From the NCBI GenBank assembly GCA_947184155.2, contig CAMXCT020002079.1, positions 555,004 to 619,003 of the forward strand: a stretch of DNA of 64,000 nt, in the 5' to 3' direction. This document shows positions 1 to 64,000 of the stretch, in pieces; the first letter of the stretch is position 1; each line of letters opens with the position of its first letter. Both the position numbers and the translations under genes were made by a program. This DNA comes from Cladocopium goreaui (taxonomy: Eukaryota > Sar > Dinophyceae > Suessiales > Symbiodiniaceae). The notes beneath the pieces are model-generated. The model worked only from the letters and a program-made list of their open reading frames with translations. It did not search any database and had not been told where the DNA came from.

Positions 1-231
1 CAAAGGACTTCCAAGAGGCCCCAACTTTGGGTCGGGCGCATAGGTTTTGATGGAAATTACCTTGCTTTAGATGACCTGCTAGTTAAAGTTTAGGTAAGCT
101 CTCAAATGTAGATGAACTATGAACTAGTGCTGAACTGGTGCTGAACTGGTGGTTTAGTTGTGTGGTTTGGATTCCTAACCGGTGGACATTCCATGGCTGG
201 GCAGGGTGCCACACCATCGCTGTACTGTACT

Positions 232-382
232 TGTTTGGTTAGTGTTTCACTTCTGAAAATTGTGGAAAAAATAGTTGGAAGGCCTGGCTAAGTAGCCTCA
301 ATATGCCTCAATTGAATTCAATTGACTCATCCTTCCAAATATGGATCCCCAATACATCAAGAAGTGAAACACCAACCACACA
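232..382. repeat. Imperfect palindromic repeat (MITE-like, TTGGTTAGTGTTTCAC ends)
   Basis: The left end reads TTGGTTAGTGTTTCACTTCT and the right end carries its reverse complement with small changes (AGAAGTGAAACACCAACCA). This gives a long hairpin with an AT-rich centre. The ends resemble the CTGGTTGGTGG family seen at 768, 24124 and 62168, so it may be a divergent member. No coding capacity. Confidence 0.5.
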
Positions 383-767
383 AGTTGTCATTATGGTTCC
401 CTCCAATGGGTTTCATTGGAACTAACCAATCATTTATGTGTTGACAAGGGCCAACATCACCTACCCTCCGGTAACCAAACATGGCAATGGAAAATCCACC
501 ATTTGGAGACGATTTTCACATTTTAACCTCCATGTATATGCGATTTTTCCAGCCAGCCATTGTTGAATACCGTGGGTATAGTCAGTTGTTTTGATCTTTT
601 TGGCGGCTTCGATCCTTGAGACATGTTCCAGTTGCTGTGCTTACGAACATGCCATGGTCTGCCGTTACAGACGCCAAGCAGGTTGACAGCAGCAGAGCAC
701 TTCACCCCACAGCATGGGAAGATGATTTGGGAATGACTCGGAATGACATGAGTTTTTTGGATGTTCT

Positions 768-868
768 CTGGTTGGTTTGGAACATGAAATTGATTTTCCC
801 ATATATTGGGAATAATAATCCCAAGTGACTTTCATATTTTTCAGAGGGGTAAGTATACCACTAACCAG
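768..868. mobile_element. MITE-like repeat, CTGGTTGG family, copy 1
   Basis: It begins CTGGTTGGTTTGGAACAT and ends CTAACCAG. The inner segment (ATATATTGGGA then TTCATATTTTTCAGAGGGGT) matches the copies at 24124-24218 and 62168-62263. The ends are inverted repeats of each other. It is about 100 bp and non-coding, so a non-autonomous DNA transposon is the simplest reading. Confidence 0.6.
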
Positions 869-3668
869 TTCTTGTTTTTGCCTTGGTCCCTCATTGAATT
901 CTGTGGTGGTAAAACCGTTGTGTCGGGGAGGACTCCTGGGTCCTGGGGGTGAAAACCGTAGGTTTTGCCGAGTGGTGAGCAATGTCGAGCCCTGACACGG
1001 AGACCGCGCGATGATGCGCGATGCTCGCAATCCACCGCCGGGCTTTGGGATTTCAGATGGTTTGTTGAGTGGAAAGTAGGACCAACAAAAAAACACACCA
1101 TTTCGGGCTGCTGTTTTCAAAGCTGCTTCTTGTCTCAATGTTTTTTTTATTCATCCGTCCTTTACTGATGAAACCAATTGGACTAGTGTAGCATAGTGTA
1201 GCCAAGCCAATTGTAGAGCTACGATTTGGGGATGACTTCAACTGCCAATCCCATCCCCAAAACTCATCTTAAATATCAGTTAACTAGGTAACTTTATTGG
1301 GTTTACCATGCTTTGCCACGATGTTTGCCACGATGATTGGCACTTGGTGGCGGTGGATCTCCGAATTTGACTGGCCCCGGTTGGATGGTCGAAAAAAGGC
1401 CACGGCCACAAAACAGGGGGGACCATAGCTCCTTAAAACGGAAAGTGATGATAAATCCCATTCATAAATCCTTTTTTTTGAATTTGAATACTGATAAATC
1501 AATATAGATTTTATGAATCAGGTTCACTTGTTCACTTTTCGATCCTTTTGGCGGGCTGCTATGATATGTGGTGCTCCATAGTTACCCTTTGGCCCTGGTA
1601 AAAACAGTTAGCTGGAAATTCGCATCGTTTTCGATAGGTGGGTACTGTAATAAAAAAAACGGGCCATGTTACATTACCAGAAGGTAAATTGTTTTTTTTT
1701 GTACTACAGGCTAACTAGGGTTGACGGCAGATATTGGCAGAAATTCAGGTGGGGCTATAGTCCAACCGATGGGCGGTGCCACATTGGAATTCCCACTACC
1801 ATGTCCGCCCAAATAATCTGCAAGTAATGGACACTGGAAATAGCTTATCAATGCTTATCATAGAAAATGCCAGCAAGTACTGAATGTTTTGCTTCTGTCT
1901 CTTTTGCATTCTGCATGATTTCCTCGAGCTGACCCTCTGGTCGCGTCGTACTCGGCAAGCCACTTTGATGCATTGCCGTTGTCTAGCAGGAGAGGAAGCA
2001 AAGTGAGACTCGGTCGATTGTATTGCAATATAATATATTACGATGCTCTCCGATATCTGGCCTTTGCAATCAACTTGTGAAATTCTACAGCCATGCTGGA
2101 ATAGTCATGAACAGCAGTCAGTTGGTGGTTTTGAACTTGAATTATGTTGAATTTATTTTCCCTGCTTCAAGTGATTCTTCCAAGCGTTTCCCATTGTGGG
2201 TGGTTACTTGGGTTTGGGATATGGACTTCAGCCGGAATCTACCCGGGACTTTCATGTTTTTTTGTTTTTTTAAATATGGATTAATATATATATATATATG
2301 TATATATGCATATTTATATGTGTATATATATATATCATATACATACTTATGGAGAGCTCATGACATGGATCTTGGAACTACGGCGATTCCGCCAACAAAG
2401 ATGATGGCTTTGCCCCAGGAGGTGGCCCAAGAAGGCGGATGATTTCTGGTCACTGTCTACTGTAAGTGTTTCTACTCTGTGTGTATATGTATGTCTCTAT
2501 AGTGAGATTAGTGAGGTCAATCCTTCAATGCAAACCTAGCTAGTTGTTGGTTTGACTAACCCTCTGAGATCACAGAATTCGTTGTTTTTAGTATTGGATC
2601 TATGATCTATGCATGCAGGGGGGCAATATGGCTCAATATGGTGGAATTCAATATGAAGGAGAAGGAGTAGAGCCACCGACCGCTGTTTTTTTCGCACACC
2701 GACCGATGTACTTCCAAGCTCCGCACGGACTCACATGGGTCATGGTGCCAAAGGTTGCAGCATGTACTGGGGGGCAGAGTGACCCATGGCCCATACCCAG
2801 TTGAAACTCTTGTTCCCTTCTTGAATCCTCTATGCTGCCACTCTGTCGATTGTGGAGCTTTGACGTCAGAAATAGTCAGGGGCTAGCGGAGAAAAGCATC
2901 AGGGAAAGATACAATCATGTAGCTGATCAGGATAATGTTTGGAAATACTCTCTTGTAACACAACATACAACATAGGTATGGGCAATCACGAGTGTTTATA
3001 GGTAAATCATCTTTAGTTGTGCCATTGTCATCCATTTTCCATATAGGTGAAATTACCAGAGGGTAGCTTAGAATAGCTTAGATCCAGGCTGGGTTCACAT
3101 CACCGATACGAACTCCGCAGGATGCTTTGCGTTCCAGATCCTCCACAATCATTCAGTGGCTCTTCGTGCCTGAGTCCCAGCGAAGAAGCACGGGCAACTC
3201 AGGATGTCTCTGCGATGATCCGACGCAGTGTGACGCACAACCCCCGGTGCTTCGAAGGGATGAGATGGCTTCGAAGTACCCAACAAAAAAGGTGCACTAG
3301 AAAATATCTGGTGTATATTACCGGGAAGATGTGCTAATCCATGGCATTCCATGCCATTCCTTGATGGTAAAAAGTGATGTGTTTAATGCGATATCTCAAG
3401 TTGGATCATCCTGCGACTTTGGCGTCTGAAAACGGCTTTCCCTTTGGCGTCGCGTGGTCAAGGCGGCAACCCGGCAACCCCGGACCCCCCATATTTGGCT
3501 GGTCAAACACCATGGGTTTGCTGTAGATTTTCCCTTCAACAAATCCATTGAACCGGAGATGGACCGGTGACATTCGTTCATCAAGTGGTATTCAATTTGG
3601 TCGAGCGGTGCCATTGGTGATGGAATCATGATTTCAATCCAGATGTCCATTGAGTGATGACCAACGGC
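869..3668. other. Gene-poor stretch, no recognisable gene
   Basis: This is AT-rich intergenic or intronic sequence with short TA microsatellites near 2280-2340. Degenerate halves of the TACCCTCTGG repeat family lie near 1570-1690 and 2970-3065. Short ORFs at 2613-2804 and 3122-3337 have GC-richer composition and could hold small exons, but I recognise no domain and the frames do not agree with one another. Confidence 0.4.
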
Positions 3669-3771
3669 TACCCTCTGGTAAACTAACATAGCTGTTGAAA
3701 ATCACCATTTTTAGTGGGTAAATCCACTATAAATGGCAATTTTCAATACCTATGTTAGTTTACCAGAGGGT
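3669..3771. mobile_element. TACCCTCTGG MITE, copy 1
   Basis: A palindromic element of about 103 bp. The left end is TACCCTCTGGTAAACTAACA and the right end is TGTTAGTTTACCAGAGGGT. The centre contains CACCATTTTTAGTGGGTAAA and CACTATAAATGGC, the family core. The outer TA fits TA target-site duplication of Tc1/mariner-type MITEs (inference). Confidence 0.8.
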
Positions 3772-4220
3772 GCCAGAAACTTCCATGGCTCTCCATATCC
3801 CACCGTGTTTCGGGAGAGTAGATCCCTTCGACACCGATGGCTCGCCTGGTCAACATTTCCAGCTCAGAGCGCCATGATCAGTGACACTGACCAGATGTAA
3901 ATTCATGGGGATTGTTTAAAAATACGATGCCCAAGCTTCCAGTGGTTGAACCCAACCCCAGCTTTTGGACCATTTGGAAACTTATTGTTTTTTACATCGT
4001 TTTACATCGTTTTAGGGTGTATGTTGATGCCACGAACAACCATCACAGAAGCCTCAGAAATCTCCAAGTGATTGGCGCAAGAACAACACCAAAACGCGTG
4101 AACCGAAGCAACGAAGCCGCCACAGCCACCGGGCAAACATGGCCACCGGGAAGGCGGAAGCCACCAAGATTTTTGGACTTGTGGAGGTTGATGGAGGTTG
4201 ACACCGAAAATGGGATTTAG

Positions 4221-4269
4221 CATGATTTAACCATGACTTAACCATGACTTAACCATGATTTAACCATGA
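4221..4269. repeat. 11-bp tandem repeat (CATGACTTAAC), about 4.5 units
   Basis: Four consecutive 11-bp units, CATGATTTAAC or CATGACTTAAC, are followed by a partial unit. They differ only at the sixth base. Short satellite, no coding meaning. Confidence 0.85.
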
Positions 4270-5403
4270 AGAATTGGGATTTTGGATTGAAATTTCTCAA
4301 AATACTCAAATGTTGTCATGAGACTTCAGCAATGAAGCCAGGGGAGCGAAACCCACTGGGCTCGAAGTTTCTGTGTCATAGAAGTCTTGCAAAAATTGGG
4401 ATAGGTCGTGGACCCTTGATGTCCTCATGACTCACAATTGTGTATTGGAGCTCTTAATGGATCAGCTTTTCGTGACGAAGGGCTTGCATGTAGCAAAAAA
4501 AGAAAACGATAAGTTTGCTAAGTCAGTTAGTGTGAGTTGGCCATCAAATGTAGATGACTTCACCCAAACAAAAACAGCTAAAGATCAACAGCAACCCCCC
4601 CCAAAAAAAACTTCCACAAGTCGGAGGTGGCAAAAGCTCAGGCAAAATAATCCAACATTATTTTGGTGATCTGATTTCCGTTTATATAATCAGTCCATTG
4701 CAAATGAAACCCCATGAGCTTCAGTTCCACCGCCATCTTCGCTACTTCTGGAGGCGTCCAAGAAGTCAGGGGGCCAATCTCCCACCAATGGCTCTTCGAC
4801 AAAGGCTCCCTTCCCTGACCCGTGGAAGTGGAAGCTTAGAAGCCGAGACCATTTTTTGGCGGGGAACACGTATGATTTTGGAGAGGTTGGGATGTTGCAT
4901 ACTTTGGCACCAGGTTTTTCAGATCTTTAACATTGGGGATGTCAAGAGGATGCAAGAAAGGGTGACACGAGTTTACCCAAGGTCTTGACAATCCCTCTCC
5001 GTAATATGATATATTTTACTAGAGATTTGGTATTGGATTACAGTACAGGGGTGGGATTAGTTACAATGAGGATCTCTGTTCAAAACTTCAAAACCAACGG
5101 GTTGGAAAGCTTTTTGCTGCCACCACATCGTTGCATTTTGGCACGATCACGGTATGGCTGAAGCTAGTTTAGCCTTCGGAATCGTGCCCCCGAACTTTCT
5201 GGTGCCCAAAGTGTTGGGGTTCCATGTGTGTTTTGGCAGCTTCATTCATTGCATGGTGGCTGGTTGAAAAGAACAGATTGATTAACAATACTAAACATAT
5301 GGATAGCCAATGGTAACCAATGCAAGTTAATAGAGCTATAGTTGTAAGATGTTACAAGTTTGTACTAGCCAAAAAATAACAATTCACTAATTCGTTCGTC
5401 CAG

Positions 5404-5460
5404 GTGGTGGGCCCCAACATCAAGGGCAACCTGGAGGAGACTTTGGGCCTTTGCCACCAG
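5404..5460 (+). CDS. Putative internal exon, unrecognised
   Basis: A CAG acceptor at 5401-5403 is followed by an open 57-nt segment reading VVGPNIKGNLEETLGLCHQ. Its base composition is clearly different from the surrounding AT-rich DNA, and a stop lies just beyond in the same frame. I do not recognise the peptide. It lies about 0.8 kb upstream of the kinase N-lobe exon and could be an upstream exon of that gene. A second, weaker exon-like stretch lies at about 4716-4815. Confidence 0.35.
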
Positions 5461-6254
5461 ATATCTTAGGTCTCAGCATGTCTCAGCACCACTTGGATTC
5501 AACGTTCCATCATTTGATGGGTATAGCAACAATAATACACATATAGTAGAACATGTAATAATGATAATAACAATAATGATCATAATGGTAACAATTAAAA
5601 TAATGTAGATTAATGTAGCATAGAACTACATCCATAAATTTATAAACCACATATTAGGGCTTTGACCATGGGTATAAACACCATAATGTGATGTGCACCC
5701 AATGCCACAAACCATCCCCAAGTCATCACCATGTTTATGGTATGGGTGATATGAACCATCCCCTAAATGGGTGTGTATATATATATATATATCAACGAGG
5801 CCATGAAATTCCAATGAACTACCACAAGTGGGCAGTCACACGACCCCTAGGCATGTGTGGTAGGGCGCCTGGTAGTCCAATGGCCCAGGAGTATCAACTC
5901 GTGATGCACCTCCAAAGACCCTCAGCCACGTTGGATGATTTTTGTTTGCCTCCAAAGCTAGCGGAACCCAGAAAAAGTAAAGAACGATTGCTTTGAAGAT
6001 GTTTGGAATATTCTAGTTGGGTGTTCATGTTATTTGAAATTTCCAAAAGTTTCAAGTTCTGAACCCGTTGAACACATGAGAGACCATATCTTTGAATCAG
6101 CGCAGTTTGGGAAGTGCCAGCTACAGAAGATATAGACTTACAGCAAACCCCAAAAATCCTCATAAAGATCGAAGTTCGTATTGAGGAATTTTTTGAGATA
6201 AAACCGCCACCTCGTGTTCTGCAGTCCTTGCGCTCAGAATCAACCCATGGCCAG

Positions 6255-6319
6255 GTGCCTTGTTTGGCGGCGTGTATGAAGCGAAAGGTCGATCGACCGG
6301 AAAGGACTTTGCCATTAAG
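6255..6319 (+). CDS. Protein kinase exon: glycine-rich loop and VAIK lysine
   Basis: The exon sits between a CAG acceptor (ending 6254) and a GT donor (GTGGGC at 6320). It reads ALFGGVYEAKGRSTGKDFAIK, which is kinase subdomains I-II: a glycine loop of the form xxFGGVY, then the FAIK motif whose lysine codon is 6317-6319 and normally anchors the ATP phosphates. An in-frame TGA follows soon after the donor, as expected for an intron. The matching next pieces (helix C onward) are found only from 20.06 kb, beyond an esterase gene on the same strand. This exon therefore belongs either to a kinase gene with a very long first intron or to a separate partial kinase. Domain identity is secure; gene membership is inference. 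Confidence 0.7.
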
Positions 6320-6715
6320 GTGGGCATGTTGCGATGAAGTGATCAGCCATTAAAACTCGATGTGTTTGACAAATCAGGTCTGCGGATGTCGAGTATACCC
6401 GGTATACCCCCAGATTCTAGCAATTTTCAGAATAGTTGCATGGAAACGGATGATTTAAGGGGAATATGTGGATTTGGGGAGACGTTGGGGTATAGCAACC
6501 GTCTAAAAGACTGAAAAAGTAAGCTTACCGCTATATTCTGGTAGGATTTTTGTTTTTTTGTTGACCGGGGGGGTTGCTATGCCCCATTTTGGATGAACAA
6601 AGCCTGTAAAACCATCAGCCAACACGACTCTTGGCCTGCACGAGGTAGGCCAACAGGACACTGAGTCACTGGGGAAACGATGGATGGGTAGTTTAAGTAC
6701 TTCAATATTTTAGTA

Positions 6716-6826
6716 TACCATCTGGTTATTTAACATTGCCATGGAAAATCACCATTTTTAATAGGTACAGGTAAATCATCTATAAATGGGCCATTTTCCA
6801 TGCCTATGTTACATAACCATAGGGTA
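6716..6826. mobile_element. TACCCTCTGG MITE, copy 2 (diverged ends)
   Basis: It starts TACCATCTGGTTATTTAACA and ends ACATAACCATAGGGTA. The core GAAAATCACCATTTTTAATAGG and ATAAATGGGCCATTTTCC matches the family. The ends show several substitutions, so this copy is older than those at 24370 or 63583. Confidence 0.7.
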
Positions 6827-8445
6827 CTTTATATAATCGCTTGCCAGAAATGGGACCATAATTATATGTATGTGAATGTATTTTGCACACATTCACTGGC
6901 AAAAGTTTTAACAAAATGCCATGATTTTTATGATGACCTGAAGCTGAGTACATCGTTGGCAGCTGGGGAATGATGATCCAACTGATCGTTTCCACAGCTT
7001 TTTGGCTCATGGCATTGGCATCCTGAAGCCTTCATGAAGCCACTGAAAACAAAGCTGGAACCATCTGGAACCCCAAATTTTGGGGTTGAACAAGTTTCAG
7101 GGTACTGTTTAGCTCATGGGGTCCGAAAGAAGCAGCTCAGTCTGGCCCAGTCCCAGTCATTTGTCATTGGCTGTAATCGGTGTTGCAAAGCCCAGAATGG
7201 AAACTACTTCCGATGATGCCGGTGTTGTACCCCACCTGCCTGAAAAAGGATCAGAGTTTCGATATGTTTCAACTCATTTCAAGGCTTGGCCATGGCCGTC
7301 CCTGTGTCCAGCGCTGGCTGTGGCCTTTCCCAAAGGCAGCTGAAGGGGAAGCTGCGGAATGAGACACTGCTGTGGCAGGAGCCACTTGCCTCTCTGGGGT
7401 TGAGGAATGACTAAGAAAATCACCAACAAATATGGTGATGAAATCAATATACAAATTGTGATTTAACCAACAAACACGCTAATGTAACCAATAAAACTGG
7501 TGGTATAATCGGTGTATACAATGAAGATATTCTCAGGATATACGTGAAATACTGGGGAACAAATGGGAAAAGGGGGATGCTAGGACATCCCAGCATTCAT
7601 TGTTGGTTGTTATGGTTGCTATGTTCTTGTTCAATGTGTGTTCCTTGCCGTTGATGTTTTTTTTTTGTATGTGTGTGGGGGCGTTTAGGACATTCTTGTC
7701 CCTAACTTTCACTCCGATATTTGGATTGAATGCGGGTGGATAATTGTTTAGGTGTCGTTCGGTTTTTCCTGTGTGTTGAGTTTGGTATTCTTGATATGAA
7801 GGGAAAACATCATTGATGTATTCTATTGCTTGTTGTGTTTTATGCGATCTTTCTCCTTTTCTGTTACGGTAGGTTCTCCTTGTCTTGTTTCTTCTTTGTA
7901 TTTGTTGACTTGGAGATATTGTTTCCATTCTGTTGGCATCGCTTTTTTTTTGTTCATGTGCCTTTGCCTTTTTTCGTGCGGGGGTGTTCAAGGTAAATTT
8001 TGACAAAACTTTCGCCGTGAAATTCGCTAGTCACTACTAGTCCAAGAGGTGGTCATTTGTCGGGGCTATTGTGGCTTCTATGTTGGTGTTCAACCCTTGT
8101 TCCTTGGTGTTGATGAAGCAGTTTGTTTGAGAGTTTGGTGTGGTTTGTTGTAGGTGACTTTTTGGGACATTAATATATTATTATGTTTTAGTTTTTGTTC
8201 AACTGGCCGCTGTTTGTCGGTCGCTCTCCGCTGCTCCGCGGCCTTTGCCTCATCTGCATTTGGTGCGCCTGACCTGTTGCGGCCCGAATGGGATTACATT
8301 TGCTGCTTTTGAACATACCCTTCTGGAAACTCCTTTTGCAGCGTTCGAATGGGTTGAACCTTGTGTCGTTTTGCGGTAGTAGATATTATTGTTGTCCTTG
8401 CAGTCATTGATTTGAGTCTCTGGGCTCGAGAGCGACGCTCACACT
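6827..8445. other. Probable intergenic or intronic stretch, no recognised gene
   Basis: Contains only short ORFs on both strands. The 157-codon minus-strand ORF at 7533-8006 is Lys/Asn/Thr-rich and reads through a strand-biased TG-rich segment. It has no recognisable motif and I treat it as chance. From about 8200 the composition becomes more gene-like just ahead of the ORF starting at 8446. Confidence 0.35.
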
Positions 8446-9063
8446 ATGTTCTCAAACCATGCCATCTTCGTGCTGCTGTTGCAGCCTTTTGTGCTGATGC
8501 TCAGTGGCTGCGATAGCCTTCCGCAAATGCGAGAGCGTGCAACACCACCCGAGCAAGTCCCACAGCCGGATGATGTCCCTCAACTTCGGCAGCTTTCACC
8601 AAGCGAGCATGTACTTCAGTCAGAGTGTTCGTACCAGTGCGCACAGGCTGGCTTTGAACACCATGGTGGAAACTGCAAACGAGGAATCGTTGCAGACGAT
8701 TATTTTGTTTGCTGGTGCGTGCTTAAAGACAATCCGGAAGAGCTGATTTGGCAGACATGGCTGGATCAGAACATATGCTACCGCCGTGGAAATTCGACTC
8801 CTACGGAACCCGAGTACGAGTGCGTCTTTCAGACTATGACTGACAAATATTTTGAGGGGACCTGGGGGACTTGGGGGACTGACTCACAGGGTTTCAGAAA
8901 ACTTCGAAAGGTCGATAGGTGTTGCCTGTATTTTAGCATTTGCTCACTTTGGGGGCAGTGGGCTGGCGCCTCGTCAGGCTCTAGGGCCCTGTCTGGCATG
9001 AGCAGGACTCACACTTGTCTTGGTTGGACAGAAACCGACTATGCTTGCACAAAGTACGTTTGA
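8446..9063 (+). CDS. Putative secreted cysteine-rich protein (possible first exon of the esterase gene)
   Basis: An open frame of 205 codons from ATG 8446. The N-terminus (MFSNHAIFVLLLQPFVLMLS then GCDS) looks like a signal peptide of about 20 residues. Next comes a Pro/Gln-rich linker, then a Cys cluster at about residues 61-90 with spacing C-x3-C, GG-x-C and C-W-C, followed by further Cys near residues 109 and 125. The CxxxC / GGxC / CxC order recalls the CS-alpha-beta (defensin-like) scaffold but with longer loops and no clear first Cys. That is a resemblance, not an assignment. The last 60 codons include a GTWGTWG repeat and look less like protein, so the true exon may end near 8860 with an intron after it. 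It lies just upstream of, and in the same direction as, the esterase exons. Confidence 0.45.
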   Translation: MFSNHAIFVLLLQPFVLMLSGCDSLPQMRERATPPEQVPQPDDVPQLRQLSPSEHVLQSECSYQCAQAGFEHHGGNCKRGIVADDYFVCWCVLKDNPEELIWQTWLDQNICYRRGNSTPTEPEYECVFQTMTDKYFEGTWGTWGTDSQGFRKLRKVDRCCLYFSICSLWGQWAGASSGSRALSGMSRTHTCLGWTETDYACTKYV

Positions 9064-9774
9064 ACATTTTGACACTGCTACTTGTCCCTGTGCTCTGAAG
9101 GCAGTTTTTCTGCACAGCGCTCTTCACGCTCAGTAGGCCAGATGCGATTGGAGCAGAAGCCTCCGCTCGGAAAAATGAACGCTGTGTTTTTTGGCTTCAT
9201 TTGACCTCGCTTGATGCCCTTGACCTGTTTTCGAGCCAGAACTTGGAACATTTTGTTGTGTTGGTCTTGCTTGACTTCACAATGCGACTTTCCCCGCCAG
9301 CTGTAAGACTTGCTCTTCGAGAATTTGGACGTCCAATGTCAGGCTTCTCTGCCGGAACCTTTTTTGTTCCCTTGAAAGGGGCAAACTTTGGAAGGCGTAA
9401 AAATGCGTATTGTTGATGTTTGTTCAATGCATATTTCCTTGCCATGGCTTCGTACTCATCATCCTTTTCTTTGGTTTTACGTCGGGGTGTTGAACCTGCC
9501 GAATGGAGCAACTTCATTTCTTTCTCTTCTTTTTGGTGATCAGAATTTCTATCTTTTCTGGAGGATCACTGCAGATAGCTGGTACTTGGATCGAAGCCTA
9601 GCACCACTTTCTTATGGAGACCGAATGGTATATATATATAGAGGTATATTATAATATATTATAATTAGCATGGCTTTGTCTGAAAATTCAGTATGCCCCA
9701 ATTCACTGTGTATTCGATTCATTTGCTCATTCAAAATTGCATTTCTGGGCCCGAAGCCCACCCCAAGCCACCGA
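9064..9774. other. Probable intron or intergenic stretch, 9.06-9.77 kb
   Basis: No domain can be read. There are small ORFs on both strands (9197-9517 minus, 9388-9654 plus) with no consistent coding signal, and a short TA microsatellite near 9632. If the ORF at 8446 is the first exon of the esterase, this is intron 1. Confidence 0.35.
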
Positions 9775-9851
9775 GGCCGGGCTTACCGGCGGTGAACCGG
9801 AGCGTCTTGAGCTATGTGCCCAGCGGAGCGCAAGATGGAAAGCCATTGCCG
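9775..9851 (+). CDS. Esterase exon: N-terminal beta strand region
   Basis: Reads through PAVNRSVLSYVPSGAQDGKP then LP, the family pattern of R-x-Y-x-x-YVP-x-G ahead of a PLPVV strand. A GT donor (GTGGTC) follows at 9852. Splicing there to the exon at 10384 gives KPLP-VIVFHGWGG without a break in frame. The upstream limit is uncertain. Confidence 0.6.
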
Positions 9852-12800
9852 GTGGTCACTGATCAGCACAAGAGGGTAGAGGGTCAAGCTGGGATGGCTA
9901 GTAATTTCCAGGGATACTGGGAATAATATATAATTGCATGTGTGACATATGATATATTATGACATAATATATATATATAATATGACATAATGAATGTGTA
10001 TGTATACTTTACTAGCCAGCCAAGACTTTAAGATTGGCCATGTCTTGTTGCACAAACCACTTTTCTTGGCTCTGGCGGAAAGACGGCTTGGGAAAGATGT
10101 TGCTGAGATGTGAGTTTACAAGGGCCGAACACGGCTGTGGATACTCTCGGCGGCTCCACTCCTAGTGAATAATAGTTCGCTGCTGGTTCTAGCGATAGCT
10201 TGCCACAACAACAGCAGAATCTCCGGTATATATATATATATAGATTTCTTGTTGGTTTCGCTTCAACGCTTTGTCCAAAGGACATGACGGATCAAACTGT
10301 ATTAATTACCAAATTTGATGTTTTTGGATTGCCCTTGATTGGTATTTCAATGTGTTTCATTGAGTCGCGCAGCTTCTGTGTAGGTGATAGTTTTTCATGG
10401 CTGGGGTGGGCATGCCATCGACTATCACGTGTCTGGGTTGCAGTGCAGGTAGTCGAGGGGTTGGTTCGTCTTTATTCTTGGCAGTTTCTGGGTGTAGGAA
10501 TATCCCATTTAATAGAGGTTTTGCAGGGTCTCCGAGTCGAAGGCATTCCACCTTTACGTCTACGTTTTTTTTTTGCATCCTCAGAAGCATGTTCCACTTC
10601 GCCAGAAATTCATGGCACTTGGCACTTAGATCAAAAACTATGGAACCATAATCATGGCACTTAGCTCAACAAAACCATGGAATCATGGCACTTAGCTCAA
10701 AAAAACTCGAACAAACATGGAATCATGGTACTTAGCTAAAAAACAATATCCAAAAAACATGGAATCATGGATTGGCACTTAGCTCCAAAAAATCCATGGC
10801 ACTTCACTGTGAGGAAAAATATACCTTCGGCGCCCTGGCCGAAGCCGCAGAGTTTCTGGCACTTTACCCTGAGGGCCTGGCAGACTCGGCCAGCGGCTGG
10901 ACGTCTTGGCAACTTGAAACGGTGCCGGGAGGTGATGCATGTCATATTTATACTTATACATATGTATGTATATATATATATATATAATTATATATACATA
11001 TACATGCATTATAATTAATTATAATACATATATGACCAAAAAAAAACTATACAGCATTCAGCTTAACATCGTTGAATAGGTCAATCATAGTTTAATCATG
11101 TTAAATAGTTGACTTTTTTGCATGCTAATTTGGTATGACAACAATTGAATTGATAGTTTGCAATTTTGCGATGTCATCTCAAATGCAGCCATAATTATGT
11201 CAATTATATTCTGATATAGTATATGATAGTTAGCATCCCATCAAACCTCGAAAATTGATGTTCAAATACTCGTACTACTGAAATCGTAAATCCCATTAAA
11301 ATAGGCAATCTTAACCCAGGATTCATAAACCCGCAGTGTATATATAGGGGGTACCAATTTTAGTCGTGTCGTCACGTCCCAGGGCCGAAACTTTCACAGG
11401 ATGGGTTAGCCCGATGTAGGTTGAAACTCTTCAATTTCCCTGGCCCCTGGATCCAAATTTGCTCGAACCTTGCATGCTTAAATGCTAAGCACGGCCCAAG
11501 ATGTTGTCCCCTTGATCTTCAATTAATACCTATATTCAATGCCCCCAATAATCAGTTGGATTATAATCCCATGAACTAGTTCGATATATCTACCATAAAC
11601 CCCACAATTCGCCTAGTCATAATCAGTCATAAATTTTCTTAGCTAACAAACTGGGGCACCACATGGTACGAATTTCAGCCCGTGGATATTTGGCCAGCAC
11701 TTGGGGCATGAGGAATGCAGGCGATACCACTGTGGAAGACATCGGGAACAGTGCGCGGGTGTGCGACCCAGAGCAAATTGCACCTCGGTAGTCGCCTCGG
11801 AAGTGACAGCACCCAGATTGTTGATCAAATTCCAGTTTTTGGTGGTCTGATTCCCATTTTGTTGGGCTAATTCTATGAGAAATTCCCATGTTTGTTGCTT
11901 GAATAACGTTACTTCGCACTTATGATTAGATGAATGCGAATTCAGAACCTCTACGAGATCCCCAGCCAATATTTTTTCAGCGACAAAATCTGGGGGTGGT
12001 TGCCACCAATGGGGCACCATGCCGATCGCGAGGATGCAGAATCTACCTGCTACCAGAGCTGCAGGGTCAGAAGGGGCCACTGCGATCCATGTTCCTGGAC
12101 GACCTGCACCTTGGCGCACTCCATGGCTGGATGTTAGCCTGGTCCATCCTGGTCCCTTCTGGTGTCATCTGTGGCCATTGAAAATCCCAGTCCAAAAATG
12201 GGGGTTTGAATTAGTTTGAATGGGAAAACCCATCTACAAATGGTGGCTTGTCCATTGCCAGGTTTGATTTTAATGCCTATTCTGATCCAGTTTATGGAGG
12301 ACTCATGAGAATTCCCTATCACATTTACTCCCTAATAGGGATCCATAGGGCATGGAGTTTGGGATGTGCCTAGGGTGGCATCCCCAAAGTCGTTATGGCC
12401 ATAGGGCCATAGGGTTTTTGACAATTCAGGCTGGTGATGCCTGGCATGATACCACATGGATTTGAGGGCGTGCCTTTTCCTTCCACTTTTGTCCAGGTTA
12501 CAACGATGTGGCATTCGTGAAGCATCTGCTGCAGCATGTGGCGAACCGCTTTTGTGTGGATTTGAGCGCCTTGGATTTTGCGTCGGCATGTGATTGCATG
12601 TGGGGTTGGGCCAAAGCCTGTGAGTTTCTTGGATTTTCCACATTTGGAGGAGCCAACATCCATGTTCATCATTTTCTATGAAGGATGGATGATATGGGAT
12701 AATTTGATGCTCCATGGTGCCCTGCCCCTCCGCGATGCCATTTGAGCACTGGCCAAAATCATCCAATTTCCTTGTTGTTAAGTGACTATAGTGACTTCAG

Positions 12801-15800
12801 GATATACTTTCAGGGGGCTTGTGTTACGGAACCATGCTGACAGATTTCGATTATTCCCCACCTGCCAGGTGAGGGTTGTTAGATTTTATGTCAGTTGCCT
12901 CCTCCTCCTTCTCCTCCTCCTCCGCCTCCTCCTGCCTCGTCCTCCTCTCCTCCTCCTCCTCGTCCTCCTTGTCATCCTTGTCGTCCTTGTCGTCCTCGTC
13001 GTCCTCGTCGTCCTCGTCGTCCTTGCTCAACTGGGACCCGCGATCCACAGTGTTCTCTGCCGGACCTCAACCACGACCACCCACGCCCAGTGTTCCCTGC
13101 CGGACCTCAACCACGACCAGCCACGCCCAGTGTTCCCTGCCGGACCTCAACCACGACCATCCGCGCCCAGCGTTCCCTGCCGGACCTCAACCGCGAGTAT
13201 CCACGCCAAGTGTTCCCTGCCGGACCTCATGTAGGAAGATAAAATGTCAGATAGAGTGCCAGAAGATTTGCCAGGTAGAATGCCAGAAAATATGCCAGAA
13301 AATATGCCAGATAGATATGCCAGAAGATATGTCAGAATATATGCCAGATAGAATGCCAGATAGAATGCCAGATAGAATGCCAGAAGATATGCCAGAAGAT
13401 ATTCCAGAAGATATGCCAGATAGAATGCCAGATAGAATGCCAGAAGATATGTCAGAATATATGCCAGAAGATATGTCAGATAGAATGCCAGATAGAATGC
13501 CAGAAGATATGTCAGATAGAATGCCAGAAGATATGCCAGATAGAATGCCAGAAGATATGTCAGATAGAATGCCAAATAGAATGTCAGAAGATATGTCAGA
13601 TAGAATGCCAGAAGATATGCCAGAAGATATGCCAGATAGAATGCCCAAATAGAATGTCAGAAGATATGTCAGATAGAATGCCAGAAGATATGCCAGAAGA
13701 TATGCCAGATAGAATGCCAAACAGAATGTCAGAAGATATGTCAGATAGAATGCCAGAAGATGTGCCAGTAAGAACATGTATAAATGTCATGGTGGGGATC
13801 ACACGAAGTAAAGTAATTTTTTTGGGAAGCCCATGTTTAACCAAGCAGCACAGCGAAACAATCCCCACAAATTGTGGTGTATGATGTTCATGACGACCCG
13901 TAAATCCCTGCAACTTATATCAGACCACGCTTTTGTGGTTGATATTTTTGGTTAGTCCAGGCCCTCCAGGAATGTCTTGTAGGCCGACTCATTTGAGGGA
14001 GCCTCCGTCAATCTCCTGCGATGAAGTGCCGCCCAGTTTTATTTTTTGGAGTGTCACCCCGCATTGACTAGCTCCATTGTCTTCATTTATGTTCCAGTAT
14101 ATAGATTAATATAATATCTATCAGATCAACCCAACAAATCAACTTTGCTAACAAACAAACTGGCGACCCACCGTGTGGGTATCAATCAGGTTTGTCTGAA
14201 GATTCAGGGGAAAAATGTTTAATCAAAATTTAGATGTTCAGAACATCATTGTCCAAGATAGCCATAGAGCAACTTGGTGGTTCATCCCCATTTTCAGAAA
14301 ACGGAAAGCATAATATCACCATTACATCCCCATTCAATCATTGTTGTTTACCCAAATGTTTGGGTCAAATCGGGAAAAAATACGATTAAACCAGACACAC
14401 CCAGCATCACCCAGCTCACCCAATGATCATATTCGTGAGGTTACATTAATTCCATATAAGAATAGTATGATGTGAGGACACCTGATCTGTTTTTGGTGGT
14501 TTCTGAGTTGTACAGTTGCCAGGTACGAAGCCATTGGGTGACTAGTTTCAACTTATTTTGTCCATGGTACTGGCCGCTTGAAGCCATACATATCATTGTT
14601 TGAACTAATTAATTGTGAATGATAAATCAAGTTATATAATCAATTCATGTCCCCTAGACATCGCCTCCACTCACCAAGCGTGGACATACCCAATATATTG
14701 GGGATTATCATAATCCAGTTTGGGAATCCCGTTCTTAACCAACAAAGATGAAATGGAATTCATGAGGTTGCGGGTTTTCAAGACTGCTCACTTATCGAGT
14801 GGTAAACAACCCTGGCTAGCAAGCCCCCCAATATAAGTATGATAGTGGATGATAGTTGGATAATAAACTGAAATGGTTCGTATATGAGCCCAACTTAGAT
14901 AATTCAGTAACCCCCAATTTTAGATGCAGCAAAATCATCCCTATTCTAGTAGGATTCTACTTTTATCCATCTTTTTGGGAGGATTACGCCAATGAATGCC
15001 CGTGAAACAGCTCACCTTTGCCGTACGTTAGGCGCCATCTTCGCCTACGGCTGTTCCAACGGTGGCATGTTCGTGCATCACTTGGCCCGTCGGCTGCCCG
15101 AGCACTTCCGGGCCGTGGCAGCCGACTGCGGCGGCAAACCACACCAGGGAGCCTGGGCAGCAGGGAGATATCATGACCATGGCAGTGATAGATCATGATA
15201 TAAATATAATACATACATATACAATCATATACATACATAATACTGTGTATATGTATTTATATTATCTGATGAGTATATATCTTATCATATATTTTTACAT
15301 ATATATATATTTAATATTATAGATGATATATGTGAATTCGGATGTCAACCATGTGAAATCCCAAGCACTTTGCATTTCCAGTTGCCCACTGTCATGAGAT
15401 CGAAGGGAGATCCATGCGTGATGCACGGCTGAACGGCTGAGGCTACGAGCGTAATTTCACCCGTCACTCGTCGATGCTGGAAATGTGGCACTGTAGTTGC
15501 ATGTAATTAGTTGCTGTGCAGGGCTGCTTGCATTATAGGGACCATATATAATTTCATTGTTTATTATTATATGCATAATATATATAGATATTTATTTATT
15601 TATTAATATACATTATATATATATTATTATATATTCATATATATATAATATGTATATTTGCATGTGTATATGACAAGTGTTCTTTCAACGGGTGATGCAC
15701 ACACACACATAATCACACGCATATATATATATATATATATAGTAGATATATATATATATATATAGGACACAACAACAACTTGATGGAGCGAGATTGCTGT

Positions 15801-17887
15801 TGCGGTGCTGTCCCCACTGAAGCCTCAGGATGAGATTCTTCGGTCCAACTTATGAGGGAAGGTAGCTTCAGACTCACATGTTCACCTCTTTCCCCGCCAT
15901 TTGATTCCCGGCGGTTCCTGGTCGCCGGGCGTGGCACAGGTAGCGGTCCTCCTGTCTCCATGCTGCTGCTGCAGGGGCTCTCGGATCAGACCATTCCCAG
16001 ACATCGGCCCAGATCCACCAGCTGGTGGGATGGTCCTTGGCAGATTCAGCTGGTGGGATGGACGTGGGATGAGAGTGACTGGTGATGATCAAAAGGTGAT
16101 GAATGATGATGAAAAGAGTGATTCATAGTGACTAATGGTGATGAATGGCTATTTATTTCCAAAAGAAAAGTGTTGTAGAACCACTAAAATGGCTAAACAT
16201 ATCCAAAGATCACATGTTATCAATTTAGGTTGTCTCAAACACTCTTCAAATCCCCCAATATCCATGGGAGGTCTCATGACTTATCATCAAGATGGAGTGA
16301 GGGACCTTGGGTCGAACATGTTTTCCAGTGTGTTTCCTTTTGCTATTGGGACCGCCGCCAAAGAATCATGATCCAGGCTGTTTAGGCCCCTTGATTGTTT
16401 GGATAACGGATAATGTTTCCAGCTTATAGTGTTCCGGATGGAAGAGCATCATGTTCAAAAGTACCTCATCAGACAGAAGTGAAAAGAGGGACCGCACACC
16501 TGCTTCTGTGAATTCTATATCATTGAATTTGAGATTCCTAACTATAGTTATTATCTTCCCATGCGTGTGTTACAATGTTTTCATGGGTTGCCTTTTCATG
16601 ATTTGCTGCGTGTGATGAGCTTCTGCGGTAGAAGCTCCAAGTCAGTGGCACCACATGCTGTTATGATAAGACTGTTAGGACCTCAACAACCAATGTAGGT
16701 CGTTGTTTTTTCTGCAACTGTTTTTTGTTGGATTCATGATTGCAGATTTAGCCACCCTAGGAAGTCACATGATGAATCCAAAATGAAGAGCATGCACTAG
16801 CTTGTAGTGGTGCCAGTGGTGGCGGCAACGGTCGCAGGTTATATCTATGCCAGTGATGCTGCTGTAGTGGAGGCGTACAAGGACTACAACAGATGCCCCA
16901 ACGACAGTCCAAGAACCCTGGAACCTCCACGGAAAGTTGACAGTCAGGCCTTGTCTTGCATGGAATATGGCTACGAACCTTGTCAAACCTTCAAGGTTAT
17001 TTTTTCTTGGCAGCAAATGGAGGAATGTAACAATATCAAACTGATCTACCCGCCGGTAGTCAAGCATGGCAATGGAACATTCTTATTTGTAGATTATTTT
17101 CCCATTGAAAGCTCCGTTAGAAGGGATTTCCAGTTGCCACTCTTGGGGTGTATGCAATGTAAGAGGCAAAGGTTCGTGGCTGGGGAGGCAGAATTCGAAG
17201 GATAGAACCGAACTCGCCACGAGTAGCACGCGGAGCCAAACTGACAAGATTGCAATGGATTGCCAAATCATACACATATGGTCACACATAATTACAGTAT
17301 TTATGATTGTTTATATATATATATACAATAGTCCTTTATGTTTCCAATATGTTTCCACAATTATTGTCACTATATCCATATTCCATAATTCCATATGTAT
17401 AGTTTTTGCGTGCACCATAATTATAAGTGTACATGTCACGTACAATATATATATATATATACATCCACGCAAATGCCTGTGAGCGTCCGCATTTGCATAA
17501 TCAAAATCACATGCTCATATCGAAACAATAAACAATGAACTCGTGACTCCCTTGAGGTGATATTTCAGCGCAGAATCTGAGGATTGTTTGGGTGGCACGA
17601 CTGTGGCCGAATGCCTCTTTGAAGGGGGACACGATTTGATCCTGGGGCTTGGTGCCAATTCCATCATGGATGGCCCTGAGCTTTCCTGGTACTTCTTCTG
17701 CAAGCAGATGGCGCGTGACGGCCTCATATGTGCTCTACCGCAAGGAACGCCTTTACCTTGGGACGGTGACATTTGGAGACTTTGGATTGGTCTGAGGGGC
17801 AATTTACGGCGGAAAACCTCATATTCCATAGGAAAAACCATGGTTTCCTGTAGATTTCGAGACTTAGCCTCCAGAAGTCTAGCATGA
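9775..17887 (+). CDS. Multi-exon alpha/beta-hydrolase of the LpqC / PHB-depolymerase / feruloyl-esterase type (gene span)
   Basis: Eight short exons in order give the landmarks of this esterase family. They are the N-terminal strand (RSVLSYVPSG, PLP), oxyanion HG (VIVFHGWGG), EYPEG-type segment (FLALYPEGLADSASGW), disulphide region (TCYQSC to CSWTTC), helix before the nucleophile (YNDVAFVKHLL, VD), nucleophile elbow (YGCSNGGMF), acid segment (GLSDQTIP) and catalytic His (FEGGHDL) ending in a WYFF helix. All three catalytic residues (Ser 15055, Asp 15984, His 17630) are retained. Family members cleave ester bonds of polyesters or of feruloyl/acyl groups, often after secretion. The substrate cannot be told here. 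Exons: 9775-9851, 10384-10428, 10813-10931, 11981-12107, 12497-12567, 15032-15147, 15940-16000, 17569-17887. Introns hold minisatellites. An exon between 15147 and 15940 may be missing from my list. Confidence 0.7.
10384..10428 (+). CDS. Esterase exon: oxyanion HG motif
   Basis: A TAG acceptor ends at 10383 and a GT donor (GTGTCT) starts at 10429. The 15 codons read VIVFHGWGGHAIDYH. HG after a hydrophobic strand is the oxyanion-hole motif of this hydrolase group. Confidence 0.65.
10611..10806. repeat. Irregular tandem repeat of CATGGCACTTAGCTCAAAA units
   Basis: Five to six units of roughly 30-42 bp, each containing CATGGCACTTAGCTCAA and ending near CATGGAAT. Unit length varies through A runs and small insertions. 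It lies in the intron between the HG exon and the next esterase exon. Confidence 0.75.
10813..10931 (+). CDS. Esterase exon: YPEG segment
   Basis: Reads EKYTFGALAEAAEFLALYPE then GLADSASGWTSWQLETVPGG, matching the family stretch in which an alanine-rich helix precedes a strand ending YP-x-G and a Trp. The donor at 10932 is GTGATG. The upstream boundary is probably the GAG at 10810-10812. Confidence 0.6.
10940..11030. repeat. TA-rich microsatellite
   Basis: Alternating TA runs and ATATAC variants start just after the donor of the preceding esterase exon. Similar runs recur throughout the window (about 15240-15340, 15560-15770, 20830-20970, 27400-27490, 33160-33430, 36650-36770, 59700-59870, 63290-63430). 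Confidence 0.9.
11981..12107 (+). CDS. Esterase exon: disulphide-bearing segment
   Basis: An acceptor TTTTTTCAG ends at 11980. The frame reads DKIWGWLPPMGHHADREDAE, then STCYQSC, then GHCDPCSWTTC. The CY-x-SC to C-x-W-x-x-C pattern directly ahead of a DV-x-F-V helix is familiar from PHB-depolymerase-like esterases. The donor is not obvious; a GC donor a few codons on is possible. Confidence 0.5.
12497..12567 (+). CDS. Esterase exon: helix ahead of the nucleophile
   Basis: The acceptor CCAG ends at 12496. It reads YNDVAFVKHLLQHVANRF then CVDLS, which matches the family pattern (D-V-x-F-V-x-x-L-L ... V-D) immediately before the nucleophile strand. It probably ends at a GC donor near 12568. Confidence 0.65.
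12890..13047. repeat. Pyrimidine-rich TCC / TCG trinucleotide tract
   Basis: (CCT)n passes into (CGTCCT)n and (CGT)n. It gives apparent poly-Ser, poly-Leu and poly-Pro ORFs on + and poly-Asp/Glu on -. The frames arise from the repeat and are not evidence of a gene. It opens a cluster of three different tandem repeats in the esterase intron. Confidence 0.85.
13052..13229. repeat. 40-bp tandem repeat, about 4.4 units
   Basis: Units begin GTTCCCTGCCGGACCTCAAC and continue with CACGACC-xxCC-CGCCCAGT. Four full copies differ at one to four positions and a fifth is partial. GC-rich, unlike its surroundings. Confidence 0.9.
13245..13775. repeat. Minisatellite of AGAATGCCAGAAGATATG-type units
   Basis: About 530 bp are built from two interchangeable 12-bp blocks, GATATGCCAGAA (or GATATGTCAGAA) and GATAGAATGCCA, in irregular order. 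All blocks are multiples of 3, so long ORFs stay open on both strands (Met-Pro-Glu-Asp repeats on +, Ile/Leu/Ser repeats on -). Lengths change by whole blocks, with one 1-bp slip near 13645. Confidence 0.9.
13776..15031. other. Intron remainder ahead of the nucleophile exon
   Basis: AT-rich sequence without a readable exon. Taken with the repeat cluster upstream it makes an intron of about 2.4 kb between the VDLS exon and the GCSNGG exon. Confidence 0.5.
15032..15147 (+). CDS. Esterase exon: nucleophile elbow GCSNGG
   Basis: A TTAG acceptor ends at 15031. It reads IFAYGCSNGGMFVHHLARRL then PEHFRAVAADCGGKPHQ. G-C-S-N-G-G-M-F is the nucleophile elbow (G-x-S-x-G) in the exact form used by LpqC/PHB-depolymerase-like esterases, with the Ser codon at 15055-15057. 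The following LARRLPEHFRAVA helix-strand is also typical. This is the strongest single exon for the gene assignment. Confidence 0.8.
15148..15939. other. Intron with TA microsatellites
   Basis: Dominated by TA-rich runs (15190-15340, 15540-15660, 15715-15770). A short GC-richer island around 15380-15500 could conceal one more esterase exon, but I cannot place it. Confidence 0.5.
15940..16000 (+). CDS. Esterase exon: catalytic Asp segment
   Basis: Reads GSGPPVSMLLLQGLSDQTIP. A hydrophobic strand followed by G-x-x-D-x-x-(I/V)-P is the acid-residue motif of the family. The Asp codon is 15984-15986. The acceptor is CACAG at 15939. The frame stays open to about 16085 and the true donor is not certain. 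Confidence 0.65.
16001..17568. other. Intron between the Asp and His exons
   Basis: About 1.5 kb without a recognisable exon. It includes an ORF at 16807-17205 (+) that overlaps a degenerate palindromic repeat near 17046-17150, and TA runs near 17310-17330 and 17440-17460. The repeat at 17046-17150 is related, in opposite orientation, to the sequence at 54150-54264. Confidence 0.4.
17569..17887 (+). CDS. Esterase exon: catalytic His and C-terminus
   Basis: The acceptor ATTTCAG ends at 17568. It reads AESEDCLGGTTVAECLFEGG then HDLILGLGANSIMDGPEL then SWYFFCKQ. A strand ending GGHD, with the His codon at 17630-17632, followed after about 20 residues by a WYFF helix, matches the C-terminal end of the family. 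The frame remains open to a TGA at 17885-17887. The terminal basic tail may be genuine, or the last intron may start near 17708. Confidence 0.65.
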
Positions 17888-20062
17888 CACAACTATCATG
17901 TTCAGCGATTCAGAGGGCAATCGTTCAACGCACTTTTTTTGGGGGGGTTCAATGTTCGCTTTTGTCTCGGGATGAGTTTCTACGGGTCCGCAGTCATTTG
18001 GAAAATGGTCCCAGCAATGGGGAACAAAAAAGACCCTGTGAGGTTGGGTCTAGGGCAGTCTAGGGTATATTATAATATAATATTTTATATTGTTATATGT
18101 AATGTCGGGGTATGTCTCATAATATATACATATATAATTGCCCATAATATATAGTGGTTCTTTTCCTAGATGTCTAAATCGTGTGTAATTCATCTAATGT
18201 GGGGGATCAGGTAACTTCTCAGAAGCCACACTGTCAGGTGCATTTGCATGCCATTGCTCGTCCTCTGAACACTTGTTTTCAGAATTCAATGAAGGGAAAC
18301 TCTCAGGAAGCCCCAATACTAGTACTGTGGGTAAAACAATGCCATAACCCACCCATTTGGGAATGGTTTATACCACCTATAAAAATGGTGATTTTGGGGG
18401 ATAATTTTATTATATTGTTTTACCCACATTATAGTTTAATAATAAAACAACATGGTGTCGTGTGAATGGTCCCTGCGTGTATATCTCTTGTCGCAGCTGC
18501 AACTCAGCCAGGCTCAGAGAGTCCTGGTGCAGATCTTCGAATCATCATCCCCAGCGTTCCCGGCCGGAAACTTTCAACAATCCACTGGATTTTTCCAACT
18601 GTTTTTTTGTTGCTGATTCTTAGTCTTTTGGCGCTTGTTTTTGTGCAGGATGAAAGCAACCAAGCATGCAACTCCGAATTCCAAATTATTGTGACCTATT
18701 GTTAAACATTGTGACCGTTTTCATCCCGGTTTTCGATGTTTGCCTGGTTTTAAAACCAAAACTTTTATAGAAAGAAACCCTTGAAACATCAGGTCCTTGC
18801 AGTCCTTGCCCTGATCATCCTGCCTTTGAGTCTGCTCCTTTGTTCTCCCCGCTGCAGCCGGCTCCTTGGGCGCGATGGCCACGGTTGCATGGAGGTCGCG
18901 GGGCCTCCCAGTGCAGAAATGGTCCCAATCACGGGACGGGGTGTGCTGCCCCATGCTGCATCCCAGTGATGGTTGGGTTATGAATGATCACCACCATATA
19001 CAGTATTGTAATCATATTGATGAATACTGTTATGTAATACCATCATTATAACCACATATATGTTGGGTTATACATTATACTGTTATGAATGCTGTCCCCC
19101 AGTGATGAATGATCAGTATTGTAATCACATGTAATTGCAGAAAATTAAGGGACAATTACTGTAACACACCATCAAAAATTATCAACACAGTTTGGCAGAC
19201 GCTCAAAGAAGCGTCGAGTTTGCGGTAGTTCTTGGTATTTTTGACCCATAGCAAATGGGCAAGGCCAAGTTCATCCCTGGTGATTCTTAGGACTCAGACT
19301 TTACTTGTTTTATGATAGAATGGGGGTTGAATGGGGGTGAACTAAGCCTAGGCCCTAGGCACTGGTCAATTGACTGGTGCTTTCATGTGGTTTGGATCAC
19401 CTGAGGGTGCCGTGTACATAGCTCCGATGGCATCCTTAAAACTTCGGTGCTGTCGTGCCATGGGGATGTGCGGGGGATGCAGGATGTGGGTTGAAGCACG
19501 GTTGAACCATGGTAAATCATAACGACCTCACTGCGACCTCACTGGAAATCATGGTTAATTTGGGAAATCATCCCCAAATGGCCGCACGATTCAGGTTGAT
19601 GAAATATTGTAATTTAATGAAATTTACCCAGATGGTTGAAGCATGTTGAAGCACCGAGCCATACCTAAAGATGGTGGGAACGAAGCCTGGAACCTCTGGG
19701 CTCCATGACTCCATGGGCAGGTGCTTCACAAGAGCGAACTGCAGAAGGCCTGGACCCAACAAAATCCTGGTTTCGAAGTGATTATCGAATCGTTTTTTAG
19801 TTTCGATAAGCGAAGTGCTGGGATTAAGAAGGTCACTTTGAATAGTCTTGGAAGGTGATGTTCATTTAGCCCCGCAAGCCAGCTTGAGATGTGTACCTTG
19901 CCTTCAAATCATGCCTTAGATCACCCCAACGGTGGCATTTTGCAAGATTTAACATGCTTTCAACCTCCAATTATAAGATCCCATAGGCCATAAATCTTAC
20001 AACTCAGAAACCATCAGAACTCATCACATTTCATCCTGGATGACAGTCTCCACCATTTGCAG
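17888..20062. other. Stretch between the esterase end and the kinase helix-C exon
   Basis: Contains TA repeats and a CTGGGTAAATTA-family MITE at 19508. A GC-richer island at about 18850-18960 reads LGRDGHGCMEV in one frame, which has a faint glycine-loop look but lacks the conserved middle Gly. I do not call it a gene. Confidence 0.4.
19508..19631. mobile_element. CTGGGTAAATTA MITE, copy 1
   Basis: Shares the interior AACGACCTCACTGCGACC, then TCATCCCCAAATGG, then CGCACGATTCAGGTT with the copies at 20381, 30893 and 38332. The right end is AATTTACCCAG. The left end is decayed (CATGGTAAATCATAAC). Confidence 0.7.
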
Positions 20063-20163
20063 CGAAGGTCGAGGAGAACAACTCCATCGAATTCTGTGAA
20101 GTCCCCTTGAGCGAGATCAAATTCGCAGATGCCGCTGGGCTGAAGGGCCCCGCAGACCTGCAA
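20063..20163 (+). CDS. Kinase exon: probable helix-C region
   Basis: TTTGCAG ends at 20062. It reads KVEENNSIEFCEVPLSEIKF then ADAAGLKGPADLQ. Not diagnostic alone. Its place between the FAIK exon and the subdomain IV exon, and the acidic amphipathic EFCEVPLSEI segment, suggest helix C with its conserved Glu. The donor is unclear (a GC site near 20148 is possible). Confidence 0.5.
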
Positions 20164-23100
20164 GGGGGTCTAGATGTCCAGCCTAGGCCGTGGTTTTTTT
20201 GTGGGTTGGTCGTGGTTGGTCCAAGTGAAAAACACAAGCCAAAATTGCAATTCTAATTGGGAAATGGATGAACATGGTACATGGTAATTAATTAATCAAG
20301 TAACTAAATTGTAAAGACGATGAAATTTAGGGATGCCAACCATTTTTCAGACGCACCTAAAGCCCATATAATACATATATCTGGGTAAATTATGGTAAAT
20401 TAAAACGACCTCACTGCGACTCGACCTCACTGGAATCATGGTTAATAAGAGGAATCATCCCCAAATGGCCGCACGATTCAGGTTATTGAAACATTATAAT
20501 TTACCCAGACACACACACACATATATATATATCCCATCGAATTTTCTCATGGATTATGTCCAAGTCAGTCTTGGCTCGTGACTGCAGGTGATGCGTGGCC
20601 ATGAGTGACTTGGCGACATTTCTGGGTCTGGGGAAATCCGATTAGAAAGACATAGCGGTGCCTCGCCAAGGCATGTCATGGAGGTAGAGGAGCACTTCGA
20701 TGATCAGAGCCTTGACGTTTTATCCGAAGATGGGATATCTTGGGATACCGGGACGAGTCATCGTTGCTTCAGGGGGGCTCAATTTCTCTTCAAAGATCAG
20801 AATTTGAGATTACCAGAGACCAGAGTCGGTGTATATGTATATTAATATATATATATAATAGTTTATAATTATAATTAGCAGGTGCATACATATATAATAG
20901 TATATTATACACATATATATATATTATTTATATACTTATGTGTGTGCATAAAATTTATATATATAGCAGGGCCCATTGGTATTGATGCACCATGACTGGG
21001 GGATCCGGTCATCAAATGTGGCCATTAACTCTAAGACATCCCCGGTCACGGAAATGGAGATTTTTTAGTGGGAAAATCATGGGAAAATCATAGATCTATA
21101 ACTATAACTATCTAGAACTGGTGGATTTTCCAAACCATGGCCATGGATTTCGCTGGTTACCCGAAGGTATTTTTCATGATTTGGCTGGTTCCCATGATGG
21201 TTCCCCTCCAGAAATCCACTGTGATGAGGTATTGCCACTACTGTGTCTTCGAGCTCTGCAAAGGCGGAGCTTGGGGGGGAACTTGGTAGGAGGAGCTGAG
21301 CAATTCAAGCACATCAGATTATGGCAGTCTGTTTCTGGTGCTGAGTAAACACTTTATAGATCTTTACCATGAAATAAAGTGGTGTAATCCATAACCACTT
21401 GGGCAGTTGGTGATCTTTACTGCCAACTTTACCGCCATTTTTTCAAATCTGTACTGTCCATTGCTGGCAGTTGTTTCGCATCAAGTGATTGATCAAGAAC
21501 TTTTCCTATTACTAACTATCCATTACTAGCTTTTCATTACTAACTTATTTTTTCCAACTGTCCATTACTAACTTTTCCTAAGGATCCTCAAACACTGTTG
21601 CAAGTGACTGAGTGTTGGGATGACCGGAAAAGCCTTGTGAGCCAAGCTGATTTGTTGCTACCTTGTCAAGTCCCAAAATCTTTGGTGATCAATACATTAC
21701 GTGCGTAGCCCAGAAGACAAGTAATGCAAAATAAATCCCTACTATCCCTGGATTTACTCGATGATGATTTGGTTTATGTTCATTTATTTTCCCAATGGGC
21801 GGATTGCCTGGGAAAGCGATAGGGAATATGGATTATTTTTCTGGGTTTCCTTATATGAGTAAATTCATGATGGTGATTTAACTGACTGTCTGTTTGGAGA
21901 TCTCCATTTGCCACGATACAGTACTTGTTGACTAGTGATTAGAAGTACCATGGTTTGCAACCTCAATTCGAACTATTCTTGTGTTTATTTAGGCCACGTC
22001 AGGATGAAATAATAGCATTCACTTCATGCTTCCAGAAGGGAAACATAGGGAAACAACATATCACACTGCTTCCAAATGAGTATGGGATGGCATGGGCGAA
22101 TTCTGTAGGCCCAAAAATGTTCCTTCATGTTCCTTCACTAAACAAAAAACGTTTGTAGTATTGTTAGTACAGCAATAGGGTCCATCATCCCCAATTTTTA
22201 CAATTTTTGTGGGTGGTGTAAACATCAAAAGACAGTTTGTTTATTATTGCTTCACTAACATGATTAACAATCATCAGTCATGAGTTAATCATTGTTGAGA
22301 TTGTTGACCATTAATCATTAGTACCCATTATTCACCATTATCACACAACTTCCAGATGGGTATGGGATAGTATGGGTGAATTTGTTGTACCCAAAAAGGT
22401 GTTTCATGATTTTTCATGTTCATTTCTTTTGACTAAAGGTATGTAATACAAACACAATTAATCATCATTAATTATTATTAACCAGTATGAATGATTTGTA
22501 AACATTACTCGTCACTATGATTAATACTGGTTAACTTATGGGTTAATGACGAACAATAATAATGATGCAGAATGAATAGGTAACCATTAGATCATTAGGA
22601 ATCGACAACAACTAAGATGATTAGATACTAATTAGATACTAATAAGTAGTTCGAACAATCATTAGTAACTATTACTATAGTTAGTGACCATAATCAGTAT
22701 AATAACCATTAGTAACTATTATTAATTAACCGTTATGAATCAACATGAACTCAGATGGGCACCAGTCGCCGCTCCGCCAGGCGGCGACCTGTTAGAGGCC
22801 TTGAAACAGCTTCTCTGCCATAGCTGGATGGTTTTAGAATGGACAATCCCAAGGAAAAATGGATGATTTGCGGGTAGCTCCATGTCAGGATACCTCGGAA
22901 ACCTCGAAAATTCATGGTGATTTATTAATATTTATACAACCTGCTGCTTTTTGATGGGAACATTTTCCTGGGACATTCATGAAATTTCATGGGGATTGCT
23001 TTAACACATGTCAGCAAACATGGCTGGCCGGGACATCCCCTATAAATGGAGGAGCTAACGAAATGTTTTTTTTTAAATAGTAACGCCCGAAAAGATGCAG

Positions 23101-26100
23101 AAAAGTAAGGCCCCGAACCTTTTCTGCATTTTTTTCAATTGCAATAACCACTAATAAAAGGGCCATTATTTGGGGTCTTGTTTGGGGAGGTTGGTTGAGT
23201 TCCTATCTGCTCGTATCTGGTGTCCTTGCTAGCAAAACCCCAAATAGCTCCATATCATTTTGGCGCCGATCTTGGATCTTCCACATAGGCACATAAGATA
23301 TCCGCGACGTAACACAATATGGCAACATCTTATCATATGGTACACTCTGGTTATGTCAAAATAGCTATTGAAAATGGCCCAGTTATAGTTAATTTACCTA
23401 TTAAAAATGGTGATTTTCCATAGCTATGTTAGTTTACCAGAGGGTAAACCCAATAACCCATCCCCATTTGGGGTCTATACTGTCAGTCATGGGACGATGT
23501 TGGCTATGACCCTCCAGAAAACTGGTGAGGCAATGCGTGGCATTGGGTGCACACCACAAGGCTTGATCATCACAATCATTATGCCCACCGTTCCCCTTAC
23601 ATAAGCCAGTATATAAGTATATCTATATCCCCCCACACGGCCATATACTTTCTGCTAGTTTTTCACGGTTTGGCATGGAATATCACCATTTGTCATGAGC
23701 AAATCATCGAACTAAATGCTACATTTTTCATAGCAAACTGGTAAGTTACCAGAGGGTACTTAGTCCCAGTTAGTAGCTCGCTAGTAACCCTAGTGATCAT
23801 AAGTCCCCCAACTAGGTTTTGCTAGGTGTACATGTTGTTCAACAAGTGGGTGCACTAACCCTACTTACGAACCAGTTATTTATTGGGTAATTAGTATCAG
23901 TTACCACTATCAACCGATCATGTCATAATCAATGTCAATCTTTGTGGAATCAGCATCGGCAAGTGCTTGTCATTGTTTTTTTTAATCCTTAGTAGCCAAA
24001 ACTATTTCTATAGTTGATATTCATCTAATCATATTTTCAATGACACTACGTGAGGGATCATCCCACAGTAACGATCGGAAGTGATGTTCACAACCCTGGT
24101 GATCGTAAGCACCCATTAAGTAGCTGGTTGGTGGTTTCAAACATTTTTTATTTTCCATAATATATGGGATAATCCTTCCCATTGACTCATATTTTTCAAG
24201 ATGGTTACCACCAACCAGGACTATACCATTTACAAATGGGTGAACTAATCCCAGTTAATTACTCACCACTTACGATCCGTGGGATGATTCTCCAAGCATC
24301 TCCATGCTAGATCAGCTAGATCCACACATGGAAGGATGACCACTTACCACCTGGCTGGTATGGAAACTATACCCTCTGGTGAACTAACATAGCAATGGAA
24401 AATCACCATTTTTAATGGGAAAATCCACTATAAATGGCCATTTTCCATTGCTATGTTAGTTCACCAGAGGGTAACCAACTATAACCACTTTTCATTTCCA
24501 CTCATTTCCCAAACGGTAAGCACAACTCCCTTAAATACAGAGTTCTCCCCCTTGCTCCCAAGGAAGCCCATGGGATTTGATGAGCGCCATGCGCAGTTTC
24601 TCATTCGACAGGCTGGGATCAACCGGAAAGCCATGGCGATGATTTTTACCATCAAATATGGGGCTTTCGTTTGCGTCACAAGACGTAAGACGTAAGATTT
24701 GCCGGTAGTCCAGTAGTCCAACATATCCATGGAAATTGTCCATGGTTTCATAAGATACGAAATTTGCAAATGGTGTTTGACTATCTATTCCACCTTCTTG
24801 GGGCCAAAGATATAGAGAGAGAGAGAGAGAAAAAGAAAGAGTCTTATGGAAAGTGACGCTTGAAATCATTTTCACTATTTGAACTCTCCTCAGAAAAACT
24901 TGAAACGTGTCGCATCTTTTGGGGAATGCCAATGCCCAGAATAGATCAAAATAGTTCAATAGAAAGTGAAGCACTGACTATCTTTGCATCCAACCAGATT
25001 AAACATGCACCCAGATGTGGACGTAAAGCACATGCCCATGGTTGCCTTTGTGCGATTCAAAGTTTTACATCAACTTCACTTCTTGTCACTTGTTCTTGCA
25101 GGAATGTTGGCGAGGTTTTCCACTTGCAATAGACCCCCTCAAGTCAGAATTTTCCTTGGGGTGGGTCCCGGGTGGTTTTGGAAGGGAGCAAATTTGCGGA
25201 ATGCTTGTTCTTGAACTGGTCTAATTCAGCAATGACTGACAATGCCCGTATCCCTTTTGAACACTCAAGATTCAAATCAACTGCTGCTGACCGTGATGGG
25301 CATGTTGAACGAATCGCGGAATTGCATTTATTGAGTGTTGTTCCCACCTCTTTGACTAGAAACATGTATTCGAACTTGCATTTTGCGAGAGGAAATGATG
25401 GTACCTGAGATAGTCGACAGGTGCAAAAAGCACCAGGATACATCATCAAATGGGGAATCTTGTAATTTGGGGCACCCATGGGCGCTTTTTTTTTTCGGCC
25501 AAAGCGCGGCAAAGCCATTGGGATCCCATCCTTGGCAAGAGGGGTCTTGTCATCCCCACTTGCCAAATAGATCCAGAGCTCAGGGCACCATAGGGCACCC
25601 CAGCATACCCCAGCAACATTTTCCAGGGATTTGAAAGTATTTGATATCATACCCGCTTGCATCTCTAGTCTCTTGAAAAACGGGATCGTAGAATGATTGC
25701 CATCAATTTCATGGCGATGCTTCATTGTGTCCCGAGATTCCCGGTCCCAGAATTGGTTGAAACGAAAATCTGCCCGTGTACACTGTATTTACGGGTCAAG
25801 AGCATGGTTTCCTGACTTTTCTGCATATGTTTCTTTAAAAAATCCTTGGGCCAATCCATTCAAACATCATGTTGGGAGAATAAATTCCAAACTCCCGTGG
25901 GTTAAAGGAGTTAAATCCAACATAATCCAAGATCTTGCTGGTTAATATGCCGCCAGAAACCAAGACAAAACGATAAACAATATTAAACAATTATTAAACA
26001 CATGGTTTATTTTTCATTGGATTGGTTGAAGGGAACATCTACATGACCCTCCATTTGCAGGGGAAAAAACCTGGGTGCCCTGTAGAGTTCCACCTGTCAG

Positions 26101-29100
26101 GCTGCGTTGGGCCTCACCTACCTCCACGACAGAGGCGGAGCCATCCCATCCCCCTGGGGTTTGACGTAAGTGCACCATGTTGAAACGGGGTCGGTAACCT
26201 CCAAAGCCCCAAAAATTGGGATCTATAATATTCTATAATAACAATATAATAATAATGATAATAATAATAAAATACATTAACCTATAGTAAGCCTGGAAAA
26301 AACGCAAACATGCCTCAATCATCAATCACTATGTTAGGATTTCGCTGCATTTGTGGGGAATCGCCACACCATCTCGGAGCCGACCCAGGTGTGGCGATGC
26401 AGGACGTGTCGTTGGAGAACATGCTGCTGAACGTCAATCCCAGTGACGTGGCGTTGCATCAGATCTTGCTGGCGTCAAAGATACGCTTGAATCGGTGGCT
26501 TGGGACGGAATGGATGTTCATTATATATTCATATTAAATGGATATTATCCATATAGTGGATATGAATGAATATCTAATTAGTGGATATTAATGGACATAA
26601 TATAATGGTTTATTAATGGATGATATTAATGGTTTTTTGCCACTCTCAATCAAGTAAATGGACTGGCCTGAAAAATCAGCTAACAAAATCCAATGGAACT
26701 GGCGTCCCGGGTCCCGTTGCGAATGTTGTTTCTAGGTTCCTTTCCATAACTGTCGAATCCGCAAAACCCTTGTTGGTATGAAACAAGTCCCGCCGAAAAC
26801 CAACAGACCTAAACCATGGCCTTGGGAAGATTGCTCCGAATTACCATCTGGTTATTTAACATAGCCATGGAACATCACCATTTTTCATAGGTAAACCATC
26901 TATTTCTATGGGCCATCTATACCATGGGTATGTTAGTCATAACCAGAGGCTATCAATATTGCCATTTTGGGTGCTCCTCGTGTGTTGTTTTTTTTTTCGA
27001 TTTAAGATGTTGCAGATATTGGATGAGTAGAATGGTGTGTCAGGCGCCTGGCAGGTCCATGTGACGTGTTTTTGTTGTGTTTTCTTTTGGGGAATCCCTT
27101 TCCAATCGGCATGCCACTAATGAAAAACCGACCAGTCGTGGGAGAATTTTCGTGACTGCTTAGATCTGCTTAGGCAATGGCAATTGGCAGGCGCGCATGG
27201 GATGATCCCTGGAATGATCCATTTAATACCTGTTTTTTTTTAAATGTTTGTTCGCTCTTTTTGTCGGCCATTTCCCAGCTGGTTTAGATCTGACAGGGGC
27301 AAAGGAACTTGGTTTTGCCTGAGAACTGCCAGCTAAAGATTGGCCCCCACTGAAATATTGGAGGCCGAGGGCACCAAATGCTGGAATCTTCGAAATGTCA
27401 CAATGTAATATATGTATATATAATTATATGTAATATAAATATATGTAATATTAATATGTATGTATGTATATATATATATATATATATATATCCGTATAAT
27501 GCAATTGTAATTTAGGTATTGGTTTTATTCATTGATTTGGACTGATTGCACCACTTGAAAAAAATAGGGTGCGCCTAGGAAAAGGCTGCAGTAGCTAGCA
27601 CGTTCATTTGACCATGCTTCATTCTCAACCAGATTACTCAGAAAGATAATCCCAAACTGCGGGGTAAGAAACGTAGCAACATTCCACCTTTGACATCTGA
27701 TCTCCGCTGATCGCCTTTTTCTCCGAGGCTTTCCATGTCAGGTTACCTTTTTCAACACGTGATCCCAAAACGAGAGATCGCCACATGAGAGGTGAAGATC
27801 TGCGATCCTGGTCAGGCGTGGTGATCCACCGAGTTTGCAGTGTTCGAAATGAAGATTTCATACCATCCAAAGCCACCAAACTTGTAGAGTTCTATAGAGT
27901 TCTATAATTCTATAGATGTTGAAGCTTTCAATTCATATCAATTCATATCTCATGAAAATATATGAAAATAACATGCTGTACTCCCCCGGAAGTCAAAGAT
28001 GGCAGGGGCAAAATGCACTGGAACTATAGAGGTTTAATGGGAACATCATCTATACATGGGTTACACGGAGGGTATCTATGTTAAATCGGTCAGATCAGCG
28101 AGGTCTAATATTCCTGCCAGGTTCCTCCGGATGAACGATGTAGGGATGTCGGCAAAAGTCAACAAAGATAATGATGCTTAATGATGCTTAATGATGCTTA
28201 ATGATGGCAAGGGAAACCCTGAAAATGCCTGCGTTTCAGGTTTGTGAGTTAGTACTAACCGGCAATCCACAATGAACCACCTCGGCATTGCAAGGGACTT
28301 TGCTGATTTCGCTCGAGCGAGAGACGGGGAAAATAACAACCAGAAAGGTAGGTTATCAAATTAATCACCTCCAGAACGAGGGCATACAAGATGGATAATG
28401 ATAAATAAGGTACAATAAGGTACAATAAGGTATAACAAGGTATAATAAGGTATAATAAGGTATATCAAGATATAACTTATATAACTTATATAACTTCAAA
28501 TAAGTCCATGATTTGTTGGATCCCCTATCCGTTCCTCGGCTCTGCATTTGCGCGTTTAGGCAGCGCATTTCCAGACGGACTCGAAGGGACAGGAAGTTCC
28601 AGTGAATTTCCATGGCTTAGTCGGTCAAAACCCCAGCTGGGCTGAGAGCTTGGTGATGGGATACACCGGCAGGGCATACCATGGCATACCGGCATGGTTT
28701 TACCGTAGGATAGTTCCTCTCAACTACTGGAAGTAGTTGTTGTGTTTTGAGGAACGTCCCCTAGGCTTGGCCCGTGGAATTCTTGGGCGTTGCATTCTTT
28801 CAATGAAAGGATGCGGGTTGCCAACATTACATAGCTCTACGTGGGTTTGTCTGAACATAATATACCTGCAGCTGCCGTGAAAATGGGGGTAGACCTCATT
28901 GGACTCCATTGTCATGCAGCCAATCTTCATATTGCTGATTATGTTATCTAGTCTACAGTAGTTATCCCCTTGATGAATATCCCAGATTGGTTGAACCCAC
29001 TTTTGTCATCCCAATGTTCAGGCCGTTCAGACCCATCCTTTTGGGCACGCAGTGCACCACGTTGCTAAGGCAAGTCGTTTCGACCACCCGAACTTCATGA

Positions 29101-30663
29101 GCACAAGTCCTACTTGGCCACAAAGGTGGATTCTTGGTGCCTAGGCGCCGCAGAGCGCCGTAGAGCGAAGCGCTGCCCCACCCTGGAGTACGGTAGATCG
29201 AAGATATATGAGGATGGAGGTTTCGAACAAAATCCTCAGATGGGAATATTTCATTTGAAAATCCGATCTTCTATCTACTTCAGAATTATCATACCATGTT
29301 ATAACATGTTATAACGATATATTGATTTCAGTTGCAGGTCCTTTTGGGTTGTACCTACTGGTGCTGGTAGGTTGGAGTACCTTCTACCTGCTCACCGCGC
29401 AGCCTTTGTTTATGAGCGCTGACCCTGCTCAGAAGGACTGTGGCTCTTTTCAGACACTTCAGATACCCTCTGGTAATTTAACATAGCTATTGAAAATGGC
29501 CATTTATAGTGGATTTACCCATTAAAAATGGTGATTTTCCATAGCTATGTTAGTTTACCAGAGGGTACTTCAGTCCTTGAATGTCCTTGAGAAAAATCAG
29601 TCTCATGGAATCCATGGAATCCATTGGGTCATCGCAGCACCCGTCAGGATGTGGATTGGACGCTTTTCAGGTTGGGCACGGTGATTCACCGAGAAGAAAA
29701 AGGGGATCTGAGCAACAAAAATGGTGGTGCAATGGGAACAGAATGGGTCAATAATTGGGGAGATGTGGGGAGACATCTTTGCATGCTAAGATATGCTAAG
29801 GAAGATTCACCTAATATCAAACATATTCACAGAATAATATACAGTAAATGGAAAACGAACCGTGAAAACCACTATATACTGTATGCATATGTCAAATGAT
29901 AGGAAGAAAAATGAGACGGACATTAAAAACCAATGTTCACAACTCTTCCTGAAATTCACCCAGTTCAGCATGGATTCTCGAATCTTCATGACAAATTGAG
30001 ATGGACAATGAACCACTATTGAGTTGCCCAATGTTTTGATCCGCCATGGGCTTTTCTTGTTCCATCCCTGTGAACCGGCCTGTGGTCTCAACTTTCAGCA
30101 GCCGGTGCAGGAGCGGAAAGTTTGATGAGCTTTTCAAGACGAAAACCCCAAACTTCTCGTCCCGTGGCGAATTAATTGGATTCGGGTCCGGTCAGGGGTG
30201 CCCGATGCACAGAGTTGGGATAACTGGGCTACACCATGCTGCACCGCTGACAGGAAGAGATTCCAAAGTGTGGTTAAAAGATGTTCAAAGTCTCTGATTC
30301 CAGATGGTTCCGCGAATGCTTTTCCTTTTTCTTAAATTTGTTCGTCTCCGTCTGCGCATGTGAAACTTTTTTGTAGATTACCCTCTGGTAAACTAACATA
30401 GCAATGGAACATCACCATGTCTAATAGGTAAATCAACTATTTCTATGGCCATTTTCACTAGTTATAATATTAATTTAAATCAACTATAAATGGATATGAA
30501 TGGCCATTTTCACTATAAATTAACTATAAATCAACTCTAAAATCACCAGAGGCTACTTACTCTTTGGTCAACAGCCGCGTCCCCAGGGCTGTGGGTATCG
30601 ACTTCATCTTCAAATTGATGCAGATGGAGCCCTCGAAACGCATGTCCATCGCTGAAGCTTGCA
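20063..30663 (+). CDS. Multi-exon Ser/Thr-type protein kinase (gene span, N-lobe to subdomain XI)
   Basis: Ten short exons on + give kinase subdomains in the correct order. They are a helix-C region (20063-20163), IV (HVMEVEEHFDD, 20671-20707), V hinge (YCVFELCKGG, 21212-21270), VIa (AALGLTYLHDRG, 26101-26145), VIb (DVSLENMLLN, 26403-26440), VII (VKICDPGQ, 27792-27815), VIII-IX (RPPELH then KVDSWCLG, 29070-29144), X (GWSTFYLLTAQPLF, 29371-29432), X-XI linker (GKFDELFK, 30099-30138) and XI (GIDFIFKLMQMEPSKRMS, 30575-30663). The kinase would phosphorylate Ser/Thr proteins using ATP; target and regulation are not visible. The matching glycine loop and FAIK exon is at 6255-6319. The DFG motif reads DPG in this copy. 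No stop codon ends the last exon I can read, so the C-terminus is open. Confidence 0.7.
20381..20508. mobile_element. CTGGGTAAATTA MITE, copy 2 (most complete)
   Basis: 128 bp with CTGGGTAAATTA at the left and TAATTTACCCAG at the right, a perfect 12-bp inverted repeat. The interior is shared with the other copies. It serves as the reference for the copy split by the LINE at 38332-49889. Confidence 0.85.
20671..20707 (+). CDS. Kinase exon: subdomain IV
   Basis: GCCAAG ends at 20670. The exon reads HVMEVEEHFDDQ, the H-x-x-v-x-x-x-e-x-F-x-D pattern of subdomain IV, preceding the hinge exon at 21212. Very short, so identification depends on its neighbours. Confidence 0.55.
21212..21270 (+). CDS. 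Kinase exon: subdomain V hinge
   Basis: CTCCAG ends at 21211. It reads KSTVMRYCHYCVFELCKGGA. The VFELCKGG segment is the hinge that contacts adenine, in the form common in CDPK- and CaMK-like kinases. The true exon may start later, at the GTATTGCC around 21230. Confidence 0.6.
23341..23446. mobile_element. TACCCTCTGG MITE, copy 3
   Basis: Left end TACACTCTGGTTATGTCAAA, right end AGTTTACCAGAGGGTA. The interior is in the opposite orientation to copy 1 (AAAAATGGTGATTTTCCATA). Located in the kinase intron. Confidence 0.75.
24124..24218. mobile_element. CTGGTTGG MITE, copy 2
   Basis: Starts CTGGTTGGTGGTTTCAAACA and ends GGTTACCACCAACCAG, with the shared interior AATATATGGGATAATCCTTC and CATTGACTCATATTTTTCA. 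Nearly identical to the copy at 62168-62263. Confidence 0.8.
24370..24473. mobile_element. TACCCTCTGG MITE, copy 4 (near-perfect hairpin)
   Basis: 104 bp. Left TACCCTCTGGTGAACTAACA, right TGTTAGTTCACCAGAGGGTA, core CACCATTTTTAATGGGAAAA and CACTATAAATGGCCATTTTC. The two arms share the same private change (GTGAAC / GTTCAC), so they have stayed matched. Confidence 0.9.
26101..26145 (+). CDS. Kinase exon: subdomain VIa
   Basis: CTGTCAG ends at 26100. It reads AALGLTYLHDRGGAI. A-L-x-Y-L-H-D-R-G is the helix E end directly ahead of the catalytic loop. The exact donor and the residues that join it to DVSLEN are not resolved. Confidence 0.65.
26403..26440 (+). CDS. Kinase exon: catalytic loop (subdomain VIb)
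   Basis: GATGCAG ends at 26402. It reads DVSLENMLLNVN. Asp at 26403-26405 and Asn at 26418-26420 are the catalytic base and metal-binding residue of HRD-x-x-x-x-N; S at the Lys position (D-V-S-L-E-N) is known in some kinases. If read without splicing, the two residues before Asp are Met-Gln in place of His-Arg, so whether HR is supplied by the preceding exon decides whether this copy is intact. Confidence 0.65.
26842..26952. mobile_element. TACCCTCTGG MITE, copy 5 (diverged)
   Basis: Starts TACCATCTGGTTATTTAACA, ends ATAACCAGAGGCTA. The core CACCATTTTTCATAGG and a modified CTATTTCTATGGGCCAT half match the family. Located in the kinase intron after the catalytic loop. Confidence 0.65.
27400..27492. 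repeat. TA microsatellite in kinase intron
   Basis: (TA)n with TATG and TAAT interruptions, about 90 bp. Confidence 0.9.
27792..27815 (+). CDS. Kinase micro-exon: DFG region, here DPG
   Basis: Eight codons VKICDPGQ lie between GAG (ending 27791) and a GC donor (GCGTGG). V-K-I-C-D-F-G is the standard subdomain VII strand; the Phe codon is CCT (Pro) at 27807-27809. Asp (27804-27806) and Gly are kept. The frame meets TGA just beyond the presumed donor, so a splice there is required for function. Confidence 0.5.
28171..28206. repeat. 10-bp tandem repeat ATGATGCTTA
   Basis: Three perfect units followed by a partial one. Small intronic satellite. Confidence 0.85.
28404..28475. repeat. 10-bp tandem repeat TACAATAAGG / TATAATAAGG
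   Basis: About seven units, each ending AAGG with TACAAT, TATAAC or TATAAT before it. Located in a kinase intron. Confidence 0.85.
29070..29144 (+). CDS. Kinase exon: subdomains VIII-IX
   Basis: Reads GKSFRPPELHEHKSY then LATKVDSWCLG. R-P-P-E-L corresponds to APE with its conserved Glu, and K-V-D-S-W-C-L-G is the D-x-W-S-x-G helix F start with Asp at 29129-29131. The exon ends CTAG with a GC donor at 29145. Joining to 29371 restores codon GGT and continues L-G-W-S-T-F without a frame break, which supports this GC-AG intron. Confidence 0.75.
   Translation, partial: ASRFDHPNFMSTSPTWPQRWILGA
29371..29432 (+). CDS. Kinase exon: subdomain X
   Basis: GGTAG ends at 29370. It reads WSTFYLLTAQPLFMSADPAQ after the split Gly codon. 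This is the helix F continuation and the following loop. The frame stays open to about 29450 and the donor is uncertain. A TACCCTCTGG MITE begins only about 30 bp downstream at 29464. Confidence 0.65.
29464..29567. mobile_element. TACCCTCTGG MITE, copy 6, adjacent to kinase exon
   Basis: 104 bp. Left TACCCTCTGGTAATTTAACA, right TGTTAGTTTACCAGAGGGTA. Interior reversed relative to copy 4. It starts about 30 bp after the readable end of the subdomain X exon. Confidence 0.9.
30099..30138 (+). CDS. Kinase exon: linker between subdomains X and XI
   Basis: ACTTTCAG ends at 30098. It reads SRCRSGKFDELFK. The G-x-F-D-E-L-F segment fits the loop ahead of the last kinase helices. A start at the internal GTGCAG (30109) is equally possible. 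Short, so confidence depends on its place in the series. Confidence 0.5.
30379..30555. mobile_element. TACCCTCTGG MITE, copy 7, expanded, next to a splice acceptor
   Basis: Left end TACCCTCTGGTAAACTAACA is intact. The right end is decayed (ATCACCAGAGGCTA) and the interior carries about 70 bp of extra AT-rich sequence with repeated CACTATAAATTAACTATAAA. It ends 19 bp before the subdomain XI exon, so the branch and polypyrimidine region of that intron abuts the element. Confidence 0.7.
30575..30663 (+). CDS. Kinase exon: subdomain XI
   Basis: CAACAG ends at 30574. It reads RVPRAVGIDFIFKLMQMEPS then KRMSIAEACT. The conserved Arg of subdomain XI (P-x-x-R-M-S) is present at KRMS. This is the clearest kinase exon after the VIII-IX exon. 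The frame runs on for about 30 codons into sequence that looks intronic. Confidence 0.75.
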
Positions 30664-30892
30664 CCTTGGCACAAAAAACGATTCCACGTGGAATGGGAAG
30701 CCACCACCATTTCTCAATAGGTAAATATTACGGTAAATCCTCCGTAAATGGACCATAATTCTGAGGAATCGACATTGACTAAGATGAGTAACTCATCACC
30801 ATTTTGAACAATCATTACAGTAGTAACTCTTATTGTAGTTAGTGACCATAATCAGTATATATATAATTAATTATAATTATACGTATAATAAT

Positions 30893-31005
30893 CAGGGAAA
30901 ACTATAAAGATCACTGTCCTCCCTCACTGGAATCATGGTTAATAAGGGAGTTCATCCCCAAATGTTTGCACGATTCAGGTTAGTTAAATAGTATTATTTA
31001 CCCAG
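30893..31005. mobile_element. CTGGGTAAATTA MITE, copy 3
   Basis: The right end ATTATTTACCCAG and the interior CCCTCACTGGAATCATGGTT and CACGATTCAGGTTAG match the family. The left end is decayed (CAGGGAAAACTATAA). Confidence 0.7.
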
Positions 31006-31670
31006 GTAATTCATTTCGGTTGCCACCGCAGCATTTGTTAAATGCATTGAATTAGTGTAAATGTAAATTACTGTGGCAGAAAATACATAATACATCTAAG
31101 ACATCATATATCATCATTTTACAGTTTATGAGTGTAATAGGAATAGTAATACATATTATACATAATATTACGGTTTATGAATGATATGAATGTTGGTGTA
31201 ATGTAGAGTGGAGACATCGAATCGCATGTATCTAAACCCGCAAGCAGCAATAAGGCCCCTCAAAGCCCCTCAAAGTTTTGATTCTTTCGGCCACCATGAA
31301 GATTTCTCCTGCCAAGGCCAAACGCTCTGATATTAAGATCCGTGAAACTTGGGTATCCCAAACATGGAATAGTTTGTAGATTTATAGTAGGTATCCCAAA
31401 ATCAGTGGCCTCTTCTCGGACTTTGAAAACCTGATCCTGCCGCACTTAGGCAAGCATGTTTGGACCTCAGCCATGGTGAAGGTCCCATCCATCCTTGGTG
31501 ATCCCTGGGCCCAGGGCTGTTGAAGTTTCAATGAGGTCAAGTCCCCAATGTTCATCAACATCGGCGGCCCAATAAATGGCTGCCCCAGCCAGTTGATCCT
31601 CATTGTGTTCTGGCCAAGGTTGACATCTGGACAATACAACATCTTGGTATTGAAGTTTCAACCATCCTCT
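31006..31670. other. Stretch without a supported gene
   Basis: Short overlapping ORFs on the minus strand (31260-31661) have no recognisable motif. Composition is intermediate. I see no exon that I can defend. Confidence 0.35.
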
Positions 31671-32073
31671 AAACCATCATCAACCATCATCAACCAGCAT
31701 CAACGATCATCAACCAGCATCAACGAGCATCAAACAGCATCAACGATCATCAACCATCATCAACCATCATCAACCAGCATCAACCAGCATCAACGATCAT
31801 CAACCATCATCAACGATCATCAACCAGCATCAACCAGCATCAACGATCATCAACCATCATCAACCATCATCAACCAGCATCAACCAGCATCAACCAGCAT
31901 CAACGATCATCAACCATCATCAACCAGCATCAACCAGCATCAACGATCATCAACCATCATCAACCATCATCAACCAGCATCAACCAGCATCAACGATCAT
32001 CAACCATCATCAACCATCATCAACCATCATCAACCAGCATCAACCAGCATCAACCATCATCAACCATCATCAT
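31671..32073. repeat. 10-bp tandem repeat CATCAACCAG / CATCAACGAT / CATCAACCAT
   Basis: About 40 head-to-tail 10-bp units, all CATCAAC plus CAG, GAT or CAT (rarely GAG). Variants occur in recurring runs (CAG, CAG, GAT, CAT, CAT), a higher-order pattern of 50-60 bp. The unit is not a multiple of 3, so the 212-codon ORF across it cycles through three reading phases and is an artefact of the lack of stop triplets. Confidence 0.95.
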
Positions 32074-32795
32074 TCCCAAAATTGAGTTTAAGACTGCAAT
32101 ATGAGATTTGTTATAAGCGGGTTACAACCCACATTATAACTGGACTAACCCTAGGTGAACTAGTCCACTCGCGATTTCTGGGGTGAGCCACCATATGTTT
32201 CGCAGCCAACTCCGACTTCCTTCACAAAAAGAAGCAACCCGAAAAACGATAGACAAGTAAATCATTGAAAAACACATGTGAGAAATCTGTGATAAATCAT
32301 GGTAATTCATTACCAGGGTTATAGTCTAAAATTGATTCTTTTCAGAAAAATACATATAAACCCAATGATAGTCAGGAATCCCTTTCTATCTTTCTATGGA
32401 GGGCGTGACCCAAGGCGTGGTTGGCAGATACCGGGGTGCCACCCATGATGGCGCCCAAGGCCAGCAATGGCTGCCACATAACTAGTGTGTCGTTTGGGTC
32501 ATTAATCAACGAGGCTTAGCGGGCTCAAGAATGGGATGGTGAATCCTTTCCACCGTTCATATTTTAATTATTAAACACCCATGTATGAGGATTTTGGGAC
32601 CATGTATGAGGTGTTCGTTATATATAGGATTATATGGGGGACCCCGGGGGATGGGATGTTTTACCCTTTGGTAATATTTTTACATGGGCATGGTAAGTCC
32701 CCCAACTAAATGGAGGACTTTCCAGCCGGACATGTTTGAGTATCGGAGGGTATTGTACATGAAAGAAATGGTAGAACCATCAGAACATATTTTAT

Positions 32796-33432
32796 GTAAT
32801 ACTGTATGTATATATTATGAATTATATATTTCATATATTATATATTAATATGTATATATACTATACATTTTGTATATTATATACATTATTATATGTTATA
32901 CATATTATGTTCATATTATATTATATTATTGATACGTTCCATTAAATATATTATATGTATTGTATATATATAATAAATATTATGTTATATATTTCATATC
33001 TCTCTCTATTTTTTACAATATATTATATTAAATATGTTTATTAATATATTTATATATATTACCTAAAATATTTATTATGTATTATATTTTATACAGTATA
33101 TATTAGTTAATTTTATGTATTATATATATTATGTGTATTATATGCAATATACTATATTATATATTTTTGATTTGATACATAATAAAATATAATTTTAATA
33201 TATATATATATATATCATATACGTATTTTGCATACTATATACATTCTCTATATGTTATATATTTGTTTAAATATACATATATATATATAATGCAATATTT
33301 ACATTCTATTTTACATTATATATATATTATATGCATAACATATGTATTATATATGATATATGTATATTATATATAATATCATTTATATATAAATATATAA
33401 TATTATATATATATATTTCTTTCATTATATAT
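32796..33432. repeat. Extremely AT-rich block (TATATT / ATTATA)
   Basis: Over 600 bp of nearly pure A/T with TATA, TATT and ATTA words and few G or C. No genes. Possible low-melting or recombination-prone DNA. Confidence 0.9.
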
Positions 33433-33539
33433 ATTAAAGTGCTTTAAAACATGGCCGTGGAAATGACATCCTGGTATATTTGCTTTCATGGGTAAATTTC
33501 CATAACAAGCATTTCGGATGCCTGAAAATTGGTTGCCAG

Positions 33540-33599
33540 GAGATGCTGCCTGAAGAACTCAGAAAAAAACTGGAGGAGTGGATGTCACTGGATCACTGG
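33540..33599 (+). CDS. Putative internal exon, unrecognised
   Basis: GTTGCCAG ends at 33539. The next 20 codons read EMLPEELRKKLEEWMSLDHW, a charged amphipathic helix with good codon composition and no counterpart in the other frames. Family unknown. It is isolated between an AT block and further weak exon candidates. Confidence 0.4.
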
Positions 33600-34101
33600 A
33601 TCACCCCTCAACGACCTCCCCAGAAATCTAGGGAACTACAATGACCTCAGCACGATTTCACTCGGAATGATTGTTTGAAAGGGTAAATCATAGCAACTAC
33701 TGTAGTCCATCATGGCCTCTATAAATGACCGTCTGCATTAGTCATCGATTCGAATTTTGCATGTGGTATCCGGATTCGATAGTACTTTCAATGGTATTTT
33801 GCACATACACACAGATATATAATATTATATAATTAATAATAATATATTTACGCATATATACATATATATATATATACATGTATGTATATATAGGTAGATT
33901 ATGACATGTATATATATATATATGTATATATACACGGAATGCTCGGATGCTATGGACCGTATAGATACTGTGTCCTGTGTCTTTAAACAACTGCTAAGTT
34001 GGGCGAGCCAGTCTCAGCCATACCTCCCCAGTTGCCAGCGTGACTGTGGTCATGTCTCCCCTGATCGTAGGAAGAGAAGCGGGCCAAGACTATGCTACCA
34101 G

Positions 34102-34158
34102 TGAGCATGACCGACCGGGACTTCAAGGGAGGTGCCATGATGCTGCACCGCTGTGGGT
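34102..34158 (+). CDS. Putative short exon, unrecognised
   Basis: CTACCAG ends at 34101. The frame reads SMTDRDFKGGAMMLHRCGL then TGA. GC-richer than its surroundings. Nearby GC-rich pieces at about 34370-34520 and 34700-34790 may be exons of the same gene, but their frames are ambiguous and no domain is recognised. Confidence 0.25.
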
Positions 34159-36398
34159 TGTGAAGATCTTTTGTTGTTCGGTTGGGTTGTGTCCTCCTGG
34201 TGGGTTGCAAACATTATCAAACATTCAACTTCATTCAACTTCACTCTATTGGGTGTTTGATGATGAAACCAGAAGTTGTGGAGCCTTCGTTGCACCATGT
34301 AGCACCTGTTTGGAAAGAAAACTGTAACCACTGGCCCTATTCAGAGTTCCACTCGTGGTCACAGTAGGGGCTACCTCCAAGTTGTTCCGTGCTTCGCCGG
34401 GGCTCCCTTTGAAGACGTTGGCAAGGCTCCCTTTCAGCCAGCACGGGGGGCGTGCCAACCGCTGCGCTTCTACCGACGGTCTCTTCCCCCATCATGAGGC
34501 GAGTCGCCGCGCCGGACCAGTTTTGAGGAGTTGACCATCCAGTCCAGAAGAAAAAACTGATGGGGATAAGTTAAGCTACATAACATCTTTTTTTTTGGGG
34601 GGGGGAATGCACATCCAGCTACACCAGCTATTTTAATGTACCATCCGGGTACCAGCTATTTTGATTCGTGGTCTAGTATGAATTGCGGCGTAACCTCCAA
34701 AGCCATCTTCCGCAGGCCTATGACCCATACCTTGCCAACTTGGTCAGCGGCTCCAATTCAAGGTGTCTTGGCCGCCAAGAGGAGCAACGGTTAAGTTAAT
34801 TTGGTAGATGTGGATTTCAGCCGCATCCTCTAACAAATCAAAGCTTGGTGTGCACAACCTGCATATGTTTCTTGAAGCATAATATATGGATTATATGGAT
34901 ATATATATATCTATATATACCAGTTCCAGGTTTGCAAGGTGACCGGTTTGAAACCACTTGACTAGCGCCGCTAGGGAAGGCACCCATGGACCAGGCTTCT
35001 GGGGGTTGCAGCCACCCAGTTAGTTACTTCTCATGCGCCTTTCGCAGCAGATTTAACAGCAGAGGATTTCAAATGGCTCCGATATTTGATGCCATCCAAC
35101 ATCATGAGTTCTAGGTTAATTTTACAGCACCTCCAAAAGATCATGGTATAAAGCCTGCAGATGGACCAATTTATAGTTCTATGATGTTCTATGATTTTAT
35201 CATTAGGTTAGAACTTAGAACCCATTTTTTGCGCGCTACAGTGCCACTATTGTGTCACGGCAGACCTACCACACTTGGACTTGCCCTGGCCCCCACTGAG
35301 GTATCATCACCAAGCAGATGGCGACGCCACACACACCCTTAATGCGGCTTGGATGCGATTTAGAAATCACCGGCCAATTGGAAATCACCAAGTTCAACAG
35401 GTAGGATCATGTGCCTCTCTCCCCGTTTCATAGCGGATTCGTGGTGTCATGTTTGTTTACCAGTGGCTACTCACTGCTGAATTTCTGCTTGCTAACCCGT
35501 ATACGAACAAGTGTTTGGCCATGGCTCAAATTATTGGCCCCCAAAAAGGTGCAGATTCATCCTAAAGATCAATTTAAAAGACATACCCACTCGGAGACAC
35601 TTCAGGTAGTACTTGTTTTTCCGGTGGCCGTGCCCACATTCCACATCATTCCACAGTTGTGCCGGTTAAGCCAAGGGGTTGATAGCCATATCGAAAATTA
35701 CCAAAGGGTACTCGGAGGTACCATTGGGAATATTCATGGGTATAACTGTATAACCATGGCAATCATTCCCAATAATATATAATTACTTATTCATACCTAT
35801 ATATTATATATTATATATACATATATCTAGTCACACACACACACACGCATATATATATAAGATTATATAAGCCTACGACTATGATTAGTTATAGGGTAAG
35901 TCTTTGTATCCACTTATGACTGGACGAATTCCCTGTCGTTCCCGACTCGTGGTTTCCGAAGCGCCAGGAGAGTTCGGAGTCCGTCTGGACGGTCGCCCCG
36001 TAGCTCTGCACCAGGCGACGGTGTGCGAGGTGTAGCGATTGATTGGAGGTACCGATTCCATATATTTTTGGCATATTTTTTAGGCCTATTTTTAGGGTTT
36101 AGGGAATATCCCTACAAAATATGGCCAAACATATGGTTATATGGTATACTACCTCCATTTTAAAGGATCCTAGAATTCCAAATTCCCATTGACCAAATGG
36201 TGGTTTCCTAAGTCATGGTGATAGCCCCAAATCATCCAAGTCAATAGACCATTTTGAGTGTTGAAACCCATGGTGACTTCGGGATCACCCATTTTAGGAA
36301 AACCTCAAATGGCGGTATGATCTCATGGTATTCCACAGTTTATTTTGCAACCAAAGCTATAGGTTGAGTATAGTTTGGAACTAGATTAAGTATATATG

Positions 36399-36498
36399 TC
36401 AATGGATTGGTTTAAGGGAAAATCTACAGGAAACCATAGATTTTCCCATTAAATATGGGGTTTTCCGGTTAAAATTTTCCCTGAAACCAATCCATTGA
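36399..36498. repeat. 100-bp palindromic repeat (TCAATGGATTGGTTT ends)
   Basis: Left arm TCAATGGATTGGTTTAAGGG, right arm CCCTGAAACCAATCCATTGA. The arms are complementary over about 24 bp with one or two mismatches, and the inner AAAATCT / GATTTTCC words extend the pairing. Probably a MITE of a third family, seen once in full here; a related start occurs near 26014. Confidence 0.7.
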
Positions 36499-36639
36499 AT
36501 ATGGCTCATGGGTATTTATAGCGGCGTTAGATGGCAACAAATCGACCAATGTGGTAAAGCCGATTCCACAAAGCTACCACTTGGGTGCTGAAATTGGTGG
36601 TCGTTTATTGTTGGGTTTGCCACCTTGCTAGCTGCTAGA

Positions 36640-36775
36640 TATCCCCCCAATTATATATATATATATATACACACATATATATATATACATATGAGATCAG
36701 ATATATATATATATATAATATATATATATAATATATATATATATATAATATATATATATATATATTATATATTAA
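36640..36775. repeat. TA microsatellite
   Basis: Long (TA)n and (ATATAC)n runs with AT-only interruptions. ORFs rich in Tyr and Ile across it are artefacts. Confidence 0.9.
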
Positions 36776-37082
36776 GTACTTCCGCAAGGGAAACCCTGGT
36801 TCAGGAATTATTGGATCTGCATTATTGGATCTACATTCAGGTTTTTTGGGTGCAGTCCGAGGGATCACCCCTTTGCTCACGTCACTGCCAGCGACTGTCA
36901 ATCTAGAAGCTCATCGGCCCATCGGGAGCTGGTGAGGGCCCTGAAGTACAATGAGGATATACCCAGAAATCGTAGCGTTTGGTAATTTATATAGCTATTG
37001 AGATTCACCATGTTCAACAATTAATAGCTGAATCATCTATAAATTGGCATTTGTTTATATTATGTTCAACCACGGCAGTATG

Positions 37083-37190
37083 TACCCTCTGGTAAACTAA
37101 CATAGCTATGGAAAATCACCATGTTTCATGGGAAAATCCACTATTTCTATGGTCATTTTCAATAGCTATGTCAGTCATTACCAGAGGGTA
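37083..37190. mobile_element. TACCCTCTGG MITE, copy 8
   Basis: Left TACCCTCTGGTAAACTAACA, right CAGTCATTACCAGAGGGTA. Core CACCATGTTTCATGGGAAAA and CACTATTTCTATGGTCATTT. It ends 44 bp ahead of the next putative exon. Confidence 0.85.
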
Positions 37191-37234
37191 ACCCAGGCCT
37201 GGAATTTCACAATGGTGAAGTCTGTCGGTTGCAG

Positions 37235-37327
37235 AGTGGCACAGGTCCCAGCTTCGCAGATTTGTCGCAGGCGCGGGGCCAAGTCTACGGATCCTTTAGC
37301 ATACGGGAAACGATGGAACGCGGCCCA
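37235..37327 (+). CDS. Putative exon, unrecognised
   Basis: GGTTGCAG ends at 37234. It reads SGTGPSFADLSQARGQVYGS then FSIRETMERGP. Clean composition and a clear acceptor, but no known motif. More exon-like pieces at about 37735-37810 and 38190-38297 may continue the gene, which would then be interrupted or followed by the LINE insertion. Confidence 0.35.
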
Positions 37328-38325
37328 AATTTATAGATGATTCATGATTATACATGATTATACCTATTCAAGATGGTTATTTCATGTTATTTCCATAGTT
37401 AAGTATAGTTTACTTATGTCAAATTACCATAAATTACCAGAAGGTTCCCATTTCTCTCCATTGGTCCGGTCTCTTGGAGATGTTGGAAGGGCCACGGGGT
37501 GCACGGGGCCAGCGGGTTCCACCTTCTTTGCGCTGACAGCCCATGTCCAAAATTCGTGCAGTTCTAGAATCATAGAACATCAATAGAACATCAATATAAC
37601 ATAAAGATTTTTAATGATACATAATCTAACATCAAGAGTCGAAGATCATTGAGAGTTGAACATAAACATCAATATCGCATAGAATCAGCGTGAGAGTTGA
37701 GATTTTCTAGCAGAAGCACTGCAAGGCCAGCGATCGGCGTAGCCGTGTCTTCCAGCCACATCGAAGCACTCAAAGGACACAATACACCGGTGGATACGTG
37801 CCCTGGCGCAGAAACCGCAGTGATCGGTTGAACCATGTAACTGGAGTAAACATTGCCATTTAGAACTGGGAAGTCAACTAACTCATCATATTTCCATAGA
37901 TATCCATGGGAATTATATTATATTCCCAAGTTTAGTACTGTTTAATGGTTTAATGAAATATGTTTAAATACCACATTGATCAGTGTTAAAACACTAGAGA
38001 CAACAGGTTATTTCTTTAGCTATAGATAGGCAGTGCTAAAACATTCTTTGGACCCTTGGAAACCTCCATGAAATCGGCATGACATCATTTTTATTATTGG
38101 ATCACTAAAGTTTGGTAACTAAATCTATTGGGATTCCATTAAAATCACCCATGTGTTGGTCATCCCTTGGGATCTTCCCCCGGAGCCCGCGGCTGCGCTT
38201 GGCTGAGGTGCTGGCCACGGCACATTCGCCGGCGCCGGCGCGGGGCTCCTCGGGAGCCATGTCGCCGCCGGCGGAAGCTCGGCAGCTGAAGGGCTAGTTA
38301 TGATCATTTTGGAATAGTACCAGAT

Positions 38326-38331
38326 AATTAT
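38326..38331. repeat. 6-bp target duplication (AATTAT) of the split MITE, left
   Basis: AATTAT immediately precedes CTGGGTAAATTA and recurs at 49890-49895 immediately after TAATTTACCCAG, as expected for the target-site duplication of the MITE that received the LINE. Confidence 0.6.
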
Positions 38332-38417
38332 CTGGGTAAATTATAACGACCTCACTGCGACCTCACTGGAATCATGGTTAGCAAGGGGAATCATCCTGAA
38401 ATGGCCTTAATTCAGGT
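38332..38417. mobile_element. CTGGGTAAATTA MITE, copy 4, left part
   Basis: The left inverted repeat CTGGGTAAATTATAACGACC and the family interior run up to GGCCTTAATTCAGGT, where the LINE begins. The right remainder is at 49850-49889. Skipping the LINE and one copy of the duplicated 15 bp gives a continuous element collinear with the copy at 20381-20508. Confidence 0.9.
38403..38417. repeat. 15-bp LINE target-site duplication, left copy
   Basis: GGCCTTAATTCAGGT, repeated exactly at 49850-49864. The perfect match marks both ends of the LINE and suggests a recent insertion. Confidence 0.9.
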
Positions 38418-38423
38418 GGTCCT

Positions 38424-41400
38424 ATGGCCCAAGACCTTCACGTGGTTGGACTGATACATCCCGGGGTGTACAAACATTGGGCCGTGCAATCATTCGCTGA
38501 TGCCATGGATTTGACTGCTTGGGTAGATCTCATCATTGACAAGGAAATTCAAAGTGCCAGTGGAGCCAACATCCAAAAGACAGTTTTGGGACGACCAAAC
38601 ATTTTGGTAGGTGATGTCACATGTTCCAGGGGACGCATCTTTTCCGCAACAGAATTTGTGCCTCCTGGTTGTGCTGGTGCAGCGATTCTCAATGATTTCC
38701 TACAATGGGATGAGTTCAAACCCCTCCAAAGTGTGCAATTGCTTTGGAACATTCAAGGCATGAAGCCAAAGAACCATGATTTTCTCTGGTGTATGAATGC
38801 GAGGGCAAGCAATTTTGGAGATGCCTTTGATTATGAAATTGATCATGAAACGACTGTCATTCCAATTCGAAACACAGCTGATGACCATGTTCACATGTTG
38901 TCACTTTTCGGTGGGGGTTTTGGTGGATGGACCTATGGCATGAAACATTTGTGTGCCTACCATGGAATCTCAGCACAGATCGTTGCAGTAGAATCCGATT
39001 TAATTGCATGTGCAAACTACGCTGCCAATCATGATGTCCCCATCGTCAATGGTTATGCAACTTTGCCATCCAATTTGATGCAACAGATGCCAAAAGGGTG
39101 TGTAATCCATGGGAATGTACTCTCAACGACATGGATTGAACCCATTGCAGAGTGGCACCCGCAAATCCTGACTATCAGTGCTCCATGCCAACCCTGGTCA
39201 GGGGCAGGTCATGCCAAGGGTCTGCTCTCAGCAGAAGGACTCAGTTTTCCTGAAGCATTGTTCCAAGCAAGGTTGCTGCAGCCGGAAGTAATTGGACTAG
39301 AACAAGTCACAGGTTTCAACACCCATGAACAGAGATCCCATGTCATCAAAGTCATTTCCATGATTGGTTATGCTATCAACTGGAGTCGAAGTTTTGATTT
39401 CGCAGTGTGTGGGCCCGTCACTCGCAGCAGATGGATTGCATTGCTTCACCGTATCAGTGACATCCCCCCAATTGATCGATGCCCGTCAAGTTTGTCTTGC
39501 ATGCATGCGAAACATGATCACGATGAGCAATTTGATCAACATGAACCGATTGTAAGTTTTGGGGGGGAGGATATTTCTGTCGACACGATTTTCTCTGGAA
39601 GCGACAGACATGCTCAAAGATCACATGAATTTGGTTTTGACAAGAAGCCAAATGAACACAAACATGATTTGTCCAGCAGTGCATGTGTCTCAGGTGCTGA
39701 GCCAGATATGCATCCAACCAAATCCGAAGCCTATGCATCCGATGAGCATCCGGCATCCGACCGTCAGACATCTCACCATGTTTCTGTAGGTCACGTGTCC
39801 GAAAGCCAGTACTGGTCAAGTCCCACACAAGTCCATGTCCCGCAGCCATTTTTGCAACCGTCAAACCATGCAACCACACAGTCATGCAACCACTTGTATA
39901 ACATGCCACTGCGAATCAATCCAGGTCACAATGTTCAGCCTGTGTCCATGCAACCTGACCATGCCATGAGTCAGAACCTTTTGCCAAAGAAGACTCGTGA
40001 CACAAAAGATACCTTCCTGGATACGGCAATGCCTTCGCAGACACATCCGACCTGTACAGATGACAGTATCGCCACCGTGCATTCACCGTCTGTCCAGCCG
40101 GCATATGTCACAAACCATGCTTGTCCCGTCATGTCCCAGCGGAGTGTATCCAATATCACAGATGCTCAGGTGCCGCAGCCATTTGTGCAACCATGTCCAA
40201 CCAGCACATTTGCAAACCCCAGTCATATGCCTGACCATGCGACAGAGTTTCAACACATGATCATGTCGGATTTGTTGAACCATGTCCCCAAAGCCGTTTC
40301 AAAGGAACACCTGAGGTACCACCATGACAGCCAAAACACACATGATGGAAATTCCATTGGGGATCTTTCTCAGGATAATGACATCAAGCCAAGAATTGAT
40401 ATTTCCCCAAGTGTCATGGGCAAAGATTTTCCACCAGGTGATGCTTTGTTCAATCAGATCTCAGACAGTGACACAGACAAAGAATGTCAGCCGAACGCAA
40501 ACTGCCATTCTCAGGTACCACCGCCAGAGCATGCAGTGAGTGAATTTGACAAAAATGCAGCTGAGCCAAAGTCTGGACCTGGTATCAGCCTTGTCAGGCC
40601 AGTTTTCAACATCAAGAAAAGATCATTTTCGCCACAACAGCTTATTGAACATCTCAAGCTGCCACATGAGGACATCGTGAACCACACACCAAAATCATTT
40701 CAGGCTCTCCTGCCCTTTGACAAAATCGCAGACCCACAGCTGAAGATTTCCGATGACATGAAGAAAATCGTACATGATCAGAACTTCCTGCCAGCAGCCA
40801 AACGACGGAAGCTTGGAGACAAGACCCCCATGCAAATGAGGACTTATTCCCAAGATCAGAAGCTACCGGTCATCATGGCTGCATATGGTAATCAGCACAA
40901 GATCAACCCAGACATTTTGCGTGAAAAAGGATGCCTTGCACATTTCATCCAGGACGAACAATCCGAGCCAAGACTCCTGCATCCATGTGAGATTGCATTA
41001 TTGCATGGCGTCACCAGCAGGTACCTTGCTCTGAAGCATTTTCAACAAGCCTGGAGATTTTTAGGCAATCAAATCACACCATTTCATGCGTTGATGGTTT
41101 TGACAGGAGCCTTCAAGATCATGCCCCAGTTTGACATGAATTTTACCATGCAAGAAGTCTTCAGAACATGGGAATCCCAAAGACTCAAAAACACCAATGT
41201 CATCATGCGCACAGGCCAGGCAGGATGTGTCATCCGTCACATGATCTATGATGAAGATCTCACAGATGATCAACATGCCAACATTCATCACTTCATCCAA
41301 GAGTACGGAAAGAGCATGCTGCCAGACCATCAGTACTGGGACATTGATGGATTTCATTCCATGTGCACCCCAGTTGAAGCGATTCATGACAATCACACAA

Positions 41401-44243
41401 AGACGATGTCCATGGTCACTGAGATTGATCCAGACTCACCAGAACCAGGCATTTCACCCACATTGTCATTTGCCATCACGCTGAGAGCCATTGTGCATTT
41501 GCCCAAAGGGAAGGTGCCTTTCTGGATTGCATCAGACGTCACACCAAGAGATCTGGCGTACCTTTGGTGGACTGCCGGAGAAGTACAGATATCGGAAGGA
41601 GAATGCCACATCTTTCCAGGCAAATGCATTGAAAAATATCACGAACACAATTTGGTGGTATTTCTCGCCGATCGCAGATTGACAGTATATGCACACCATG
41701 ATGACAAGTTCTACGATTTTTGTGCCAGAATCACTGCCTCAGAAAACATCTATGACCAATTCGGACCTGTCACATGTTCCATGAAGCGTAATCATGACAC
41801 CATGATCATGGACCAGCCAGTGAAACATGGGCGATGCAATCATGACATGCCAATCCTTCTTGCGGCTTTTCAGAACTGCACTGAGGTGTATGCCTATGAT
41901 ATCAGCACTGACACATGGAGATGCAAGCTCTCTGGTGATCTTACATCCAGACAGATAGTCGCATCCCTCCTTGCCACTGCCATCGACAAAGAATCATTGC
42001 AAGGCATGGGACGTTTTGTATCAGTCAAACATGCACAAGATTCTGCAGTGGAGTTTGGAGCAGCAGAAGCAGGGGCATCAGCACCGCCCAATGCGTTTGT
42101 CACAGCATTCGTTGTTGCCACTGCCAGAACCATGCTGGACACCTTGCACAGTGCAGATGGTAGAATGATCTCAATCAAATGGAAAGCCAGAACCCTTTGG
42201 AGTGGCAAGATTGATGAACATACTACTGCAGAAATCATCGCCACAGTGCTTTTGTATGCACTTGCACCCATGACCAGCTTTCGTGAAGTGCGACTGATTG
42301 TTCAAGGAAGACAGTTTTGTTCCGGATCCATCCAGCAATTTGCACAGACAGGTGAAAAGCCAATCAAGATACACCTTGCTTTCGAGATGTGTGGAGGAGC
42401 AGGACCGACAGCCACCAAGTCACAACTCAAGCAACAGGTACGAAACTCAGTTGCCTCATGGATGCTTGAAAACCACATCGAACTATCATGGATCAACACC
42501 AATCTGGAAAAGATCATTGAAGACATTGGGGTCAAGCGTTTTGTACCCGTGATTCAACAACCATCCAGCAACAAGCGTGACAGCCAAATGCAGCAGATTC
42601 TCCAAGAAGCTGCCATACAATTGCCACAGCCGACGCCCAAAGTTCAACAAGCAGCCAATGCCATGAAAACCAAATTCAGGAAACAACAGCCAAAGATGCC
42701 AGAGCCACAGCACTTCAAAGTCGATTGCAATTTCCTGCTCAAAGAGGATGGTCAACCGACACAACAACTGCAAGAGTTCAGATGCAATGCCACAGGGGTC
42801 TTTTTGACCAATCCTCAAGGTGCTACACCTTGGCTCAGGGAGAATCAACAGCTTTCATCCGATGAATTGGCCATGCTCGTTCTAGGACCGATGCCAGTGG
42901 AAACCACTTTGCCAACGGAATCTGTGGTCATTCCTTGTTTCAACAGCGATACGCAACAGGTACTCCTGCAGGTAACCATGATCCAGTTTGGTGCCAAAAA
43001 AGTCACACCTAAGCAGTGGGATCAGACAGCCACCAAGACCAATACCAGCAAGGTATGCTCACTCACGCTGTGGAAACAGGACTGGACAGAAGATGAATGG
43101 CATGCTGCAACACATCAAACCACTCAATTTGTCAAGGATGTCTTTGCACATGATGGAGTTCAAGAAGCCATCACAAGTGTTTGGGGACGATCATACAGAA
43201 AAGGAAAACAAGTTGCCACCTTCCGTGATGCCACCAGTGTTCAGATACATGCTGCCATTCAGGATGAACAATTCATGCAGATGCTCAAACTGACAGGCCA
43301 CAACAAAGTCTGGGCAGTACCCAAGAATGAAGATGGCCGACTCACTGATGACTTTCGAATCATTTGGCTACCTCCTACTGTTGATCATCCCAAAGCAGCC
43401 ACCATCACAGCCAAGGTCGCAGGACTTGCAGGGCTTGTCAGAGGAAAATCATCACTTGGAGTTCGGGTCAATGCTAGCATGTTTGCAGAAGCATGGAAAG
43501 CCATCAATCCAAATGCGAAACCTCCAGTTGACGTATCCAACAAGTGGATTTACAAGCTCGAACCCCTGCCGTATGGATGTAACTCTAGCATGTTGGAGGA
43601 ATGGTCCCAGCACATCAAATGGGCCTTTCGGCCACTCAAAGCAACCGGTCCCAAAAGCTGGTTGATTTGCACAGGTGACAATCCTCCACCGGGCCCACTT
43701 CCGTTCAACGGGCACCCTGTCTTGCCGAGGTTTATGCCACAGAAACAGAGCTCCATAGTGCAGCCAATCCTTGCGGGTCCAAGAGGGGTATCAGCCAAAT
43801 CAAATGCCACTGCACACTCTGCTGTGGCACTTATGCCAACCAGCCAAGACCCATGGTGGAATTACCTGAATCGTAATGCGCCACAGCCTGCACCAGGCCA
43901 GGCCCAAGCATCCACCCAGGGGCCCAATGAACAGAGATTTGCCCAACAAGATGCCAAAGTCCAAGAATTGGAATCCAAGCTTGAAGCCCTTACCAACATG
44001 CAAGAGCAGCACACCGGACAGATCCAGCAGCTGCATGCAGATCTCACGGCCACGGAGACCAAGCTTGTACACACTATGCATCAGACCCTGGATGGAGTCA
44101 AACATGAATTGGCCATGTCGTTTGGTGAGGCTCTCAGCAAGCAGACCAAGCAGTTTGAAGCCAATTTTTTGGATCTCAAGAAAACTCTGATCCAATCCAA
44201 GCGCAAAACACCTTCAGAAGGTGATGCCAATATGGATAGTTGA
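38424..44243 (+). CDS. LINE ORF1 protein with C5-cytosine DNA methyltransferase domain
   Basis: 1939 codons. DNMT motifs: I, SLFGGGFGGWTYG (160-172); acidic VESD after strand 2 (189-192); IV, APCQPWSG with catalytic Cys 255; VI, LEQV (292-295, usual ENV); VIII, VTRSRW (332-337). After a His/Pro/Gln-rich stretch of about 500 residues come IX-like RLLHPCEIALLHG (850-862) and X, GNQITPFHAL (881-890). A basic PAAKRRKLG at 790-798 looks like a nuclear signal. Later parts resemble dinoflagellate LINE ORF1 proteins: a GGAGPTATKSQL segment near 1330, W-x-x-RPLK near 1730 and a coiled coil at about 1836-1925. Inferred role: RNA/DNA binding plus CpG methylation of element or target DNA. The start ATG lies 6 nt inside the element and follows an in-frame TGA at 38397 in the target repeat. 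Confidence 0.9.
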   Translation: MAQDLHVVGLIHPGVYKHWAVQSFADAMDLTAWVDLIIDKEIQSASGANIQKTVLGRPNILVGDVTCSRGRIFSATEFVPPGCAGAAILNDFLQWDEFKPLQSVQLLWNIQGMKPKNHDFLWCMNARASNFGDAFDYEIDHETTVIPIRNTADDHVHMLSLFGGGFGGWTYGMKHLCAYHGISAQIVAVESDLIACANYAANHDVPIVNGYATLPSNLMQQMPKGCVIHGNVLSTTWIEPIAEWHPQILTISAPCQPWSGAGHAKGLLSAEGLSFPEALFQARLLQPEVIGLEQVTGFNTHEQRSHVIKVISMIGYAINWSRSFDFAVCGPVTRSRWIALLHRISDIPPIDRCPSSLSCMHAKHDHDEQFDQHEPIVSFGGEDISVDTIFSGSDRHAQRSHEFGFDKKPNEHKHDLSSSACVSGAEPDMHPTKSEAYASDEHPASDRQTSHHVSVGHVSESQYWSSPTQVHVPQPFLQPSNHATTQSCNHLYNMPLRINPGHNVQPVSMQPDHAMSQNLLPKKTRDTKDTFLDTAMPSQTHPTCTDDSIATVHSPSVQPAYVTNHACPVMSQRSVSNITDAQVPQPFVQPCPTSTFANPSHMPDHATEFQHMIMSDLLNHVPKAVSKEHLRYHHDSQNTHDGNSIGDLSQDNDIKPRIDISPSVMGKDFPPGDALFNQISDSDTDKECQPNANCHSQVPPPEHAVSEFDKNAAEPKSGPGISLVRPVFNIKKRSFSPQQLIEHLKLPHEDIVNHTPKSFQALLPFDKIADPQLKISDDMKKIVHDQNFLPAAKRRKLGDKTPMQMRTYSQDQKLPVIMAAYGNQHKINPDILREKGCLAHFIQDEQSEPRLLHPCEIALLHGVTSRYLALKHFQQAWRFLGNQITPFHALMVLTGAFKIMPQFDMNFTMQEVFRTWESQRLKNTNVIMRTGQAGCVIRHMIYDEDLTDDQHANIHHFIQEYGKSMLPDHQYWDIDGFHSMCTPVEAIHDNHTKTMSMVTEIDPDSPEPGISPTLSFAITLRAIVHLPKGKVPFWIASDVTPRDLAYLWWTAGEVQISEGECHIFPGKCIEKYHEHNLVVFLADRRLTVYAHHDDKFYDFCARITASENIYDQFGPVTCSMKRNHDTMIMDQPVKHGRCNHDMPILLAAFQNCTEVYAYDISTDTWRCKLSGDLTSRQIVASLLATAIDKESLQGMGRFVSVKHAQDSAVEFGAAEAGASAPPNAFVTAFVVATARTMLDTLHSADGRMISIKWKARTLWSGKIDEHTTAEIIATVLLYALAPMTSFREVRLIVQGRQFCSGSIQQFAQTGEKPIKIHLAFEMCGGAGPTATKSQLKQQVRNSVASWMLENHIELSWINTNLEKIIEDIGVKRFVPVIQQPSSNKRDSQMQQILQEAAIQLPQPTPKVQQAANAMKTKFRKQQPKMPEPQHFKVDCNFLLKEDGQPTQQLQEFRCNATGVFLTNPQGATPWLRENQQLSSDELAMLVLGPMPVETTLPTESVVIPCFNSDTQQVLLQVTMIQFGAKKVTPKQWDQTATKTNTSKVCSLTLWKQDWTEDEWHAATHQTTQFVKDVFAHDGVQEAITSVWGRSYRKGKQVATFRDATSVQIHAAIQDEQFMQMLKLTGHNKVWAVPKNEDGRLTDDFRIIWLPPTVDHPKAATITAKVAGLAGLVRGKSSLGVRVNASMFAEAWKAINPNAKPPVDVSNKWIYKLEPLPYGCNSSMLEEWSQHIKWAFRPLKATGPKSWLICTGDNPPPGPLPFNGHPVLPRFMPQKQSSIVQPILAGPRGVSAKSNATAHSAVALMPTSQDPWWNYLNRNAPQPAPGQAQASTQGPNEQRFAQQDAKVQELESKLEALTNMQEQHTGQIQQLHADLTATETKLVHTMHQTLDGVKHELAMSFGEALSKQTKQFEANFLDLKKTLIQSKRKTPSEGDANMDS
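44241..44243 (+). other. Single TGA between ORF1 and an in-frame ORF2
   Basis: ORF1 and the endonuclease part of ORF2 are in the same frame. The codons from 44244 to the first ORF2 ATG at 44412 contain no stop, so only this TGA separates them. Readthrough or reinitiation could therefore link the products. Confidence 0.85.
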
Positions 44244-44411
44244 CTGCCAGAAAAGAACCAACCATTAATTCATTTTGCATTTTATAGAGAACATTCGGAT
44301 TTGCATTCGTTTTCTGTTCCCACTTTGTCACCTAAATCCGACTGTAATCATGCCAAGATTTTGCCGCAACAGCGCACCGTGTGTGCACTTAGCCAAATCA
44401 GAGCACGAAGA

Positions 44412-46559
44412 ATGCTCACTTTTCTCAAGGGAAGGGATGTGGGGAATCGACACATGCCTCATCACTGTCACAGCCTTGCAGCCAGAGCTGCTTGTAACTG
44501 GGTAGTGCTATACTTTTGTTACTGTCTTGCCAACAATGTCCGACACCAATATGCACCCACTTTGGGTCATGCCAGCCGAATAGGTGAAGCTAAGAATCCG
44601 GGGCCAAACAGGGGCACATGCCTCATCAACATGGTCCTTGCCAATCCGACCAGTCTTGCCAATAAAAAGGATACTCTCACTCAACTTTTAACACAAGAAC
44701 AAGTAAATGTACTGTGCTTGGCAGAAACCTCTGCCACAGAAGAAATACAGTCACAATGCCAAAAGGACATGGCTAAACTGGGGTATAAAACCTTTTGGTC
44801 CAACCCTGTTGCACCACAAAGAACTTGCCAAAGTGGAGCAGCCAGCATCAGAGGCAGAGCAGGTGGCACGGCAATAATTGCCAACGTGCCCATGCGTAAG
44901 TGCAGAAACCCACTGCCACCGGATTGGAAATCCAGCACACGTATCACACATACCATTGCCAGTTGGGGGCAGTCACACATCCAAATTATCACTCTTTACA
45001 GCATCCCACAGAGCCATAACCAAGCCAAAGAATTTCTCAATAACATGTTAACCATGACGCTGCACCAAGCAGCCACAGTGCCATTACCTTTCATCATTTG
45101 CGGAGACTTCAATATGGAGCTACACCACTTGCCCATTTGGGAATCTTTCCTGCGTAAAGGATGCAGTGATTTAATAACACTCCATTTGCAAAAGTATGGA
45201 ACGGAGATGAAGCCCACTTGTCAAGGAGTTACACGACCTGACAATGCCATTGTGTCACGTCAACTCATACCATACTTGGGCCACATCAAAGTTCTTTCCC
45301 CCGAATGGTTTGCCACCCACTGCCCGGTCTTTTTCAACTTGCAGTTGCCACAAGAATCCCTGTTTAAATATACCCTTAAGATGCCAAACAGTTGGGTTGA
45401 ACTTGCCGTGGATGCGCCTGACCTTCAAGCGGCATACCAAAGAGATACCCAAATCCCCCTTTCTACCACCCTGGAGGAATGGGGGCAGAAGCTCGAGGCT
45501 CTGGTAGATTCTAGCCTACGTGATGCCTACACCAAACACCCCACTGGTTTTTCACATTTGCCGAGATCATATCGGGGTAGATGCCAGCCAAGACAACCAG
45601 TGAAGACACCAGTGTATAGCTCAGTACGTAAGGCCAGACAGGGAGACTTTGAACCGCTATACGAAGTCAACACCATGCCGACAAAACGAAAAATCAAACA
45701 GACCAGAAGAATTCAAAATCTCTTGAGAAGAATCCAAAAACTTGAACAGGTTGATGTACCTAATCCCACTTACACTCATGAGTGTCAACAAGAATGGATC
45801 ACCATCCTGAAATCACATGCTTTTGGAGTTCCTTTTCATGAATGGTTGACAGATATCCCTGAAATTGGACCGCCACAATGGCCTCTGCCTACAGCCGCAT
45901 GGTTGCAGGAGGTAAATCAAATGGTCCAACACACAGTCACCCATGAGATTGCCAATGACCACTTGATCTTTGCCAAAAAATGCCAGTTTGCCAGGACATG
46001 CGATCAAAAATACCATGGATCATCCCAAGCTTTTTCGAAAGTCAAGGGGAAGCCTCCGGCACCTATCACTGAAGTATATTTGCCGGTTAAAGCAGAATGC
46101 ATCCTGGTGTGGAATCATGACTTGCGACAGGTCGAATGTTTTTGCGAAGATCCCAGTGCCTTTACAGGTCTTGCACCAGTTAAGCTACTAGAATCTGTAG
46201 GATGGATAGTCCAACATGATAGCCATAGTTTCACAGTGCAATTCCATGACATGCCAGAGATTGCCGAGGTGACAGCCACAGTCACACAGGCGCAATATGT
46301 CGTAGAACCAAGCCAAGTTGCAGACCAGCTTTCCAATTTTTGGACTCCCTTATGGCAAGCCCCCCATGATATGGATCAAAAAGATAGTTGGCCGGAGTTT
46401 GAACAACTGCTCCAACACCTGCCAGTTTTCGAAGATTCATTTCAGTTTGATGACTCTTTGCAACAATGGAAAGCCACAATCAAAAAATGCGTTCCTCTTC
46501 CGCCAGAGGATTTGATGCAGTATCAGCTCAGGAACTCAAGTTGTTACCAGATGAAATGA
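44412..46559 (+). CDS. LINE ORF2, part 1: AP-type endonuclease
   Basis: Frame open from 44244; the first ATG is 44412. Upstream of the enzyme lies RIGEAKNPGP (44577-44606). Endonuclease/exonuclease/phosphatase motifs follow in order: N in LANPTSL, E in CLAETS, LYSIP, ICGDFNME (45099-45116), RPDNAIVS and ATHCPVFF. The last motif normally has Asp-His; here Thr-His. The enzyme would nick target DNA to prime reverse transcription. About 380 residues of linker with basic segments follow. The frame runs into KATIKK and then leaves the conserved sequence at AAAAAA (46482-46487), ending at TGA 46557-46559. The conserved reading continues in the -1 frame as RSSSARGFDAVSAQELKLLP. With one more A the two parts would be a single ORF. 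Confidence 0.88.
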   Translation: MLTFLKGRDVGNRHMPHHCHSLAARAACNWVVLYFCYCLANNVRHQYAPTLGHASRIGEAKNPGPNRGTCLINMVLANPTSLANKKDTLTQLLTQEQVNVLCLAETSATEEIQSQCQKDMAKLGYKTFWSNPVAPQRTCQSGAASIRGRAGGTAIIANVPMRKCRNPLPPDWKSSTRITHTIASWGQSHIQIITLYSIPQSHNQAKEFLNNMLTMTLHQAATVPLPFIICGDFNMELHHLPIWESFLRKGCSDLITLHLQKYGTEMKPTCQGVTRPDNAIVSRQLIPYLGHIKVLSPEWFATHCPVFFNLQLPQESLFKYTLKMPNSWVELAVDAPDLQAAYQRDTQIPLSTTLEEWGQKLEALVDSSLRDAYTKHPTGFSHLPRSYRGRCQPRQPVKTPVYSSVRKARQGDFEPLYEVNTMPTKRKIKQTRRIQNLLRRIQKLEQVDVPNPTYTHECQQEWITILKSHAFGVPFHEWLTDIPEIGPPQWPLPTAAWLQEVNQMVQHTVTHEIANDHLIFAKKCQFARTCDQKYHGSSQAFSKVKGKPPAPITEVYLPVKAECILVWNHDLRQVECFCEDPSAFTGLAPVKLLESVGWIVQHDSHSFTVQFHDMPEIAEVTATVTQAQYVVEPSQVADQLSNFWTPLWQAPHDMDQKDSWPEFEQLLQHLPVFEDSFQFDDSLQQWKATIKKCVPLPPEDLMQYQLRNSSCYQMK
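44577..44606 (+). other. 2A-like motif RIGEAKNPGP at the ORF2 N-terminus
   Basis: The ten codons end NPGP, the hallmark of 2A ribosome-skipping peptides (consensus D-x-E-x-N-P-G-P). Here the conserved Asp and Glu positions are Gly and Ala. In several APE-type LINEs of animals and trypanosomes a functional 2A lies at this same place, just before the endonuclease. Whether the dinoflagellate form skips is unknown. Confidence 0.5.
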
Positions 46560-49500
46560 TCCAAGAGCTCATGATGGTATGCAATGCGTACCCTCATGGT
46601 TTCCCTGCCTGGTTCATGCGTGCCAGAGTATGCCCCCTAAGCAAATCAGAAGATGTCCCCAGGCCACACCAAAGCCGACCAATTTGCATTCTTAGCCAAA
46701 TTTACCGCCTGTTTGCTGGAGTTTTTTGTACACAGGTCCTTCGTTTTTGGGCCCAAAAATTTCCCCCAGCCATAACTGGCATGCTCCCCTCCAGAGGATC
46801 TCATGATGCGGCTTATGCAGTGCAAATCATGGTGGAGCTTGCAGGCATGAGAGGCCACTCCCTCTCAGGCCTTACACTGGACATCAAAAAATGTTTTAAC
46901 TGCATTAGGCATGCGGCAGGACACCGTTTACTACTTGCATTGGGCCTACCAGAAATCAGAGTCAACCAATTCATGCTCAGTATCAAAAAAATGCATAGAT
47001 TTTGGGAAATTAATGGACAGAGCATAGGACCTATCCATGCCACGTGCGGGTTTCCGGAAGGCGATGCTCATTCAGTGCTTATCATGCTTGCAGTTGCGTT
47101 GCTATGGGCTTCCAACACACAAGCGGCCACTGGACCCACTTTTGTTGCCTCAGCCTATGCAGATAACTGGGCTTGGATCACCAGAAACTTTGAAGACAAT
47201 GGCCCTGCTGCCAGTGCCACAGCGAAGGTCACCAATGAATGTGGTTTATCCATCGATTGGGACAAAACCTGGCGATGGGCAACCGATACCACTACCGCTG
47301 AAAACGCCTTGACTTCCATCCAAGCTGCCATTCCATCCAAGGAAGTCGAACGATGCCATAATGCCAAAGATCTGGGCCTCCAATTGCACTACTCAGGAAC
47401 TAGAAACCTTGGAAGTAGAAAAGAAAGGTTTGAGAAGGGCATGCTCCGAATGTCAAGATTGAACCACTTGCCACACCCTCTCACAGTTAAAGAACATGTC
47501 CTCAGGAATAGCATATACCCTGCCATGTTTTATGGATCAGAACTTTTCCCAGTGTCCAGTGACATGCTGACCAAGGTACGAACTGCAGCAGCCGAAGCTC
47601 TCGTAGGGTCTTCCCATAGTATGTCCCCTGCACTGGTTCTACTTTTAACCAAGGGCACCATTTTGGACCCTGAGTTTGTAGTCATGACTCAAGCGATGCG
47701 TACAGCCATACAATGGCTTTCCAAGCAGACTGCAGATGTTCAAAATGACTTTTTCCTTGCCACTGCCCAGTTTGTGGGAAATACAATGAATACGAAGGGT
47801 CCTGCTTCCACCCTAAAACACTATCTCAACAAGCTGTCGTGGAGTTTTGATTGCCAGGGCCATTTGCTTATTGATGGGGTCATCAAGTGTCACTTAGTGC
47901 GTGATGGTTTTCATACTATCCAGCGTTTCATGAGTTTGGCTTGGCAACAACATCTTGTGTTGCACTTGACTTCCAGGTTCAGTTTGTTTTCCATGCCTGA
48001 CGTGTCCAGGAGTGATACTTTAGCCATCTTGAAAACTTTCCCTGACAAAAACCGTAGGCAGCTTTTACGTGAAATTTCAGGGGCATACCAGCTTGAAGCG
48101 CAGAAAGCGCATTGGGTTGAAGACAGCTCTGGGGTTTGCACTTTTTGTGGGGAGCAAGACAGCAAGGCCCATCGACTCTTTGAATGCCCCACATTCGCAC
48201 ACATCCGTGAACCATACACACATGTCTTGCAGTGTGCAGAAGAAGAAGGACTGACACTTGCAGATATGGCAGTGATACACTCTCATGCAGACATGCAGCT
48301 CCATCATGTTTTACACCATCAACAACCAAGTGCCATTGTGGCAGATGATTTCCATGCGTTTGCACAGCAGCGACAGAGGAATTCACAGCCATTCAACATC
48401 TACGTTGACGGAAGCTGCTGCAACCCGAGATTCCCAACATCTCGATTTGCAGCGTTTGCAGGGGTTATTGATTTGGCTGATAATGACTTTCACCGTCGAG
48501 AACTTGCATATGCCTTCAAAACCAGTGGAAGTGTTCCAACCACTTTTGCAACATGCTTTGCAGCCCGGGTGAGGGGCTTCCAAAATATCCCAAGAGCTGA
48601 ACTTTTGGCATTGCAGACAGCAGCATCCATTCCATATGGGGTTATTCATTCCGATAGTAGCTATGCCATCCGGCAAGCGACTAAGGTGCTTTCTGATACT
48701 TCCAAGCTTTATGCAACTTCCAATGCTGATGTTCTATGGGAGATACATGAAATGCAACCAGATGTCCGACGATTTCGTAAGATTAAAGCACACAGAAACC
48801 TGCACGAAATCGATGACCTGCTTGACCTATACCATGCGTTAGGAAATCACACAGCAGACGAAGCAGCAAAACTAGCGTGCCAGAAGCTGAATGCAGATTG
48901 GTGCAACCAGATGCACCAATTCCATGAACAGACCAACACAGCGAGGACAATTCTGCGGGAGTGCTATCAACTACATATTGAACTGTTTCAGGCAAGAGCA
49001 CAGGCCGTACAACAGATGACAAGGCAGGATGCTACAACACTCAATGCAGTTGATAAAGTTTCTCCAGAACATGTTTTCTCCAAAATTGTCCAATGGTCAC
49101 CTACAGACATACAAGAACTTGTGTTTCCTCAGGGAGTTCAAGACTGGTTTTTGCAATTTTCATGGGGACCTTGGTGGGCAGATAAAGTTTTTTCGTGGAT
49201 GCAACTTTTTCGTTGGCCCTTAGAGCCACAGGGGCCACTTGACAAAGAAATTGGTGTTTCATGGCTCGAACTTGCCTTATCACTCTCCTTCCATGTTGCA
49301 AAATGTTTACCAATTCTAAGGAAAAATCAACAAGGTCATGTACGTTTGCTGATGGTAGAGGACAATAAAGACATCGCTGATCATGCCATTCAACACACTG
49401 ACATCGCTACAACGATGCAAAAAATGTGGACTCAGATGACCATTTTGCTGCCAGTTGAAGCAACACCTAAGGTGGGTAAAGGTTTACAGTCTTCCTTGTA

Positions 49501-49756
49501 CGTGCAGGGTTTTGGCCAAAGTGTAAGCGGCTTGACACCGCGACCATGCTTCCCCCACCAGACACCAGTTGCGGAATACATCCGCAAACACTTGCAATCC
49601 AGAAAGTCTTATGAATCCCCTTTTTCACCATATTGGCTTGATGATCGTCAGCACGTGCTGATTGATAAGGACTGGCAGCTTATTTGCAACACCTTCAAAT
49701 ACCGTCAACGGACAGAGAAAGCAAGACAACGGGTATTCAGCCAAGCTGAAATGTAA
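46466..49756 (+). CDS. LINE ORF2, part 2: reverse transcriptase, zinc knuckle, RNase H
   Basis: 1096 codons in the -1 frame relative to part 1; conserved sequence begins at SARGFDAVS. RT motifs: A, LDIKKCF (Asp at 46880-46882); B, GFPEGDAHS; C, YADN (47156-47167) where the usual form is YxDD. A thumb-like region is followed by a CCHC knuckle C-x2-C-x7-H-x4-C (48137-48187). RNase H then has its catalytic set: YVDGSC (Asp 48407-48409), IPRAELLAL, IHSDSS and NHTADEAAK, plus the basic KIKAH loop. A C-terminal region of about 270 residues with Trp-rich stretches is typical of dinoflagellate LINE proteins but has no named domain. Role: target-primed reverse transcription and RNA removal. It stops at TAA 49754-49756. 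Confidence 0.9.
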   Translation: MESHNQKMRSSSARGFDAVSAQELKLLPDEMIQELMMVCNAYPHGFPAWFMRARVCPLSKSEDVPRPHQSRPICILSQIYRLFAGVFCTQVLRFWAQKFPPAITGMLPSRGSHDAAYAVQIMVELAGMRGHSLSGLTLDIKKCFNCIRHAAGHRLLLALGLPEIRVNQFMLSIKKMHRFWEINGQSIGPIHATCGFPEGDAHSVLIMLAVALLWASNTQAATGPTFVASAYADNWAWITRNFEDNGPAASATAKVTNECGLSIDWDKTWRWATDTTTAENALTSIQAAIPSKEVERCHNAKDLGLQLHYSGTRNLGSRKERFEKGMLRMSRLNHLPHPLTVKEHVLRNSIYPAMFYGSELFPVSSDMLTKVRTAAAEALVGSSHSMSPALVLLLTKGTILDPEFVVMTQAMRTAIQWLSKQTADVQNDFFLATAQFVGNTMNTKGPASTLKHYLNKLSWSFDCQGHLLIDGVIKCHLVRDGFHTIQRFMSLAWQQHLVLHLTSRFSLFSMPDVSRSDTLAILKTFPDKNRRQLLREISGAYQLEAQKAHWVEDSSGVCTFCGEQDSKAHRLFECPTFAHIREPYTHVLQCAEEEGLTLADMAVIHSHADMQLHHVLHHQQPSAIVADDFHAFAQQRQRNSQPFNIYVDGSCCNPRFPTSRFAAFAGVIDLADNDFHRRELAYAFKTSGSVPTTFATCFAARVRGFQNIPRAELLALQTAASIPYGVIHSDSSYAIRQATKVLSDTSKLYATSNADVLWEIHEMQPDVRRFRKIKAHRNLHEIDDLLDLYHALGNHTADEAAKLACQKLNADWCNQMHQFHEQTNTARTILRECYQLHIELFQARAQAVQQMTRQDATTLNAVDKVSPEHVFSKIVQWSPTDIQELVFPQGVQDWFLQFSWGPWWADKVFSWMQLFRWPLEPQGPLDKEIGVSWLELALSLSFHVAKCLPILRKNQQGHVRLLMVEDNKDIADHAIQHTDIATTMQKMWTQMTILLPVEATPKVGKGLQSSLYVQGFGQSVSGLTPRPCFPHQTPVAEYIRKHLQSRKSYESPFSPYWLDDRQHVLIDKDWQLICNTFKYRQRTEKARQRVFSQAEM
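46482..46487 (+). other. A6 run at the ORF2 frame change
   Basis: ATC-AAA-AAA-TGC in the upstream frame; the conserved protein continues if a seventh A is supposed. Either a 1-nt loss in a homopolymer, an assembly error in a homopolymer, or a -1 slippage site. The heptamer C-AAA-AAA is not a perfect slippery site. Confidence 0.75.
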
Positions 49757-49799
49757 CAAAGTGGTTCACCTGCCAAAAAGGCAGAGAGCGCGTGGATCT

Positions 49800-49833
49800 G
49801 AGCCTGTGCTCTGCTTCTGCTGGGCACAGGCTC
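49800..49833 (+). other. 3-prime stem-loop of the LINE
   Basis: GAGCCTGTGC and GCACAGGCTC pair perfectly over 10 bp around a 14-nt loop, ending 16 nt before the element end. Stringent-type LINEs use such a 3-prime hairpin for recognition by their own RT. There is no poly(A) or microsatellite tail. Confidence 0.75.
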
Positions 49834-49849
49834 CTTTTGGAAGGAAAGG

Positions 49850-49864
49850 GGCCTTAATTCAGGT
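49850..49864. repeat. 15-bp LINE target-site duplication, right copy
   Basis: GGCCTTAATTCAGGT, identical to 38403-38417. Confidence 0.9.
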
Positions 49865-49889
49865 TAGTGAAATATTCTAATTTACCCAG
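49850..49889. mobile_element. CTGGGTAAATTA MITE, copy 4, right part
   Basis: The duplicated 15 bp, then TAGTGAAATATTCTAATTTACCCAG, which completes the MITE whose left part is 38332-38417. It is followed by AATTAT, matching the left flank of the MITE. Confidence 0.9.
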
Positions 49890-49978
49890 AATTATCATAG
49901 TTATGACAGTTCATTAAATATATATATATATATTTCTGGTAATTTCCATAGATTTTCCCATGAACGTTGTAGTTTTTA

Positions 49979-50090
49979 TACCTCTGGAAACTAACATAGC
50001 TATGGACAATCACACTTTTACCAATGTAAATGTAAATAAACTATAAATGGTTATATTTTCAATAGCTATGTAACAAATTGCCAGAGGGTA
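49979..50090. mobile_element. TACCCTCTGG MITE, copy 9 (diverged)
   Basis: Left TACCTCTGGAAACTAACATA, right TGTAACAAATTGCCAGAGGGTA, with the family words CTATGGACAATCAC and CTATAAATGG. Confidence 0.7.
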
Positions 50091-50113
50091 ACCTTGGAAG
50101 AACATCCACAGTT

Positions 50114-50262
50114 ATGATAACTTTGATAATCTTGATATTCACCCTTCAAATATTTTTAAATGATAACCTTGATATTCACCCTTCACATGATAACCTTGAC
50201 ATTCACCTTTCAAATGATAACCTTGGTGTTCACCCTTCAAATATCTTCAAATGATAACCTTT
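50114..50262. repeat. Tandem repeat of ATGATAACCTTGATATTCAC units
   Basis: Four to five units of 27-38 bp, each ATGATAACCTTG(A/G)(T/C)(A/G)TTCACC-CTTCAAAT with optional ATTTTTAA. Followed at 50370-50520 by a looser repeat of GTTTTTGTGTAAAACA and at 50540-50660 by repeats of CTATTAACCAGTACTA. Confidence 0.8.
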
Positions 50263-51037
50263 TTATTTAACCGCCTTCGGCGTATTCCGCTGGCCACCAT
50301 GGAAAGAACTATCCTGTAGGCTGCAAACAGCCCCTACTCAGGCCCAGCAAGAACATGGTATGAACATTGTTTTTGTGTAAAACATGGTGTTTGTGGATAA
50401 GACAGTTTTTGTGAAAAACAGCTCTTTGTGTAAAAGATGCTTCGGACGCAAAAACAAAAAGGTTTTGTTCAAACCACGGTTTTTGCGTTTAAACCAAAGC
50501 ATGTGTGTAAACCCTTGTTTTGGACACCATTAGATCTATTAACTATACACTATTAACCAGTACTATTAACCTAATTAATCTAATATTAACCTAATTATAC
50601 ACTAATTATACACTATTAACCAGTACTACTAATTATACACTATTAATCTATTAAGTACTAGGAAAACCATTGGATCTATCCATGGGGATCCGTGTTGGAC
50701 CAATGGACCCACTGCCATCAGGACAAGTTATGCATGGCAGCGAACTTCTACTGCGGCCGGCCTTAGCTTAGCGTAGGGTGCGGGGAGGTGAGCCGTGAGC
50801 CTTGCGAAGTGTTCGGATGCGAAGCAAATGGATGTTTTTTTTTGGGGAAATTCCGCATAAATGGTGGGTTTTTCATAATTTAATATGGCTTTAATATGGG
50901 AAACAACCATATAAAAATGGTGGGTTCTCTGAAAAATCACTCCATGTTTGATTTCAAGAATGCTATGAACAAATATGTGAACACATTGGTTCTATTGATG
51001 TCAGATGTTTTGCTGAAACGACCGGTGGCAAGCCTGC

Positions 51038-51098
51038 ATCGATACCTCTAGAATTTACATCAACAAGGCCGGCGAGGATTCCTATGAGAATCCCGTAT
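51038..51098 (+). CDS. Putative exon, unrecognised
   Basis: Reads DTSRIYINKAGEDSYENPVY, followed by a plausible donor at 51099 (GTATAT). Good coding look, no domain recognised. Probably belongs with the exon at 51297. Confidence 0.35.
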
Positions 51099-51296
51099 AT
51101 TGTATTTATGTGCAATCTCTACATATATATATATATATAATTATATATACGTATGTGTGTAGTGCATATATGCATATGTTTATGTTTATGTCATACGTAT
51201 ATGTGATGTATATCTATGTGCATGTTTTTTCTTAATAGTAACAAGATATGCATGTGTGTATCAAGATATTTGTATTTATGTGTATTTTTTGCAAAG

Positions 51297-51390
51297 AGTA
51301 CCTCATCCACGAGGGGGTCATTTTCTTGCACTTCAGTATGTACAGCAAATTTGCTATGCCAAAAATCGGACGACACTGGCCATGCCGGCC
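51297..51390 (+). CDS. Putative exon, unrecognised
   Basis: GCAAAG precedes a frame reading YLIHEGVIFLHFSMYSKFAM then PKIGRHW. Another frame is also open here, so the assignment is tentative. A MITE follows at 51420. Confidence 0.35.
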
Positions 51391-51419
51391 ACCACGAGTG
51401 GGGCTAAGTAATAAGTAAG

Positions 51420-51530
51420 TACCCTATGGTTATGACTAACATAGCCATGGTAAAGATGGCCCACAGAAATAGATGGTTGACCTATTAAAAATAGTGATTT
51501 TCCATGGCTATGTTAAATAACCAGATGGTA
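51420..51530. mobile_element. TACCCTCTGG MITE, copy 10 (diverged)
   Basis: Left TACCCTATGGTTATGACTAA, right TGTTAAATAACCAGATGGTA. Interior reversed (AAAAATAGTGATTTTCCATGG). Very similar in its changes to copies 2 and 5 (the MITEs at 6716 and 26842), so these form a subfamily. Confidence 0.75.
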
Positions 51531-52334
51531 AATATCCCAAAATGACCGAAGTTATCCGAATTTCTTTAGGTGAATGGTGATAATTTAAGCAGATATGTTC
51601 TTGTTTCCTGATTGGTGTTGGTCAATGGAAAAACGGAGCAACCACATTGAACATTGTTGAACAAAGAGAATTTGGTATCCCAAAGGGGCTCCAAAACAGT
51701 TCCCCAATAATTTCTTGGTTTCTTTGCCAGGATCACCAATCATGTCAACCTGTGATTGATAAACGCTGGTTGATTATTTAGGTACTGTATGTTCCTCCCA
51801 AATGGCGAACATGTTCCACTTAAATGATACGCTCCAATTCAGCAGCCAATTGGGTAGCCTAGGTGTTTGTCAATCCAGGCTTGGCACTCATCATTACCCT
51901 CTAGAGCAATTTAAAACACAACTATGGACAATCATCAAAACAGCGATTGAATTTTCATGTTACCTTTCTGGATGGTTACCGTTAATGTCCAATTCACCGT
52001 TGATCGTTGTCCATTAAATTTTAGCCTCATTGCTACAGGGAAAGCACCGAACATCTCTCACCATGTTTCCATAGCTCTGTGAAATTCCTGGAGGGTAATC
52101 GCACAAAACCTGGCCGTTTTTCAAAAAATCCATTGAGTTCGCAGGGAGTTTCCTGCGAACTGAACCTCCAAATTTATAGATAGAGTAATAGTAAGGGATT
52201 TTCCATCACATCCCACTAAACCCCTTTATTCAAAACCCATCAAGCCACCATTGTTGTTGGCTAAATCCCATATAAAAATCACATTTAAATCACCATGAAA
52301 TCTCCTAAATTATCATTAAATGAATCCCATCAAT

Positions 52335-52385
52335 TCCATGTAAATCCCATGTAAATCCCATATAAATCCCATATAAATCCCATAT
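52335..52385. repeat. 12-bp tandem repeat CATATAAATCCC / CATGTAAATCCC
   Basis: Four units, with ATG or ATA in the middle. Short satellite. Confidence 0.8.
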
Positions 52386-52419
52386 GTCACTCCCATGAAC
52401 AGTCCCCGGTGACCTTTCC

Positions 52420-55400
52420 TCTTACACCCGGCTTTCGACGCCTGAGGTCACGAGAGCAATCGCATCAGCTTTGTTTCCACGCCCAGGCGGGGCCGGCAGC
52501 CGCCTGGACAACCAAGCGACGGGCCAATTCTTTGTGATTGGCGGTATCTCCACAACGGGGACCAATGGTGGGTTCAGAATAACGCTCTGGTTATTTAATC
52601 ATCAACACATGGGGAAACATGATATTTAATGGGATTTTTCATGGGATATCAATGGTATATGGGTGAACTTCATGGATCAATCATGAGACACACACATATA
52701 TATATATATATAATGGAGGATTTTAGCAACAATCAACATCAACCAAGAATCAAGAACTGTATGTGCCATGGTTTGTAAAATTGGAAAATGTAAGCAACAA
52801 TCATTGGAATATAACTGTTTCTTAATGGGAACATAATGGGCATAGAATTCTATGAGGGATTAATGGAATATAGATTATAAAACCAACATTAACCACCAAT
52901 CACGAGTATATTGATGATAGTTAATGGATTTAAATGTATTTGGATGATTTTTGAAATAAGTGGACGTTTGTCGTCATGAATGTCGATGACAAGTATAAGC
53001 ACATCAGGCCTGGACGCTGTTTTCTGGTTTCATGCTTCGATGGATCCTAGTCATATCATCAATGTTATCAATGTTTTGTTGGAACTGTAACAAGATGTAA
53101 CAAGCATTGCAAAGTCCAAAGCTCGTAAACATATATGTGCTTTTAATTGTTTTTATATGTGTGTTATATTTTTGTTGCAGTTATTCCTGTACATTTTGGT
53201 TTGTGGGACATTTTGGAAGCTTGATTTGCTCCCACTTTTTTGGGTCACCTAACGGCATAGTGATGTCTCTGGGTTAGTTCAAGCCAATCATACCTGGATC
53301 GAGTGACCCTGTTTACGCTACTAAATGTAACTGGGGTTATACAGTACCCTTTGGTTCTTTAACAGAGCTGCGGAAAATTGCCCATTTAGATCGATCATTT
53401 ATGATCATGATGTCAATTTTGAAGGTTTATGACTAACATCTTGCCATGGAAAATGGCCCATTTATAGATGATTTACCTCCCAAAAATGAAGATGATCCAT
53501 GGTTACGTGACATCACCGGAGGGTAAATCCCAGAAAATCCCATGAAAAATCCCATTCAATATTCATTTTTGATGCCCGTTAGTTGATGATTAACTGGTTC
53601 TTTCATCATCAACTACATACCAATCAAATATCCATGAAATATCCATGATTCCATTAAATACCAATTGGAAACAAGAGGGTTGCTTATGCTTCCTAGGCAG
53701 TTCACTTCACCTCCACACTCCAGGGCCAGCCATCGTCGCACCGCTGCAGCACCGGCGCCCTTGCCGATGGCTGCTTGGATAGGTGAAATTGGGGCTTTAA
53801 TGGGGGTCCAATGTGGATTTTGACTATCAAACCTGGAGAGATCATGATATATCATGCAATGCACTATATATATATATATGTGTGTGTGTATTTAGCTATA
53901 TGTACATATGTATATGTATATTTATACTACTTGTATATAAATGCAAATATGTATGTACAATGGGTATAACCAATGACTGATGTTTAGCGCTTGGTGGTTT
54001 CAATGAGTGTTTTGAAGCATCGGAACTTTCGATGGGATCTCGAATCACGAGCATGAAGTGCTTGGCAGTGTATTGCCATGGATAGAACAGGCATGGTTGG
54101 TGGTCTCACCAATGTTTCAATCATCAATATTTGGGTTTAAGATCGCTTACCCTCTGATAATCAAACTTGGCAATTGGAAATCCCTTATAAATAGAGGTTT
54201 CAATGGGAAAATCATCTACAACTATGGAAGTTTCCGGAAAGTCATGTTTGATTCCCAGAGAGTATTTCCCATTAACATCCCCATTCTTGTTGCTTACCCT
54301 CTGGTAAGCTAACATAGTCATGGAAAATCACCACTTTTAGTAGGTAAATCAACATAAATCAACTATTTCTATAGGGGCCATTTTCTATGTCGCAAACTGC
54401 AAACTGTTAGTTTACCCGAGGGTAAATCCCTTTCTTTCTCACCATAGAATCCATGAATTCCCAGTGAAGAATTGGGAAAACTGGACTCAGGTTGACGCCG
54501 AGTCGCGGGGGAGACCCCTCTGGGCCTTTGGTCAGAAGGTTCGCATGGCTTTTTTTCAGGACAAAAAAATGGCCAGATTCCTAGCCTTTTCCTGGGATAT
54601 CGTGGGTTATAATGAGATATAATTGATTATAACTAATTCGATGTATTGGGATATGTTGTAGGTTAAGATCTAACCGAAATTTATGGGAAAACCTCTGCAT
54701 TCACTGCTTTAGCATCATGTTCCCACGTTTAAATGCACTTTTTATGGGCCCCATTTTCAGACATTAACATTGAACAATTCTCAAATATTCAAACACTAAC
54801 TTTAAAACGTATCTTCAAAAAAATAACTACAGTAGGCGATATATCATAATATAGGCTTTTCCTATGTCAATCTTTGTTCACCCAAATTGATTGGTGGTTT
54901 GAAAAGTTTTAATATCTCAACAGATAGGATGAATAATGATGGCAATTAGCTCATATTGTCAAGTGGATTCCAACCTCTATTTGGTGTGATTAACATTTTA
55001 AGAAATGCGTGGTTACTGGAATCTGTTTTTGATGACGTTGACCGTGCCATGATGCCGGTGAATGAAAATCCCTATCATGAGGTATAGTTAAATCCTAAAA
55101 ACCAATAGTACAACCGAACATCTCGATTCTATCCTCATTCTGGTTGGTTATATTATATCAGTGGACTAGTTGACTGATCAGTTGGTTTCCAACCCCATGT
55201 AACTACAGATACATCCACCATAACTCCTAGTTTTTTTTTTGGTTGTGGCAGACCAACTCGCCCATCAATTGATTTCCAAACAATACACACACATATATAT
55301 ATATATATCATATATCACATCATATATCAATTGATTACATATTGATTACCAACTGTCCCTAAAACCAAAGAAAACATCACATGTCATTATCTTTAGGGAC

Positions 55401-57922
55401 GTGCCAGGCTGCCGAGCAGGGTCCCTCGCGACGTTGGGGTAGCAATGGCTCGGAGTACCAGGTGGGTTACGAGTACGAGGTCAGTCACCAATGGTGTTTT
55501 TTCATCATGGAAATCTATGGAAAATTGGTTTATGCACCATGGATGGATAGATAGATGGATAGGAGATGGATGGATGGATGTATGGATGAATGGATGGATT
55601 GGATATTTATATAGTCAGATATATTATATATTTATTTATCCATTTACCCAATACACACACACACATATATATATATATATATTTATGTATGTATGTATGT
55701 TTATCTACACATTACATTATATATACATCTCTATATATATATATATGTGTGTGTGTGTGCGCAAGTGGTTCCTGGATAAGTTTGCCCGTTTTCGGAGGGA
55801 AATGGTTTGGATCCATACCCAGTTGGGCACAGACACTGCTGAAATATGCTGCAATAGTGATATAATATATATATATATATATAATAACCGGCTAGCACTT
55901 AGAATATTGACGTATTCATCCTTGAGAGTTCAGCGGCTCTTTTTAAAGGCCCGGCTGGATTTTTGATAATATTCTATCTGCAGTGCACTTAGAATATTCG
56001 ATATTGCACTTAGAATATTCCATAATAAAAATATTAATAAAACATTACTTCTTGAAGCGTTTTTGGAAACAATATTTTTTTTGAAAACAAACTGATGAAT
56101 AGTTACTAAATAGCTGCTAAATAGTTGCTAAATACTTCTTAAATAGTTGCTGAATACATGCTAAATAGCTGCTAGATAGTTGCTAAATAGCTATTAGATG
56201 CTAAATAATTGTGAAGCAACCACTAAATAGTTGCCAAACAGTTGCTAAATAGCTGCTAAATAGCTGCTAAATAGTTGCTAAGTAGTTGCAAAATAGTTGC
56301 TAAATAACTGCCACATAGCTGCTAAATAGATGCTAAATAGCTTCTAAATAGTTGCTGAATAACTGCAACATAGCTGCTAAATAGCTGCTAAATAGTTACT
56401 AAATAGCTGCTCAATAGCTGCTAAATAGATGCCAAATAATATCGAAATAGCTGCTAAATAGCTTCTCGATATTACACTTAGAATATTCGACAATAATAAT
56501 ATTAATAAAAGATTACTGCTTGAAGTGTTTCTGGAAACAATACTTCTTTGACAGAGCTGCTGAATAGTTACTAATAGTTGCTGAATACATGCTAAATAGC
56601 TGCTAAATAACTATTAGATGCTAAATAGCTGCTAAGAAGCCACTAAATAGCTGTCAAATAGTTACTAAATAGCTGCTAAATAGCTTTTAAATAGTTGCTA
56701 AGAGTTGCTAAATAGCTGCTAAGTAGTTGCAAAATAGTTGCTAAATAACTGCTACATAGCTGCTAAATACTTGCTAAGGGTTGCTAAATAGCTGCTAAGT
56801 AGTTGCAAAATAATTGCTAAATCACTGCTACATAGCTGCTAAATAGATGCTAAATAGCTTCTAAATAGCTTCTAAATAGTTGCTGAATAACTGCAAAATA
56901 GCTGCTAAATAACTGCTAAATAGTTACTAAATAGCTGCTCAATAGCTGCTCGATATTGCACTTAGAATATTCGATTAATATCGATTAATAATAATGATAT
57001 TAATAAAACATTACTTCTTGAAGCGTTATTGGCAACAATACTTTTTTTGAAAACAAACTGATGAATAGTTACTAAATAGCTGCTAAACAGCTGCTAAATA
57101 GTTCTTAAATAGTTGCTGAATACATGCTAAATAGCTGCTAAATAGTTGCTAAATAGCTATTAGATGCTAAAATTGTTAAGTAACCACTAAATAGTTGCCA
57201 AACAGTTGCTAAATAGCTGCTAAATAGCTGCTAAATAGTTGCTACGAGTTGCTCAGTAGCTTGACTCTCAAGGATGAATACGTCAATATTCTAAGTGCCA
57301 GCCGGTCACTTAGAATACTGTATATTACACGTAGAATATTCGATAATAATGATATTCATAGAAACAATTCGGACCGTTTAGCAAAGAAACAATTGAAGAG
57401 ATTGGAAGAGCTATGGTCCTCAAATCTGGGCAAGCCATAGAACAAATGCAATATTTAGAATTATTAACCTGCTAGCAGTTAGAATATTCCCCCAGTATCT
57501 ATATATAGTATGTTCAAAGAGTTTTTAGATATTTAGGATCTATGTAGGTTCATAGATAGAAATTTAAGCCCGAACTGACATTGTTCGGTGGCTTGCTGAA
57601 TCCAAGGTACATTAGGTCAATACATTGACTTTTGCACGGTACATTAGAATTTAGAAAGGAAAAAAGACACTGAATTTGAACGTACAGTGCATGGAATTTT
57701 GGAATATTCTAACTGCTAATGTTTCCGAATATTCTAACTCGAACTGTTTTGCATTTTGGAATATTCTAACTGCTAGCTGGTTATTATATATATATATAAA
57801 TAATCTATTTACCAGTGACCATGAGCTCATGAGGCAGTTTTTGTACTGTTTCACACCAGTTCCAACTCACAGCCCTGACATGACTGCAAGATGGCCATGG
57901 AATGTGACAGAAGTCGTTGCTG
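52420..57922 (+). CDS. Multi-exon gene of unknown function (gene span)
   Basis: Exon-like segments on + with usable splice sites: about 52420-52576 (RLSTPEVTRAIASALFPRPG, then RLDNQATGQFFVIGG), 54491-54538 (VDAESRGRPLWAFGQK, GT donor), 55397-55479 (TCQAAEQGPSRRWGSNGSEY, donor GTCAGT), 55766-55850 (WFLDKFARFRREMVWIHTQL), 57362-57475 (KQFGPFSKETIEEIGRAMVL, ending in TAG) and about 57816-57922 (DHELMRQFLYCFTPVPTHSP, donor GTATGT). They may belong to one or two genes; the stop at 57473-57475 suggests that one gene ends there. No domain is recognised. A 1.4-kb inverted-repeat element sits in the intron between the fourth and fifth segments. Confidence 0.4.
53345..53524. mobile_element. TACCCTCTGG MITE, copy 11, expanded
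   Basis: Left TACCCTTTGGTTCTTTAACA, right ATCACCGGAGGGTA. The middle has an extra segment with a second inner inverted word pair (GAAAATGGCCCATTTATAG), so it may be two elements nested or a duplicated core. Confidence 0.6.
54295..54424. mobile_element. TACCCTCTGG MITE, copy 12, with insertions
   Basis: Left TACCCTCTGGTAAGCTAACA, right CTGTTAGTTTACCCGAGGGTA. Carries a duplicated TAAATCAACATAAATCAAC and a duplicated GCAAACTGCAAACTG. A weaker related palindrome lies just before it at 54150-54264. Confidence 0.75.
55888..57305. mobile_element. 1.4-kb inverted-repeat element with internal TAAATAGCTGC minisatellite
   Basis: 42-bp terminal inverted repeats, CCGGCTAGCACTTAGAATAT... on the left (55888-55929) and its reverse complement with one mismatch on the right (57264-57305). 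Inside are about 90 units of AATAGTTGCTAA or AATAGCTGCTAA, divided by a spacer that begins CGATATTGCACTTAGAATAT and recurs at 55999, 56467 and 56951, so two higher-order units of 468 and 484 bp are present. No long ORF and no transposase. A non-autonomous DNA transposon with an amplified interior is the simplest reading. Confidence 0.8.
57758..57790. repeat. Outer inverted copy of the CTAGCACTTAGAATATT end
   Basis: GAATATTCTAACTGCTAGCT then GGTTATTATATA matches, in reverse complement, the sequence at 55873-55905 that includes the left end of the 1.4-kb element and its TA-rich flank. Short AGAATATT words also occur at 57312, 57340 and 57480. A nested or older element about 1.9 kb long is possible. 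Confidence 0.6.
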
Positions 57923-58274
57923 GTATGTCTCACCCAGGGCATAATTAATGAGCATGAACACCACATGCATTAGGTGCCATGAAATGTCTAAAGCGTGTAG
58001 CATTGCCTCCACGAAATAGAGCGGAATCATGTCGCATGTTTTCTGTTGGCGATCGTTTGTAAGACACGTCCATGGTACCTTTCAGCAACTGGAGACCCCA
58101 ACCATCAGCTTTTAACCCCATCAATCCCGCATCCATCCGAAACCACCGTCCTCAATGATGCCAAGACACTTTTTGGATCTTTTTGGTTTGTGTTTGATCC
58201 AATATTTCCCCATCTTTTCGCAAGCCCACACTCCGATGTCGCACCCCTGGCTGTAGCTGCCATGTTTGACCTTC

Positions 58275-59699
58275 ATGCAGCGACTGACGCTTCTCGCTTG
58301 GGCCGCCTGTGTGGCAGCCTTCCAAGAGCACCCAGCGCCTGCGCCCTTCTTGGACTATGACGCTTGGCAGCAGCTGATGGTGATGCCAAATGCCAGTGTT
58401 CTGATGTGTTCTTCCACAAAGAGGCCGTGGGGATTCAGCCGCCGGCAATGTATGAGACATGAATTACATTGAGAACTTAAGGACTGTATATATTAATATA
58501 TGACTGTATTGTATCTCATGTCTTGTGTTTTTTTTGGGCATAAGGACTATCAGATATTTTAAGGTTGTCTTTAAAAAACAACAATCAAATAATGACAGTT
58601 AAATTAGAACCAAGTCATTGGCGCCACGGCACCTGGCCACCTTGGTAAGTTCGCTTATTTTCAGCATGATATATCCACCATGAAACCTAGGTAGCCCAGT
58701 TATCTCAGTTATGAATAGTTTGACCTATGTATTTTTTACATATTTATATCAATCTACGAAATTCTATAACTGGCATAAAATATGCCCAGCATGAATTTAT
58801 AGACTTTGGCTCACAATGATATTGCAGGATTGCGATTTGGTACAGACGATTCCCGGCGCTGCTGCGGACTGGAACGTGGTCCATAAGCGCACCGTACACA
58901 TTTTGAAGCCCGACAGCAACGGTGGGATAAAGGGCGGGATGATGGGAGGCTCCCGGCACCACAAATTTCCGCCAGTGTTTCTATCTTGCCACGGAGTTTA
59001 CCAAAGTCTTATGTTTGGTGGATCTAGGATATTTTGGTGTAAAAACCAGGTAAAACACAGTCAAACATGGTAATTACTGTAATTTGTCCAGCAGTTTTCG
59101 CATATCGATTCATATCGTGCGGCGATTCTAAGGAGCGCCAATTTGATGGACAGCGACTTTTCCCTCCCATCAGATCTGGAGGAGTTGATCGACGATGATC
59201 GATCGCGACATCGCTTCACATCCAAAGCAGTCCCTTGGCTAAAAGGTTGCTTTAGATTTTAGATGCGCACTGGGGATTTAACAGATTTAGTAGAGGTGCA
59301 ATGTTAATTCAGAAAAACCTAAGTAGTGGGTTGACATGCCAGTGGTTTGGATTGGTAATGGTTTTCTCGATGAAAAAATGCAGGAAATGAAAAGAATGAA
59401 AAGACATTCAAAAAAACGCAAAAAAATGAAAGACATCCAAATAATTAAATCGCATGAAAAAAACATGATAAAATATGATAAAATGAGAAAGAACACAACA
59501 GAAAACAACATGATCCATAAACATGTAAAAAACAAAAAGAGTCACTACAGGATGACTTCTTGGAACCCTATTCCAAACATGAATTGCATAGCAGTTGAAT
59601 TAGAAACTAATACGCTGAACCATTGAAATTGGGAATGTCCTATTTTCAGAAAACCCCACACCCCACTGTTGGCTAAAGTATATCAAGCTGACTTCACAT

Positions 59700-59747
<48 letters not shown>

Positions 59748-62700
59748 GCATGTACATGTACATGTACATGCATGTATAATAGTACATATATATATATATA
59801 CGTTATATATATACATATAAATATACATATATATATTGATATATATATATATCCATACATACCTGTGCATATATACATATGTGTATAAACTTACAAATCA
59901 AAGTACGGCTTTCTAGACCATGCTTTCCATGATTGTCAATGATTGTCATGATCATAGATCCCAAGTCCCCAAAGTCCTCCCTCTGGTCATCTAATGTAGC
60001 TATTAGAAACCACCATTTTTAGGCTAAATATGGCTAAATCATTTACAACTAGGTCATTTTCCATGGCTATGTTAGATTACCAGAAGGTAAATTTGGCAAG
60101 TCCAAGTCCAAAAATTGATTATTATATAAAGGTCGGTGTTCGTTTTTCGTTTCGAAACACTACATTTTGCTTTATAGTGGTTTATCCATTACCCGCTGTT
60201 AACCAAAAATGAGAAGGTTGCAGCATGGTGTGTTTTTCCAGTCCATGATGTATGGCTGCCTTTTGAGGAACAAGCGAAACAAGAATGTCCGTTGGGATTC
60301 TTGTACCTGAAGCTGCTTCATTTCTATCGTGACCCCACCGTCTTGGACACCAGCATGGCCAAAGTCATCCAATATTTCTTGGGCTGCACGTTTGCAGAGC
60401 TGGGTGGGAAGCTTTCAGCTGCCATCCTACCATCTCGCGTTTTTTCGTGCTCGCAACTGGTGATAGTAAGTCCGTAGTTACACACACATATATACATATG
60501 TTATCATATATTATATATATGGGGCTTTCACGTGTTTTCACATTTGCAAATGGCGTACTCGTTGGTAATTCAACATGGCTATTGGAAATTACCATGATGT
60601 TGTCAGAAAATCTAGTTTTACAAGGTGAATCATTTGTGCATGCTCCATTTTCAAAGCAATGTCAAATCACCAGAGGGTACTCAGAGGGACTGGAGGCACT
60701 TGCATAAGGGTCTGTTTTCTGTTTTTTTGCTTTGGAGCTATCCTGGAAAGTAACTGGGGTAGATCCCAGTATGGTAAATATGTGTATGTAGATAAATATA
60801 ATATATATATATATAGCAAACGTATCATTACATGCAAATGCATTCTTTCCAAATAAATAAGCGTGCGCGTGGTATGTATCATGTACTGGTATTAAAGAGG
60901 GGCTAGAATCTATCATAATCTATCTCAGATCTTGATCCAATTGCTCACAATTCGGTTCCAGGATGTTCCAGGCAGGTTGTTTGATCTGCAAATGGCGGAA
61001 TTCTCCGGTCATTCCGTATGTGTTCTGTGAAAATTCCGCTAGGAACATCTAGGAACATTGAAGTTAGCCTCTGGCAAAAAGTTTATATTTAACATAGTTA
61101 TGGACAATGTTCAATGGGATTCAATGGGTAGCACATCTATAAATGAACCATTGTCCATAGCTGTAGTTAAAATTCGAAGAGTTTAACATGGTTGTATTAT
61201 TTCTCCAAATTTCCGAAGTAAGGCTTCGGCTCACCAGCCATTCCAATAGATCCAATCAGTCAAAGCAGTGGCCATCTACGTGTTAAAAAAAACATGTGGG
61301 GATTTAACCAACAAAAATGGTGAAAAAATGAGATGTAATGGGGATATGATGCATTTTGGCTAAGTGATAGCAACATCACAGCGACGTCACTGAAGATGAC
61401 GTCACTGAAGAGTAATCTGTAATCATCCCCGGAGATGATCATCCCAGGGGCCTCCCACTTCCAGGTCGGACCAAGCTGCAGTTGAGGTATGTATCCTGCC
61501 TACGTCATCGCTTTGTCACGCTGGCCGATCTTTCCGGTTTTGGCCTATTTCCGGAATACCCATCAAGGCCCAGACATAAATTTAGGCAGTGACTGGGAGA
61601 CCCACGAACCGAATAACAGCAGAGCAGATGGTGTTTGTGATTTGATGTTATTTGATGTTATTTGTACATGTTTAGTTAATAGGTGGCATAAACATTAATG
61701 TAAACCATTCCCAGTCATGGGTGGCTTATGGCATTGTTTTACCCACATTAGTGCCATGTTTCGTTAGTTTTTGTTGGGCATTTCCTAACGACCTCCATGG
61801 CACTTAAGTTTTTGGCCATCCCCGAAGCATCCAGGCGCCGCAGATCAGAACAACGCGGTCGCGGCCATGGCTTGTGAGGGGGTCAAAGGGGTCATCGACT
61901 GGGACAAGTCACGGGAACTTCGGCTCAAGTTGGAAAATTCTGGGACCCGCCATGACTTGAGAAATCACGCTTTCCGAACCGGGAAGCCATTGATTTTTTG
62001 GGGTTTCTTGAAACGGATACCCAATTTATGGATGGTTTAGCGGTTTACCCCAGGGGCATCTGGCGAGGCCGGGGTGTGGTGGGATGAGAGACCTATTTTT
62101 CAACCAGGCCGGCAGAATTGTTTGACCAACGGAAAGGGATATCATGTGATATCTAAGATCTATGGTACTGGTTGGTGGTTTGGAACATTTTTTTTGCCAC
62201 AATATATGGGATAATCGTTCCCATTGACTCATATTTTTCAGAGGGGTTGGAACCACCAACCAGGATATTTTATACATATATTTTGGCCAAGAAAAGAACA
62301 AACAAATACTGAACACCAAGAAATGATGAAACTTGGTTTTGGACAAACAGAGATGTAATTAATTTGATGAAATGATGATTTAGCCGCTTAGCCAGCAAGT
62401 ATGATGTTCAGCAGGTTGGTTGTTGGGCAAAATTGCAACTCACAGATCGGTCAGGAAGGGATAGAATTTCCATGGGGTTTTCCCATTTCTTTCTCCATCG
62501 CCTTTGGCATAGCATTTGCCACATTCTACCATGATATTTATTAATTATATTTTGAGGTTTCGGCTTCCATGATATGTTTTTACAGGTTTGGGCTTCCTCT
62601 AGATGTTCAGTTCAAGCTGGAGATGGAAGTGAACGAGGCGATCTGAAAAAGTGTTCATTAAAAAGCCGACTGGTCAATCTTGATATAGCCGGGAATATCA

Positions 62701-63562
62701 CATCCCTGACTTCACAAATACGATCGTACGTGATCGTTACATTGCATGAACCGACCAAAATGATATTACTTGAAAAACATGAGACAAACAAGATTCATGG
62801 CAGGGTTCGAATAAGTGGGTGCCCGGCAATGATCTAACATCTCATTGCACCCCCCCATTTGCAGATAGTGTCCTAACTGAAAGCGGGAAATTCCATGTCC
62901 AGGTTGTGTTCACCAAGGTGCTTGTTCCACGGGTTCCATGCCGGCACAGCTCAGGAGTGGGGAAACCGGTGGACAGAGCTGACCTTTTCCAACAACAACA
63001 GCGAAGAAGACAAGCATCTTGGGCTGAGCCAAAAAGGCTTGGGAAACGGGAAGTTACGGTCATGAAAAGCTTAGAATCAATGAGAAACCTTACCCCAATT
63101 AAGTGGCCACGTGCTGGGGGTGACCGCCACTCAAGTTCGAACAAGATGTTGGGAACTGCCTTAGCCAGCTAAGCCGAACAAGAAAAACGTAAGATACCCA
63201 TTGTATACCTCATGTGTAGTGGTTGATATCCGTTAATATCCCATAGTTTTACCGCGGAAATGCCCTGAAATCACTATCACTATATATCACTATATTATTA
63301 TTATTATTATATATATATATCACTATCACTATATTATTATATATCACTATCACTATATATTATATATATATCACTATATCACTCTCTATATATATATATA
63401 TCACTATAGATCACTATATTATATTTATATATACTATGTCTAGCCCCAGTGATCGTTTTTTTGCAGGGCTTCATCCCCAGGACCGAGTTGTACAGCCTTC
63501 AGGAAGCGATTGCCTCTTGGTCCCGGGTTATGGGTCGTGAGGCTCCCAGCTGCGATAACTAA
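58275..63562 (+). CDS. Multi-exon gene of unknown function with N-terminal signal peptide (gene span)
   Basis: The first exon, 58275-58449, starts at ATG with [20 protein letters not shown], a good signal peptide, and ends at a GTATGA donor. Further + exons: 58828 to about 58975 ([20 protein letters not shown]), 59140-59244 ([20 protein letters not shown]), 60224-60465 ([20 protein letters not shown], then [19 protein letters not shown]; donor GTAAGT), 61835 to about 61955 ([20 protein letters not shown]), 62586-62637 ([19 protein letters not shown] donor), about 62920-63025 (frame uncertain) and 63467-63562 ([20 protein letters not shown], stop TAA). I recognise no domain. Secretion or the endomembrane system is inferred from the signal peptide only. 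That all exons belong to one gene is inferred from order and strand. Confidence 0.5.
59698..59880. repeat. CATATA / TACATG microsatellite
   Basis: (ACATAT)n followed by (GTACAT)n and (TA)n, about 180 bp. ORFs across it are artefacts. Confidence 0.9.
59976..60089. mobile_element. TACCCTCTGG MITE, copy 13 (diverged)
   Basis: Left CCTCCCTCTGGTCATCTAAT, right TGTTAGATTACCAGAAGGTA. Core CCACCATTTTTAGG and GTCATTTTCCATGGC. Confidence 0.7.
60555..60680. mobile_element. TACCCTCTGG MITE, copy 14 (highly diverged)
   Basis: Left TACTCGTTGGTAATTCAACA, right AAATCACCAGAGGGTA. The interior is only partly alignable to the family (GGAAATTACCATGATG, CTCCATTTTCAAAGC). Confidence 0.55.
62168..62263. mobile_element. 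CTGGTTGG MITE, copy 3
   Basis: Starts CTGGTTGGTGGTTTGGAACA and ends TTGGAACCACCAACCAG. The interior AATATATGGGATAATCGTTC and CATTGACTCATATTTTTCA are almost identical to 24124-24218. Confidence 0.85.
63278..63435. repeat. TATATCACTA microsatellite
   Basis: Repeats of ATCACTAT and TATATA words, about 150 bp, ending 30 bp before the last exon of the 58-63.6 kb gene. Confidence 0.9.
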
Positions 63563-63582
63563 ATTGACTTATAACTGGGGTA

Positions 63583-63686
63583 TACCCTCTGGTAAACTAA
63601 CATAGCTATGGAAAATCACAATTTTTAATGGGAAAATCCACTATAAATGGCAATTTTCAATAGTTATATTAAATTACCAGAGGGTA
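63583..63686. mobile_element. TACCCTCTGG MITE, copy 15 (near-perfect)
   Basis: 104 bp. Left TACCCTCTGGTAAACTAACA, right TATTAAATTACCAGAGGGTA, core TCACAATTTTTAATGGGAAA and CACTATAAATGGCAATTTTC. It starts 21 bp after the TAA that ends the preceding gene. Confidence 0.85.
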
Positions 63687-64000
63687 AATTGACTTATAAC
63701 TGGGGGATATAACTGTAGTTAATGGCGTTGATAAACCAATCTATAACTGGGCGGGCCTCACTTGTACATATTATATCTACTGTAGTTTGCACATCCTGTG
63801 TCCATCGAAAGGGGACTGCGCTCGTTGCAGTTGGTTGTACGCCATTATTTTTAGTCAACACTTTTTGGATACTTTTGGTGTGTGGCTTGGACAAACATTA
63901 TTGTGAAATCCGCATTTATGTTTATCTGAAACAAGTTGCCCCCGCATTCAACATGTGTGTGTTGATCCTTTTTGGGGTCATCCTCTATCTTGAGACAACT

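What the first reader, a model, noticed from the sequence alone, without database searches (positions are those of the whole stretch)
38418..49849. Near-complete retrotransposon that carries its own DNA cytosine methyltransferase
Seen: one unit bounded by a perfect 15-bp duplication contains DNMT motifs I, IV (PCQPWS), VI, VIII, IX and X in ORF1, and endonuclease, RT and RNase H in ORF2. Known: LINEs with DNMTs were reported from Symbiodinium, with evidence that such enzymes methylate CpG. Inference: the element could methylate its own cDNA or its target, either hiding from or manipulating host silencing. This copy, with intact ORF1 and one lesion in ORF2, is good material for asking whether other dinoflagellate lineages share the system.
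Basis: partly seen in the sequence, partly recalled or inferred. Interest (0 to 1): 0.9.

Follow-up and report, generated by a model that had tools for sequence, protein, structure and literature searches.

The report
Methyltransferase-carrying retrotransposon with a fixed target
A dinoflagellate jumping gene that carries its own DNA-methylating enzyme, a kind described in 2018, turns out to insert at one exact spot inside another small mobile repeat and to carry what looks like a ubiquitin-like domain.

Summary
Confirmed. 38418-49849 is a LINE-type retrotransposon with perfect 15-bp target duplications: ORF1 carries a C5 DNA methyltransferase; ORF2 carries endonuclease, reverse transcriptase and RNase H, with one frame interruption. 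Three unoccupied paralogous sites show that it went in as one unit. The kind is known: SymbioLINE-Dnmt (de Mendoza et al. 2018, PMC5890265).

Not named in that paper's main text: (1) Target specificity: 12 of 14 genomic copies examined at the 3' end, nine independent loci, sit at the same base of one ~120-bp inverted-repeat element; a copy 99.7% identical in its body has different arms and flanks. (2) A ubiquitin-like domain in ORF1 ending in Gly-Gly (sequence evidence only). (3) A 464-626-residue stretch where 11 of 11 other ORF1s have 73-79, at the enzyme's target-recognition position.

The methyltransferase is about as constrained as the reverse transcriptase, and the element is CpG-poor. 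What it methylates is inferred. Host: an unnamed 1.17-Gb genome, presumably dinoflagellate.

The parts
38418..49849 (+). LINE-type element, 11,432 bp
   Evidence: TSD-bounded; empty-site paralogues; same-length copy on C96 with 11,397 of 11,433 aligned positions identical
38403..38417 (+). target-site duplication, 5' copy
49850..49864 (+). target-site duplication, 3' copy
38331..38417 (+). left arm of the target repeat (MITE-like, starts TCTGGGTAAATTA)
49850..49890 (+). right arm of the target repeat (ends TAATTTACCCAGA)
38424..44243 (+). ORF1, 1939 aa
38898..39458 (+). DNMT motifs I to VIII (FGGGFGGW, PCQPWS, EQV, TRSR)
   Evidence: Pfam; PDB profile HhaI 3.3e-13; pS 0.69-0.74 against pN 0.10-0.20 on five contigs with diverged copies, two of them sharing flanks
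39459..40703 (+). Ser/Pro/Asp/His-rich insert at the target-recognition position, with two PQPFxQP motifs
   Evidence: 464 residues between VIII and a conserved Arg before IX here, 626 in P0001, 73-79 in 11 of 11 others with the full region
40704..41123 (+). DNMT motifs IX and X (RLLHPCEIALLHG, LGNQI)
   Evidence: alignments; invariant Arg and Gly-Asn
42129..42398 (+). ubiquitin-like domain ending in Gly-Gly (residues 1324-1325)
   Evidence: window sequence alone gives no hit
43929..44240 (+). C-terminal helical, probably coiled-coil tail of ORF1
   Evidence: only sub-threshold Pfam matches; inferred
44412..49756 (+). ORF2, one frame interruption near 46481-46487; start inferred from where relatives begin
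44634..45203 (+). APE-type endonuclease
   Evidence: Pfam PF03372 above, PF14529 below its cut-off
46667..47272 (+). reverse transcriptase, motif C YADN
   Evidence: motif counts
48395..48880 (+). RNase H
49800..49833 (+). 3'-UTR hairpin, no poly-A
   Evidence: RNA fold of 49754-49849: -42.4 kcal/mol, z -3.74; similar 3' ends in other copies, by eye
20380..20509 (+). unoccupied copy of the target repeat
19511..19616 (+). unoccupied copy of the target repeat
30885..31005 (+). unoccupied copy of the target repeat

Best explanation
A young copy of a SymbioLINE-Dnmt-type non-LTR retrotransposon. Shown by sequence: ORF1 carries a complete C5-MTase motif set, a ubiquitin-like segment and a long C-terminal part; ORF2 carries endonuclease, RT and RNase H; the element sits at one fixed position of a ~120-bp terminal-inverted-repeat element (MITE-like), in the variant reading GGCCTTA(A/T)TTCAGG. 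Inferred: the endonuclease nicks that site, RT starts at the conserved 3' end by target-primed reverse transcription, and the second strand is cut 14-15 bp away (further in one truncated copy). The DNMT, delivered in the same ribonucleoprotein, methylates CpG in the new cDNA and/or target, so that the copy is already marked when it enters the genome. The Gly-Gly ubiquitin-like segment is either a cleavage site for host deubiquitinase-type proteases that frees the DNMT, or a docking domain.
For: Domains. Single insertion. Linkage in the genome. Target specificity: the 3' junction is the same on 12 of 14 contigs examined; the 12 collapse to nine independent loci because three contig pairs share 300 identical flank bases. 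Six copies share the 5' junction. C96 body 11,397 of 11,433 identical, left arm 80 of 86, right arm 39 of 41, outer flanks unrelated. Selection: DNMT I-VIII pN 0.10-0.20 against pS 0.69-0.74 on five contigs (four loci), RT pN 0.16-0.23, insert pN 0.47-0.56. CpG o/e 0.44 in the element, 0.61 in flanks, 0.556-0.663 in 60 overlapping flank windows; codon-junction CG 96 against 277.7 expected, 0 of 500 synonymous shuffles as low, with TG and CA in excess. Kinship: ORF1s Skav205464 and symbB.v1.2.003254, both with PF00145, found by profile; reading these prefixes as S. kawagutii and S. minutum is recalled.
Against: No methylation by a SymbioLINE-Dnmt domain was detected in yeast. Motif VI reads EQV, not ENV. 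CpG loss could be made by host enzymes; flanks are CpG-poor too, and TA is also low at codon junctions. No DNMT-less LINE was compared. Of the 12 RT matches, four have no DNMT-end match: C6070, C5942, C2752 look 5'-truncated, C4515 was not examined. Two of 14 contigs did not show the 3' junction: C5639 (43-base match) and C2374, whose LINE homology stops at window 48879 in the stretch read. No fold was obtained; the ubiquitin match covers only ubiquitin's C-terminal half, the window's sequence alone gives none, and the segment varies more (pN 0.23-0.28) than DNMT or RT.
Confidence: 0.75

Rival explanations
1. The DNMT acts on RNA (the element's own transcript), not on DNA.
For: No DNA methylation in yeast by the SymbioLINE domain, and the authors raise this possibility; the DNMT sits in ORF1, usually the RNA-binding ORF of LINEs (known biology).
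Against: CpG depletion with TG and CA excess is the mark of methylated DNA; the best methyltransferase matches in PDB are DNA enzymes (HhaI 3.3e-13 against 8.6e-5 for a DNMT2-type tRNA enzyme).
Confidence: 0.2
2. The DNMT domain is kept as a nucleic-acid-binding or structural part and is not catalytic.
For: Long insert at the target-recognition position; EQV in motif VI.
Against: Motif residues for SAM binding and catalysis invariant in seven aligned members; low pN in diverged copies.
Confidence: 0.12
3. The inverted-repeat arms belong to the mobile unit: a DNA transposon that carries a LINE as cargo, not a LINE that targets the repeat.
For: On nine contigs whose 5' side was read the LINE follows the arm; 4-bp direct repeats lie outside the arms, ATTA in the window and TAAA on C96 (by eye).
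Against: C96 arms differ (80 of 86, 39 of 41) while the body is 99.7% identical; perfect inner TSD; empty arms-only copies; 5'-truncated LINE bodies at the same site.
Confidence: 0.1
4. Two unrelated neighbours: a DNMT gene beside an RT.
For: None found.
Confidence: 0.01

Closest known systems
SymbioLINE-Dnmt (Symbiodinium; de Mendoza et al. 2018, PMC5890265)
   Same: ORF1 with DNMT upstream of ORF2 with Exo_endo_phos, RVT_1, RNase_H; TSD; no poly-A; intronless; CpG-depleted; purifying selection on the DNMT
SymbioDIRS-Dnmt3 (same paper)
   Same: retrotransposon-borne cytosine DNMT of dinoflagellates
   Different: DIRS type with tyrosine recombinase, Dnmt3 in Pol, de novo CG activity shown in yeast
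Target-specific LINEs such as R2, or Tx1L in the transposon Tx1D (recalled, no call)
   Same: fixed 3' junction in a repeated target; for Tx1L the target is another transposon
   Different: no DNMT known to me in those; sequence kinship not tested
Ubiquitin fusion proteins such as eS31 (PDB 6zj3_Sf)
   Same: ubiquitin-like segment ending in Gly-Gly followed by further protein
   Different: N-terminal half not matched by sequence; embedded inside a LINE ORF1

Membership tests
SymbioLINE-Dnmt | DNMT in ORF1 upstream of an RT ORF | tested here: met
SymbioLINE-Dnmt | Exo_endo_phos, RVT_1, RNase_H in ORF2 | tested here: met
SymbioLINE-Dnmt | TSD, no poly-A tail | tested here: met
SymbioLINE-Dnmt | conserved 5' and 3' UTR | tested here: inconclusive
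   last bases of the 3' end alike on 12 of 14 contigs; 5' UTR only 6 nt, same start in six copies
SymbioLINE-Dnmt | sequence kinship with S. kawagutii / S. minutum elements | tested here: met
   Skav205464 and symbB.v1.2.003254 ORF1s by profile; nine Skav ORF2s at 29-39%; the window's ORF1 falls in its own clade of four (the tool warned of long branches). Species reading of the prefixes is recalled; the published element set itself is not held
SymbioLINE-Dnmt | CG dinucleotide depletion | tested here: met
   no DNMT-less LINE compared
SymbioLINE-Dnmt | orphan DNMT clade, not Dnmt3 | not tested
   no reference DNMT set held
C5 cytosine methyltransferase | motifs I, IV, VI, VIII, IX, X with catalytic residues | tested here: met
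   VI is EQV
C5 cytosine methyltransferase | catalytic activity | not testable with these tools
   -
site-specific LINE | same junction at independent loci | tested here: met
site-specific LINE | preference over all available sites | not tested
   empty-site pattern search unanswered
ubiquitin-like domain | sequence profile match to ubiquitin with terminal Gly-Gly | tested here: met
   single sequences are below threshold or give nothing
ubiquitin-like domain | beta-grasp fold | not testable with these tools
   structure tool full, then switched off

The most novel reading that the evidence does not exclude
A retrotransposon that hides by design: it inserts only into one small mobile repeat, pre-methylates its copy or the target during insertion, and matures its DNMT-bearing ORF1 by host deubiquitinase-type cleavage at a captured ubiquitin-like Gly-Gly. 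If the target repeat also supplies splice sites (its ends read GTAAAT...CCCAG), insertions in genes would be spliced out as well.
Probability: 0.12. Interest if true: 0.88.

Novelty: new variant of a known kind. Interest (0 to 1): 0.62.

Why it matters
The role of DNMTs in retrotransposons is an open question of the 2018 paper. A fixed target makes it testable: the same ~120-bp repeat with and without the element can be compared for methylation, copy by copy. A ubiquitin-like domain in a LINE ORF1 would add a new way of protein maturation or host contact to retrotransposon biology. My paper searches on it found no paper or listed papers (4, 5 and 15 of 16) whose titles and abstract beginnings do not describe one.

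Tried and rejected
Programmed frameshift in ORF2: rejected, relatives read straight through. Unrelated neighbours: rejected. 5'-truncated copy: rejected, six copies share the 5' junction. Dinoflagellate spliced-leader relic: none in the window with up to 3 mismatches. Viral or prokaryotic source of the DNMT: one IMG/VR contig at 30% over the core and no confirmed match in genome contigs; no conclusion drawn. Prior report of a LINE targeting a MITE in dinoflagellates: one search gave 571 papers for at least three of four terms, eight listed, none by its title about this; too loose to show absence. Pfam on the ubiquitin-like piece alone: no hit; window piece alone against PDB: no hit. The C96 dN/dS of 2.12 for motifs IX-X lies where that copy's ORF1 changes frame and is not taken as positive selection. 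Gene models P0002 and P0003 start inside the insert and were left out of the spacing count as lower bounds (144 and 133 residues). The fragments of A8 were picked with a pattern that requires Gly-Gly, so its invariance there proves nothing; I rely on A7.

Full report
WHAT IS THERE. The unit 38418-49849 is bounded by a perfect 15-bp duplication. ORF1 (38424-44243, 1939 aa) gives a Pfam DNA_methylase match over residues 159-343 (E 3.5e-10); ORF2 is read in two pieces with Exo_endo_phos, RVT_1 and RNase_H. The unit has no poly-A tail and ends in a hairpin-rich 3' UTR (z -3.74). tblastn of the ORFs finds no second copy in the window (E up to 1e-3).

ONE UNIT. Joined flanks match three unoccupied copies of a ~120-bp repeat with inverted ends in the same window (20388-20509, 83%; 19511-19616, 85%; 30885-31005, 76%), collinear across the junction. 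In the window's own genome (1.166 Gb, 6,202 contigs) a 1-kb RT probe has 12 matches and a 1-kb DNMT-end probe has 10; the tool calls such counts lower bounds. They share contig and strand on eight contigs: seven about 8 to 9 kb apart, C471 about 15 kb. Four RT matches have no DNMT-end match, and two DNMT-end matches (C1314, C764) have no RT match.

FIXED TARGET. I fetched ten of the eleven other RT contigs. On the nine contigs, the window's included, where the 5' side could be read, the LINE follows the same left arm of the repeat; on three of them (C6070, C2752, C5942) the arm is followed by a shorter LINE body, and on C6070 the whole repeat precedes it, so that a longer stretch is duplicated. 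Six copies share the 5' junction, differing there by up to two bases. The 5' side of C3371 is cut by the contig end and that of C471 was not fetched. At the 3' side, 12 of 14 contigs examined show GAAGGAAA(G/T)G... followed by CCTTA(A/T)TTCAGG; C5639 (a 43-base match) does not, and on C2374 LINE homology stops at window 48879 in the stretch read. Three contig pairs (C5922/C3371, C5942/C2752, C210/C1645) share 300 identical flank bases, leaving nine independent loci. The C96 copy has a body of the same length with 11,397 of 11,433 aligned positions identical, but arms of 80/86 and 39/41 and unrelated outer flanks: two separate insertions into two repeat copies. Four unoccupied copies seen (three in the window, one on C96) carry other letters in the middle of the target (GCACG or GAACT in place of TTA). 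Whether empty copies of the TTA type exist did not complete.

THE METHYLTRANSFERASE. Residues for motifs I, IV, VI (Glu), VIII (Arg-x-Arg), IX and X are invariant in seven aligned members. Between VIII and a conserved Arg before IX this ORF1 has 464 residues and P0001 626; 11 of 11 other ORF1s with the full region have 73 to 79. That is the place of the target-recognition domain in this enzyme class (known biology). The insert is rich in Ser, Pro, Asp and His and repeats PQPFxxP (two here, four plus a variant in P0001). Nei-Gojobori counts, window against genomic copies on C1298, C5922, C3371, C6095 and C2374 (C5922 and C3371 share flanks): DNMT I-VIII pN 0.096-0.196 with pS 0.685-0.743, RT pN 0.158-0.228 with pS 0.748-0.781, insert pN 0.472-0.563, ubiquitin-like segment pN 0.231-0.282. 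Synonymous sites are saturated or nearly so, so ratios are only indicative.

UBIQUITIN-LIKE DOMAIN. A profile of full-length ORF1s with the window's C-terminal part (A7, 12 rows, no region chosen for ubiquitin) gave 202 PDB sequences up to E 10, of which the best 60 were shown: only C5 methyltransferases and ubiquitins or ubiquitin fusions (polyubiquitin 9.1e-18, summed over repeated units; eS31 fusion 1.4e-3; best single ubiquitin 0.016). An earlier five-row profile (A1) had eS31 only at 0.97, among chance hits. A profile of that region alone gave single ubiquitin chains at 1.4e-5 to 4.3e-4 (best 60 of 266 shown); the region was chosen after I had noticed the likeness. hhalign against ubiquitin plus NEDD8 gave 94.4%, against at most 1.2% in 100 column shuffles. 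The match covers about ubiquitin residues 41-78 only. Gly-Gly is invariant in the 12 rows of A7, which left out P0118 (ends before it), P0119 and P0120 (no such part). P0116 carries two such segments. Against: the window's sequence alone hits nothing in PDB or Pfam; P0116 alone reaches ubiquitin only at 0.64, below a chance-like hit at 0.24. No fold was obtained.

CpG. Element o/e 0.44, flanks 0.61. At codon junctions CG is 96 against 277.7 under synonymous shuffling, TG 455 against 302, CA 484 against 260, but TA is also low, 125 against 271, so part of this may be context bias.

WHAT IS KNOWN. I read of PMC5890265 the outline, the first two of seven parts of the full text, the sections on methylation patterns and de novo methylation, the Discussion, part 1 of Methods, and term passages. 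It describes SymbioLINE-Dnmt with this architecture and reports CG activity for SymbioDIRS only. PMC12344493 (passages) refers to SymbioLINE DNMTs as orphans; PMC9998398 (passages) cites the 2018 work. A search for 'SymbioLINE' lists five papers, of which three concern DNA methylation.

PLACE. A profile of ORF1s finds Skav205464, whose locus of 5,424 bases equals its 1,807 codons plus stop, hence intronless, and symbB.v1.2.003254, both with PF00145; I take the prefixes as S. kawagutii and S. minutum from memory. In the ORF1 tree the window groups with P0002, P0001 and P0003 (15 rows, with a long-branch warning), in the RT tree with P0014 and then P0017 and P0005, inside a 24-row clade that includes five Skav ORF2s (92 rows: relatives without enough of the RT were left out). 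The host species is not established; a dinoflagellate is inferred from these relatives.

VERDICT. The mechanism of the DNMT remains inferred.

Noticed in passing
46466-49753 and relatives P0005-P0110: RT active-site letters are shifted family-wide: motif C second Asp is Asn in 99 of 104, motif B PQG reads PEG in 98 of 102 and is followed by Asp in 97 of 103, motif A FD reads FN in 97 of 100 (the usual letters are recalled). A paper search for YADN with reverse transcriptase listed one E. coli genome paper.
   Followed up: partly
38331-38343 and 49878-49890: Ends of the target repeat read TCTGG|GTAAAT and ATTTACCCAG|A, which would do as splice sites; it may be an introner-like element.
   Followed up: no
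P0119, P0120: Two more distant ORF1s with DNMT motifs lack the ubiquitin-like part and instead have repeated HW...CGW motifs that recall cysteine proteases (by eye, no database support).
   Followed up: no
44241-44300: ORF1 stop and the first part of ORF2 lie in the same reading frame, with the first ATG of ORF2 near 44412.
   Followed up: no
genome G000: PF00145 search gave 2,685 first-look candidates, of which 123 were scored, and 125 matches, best 1.2e-54 on contig C1; the window's own DNMT is not among the listed matches.
   Followed up: no
G000 C96 copy: The near-identical copy reads through the ORF2 spot but has its own frame change in ORF1 (tblastn).
   Followed up: partly
12876-13773 and 31548-32186: Long tandem-repeat arrays open in one frame (units of 12/60 and 10/50 bases); no sign that they code.
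   Followed up: no
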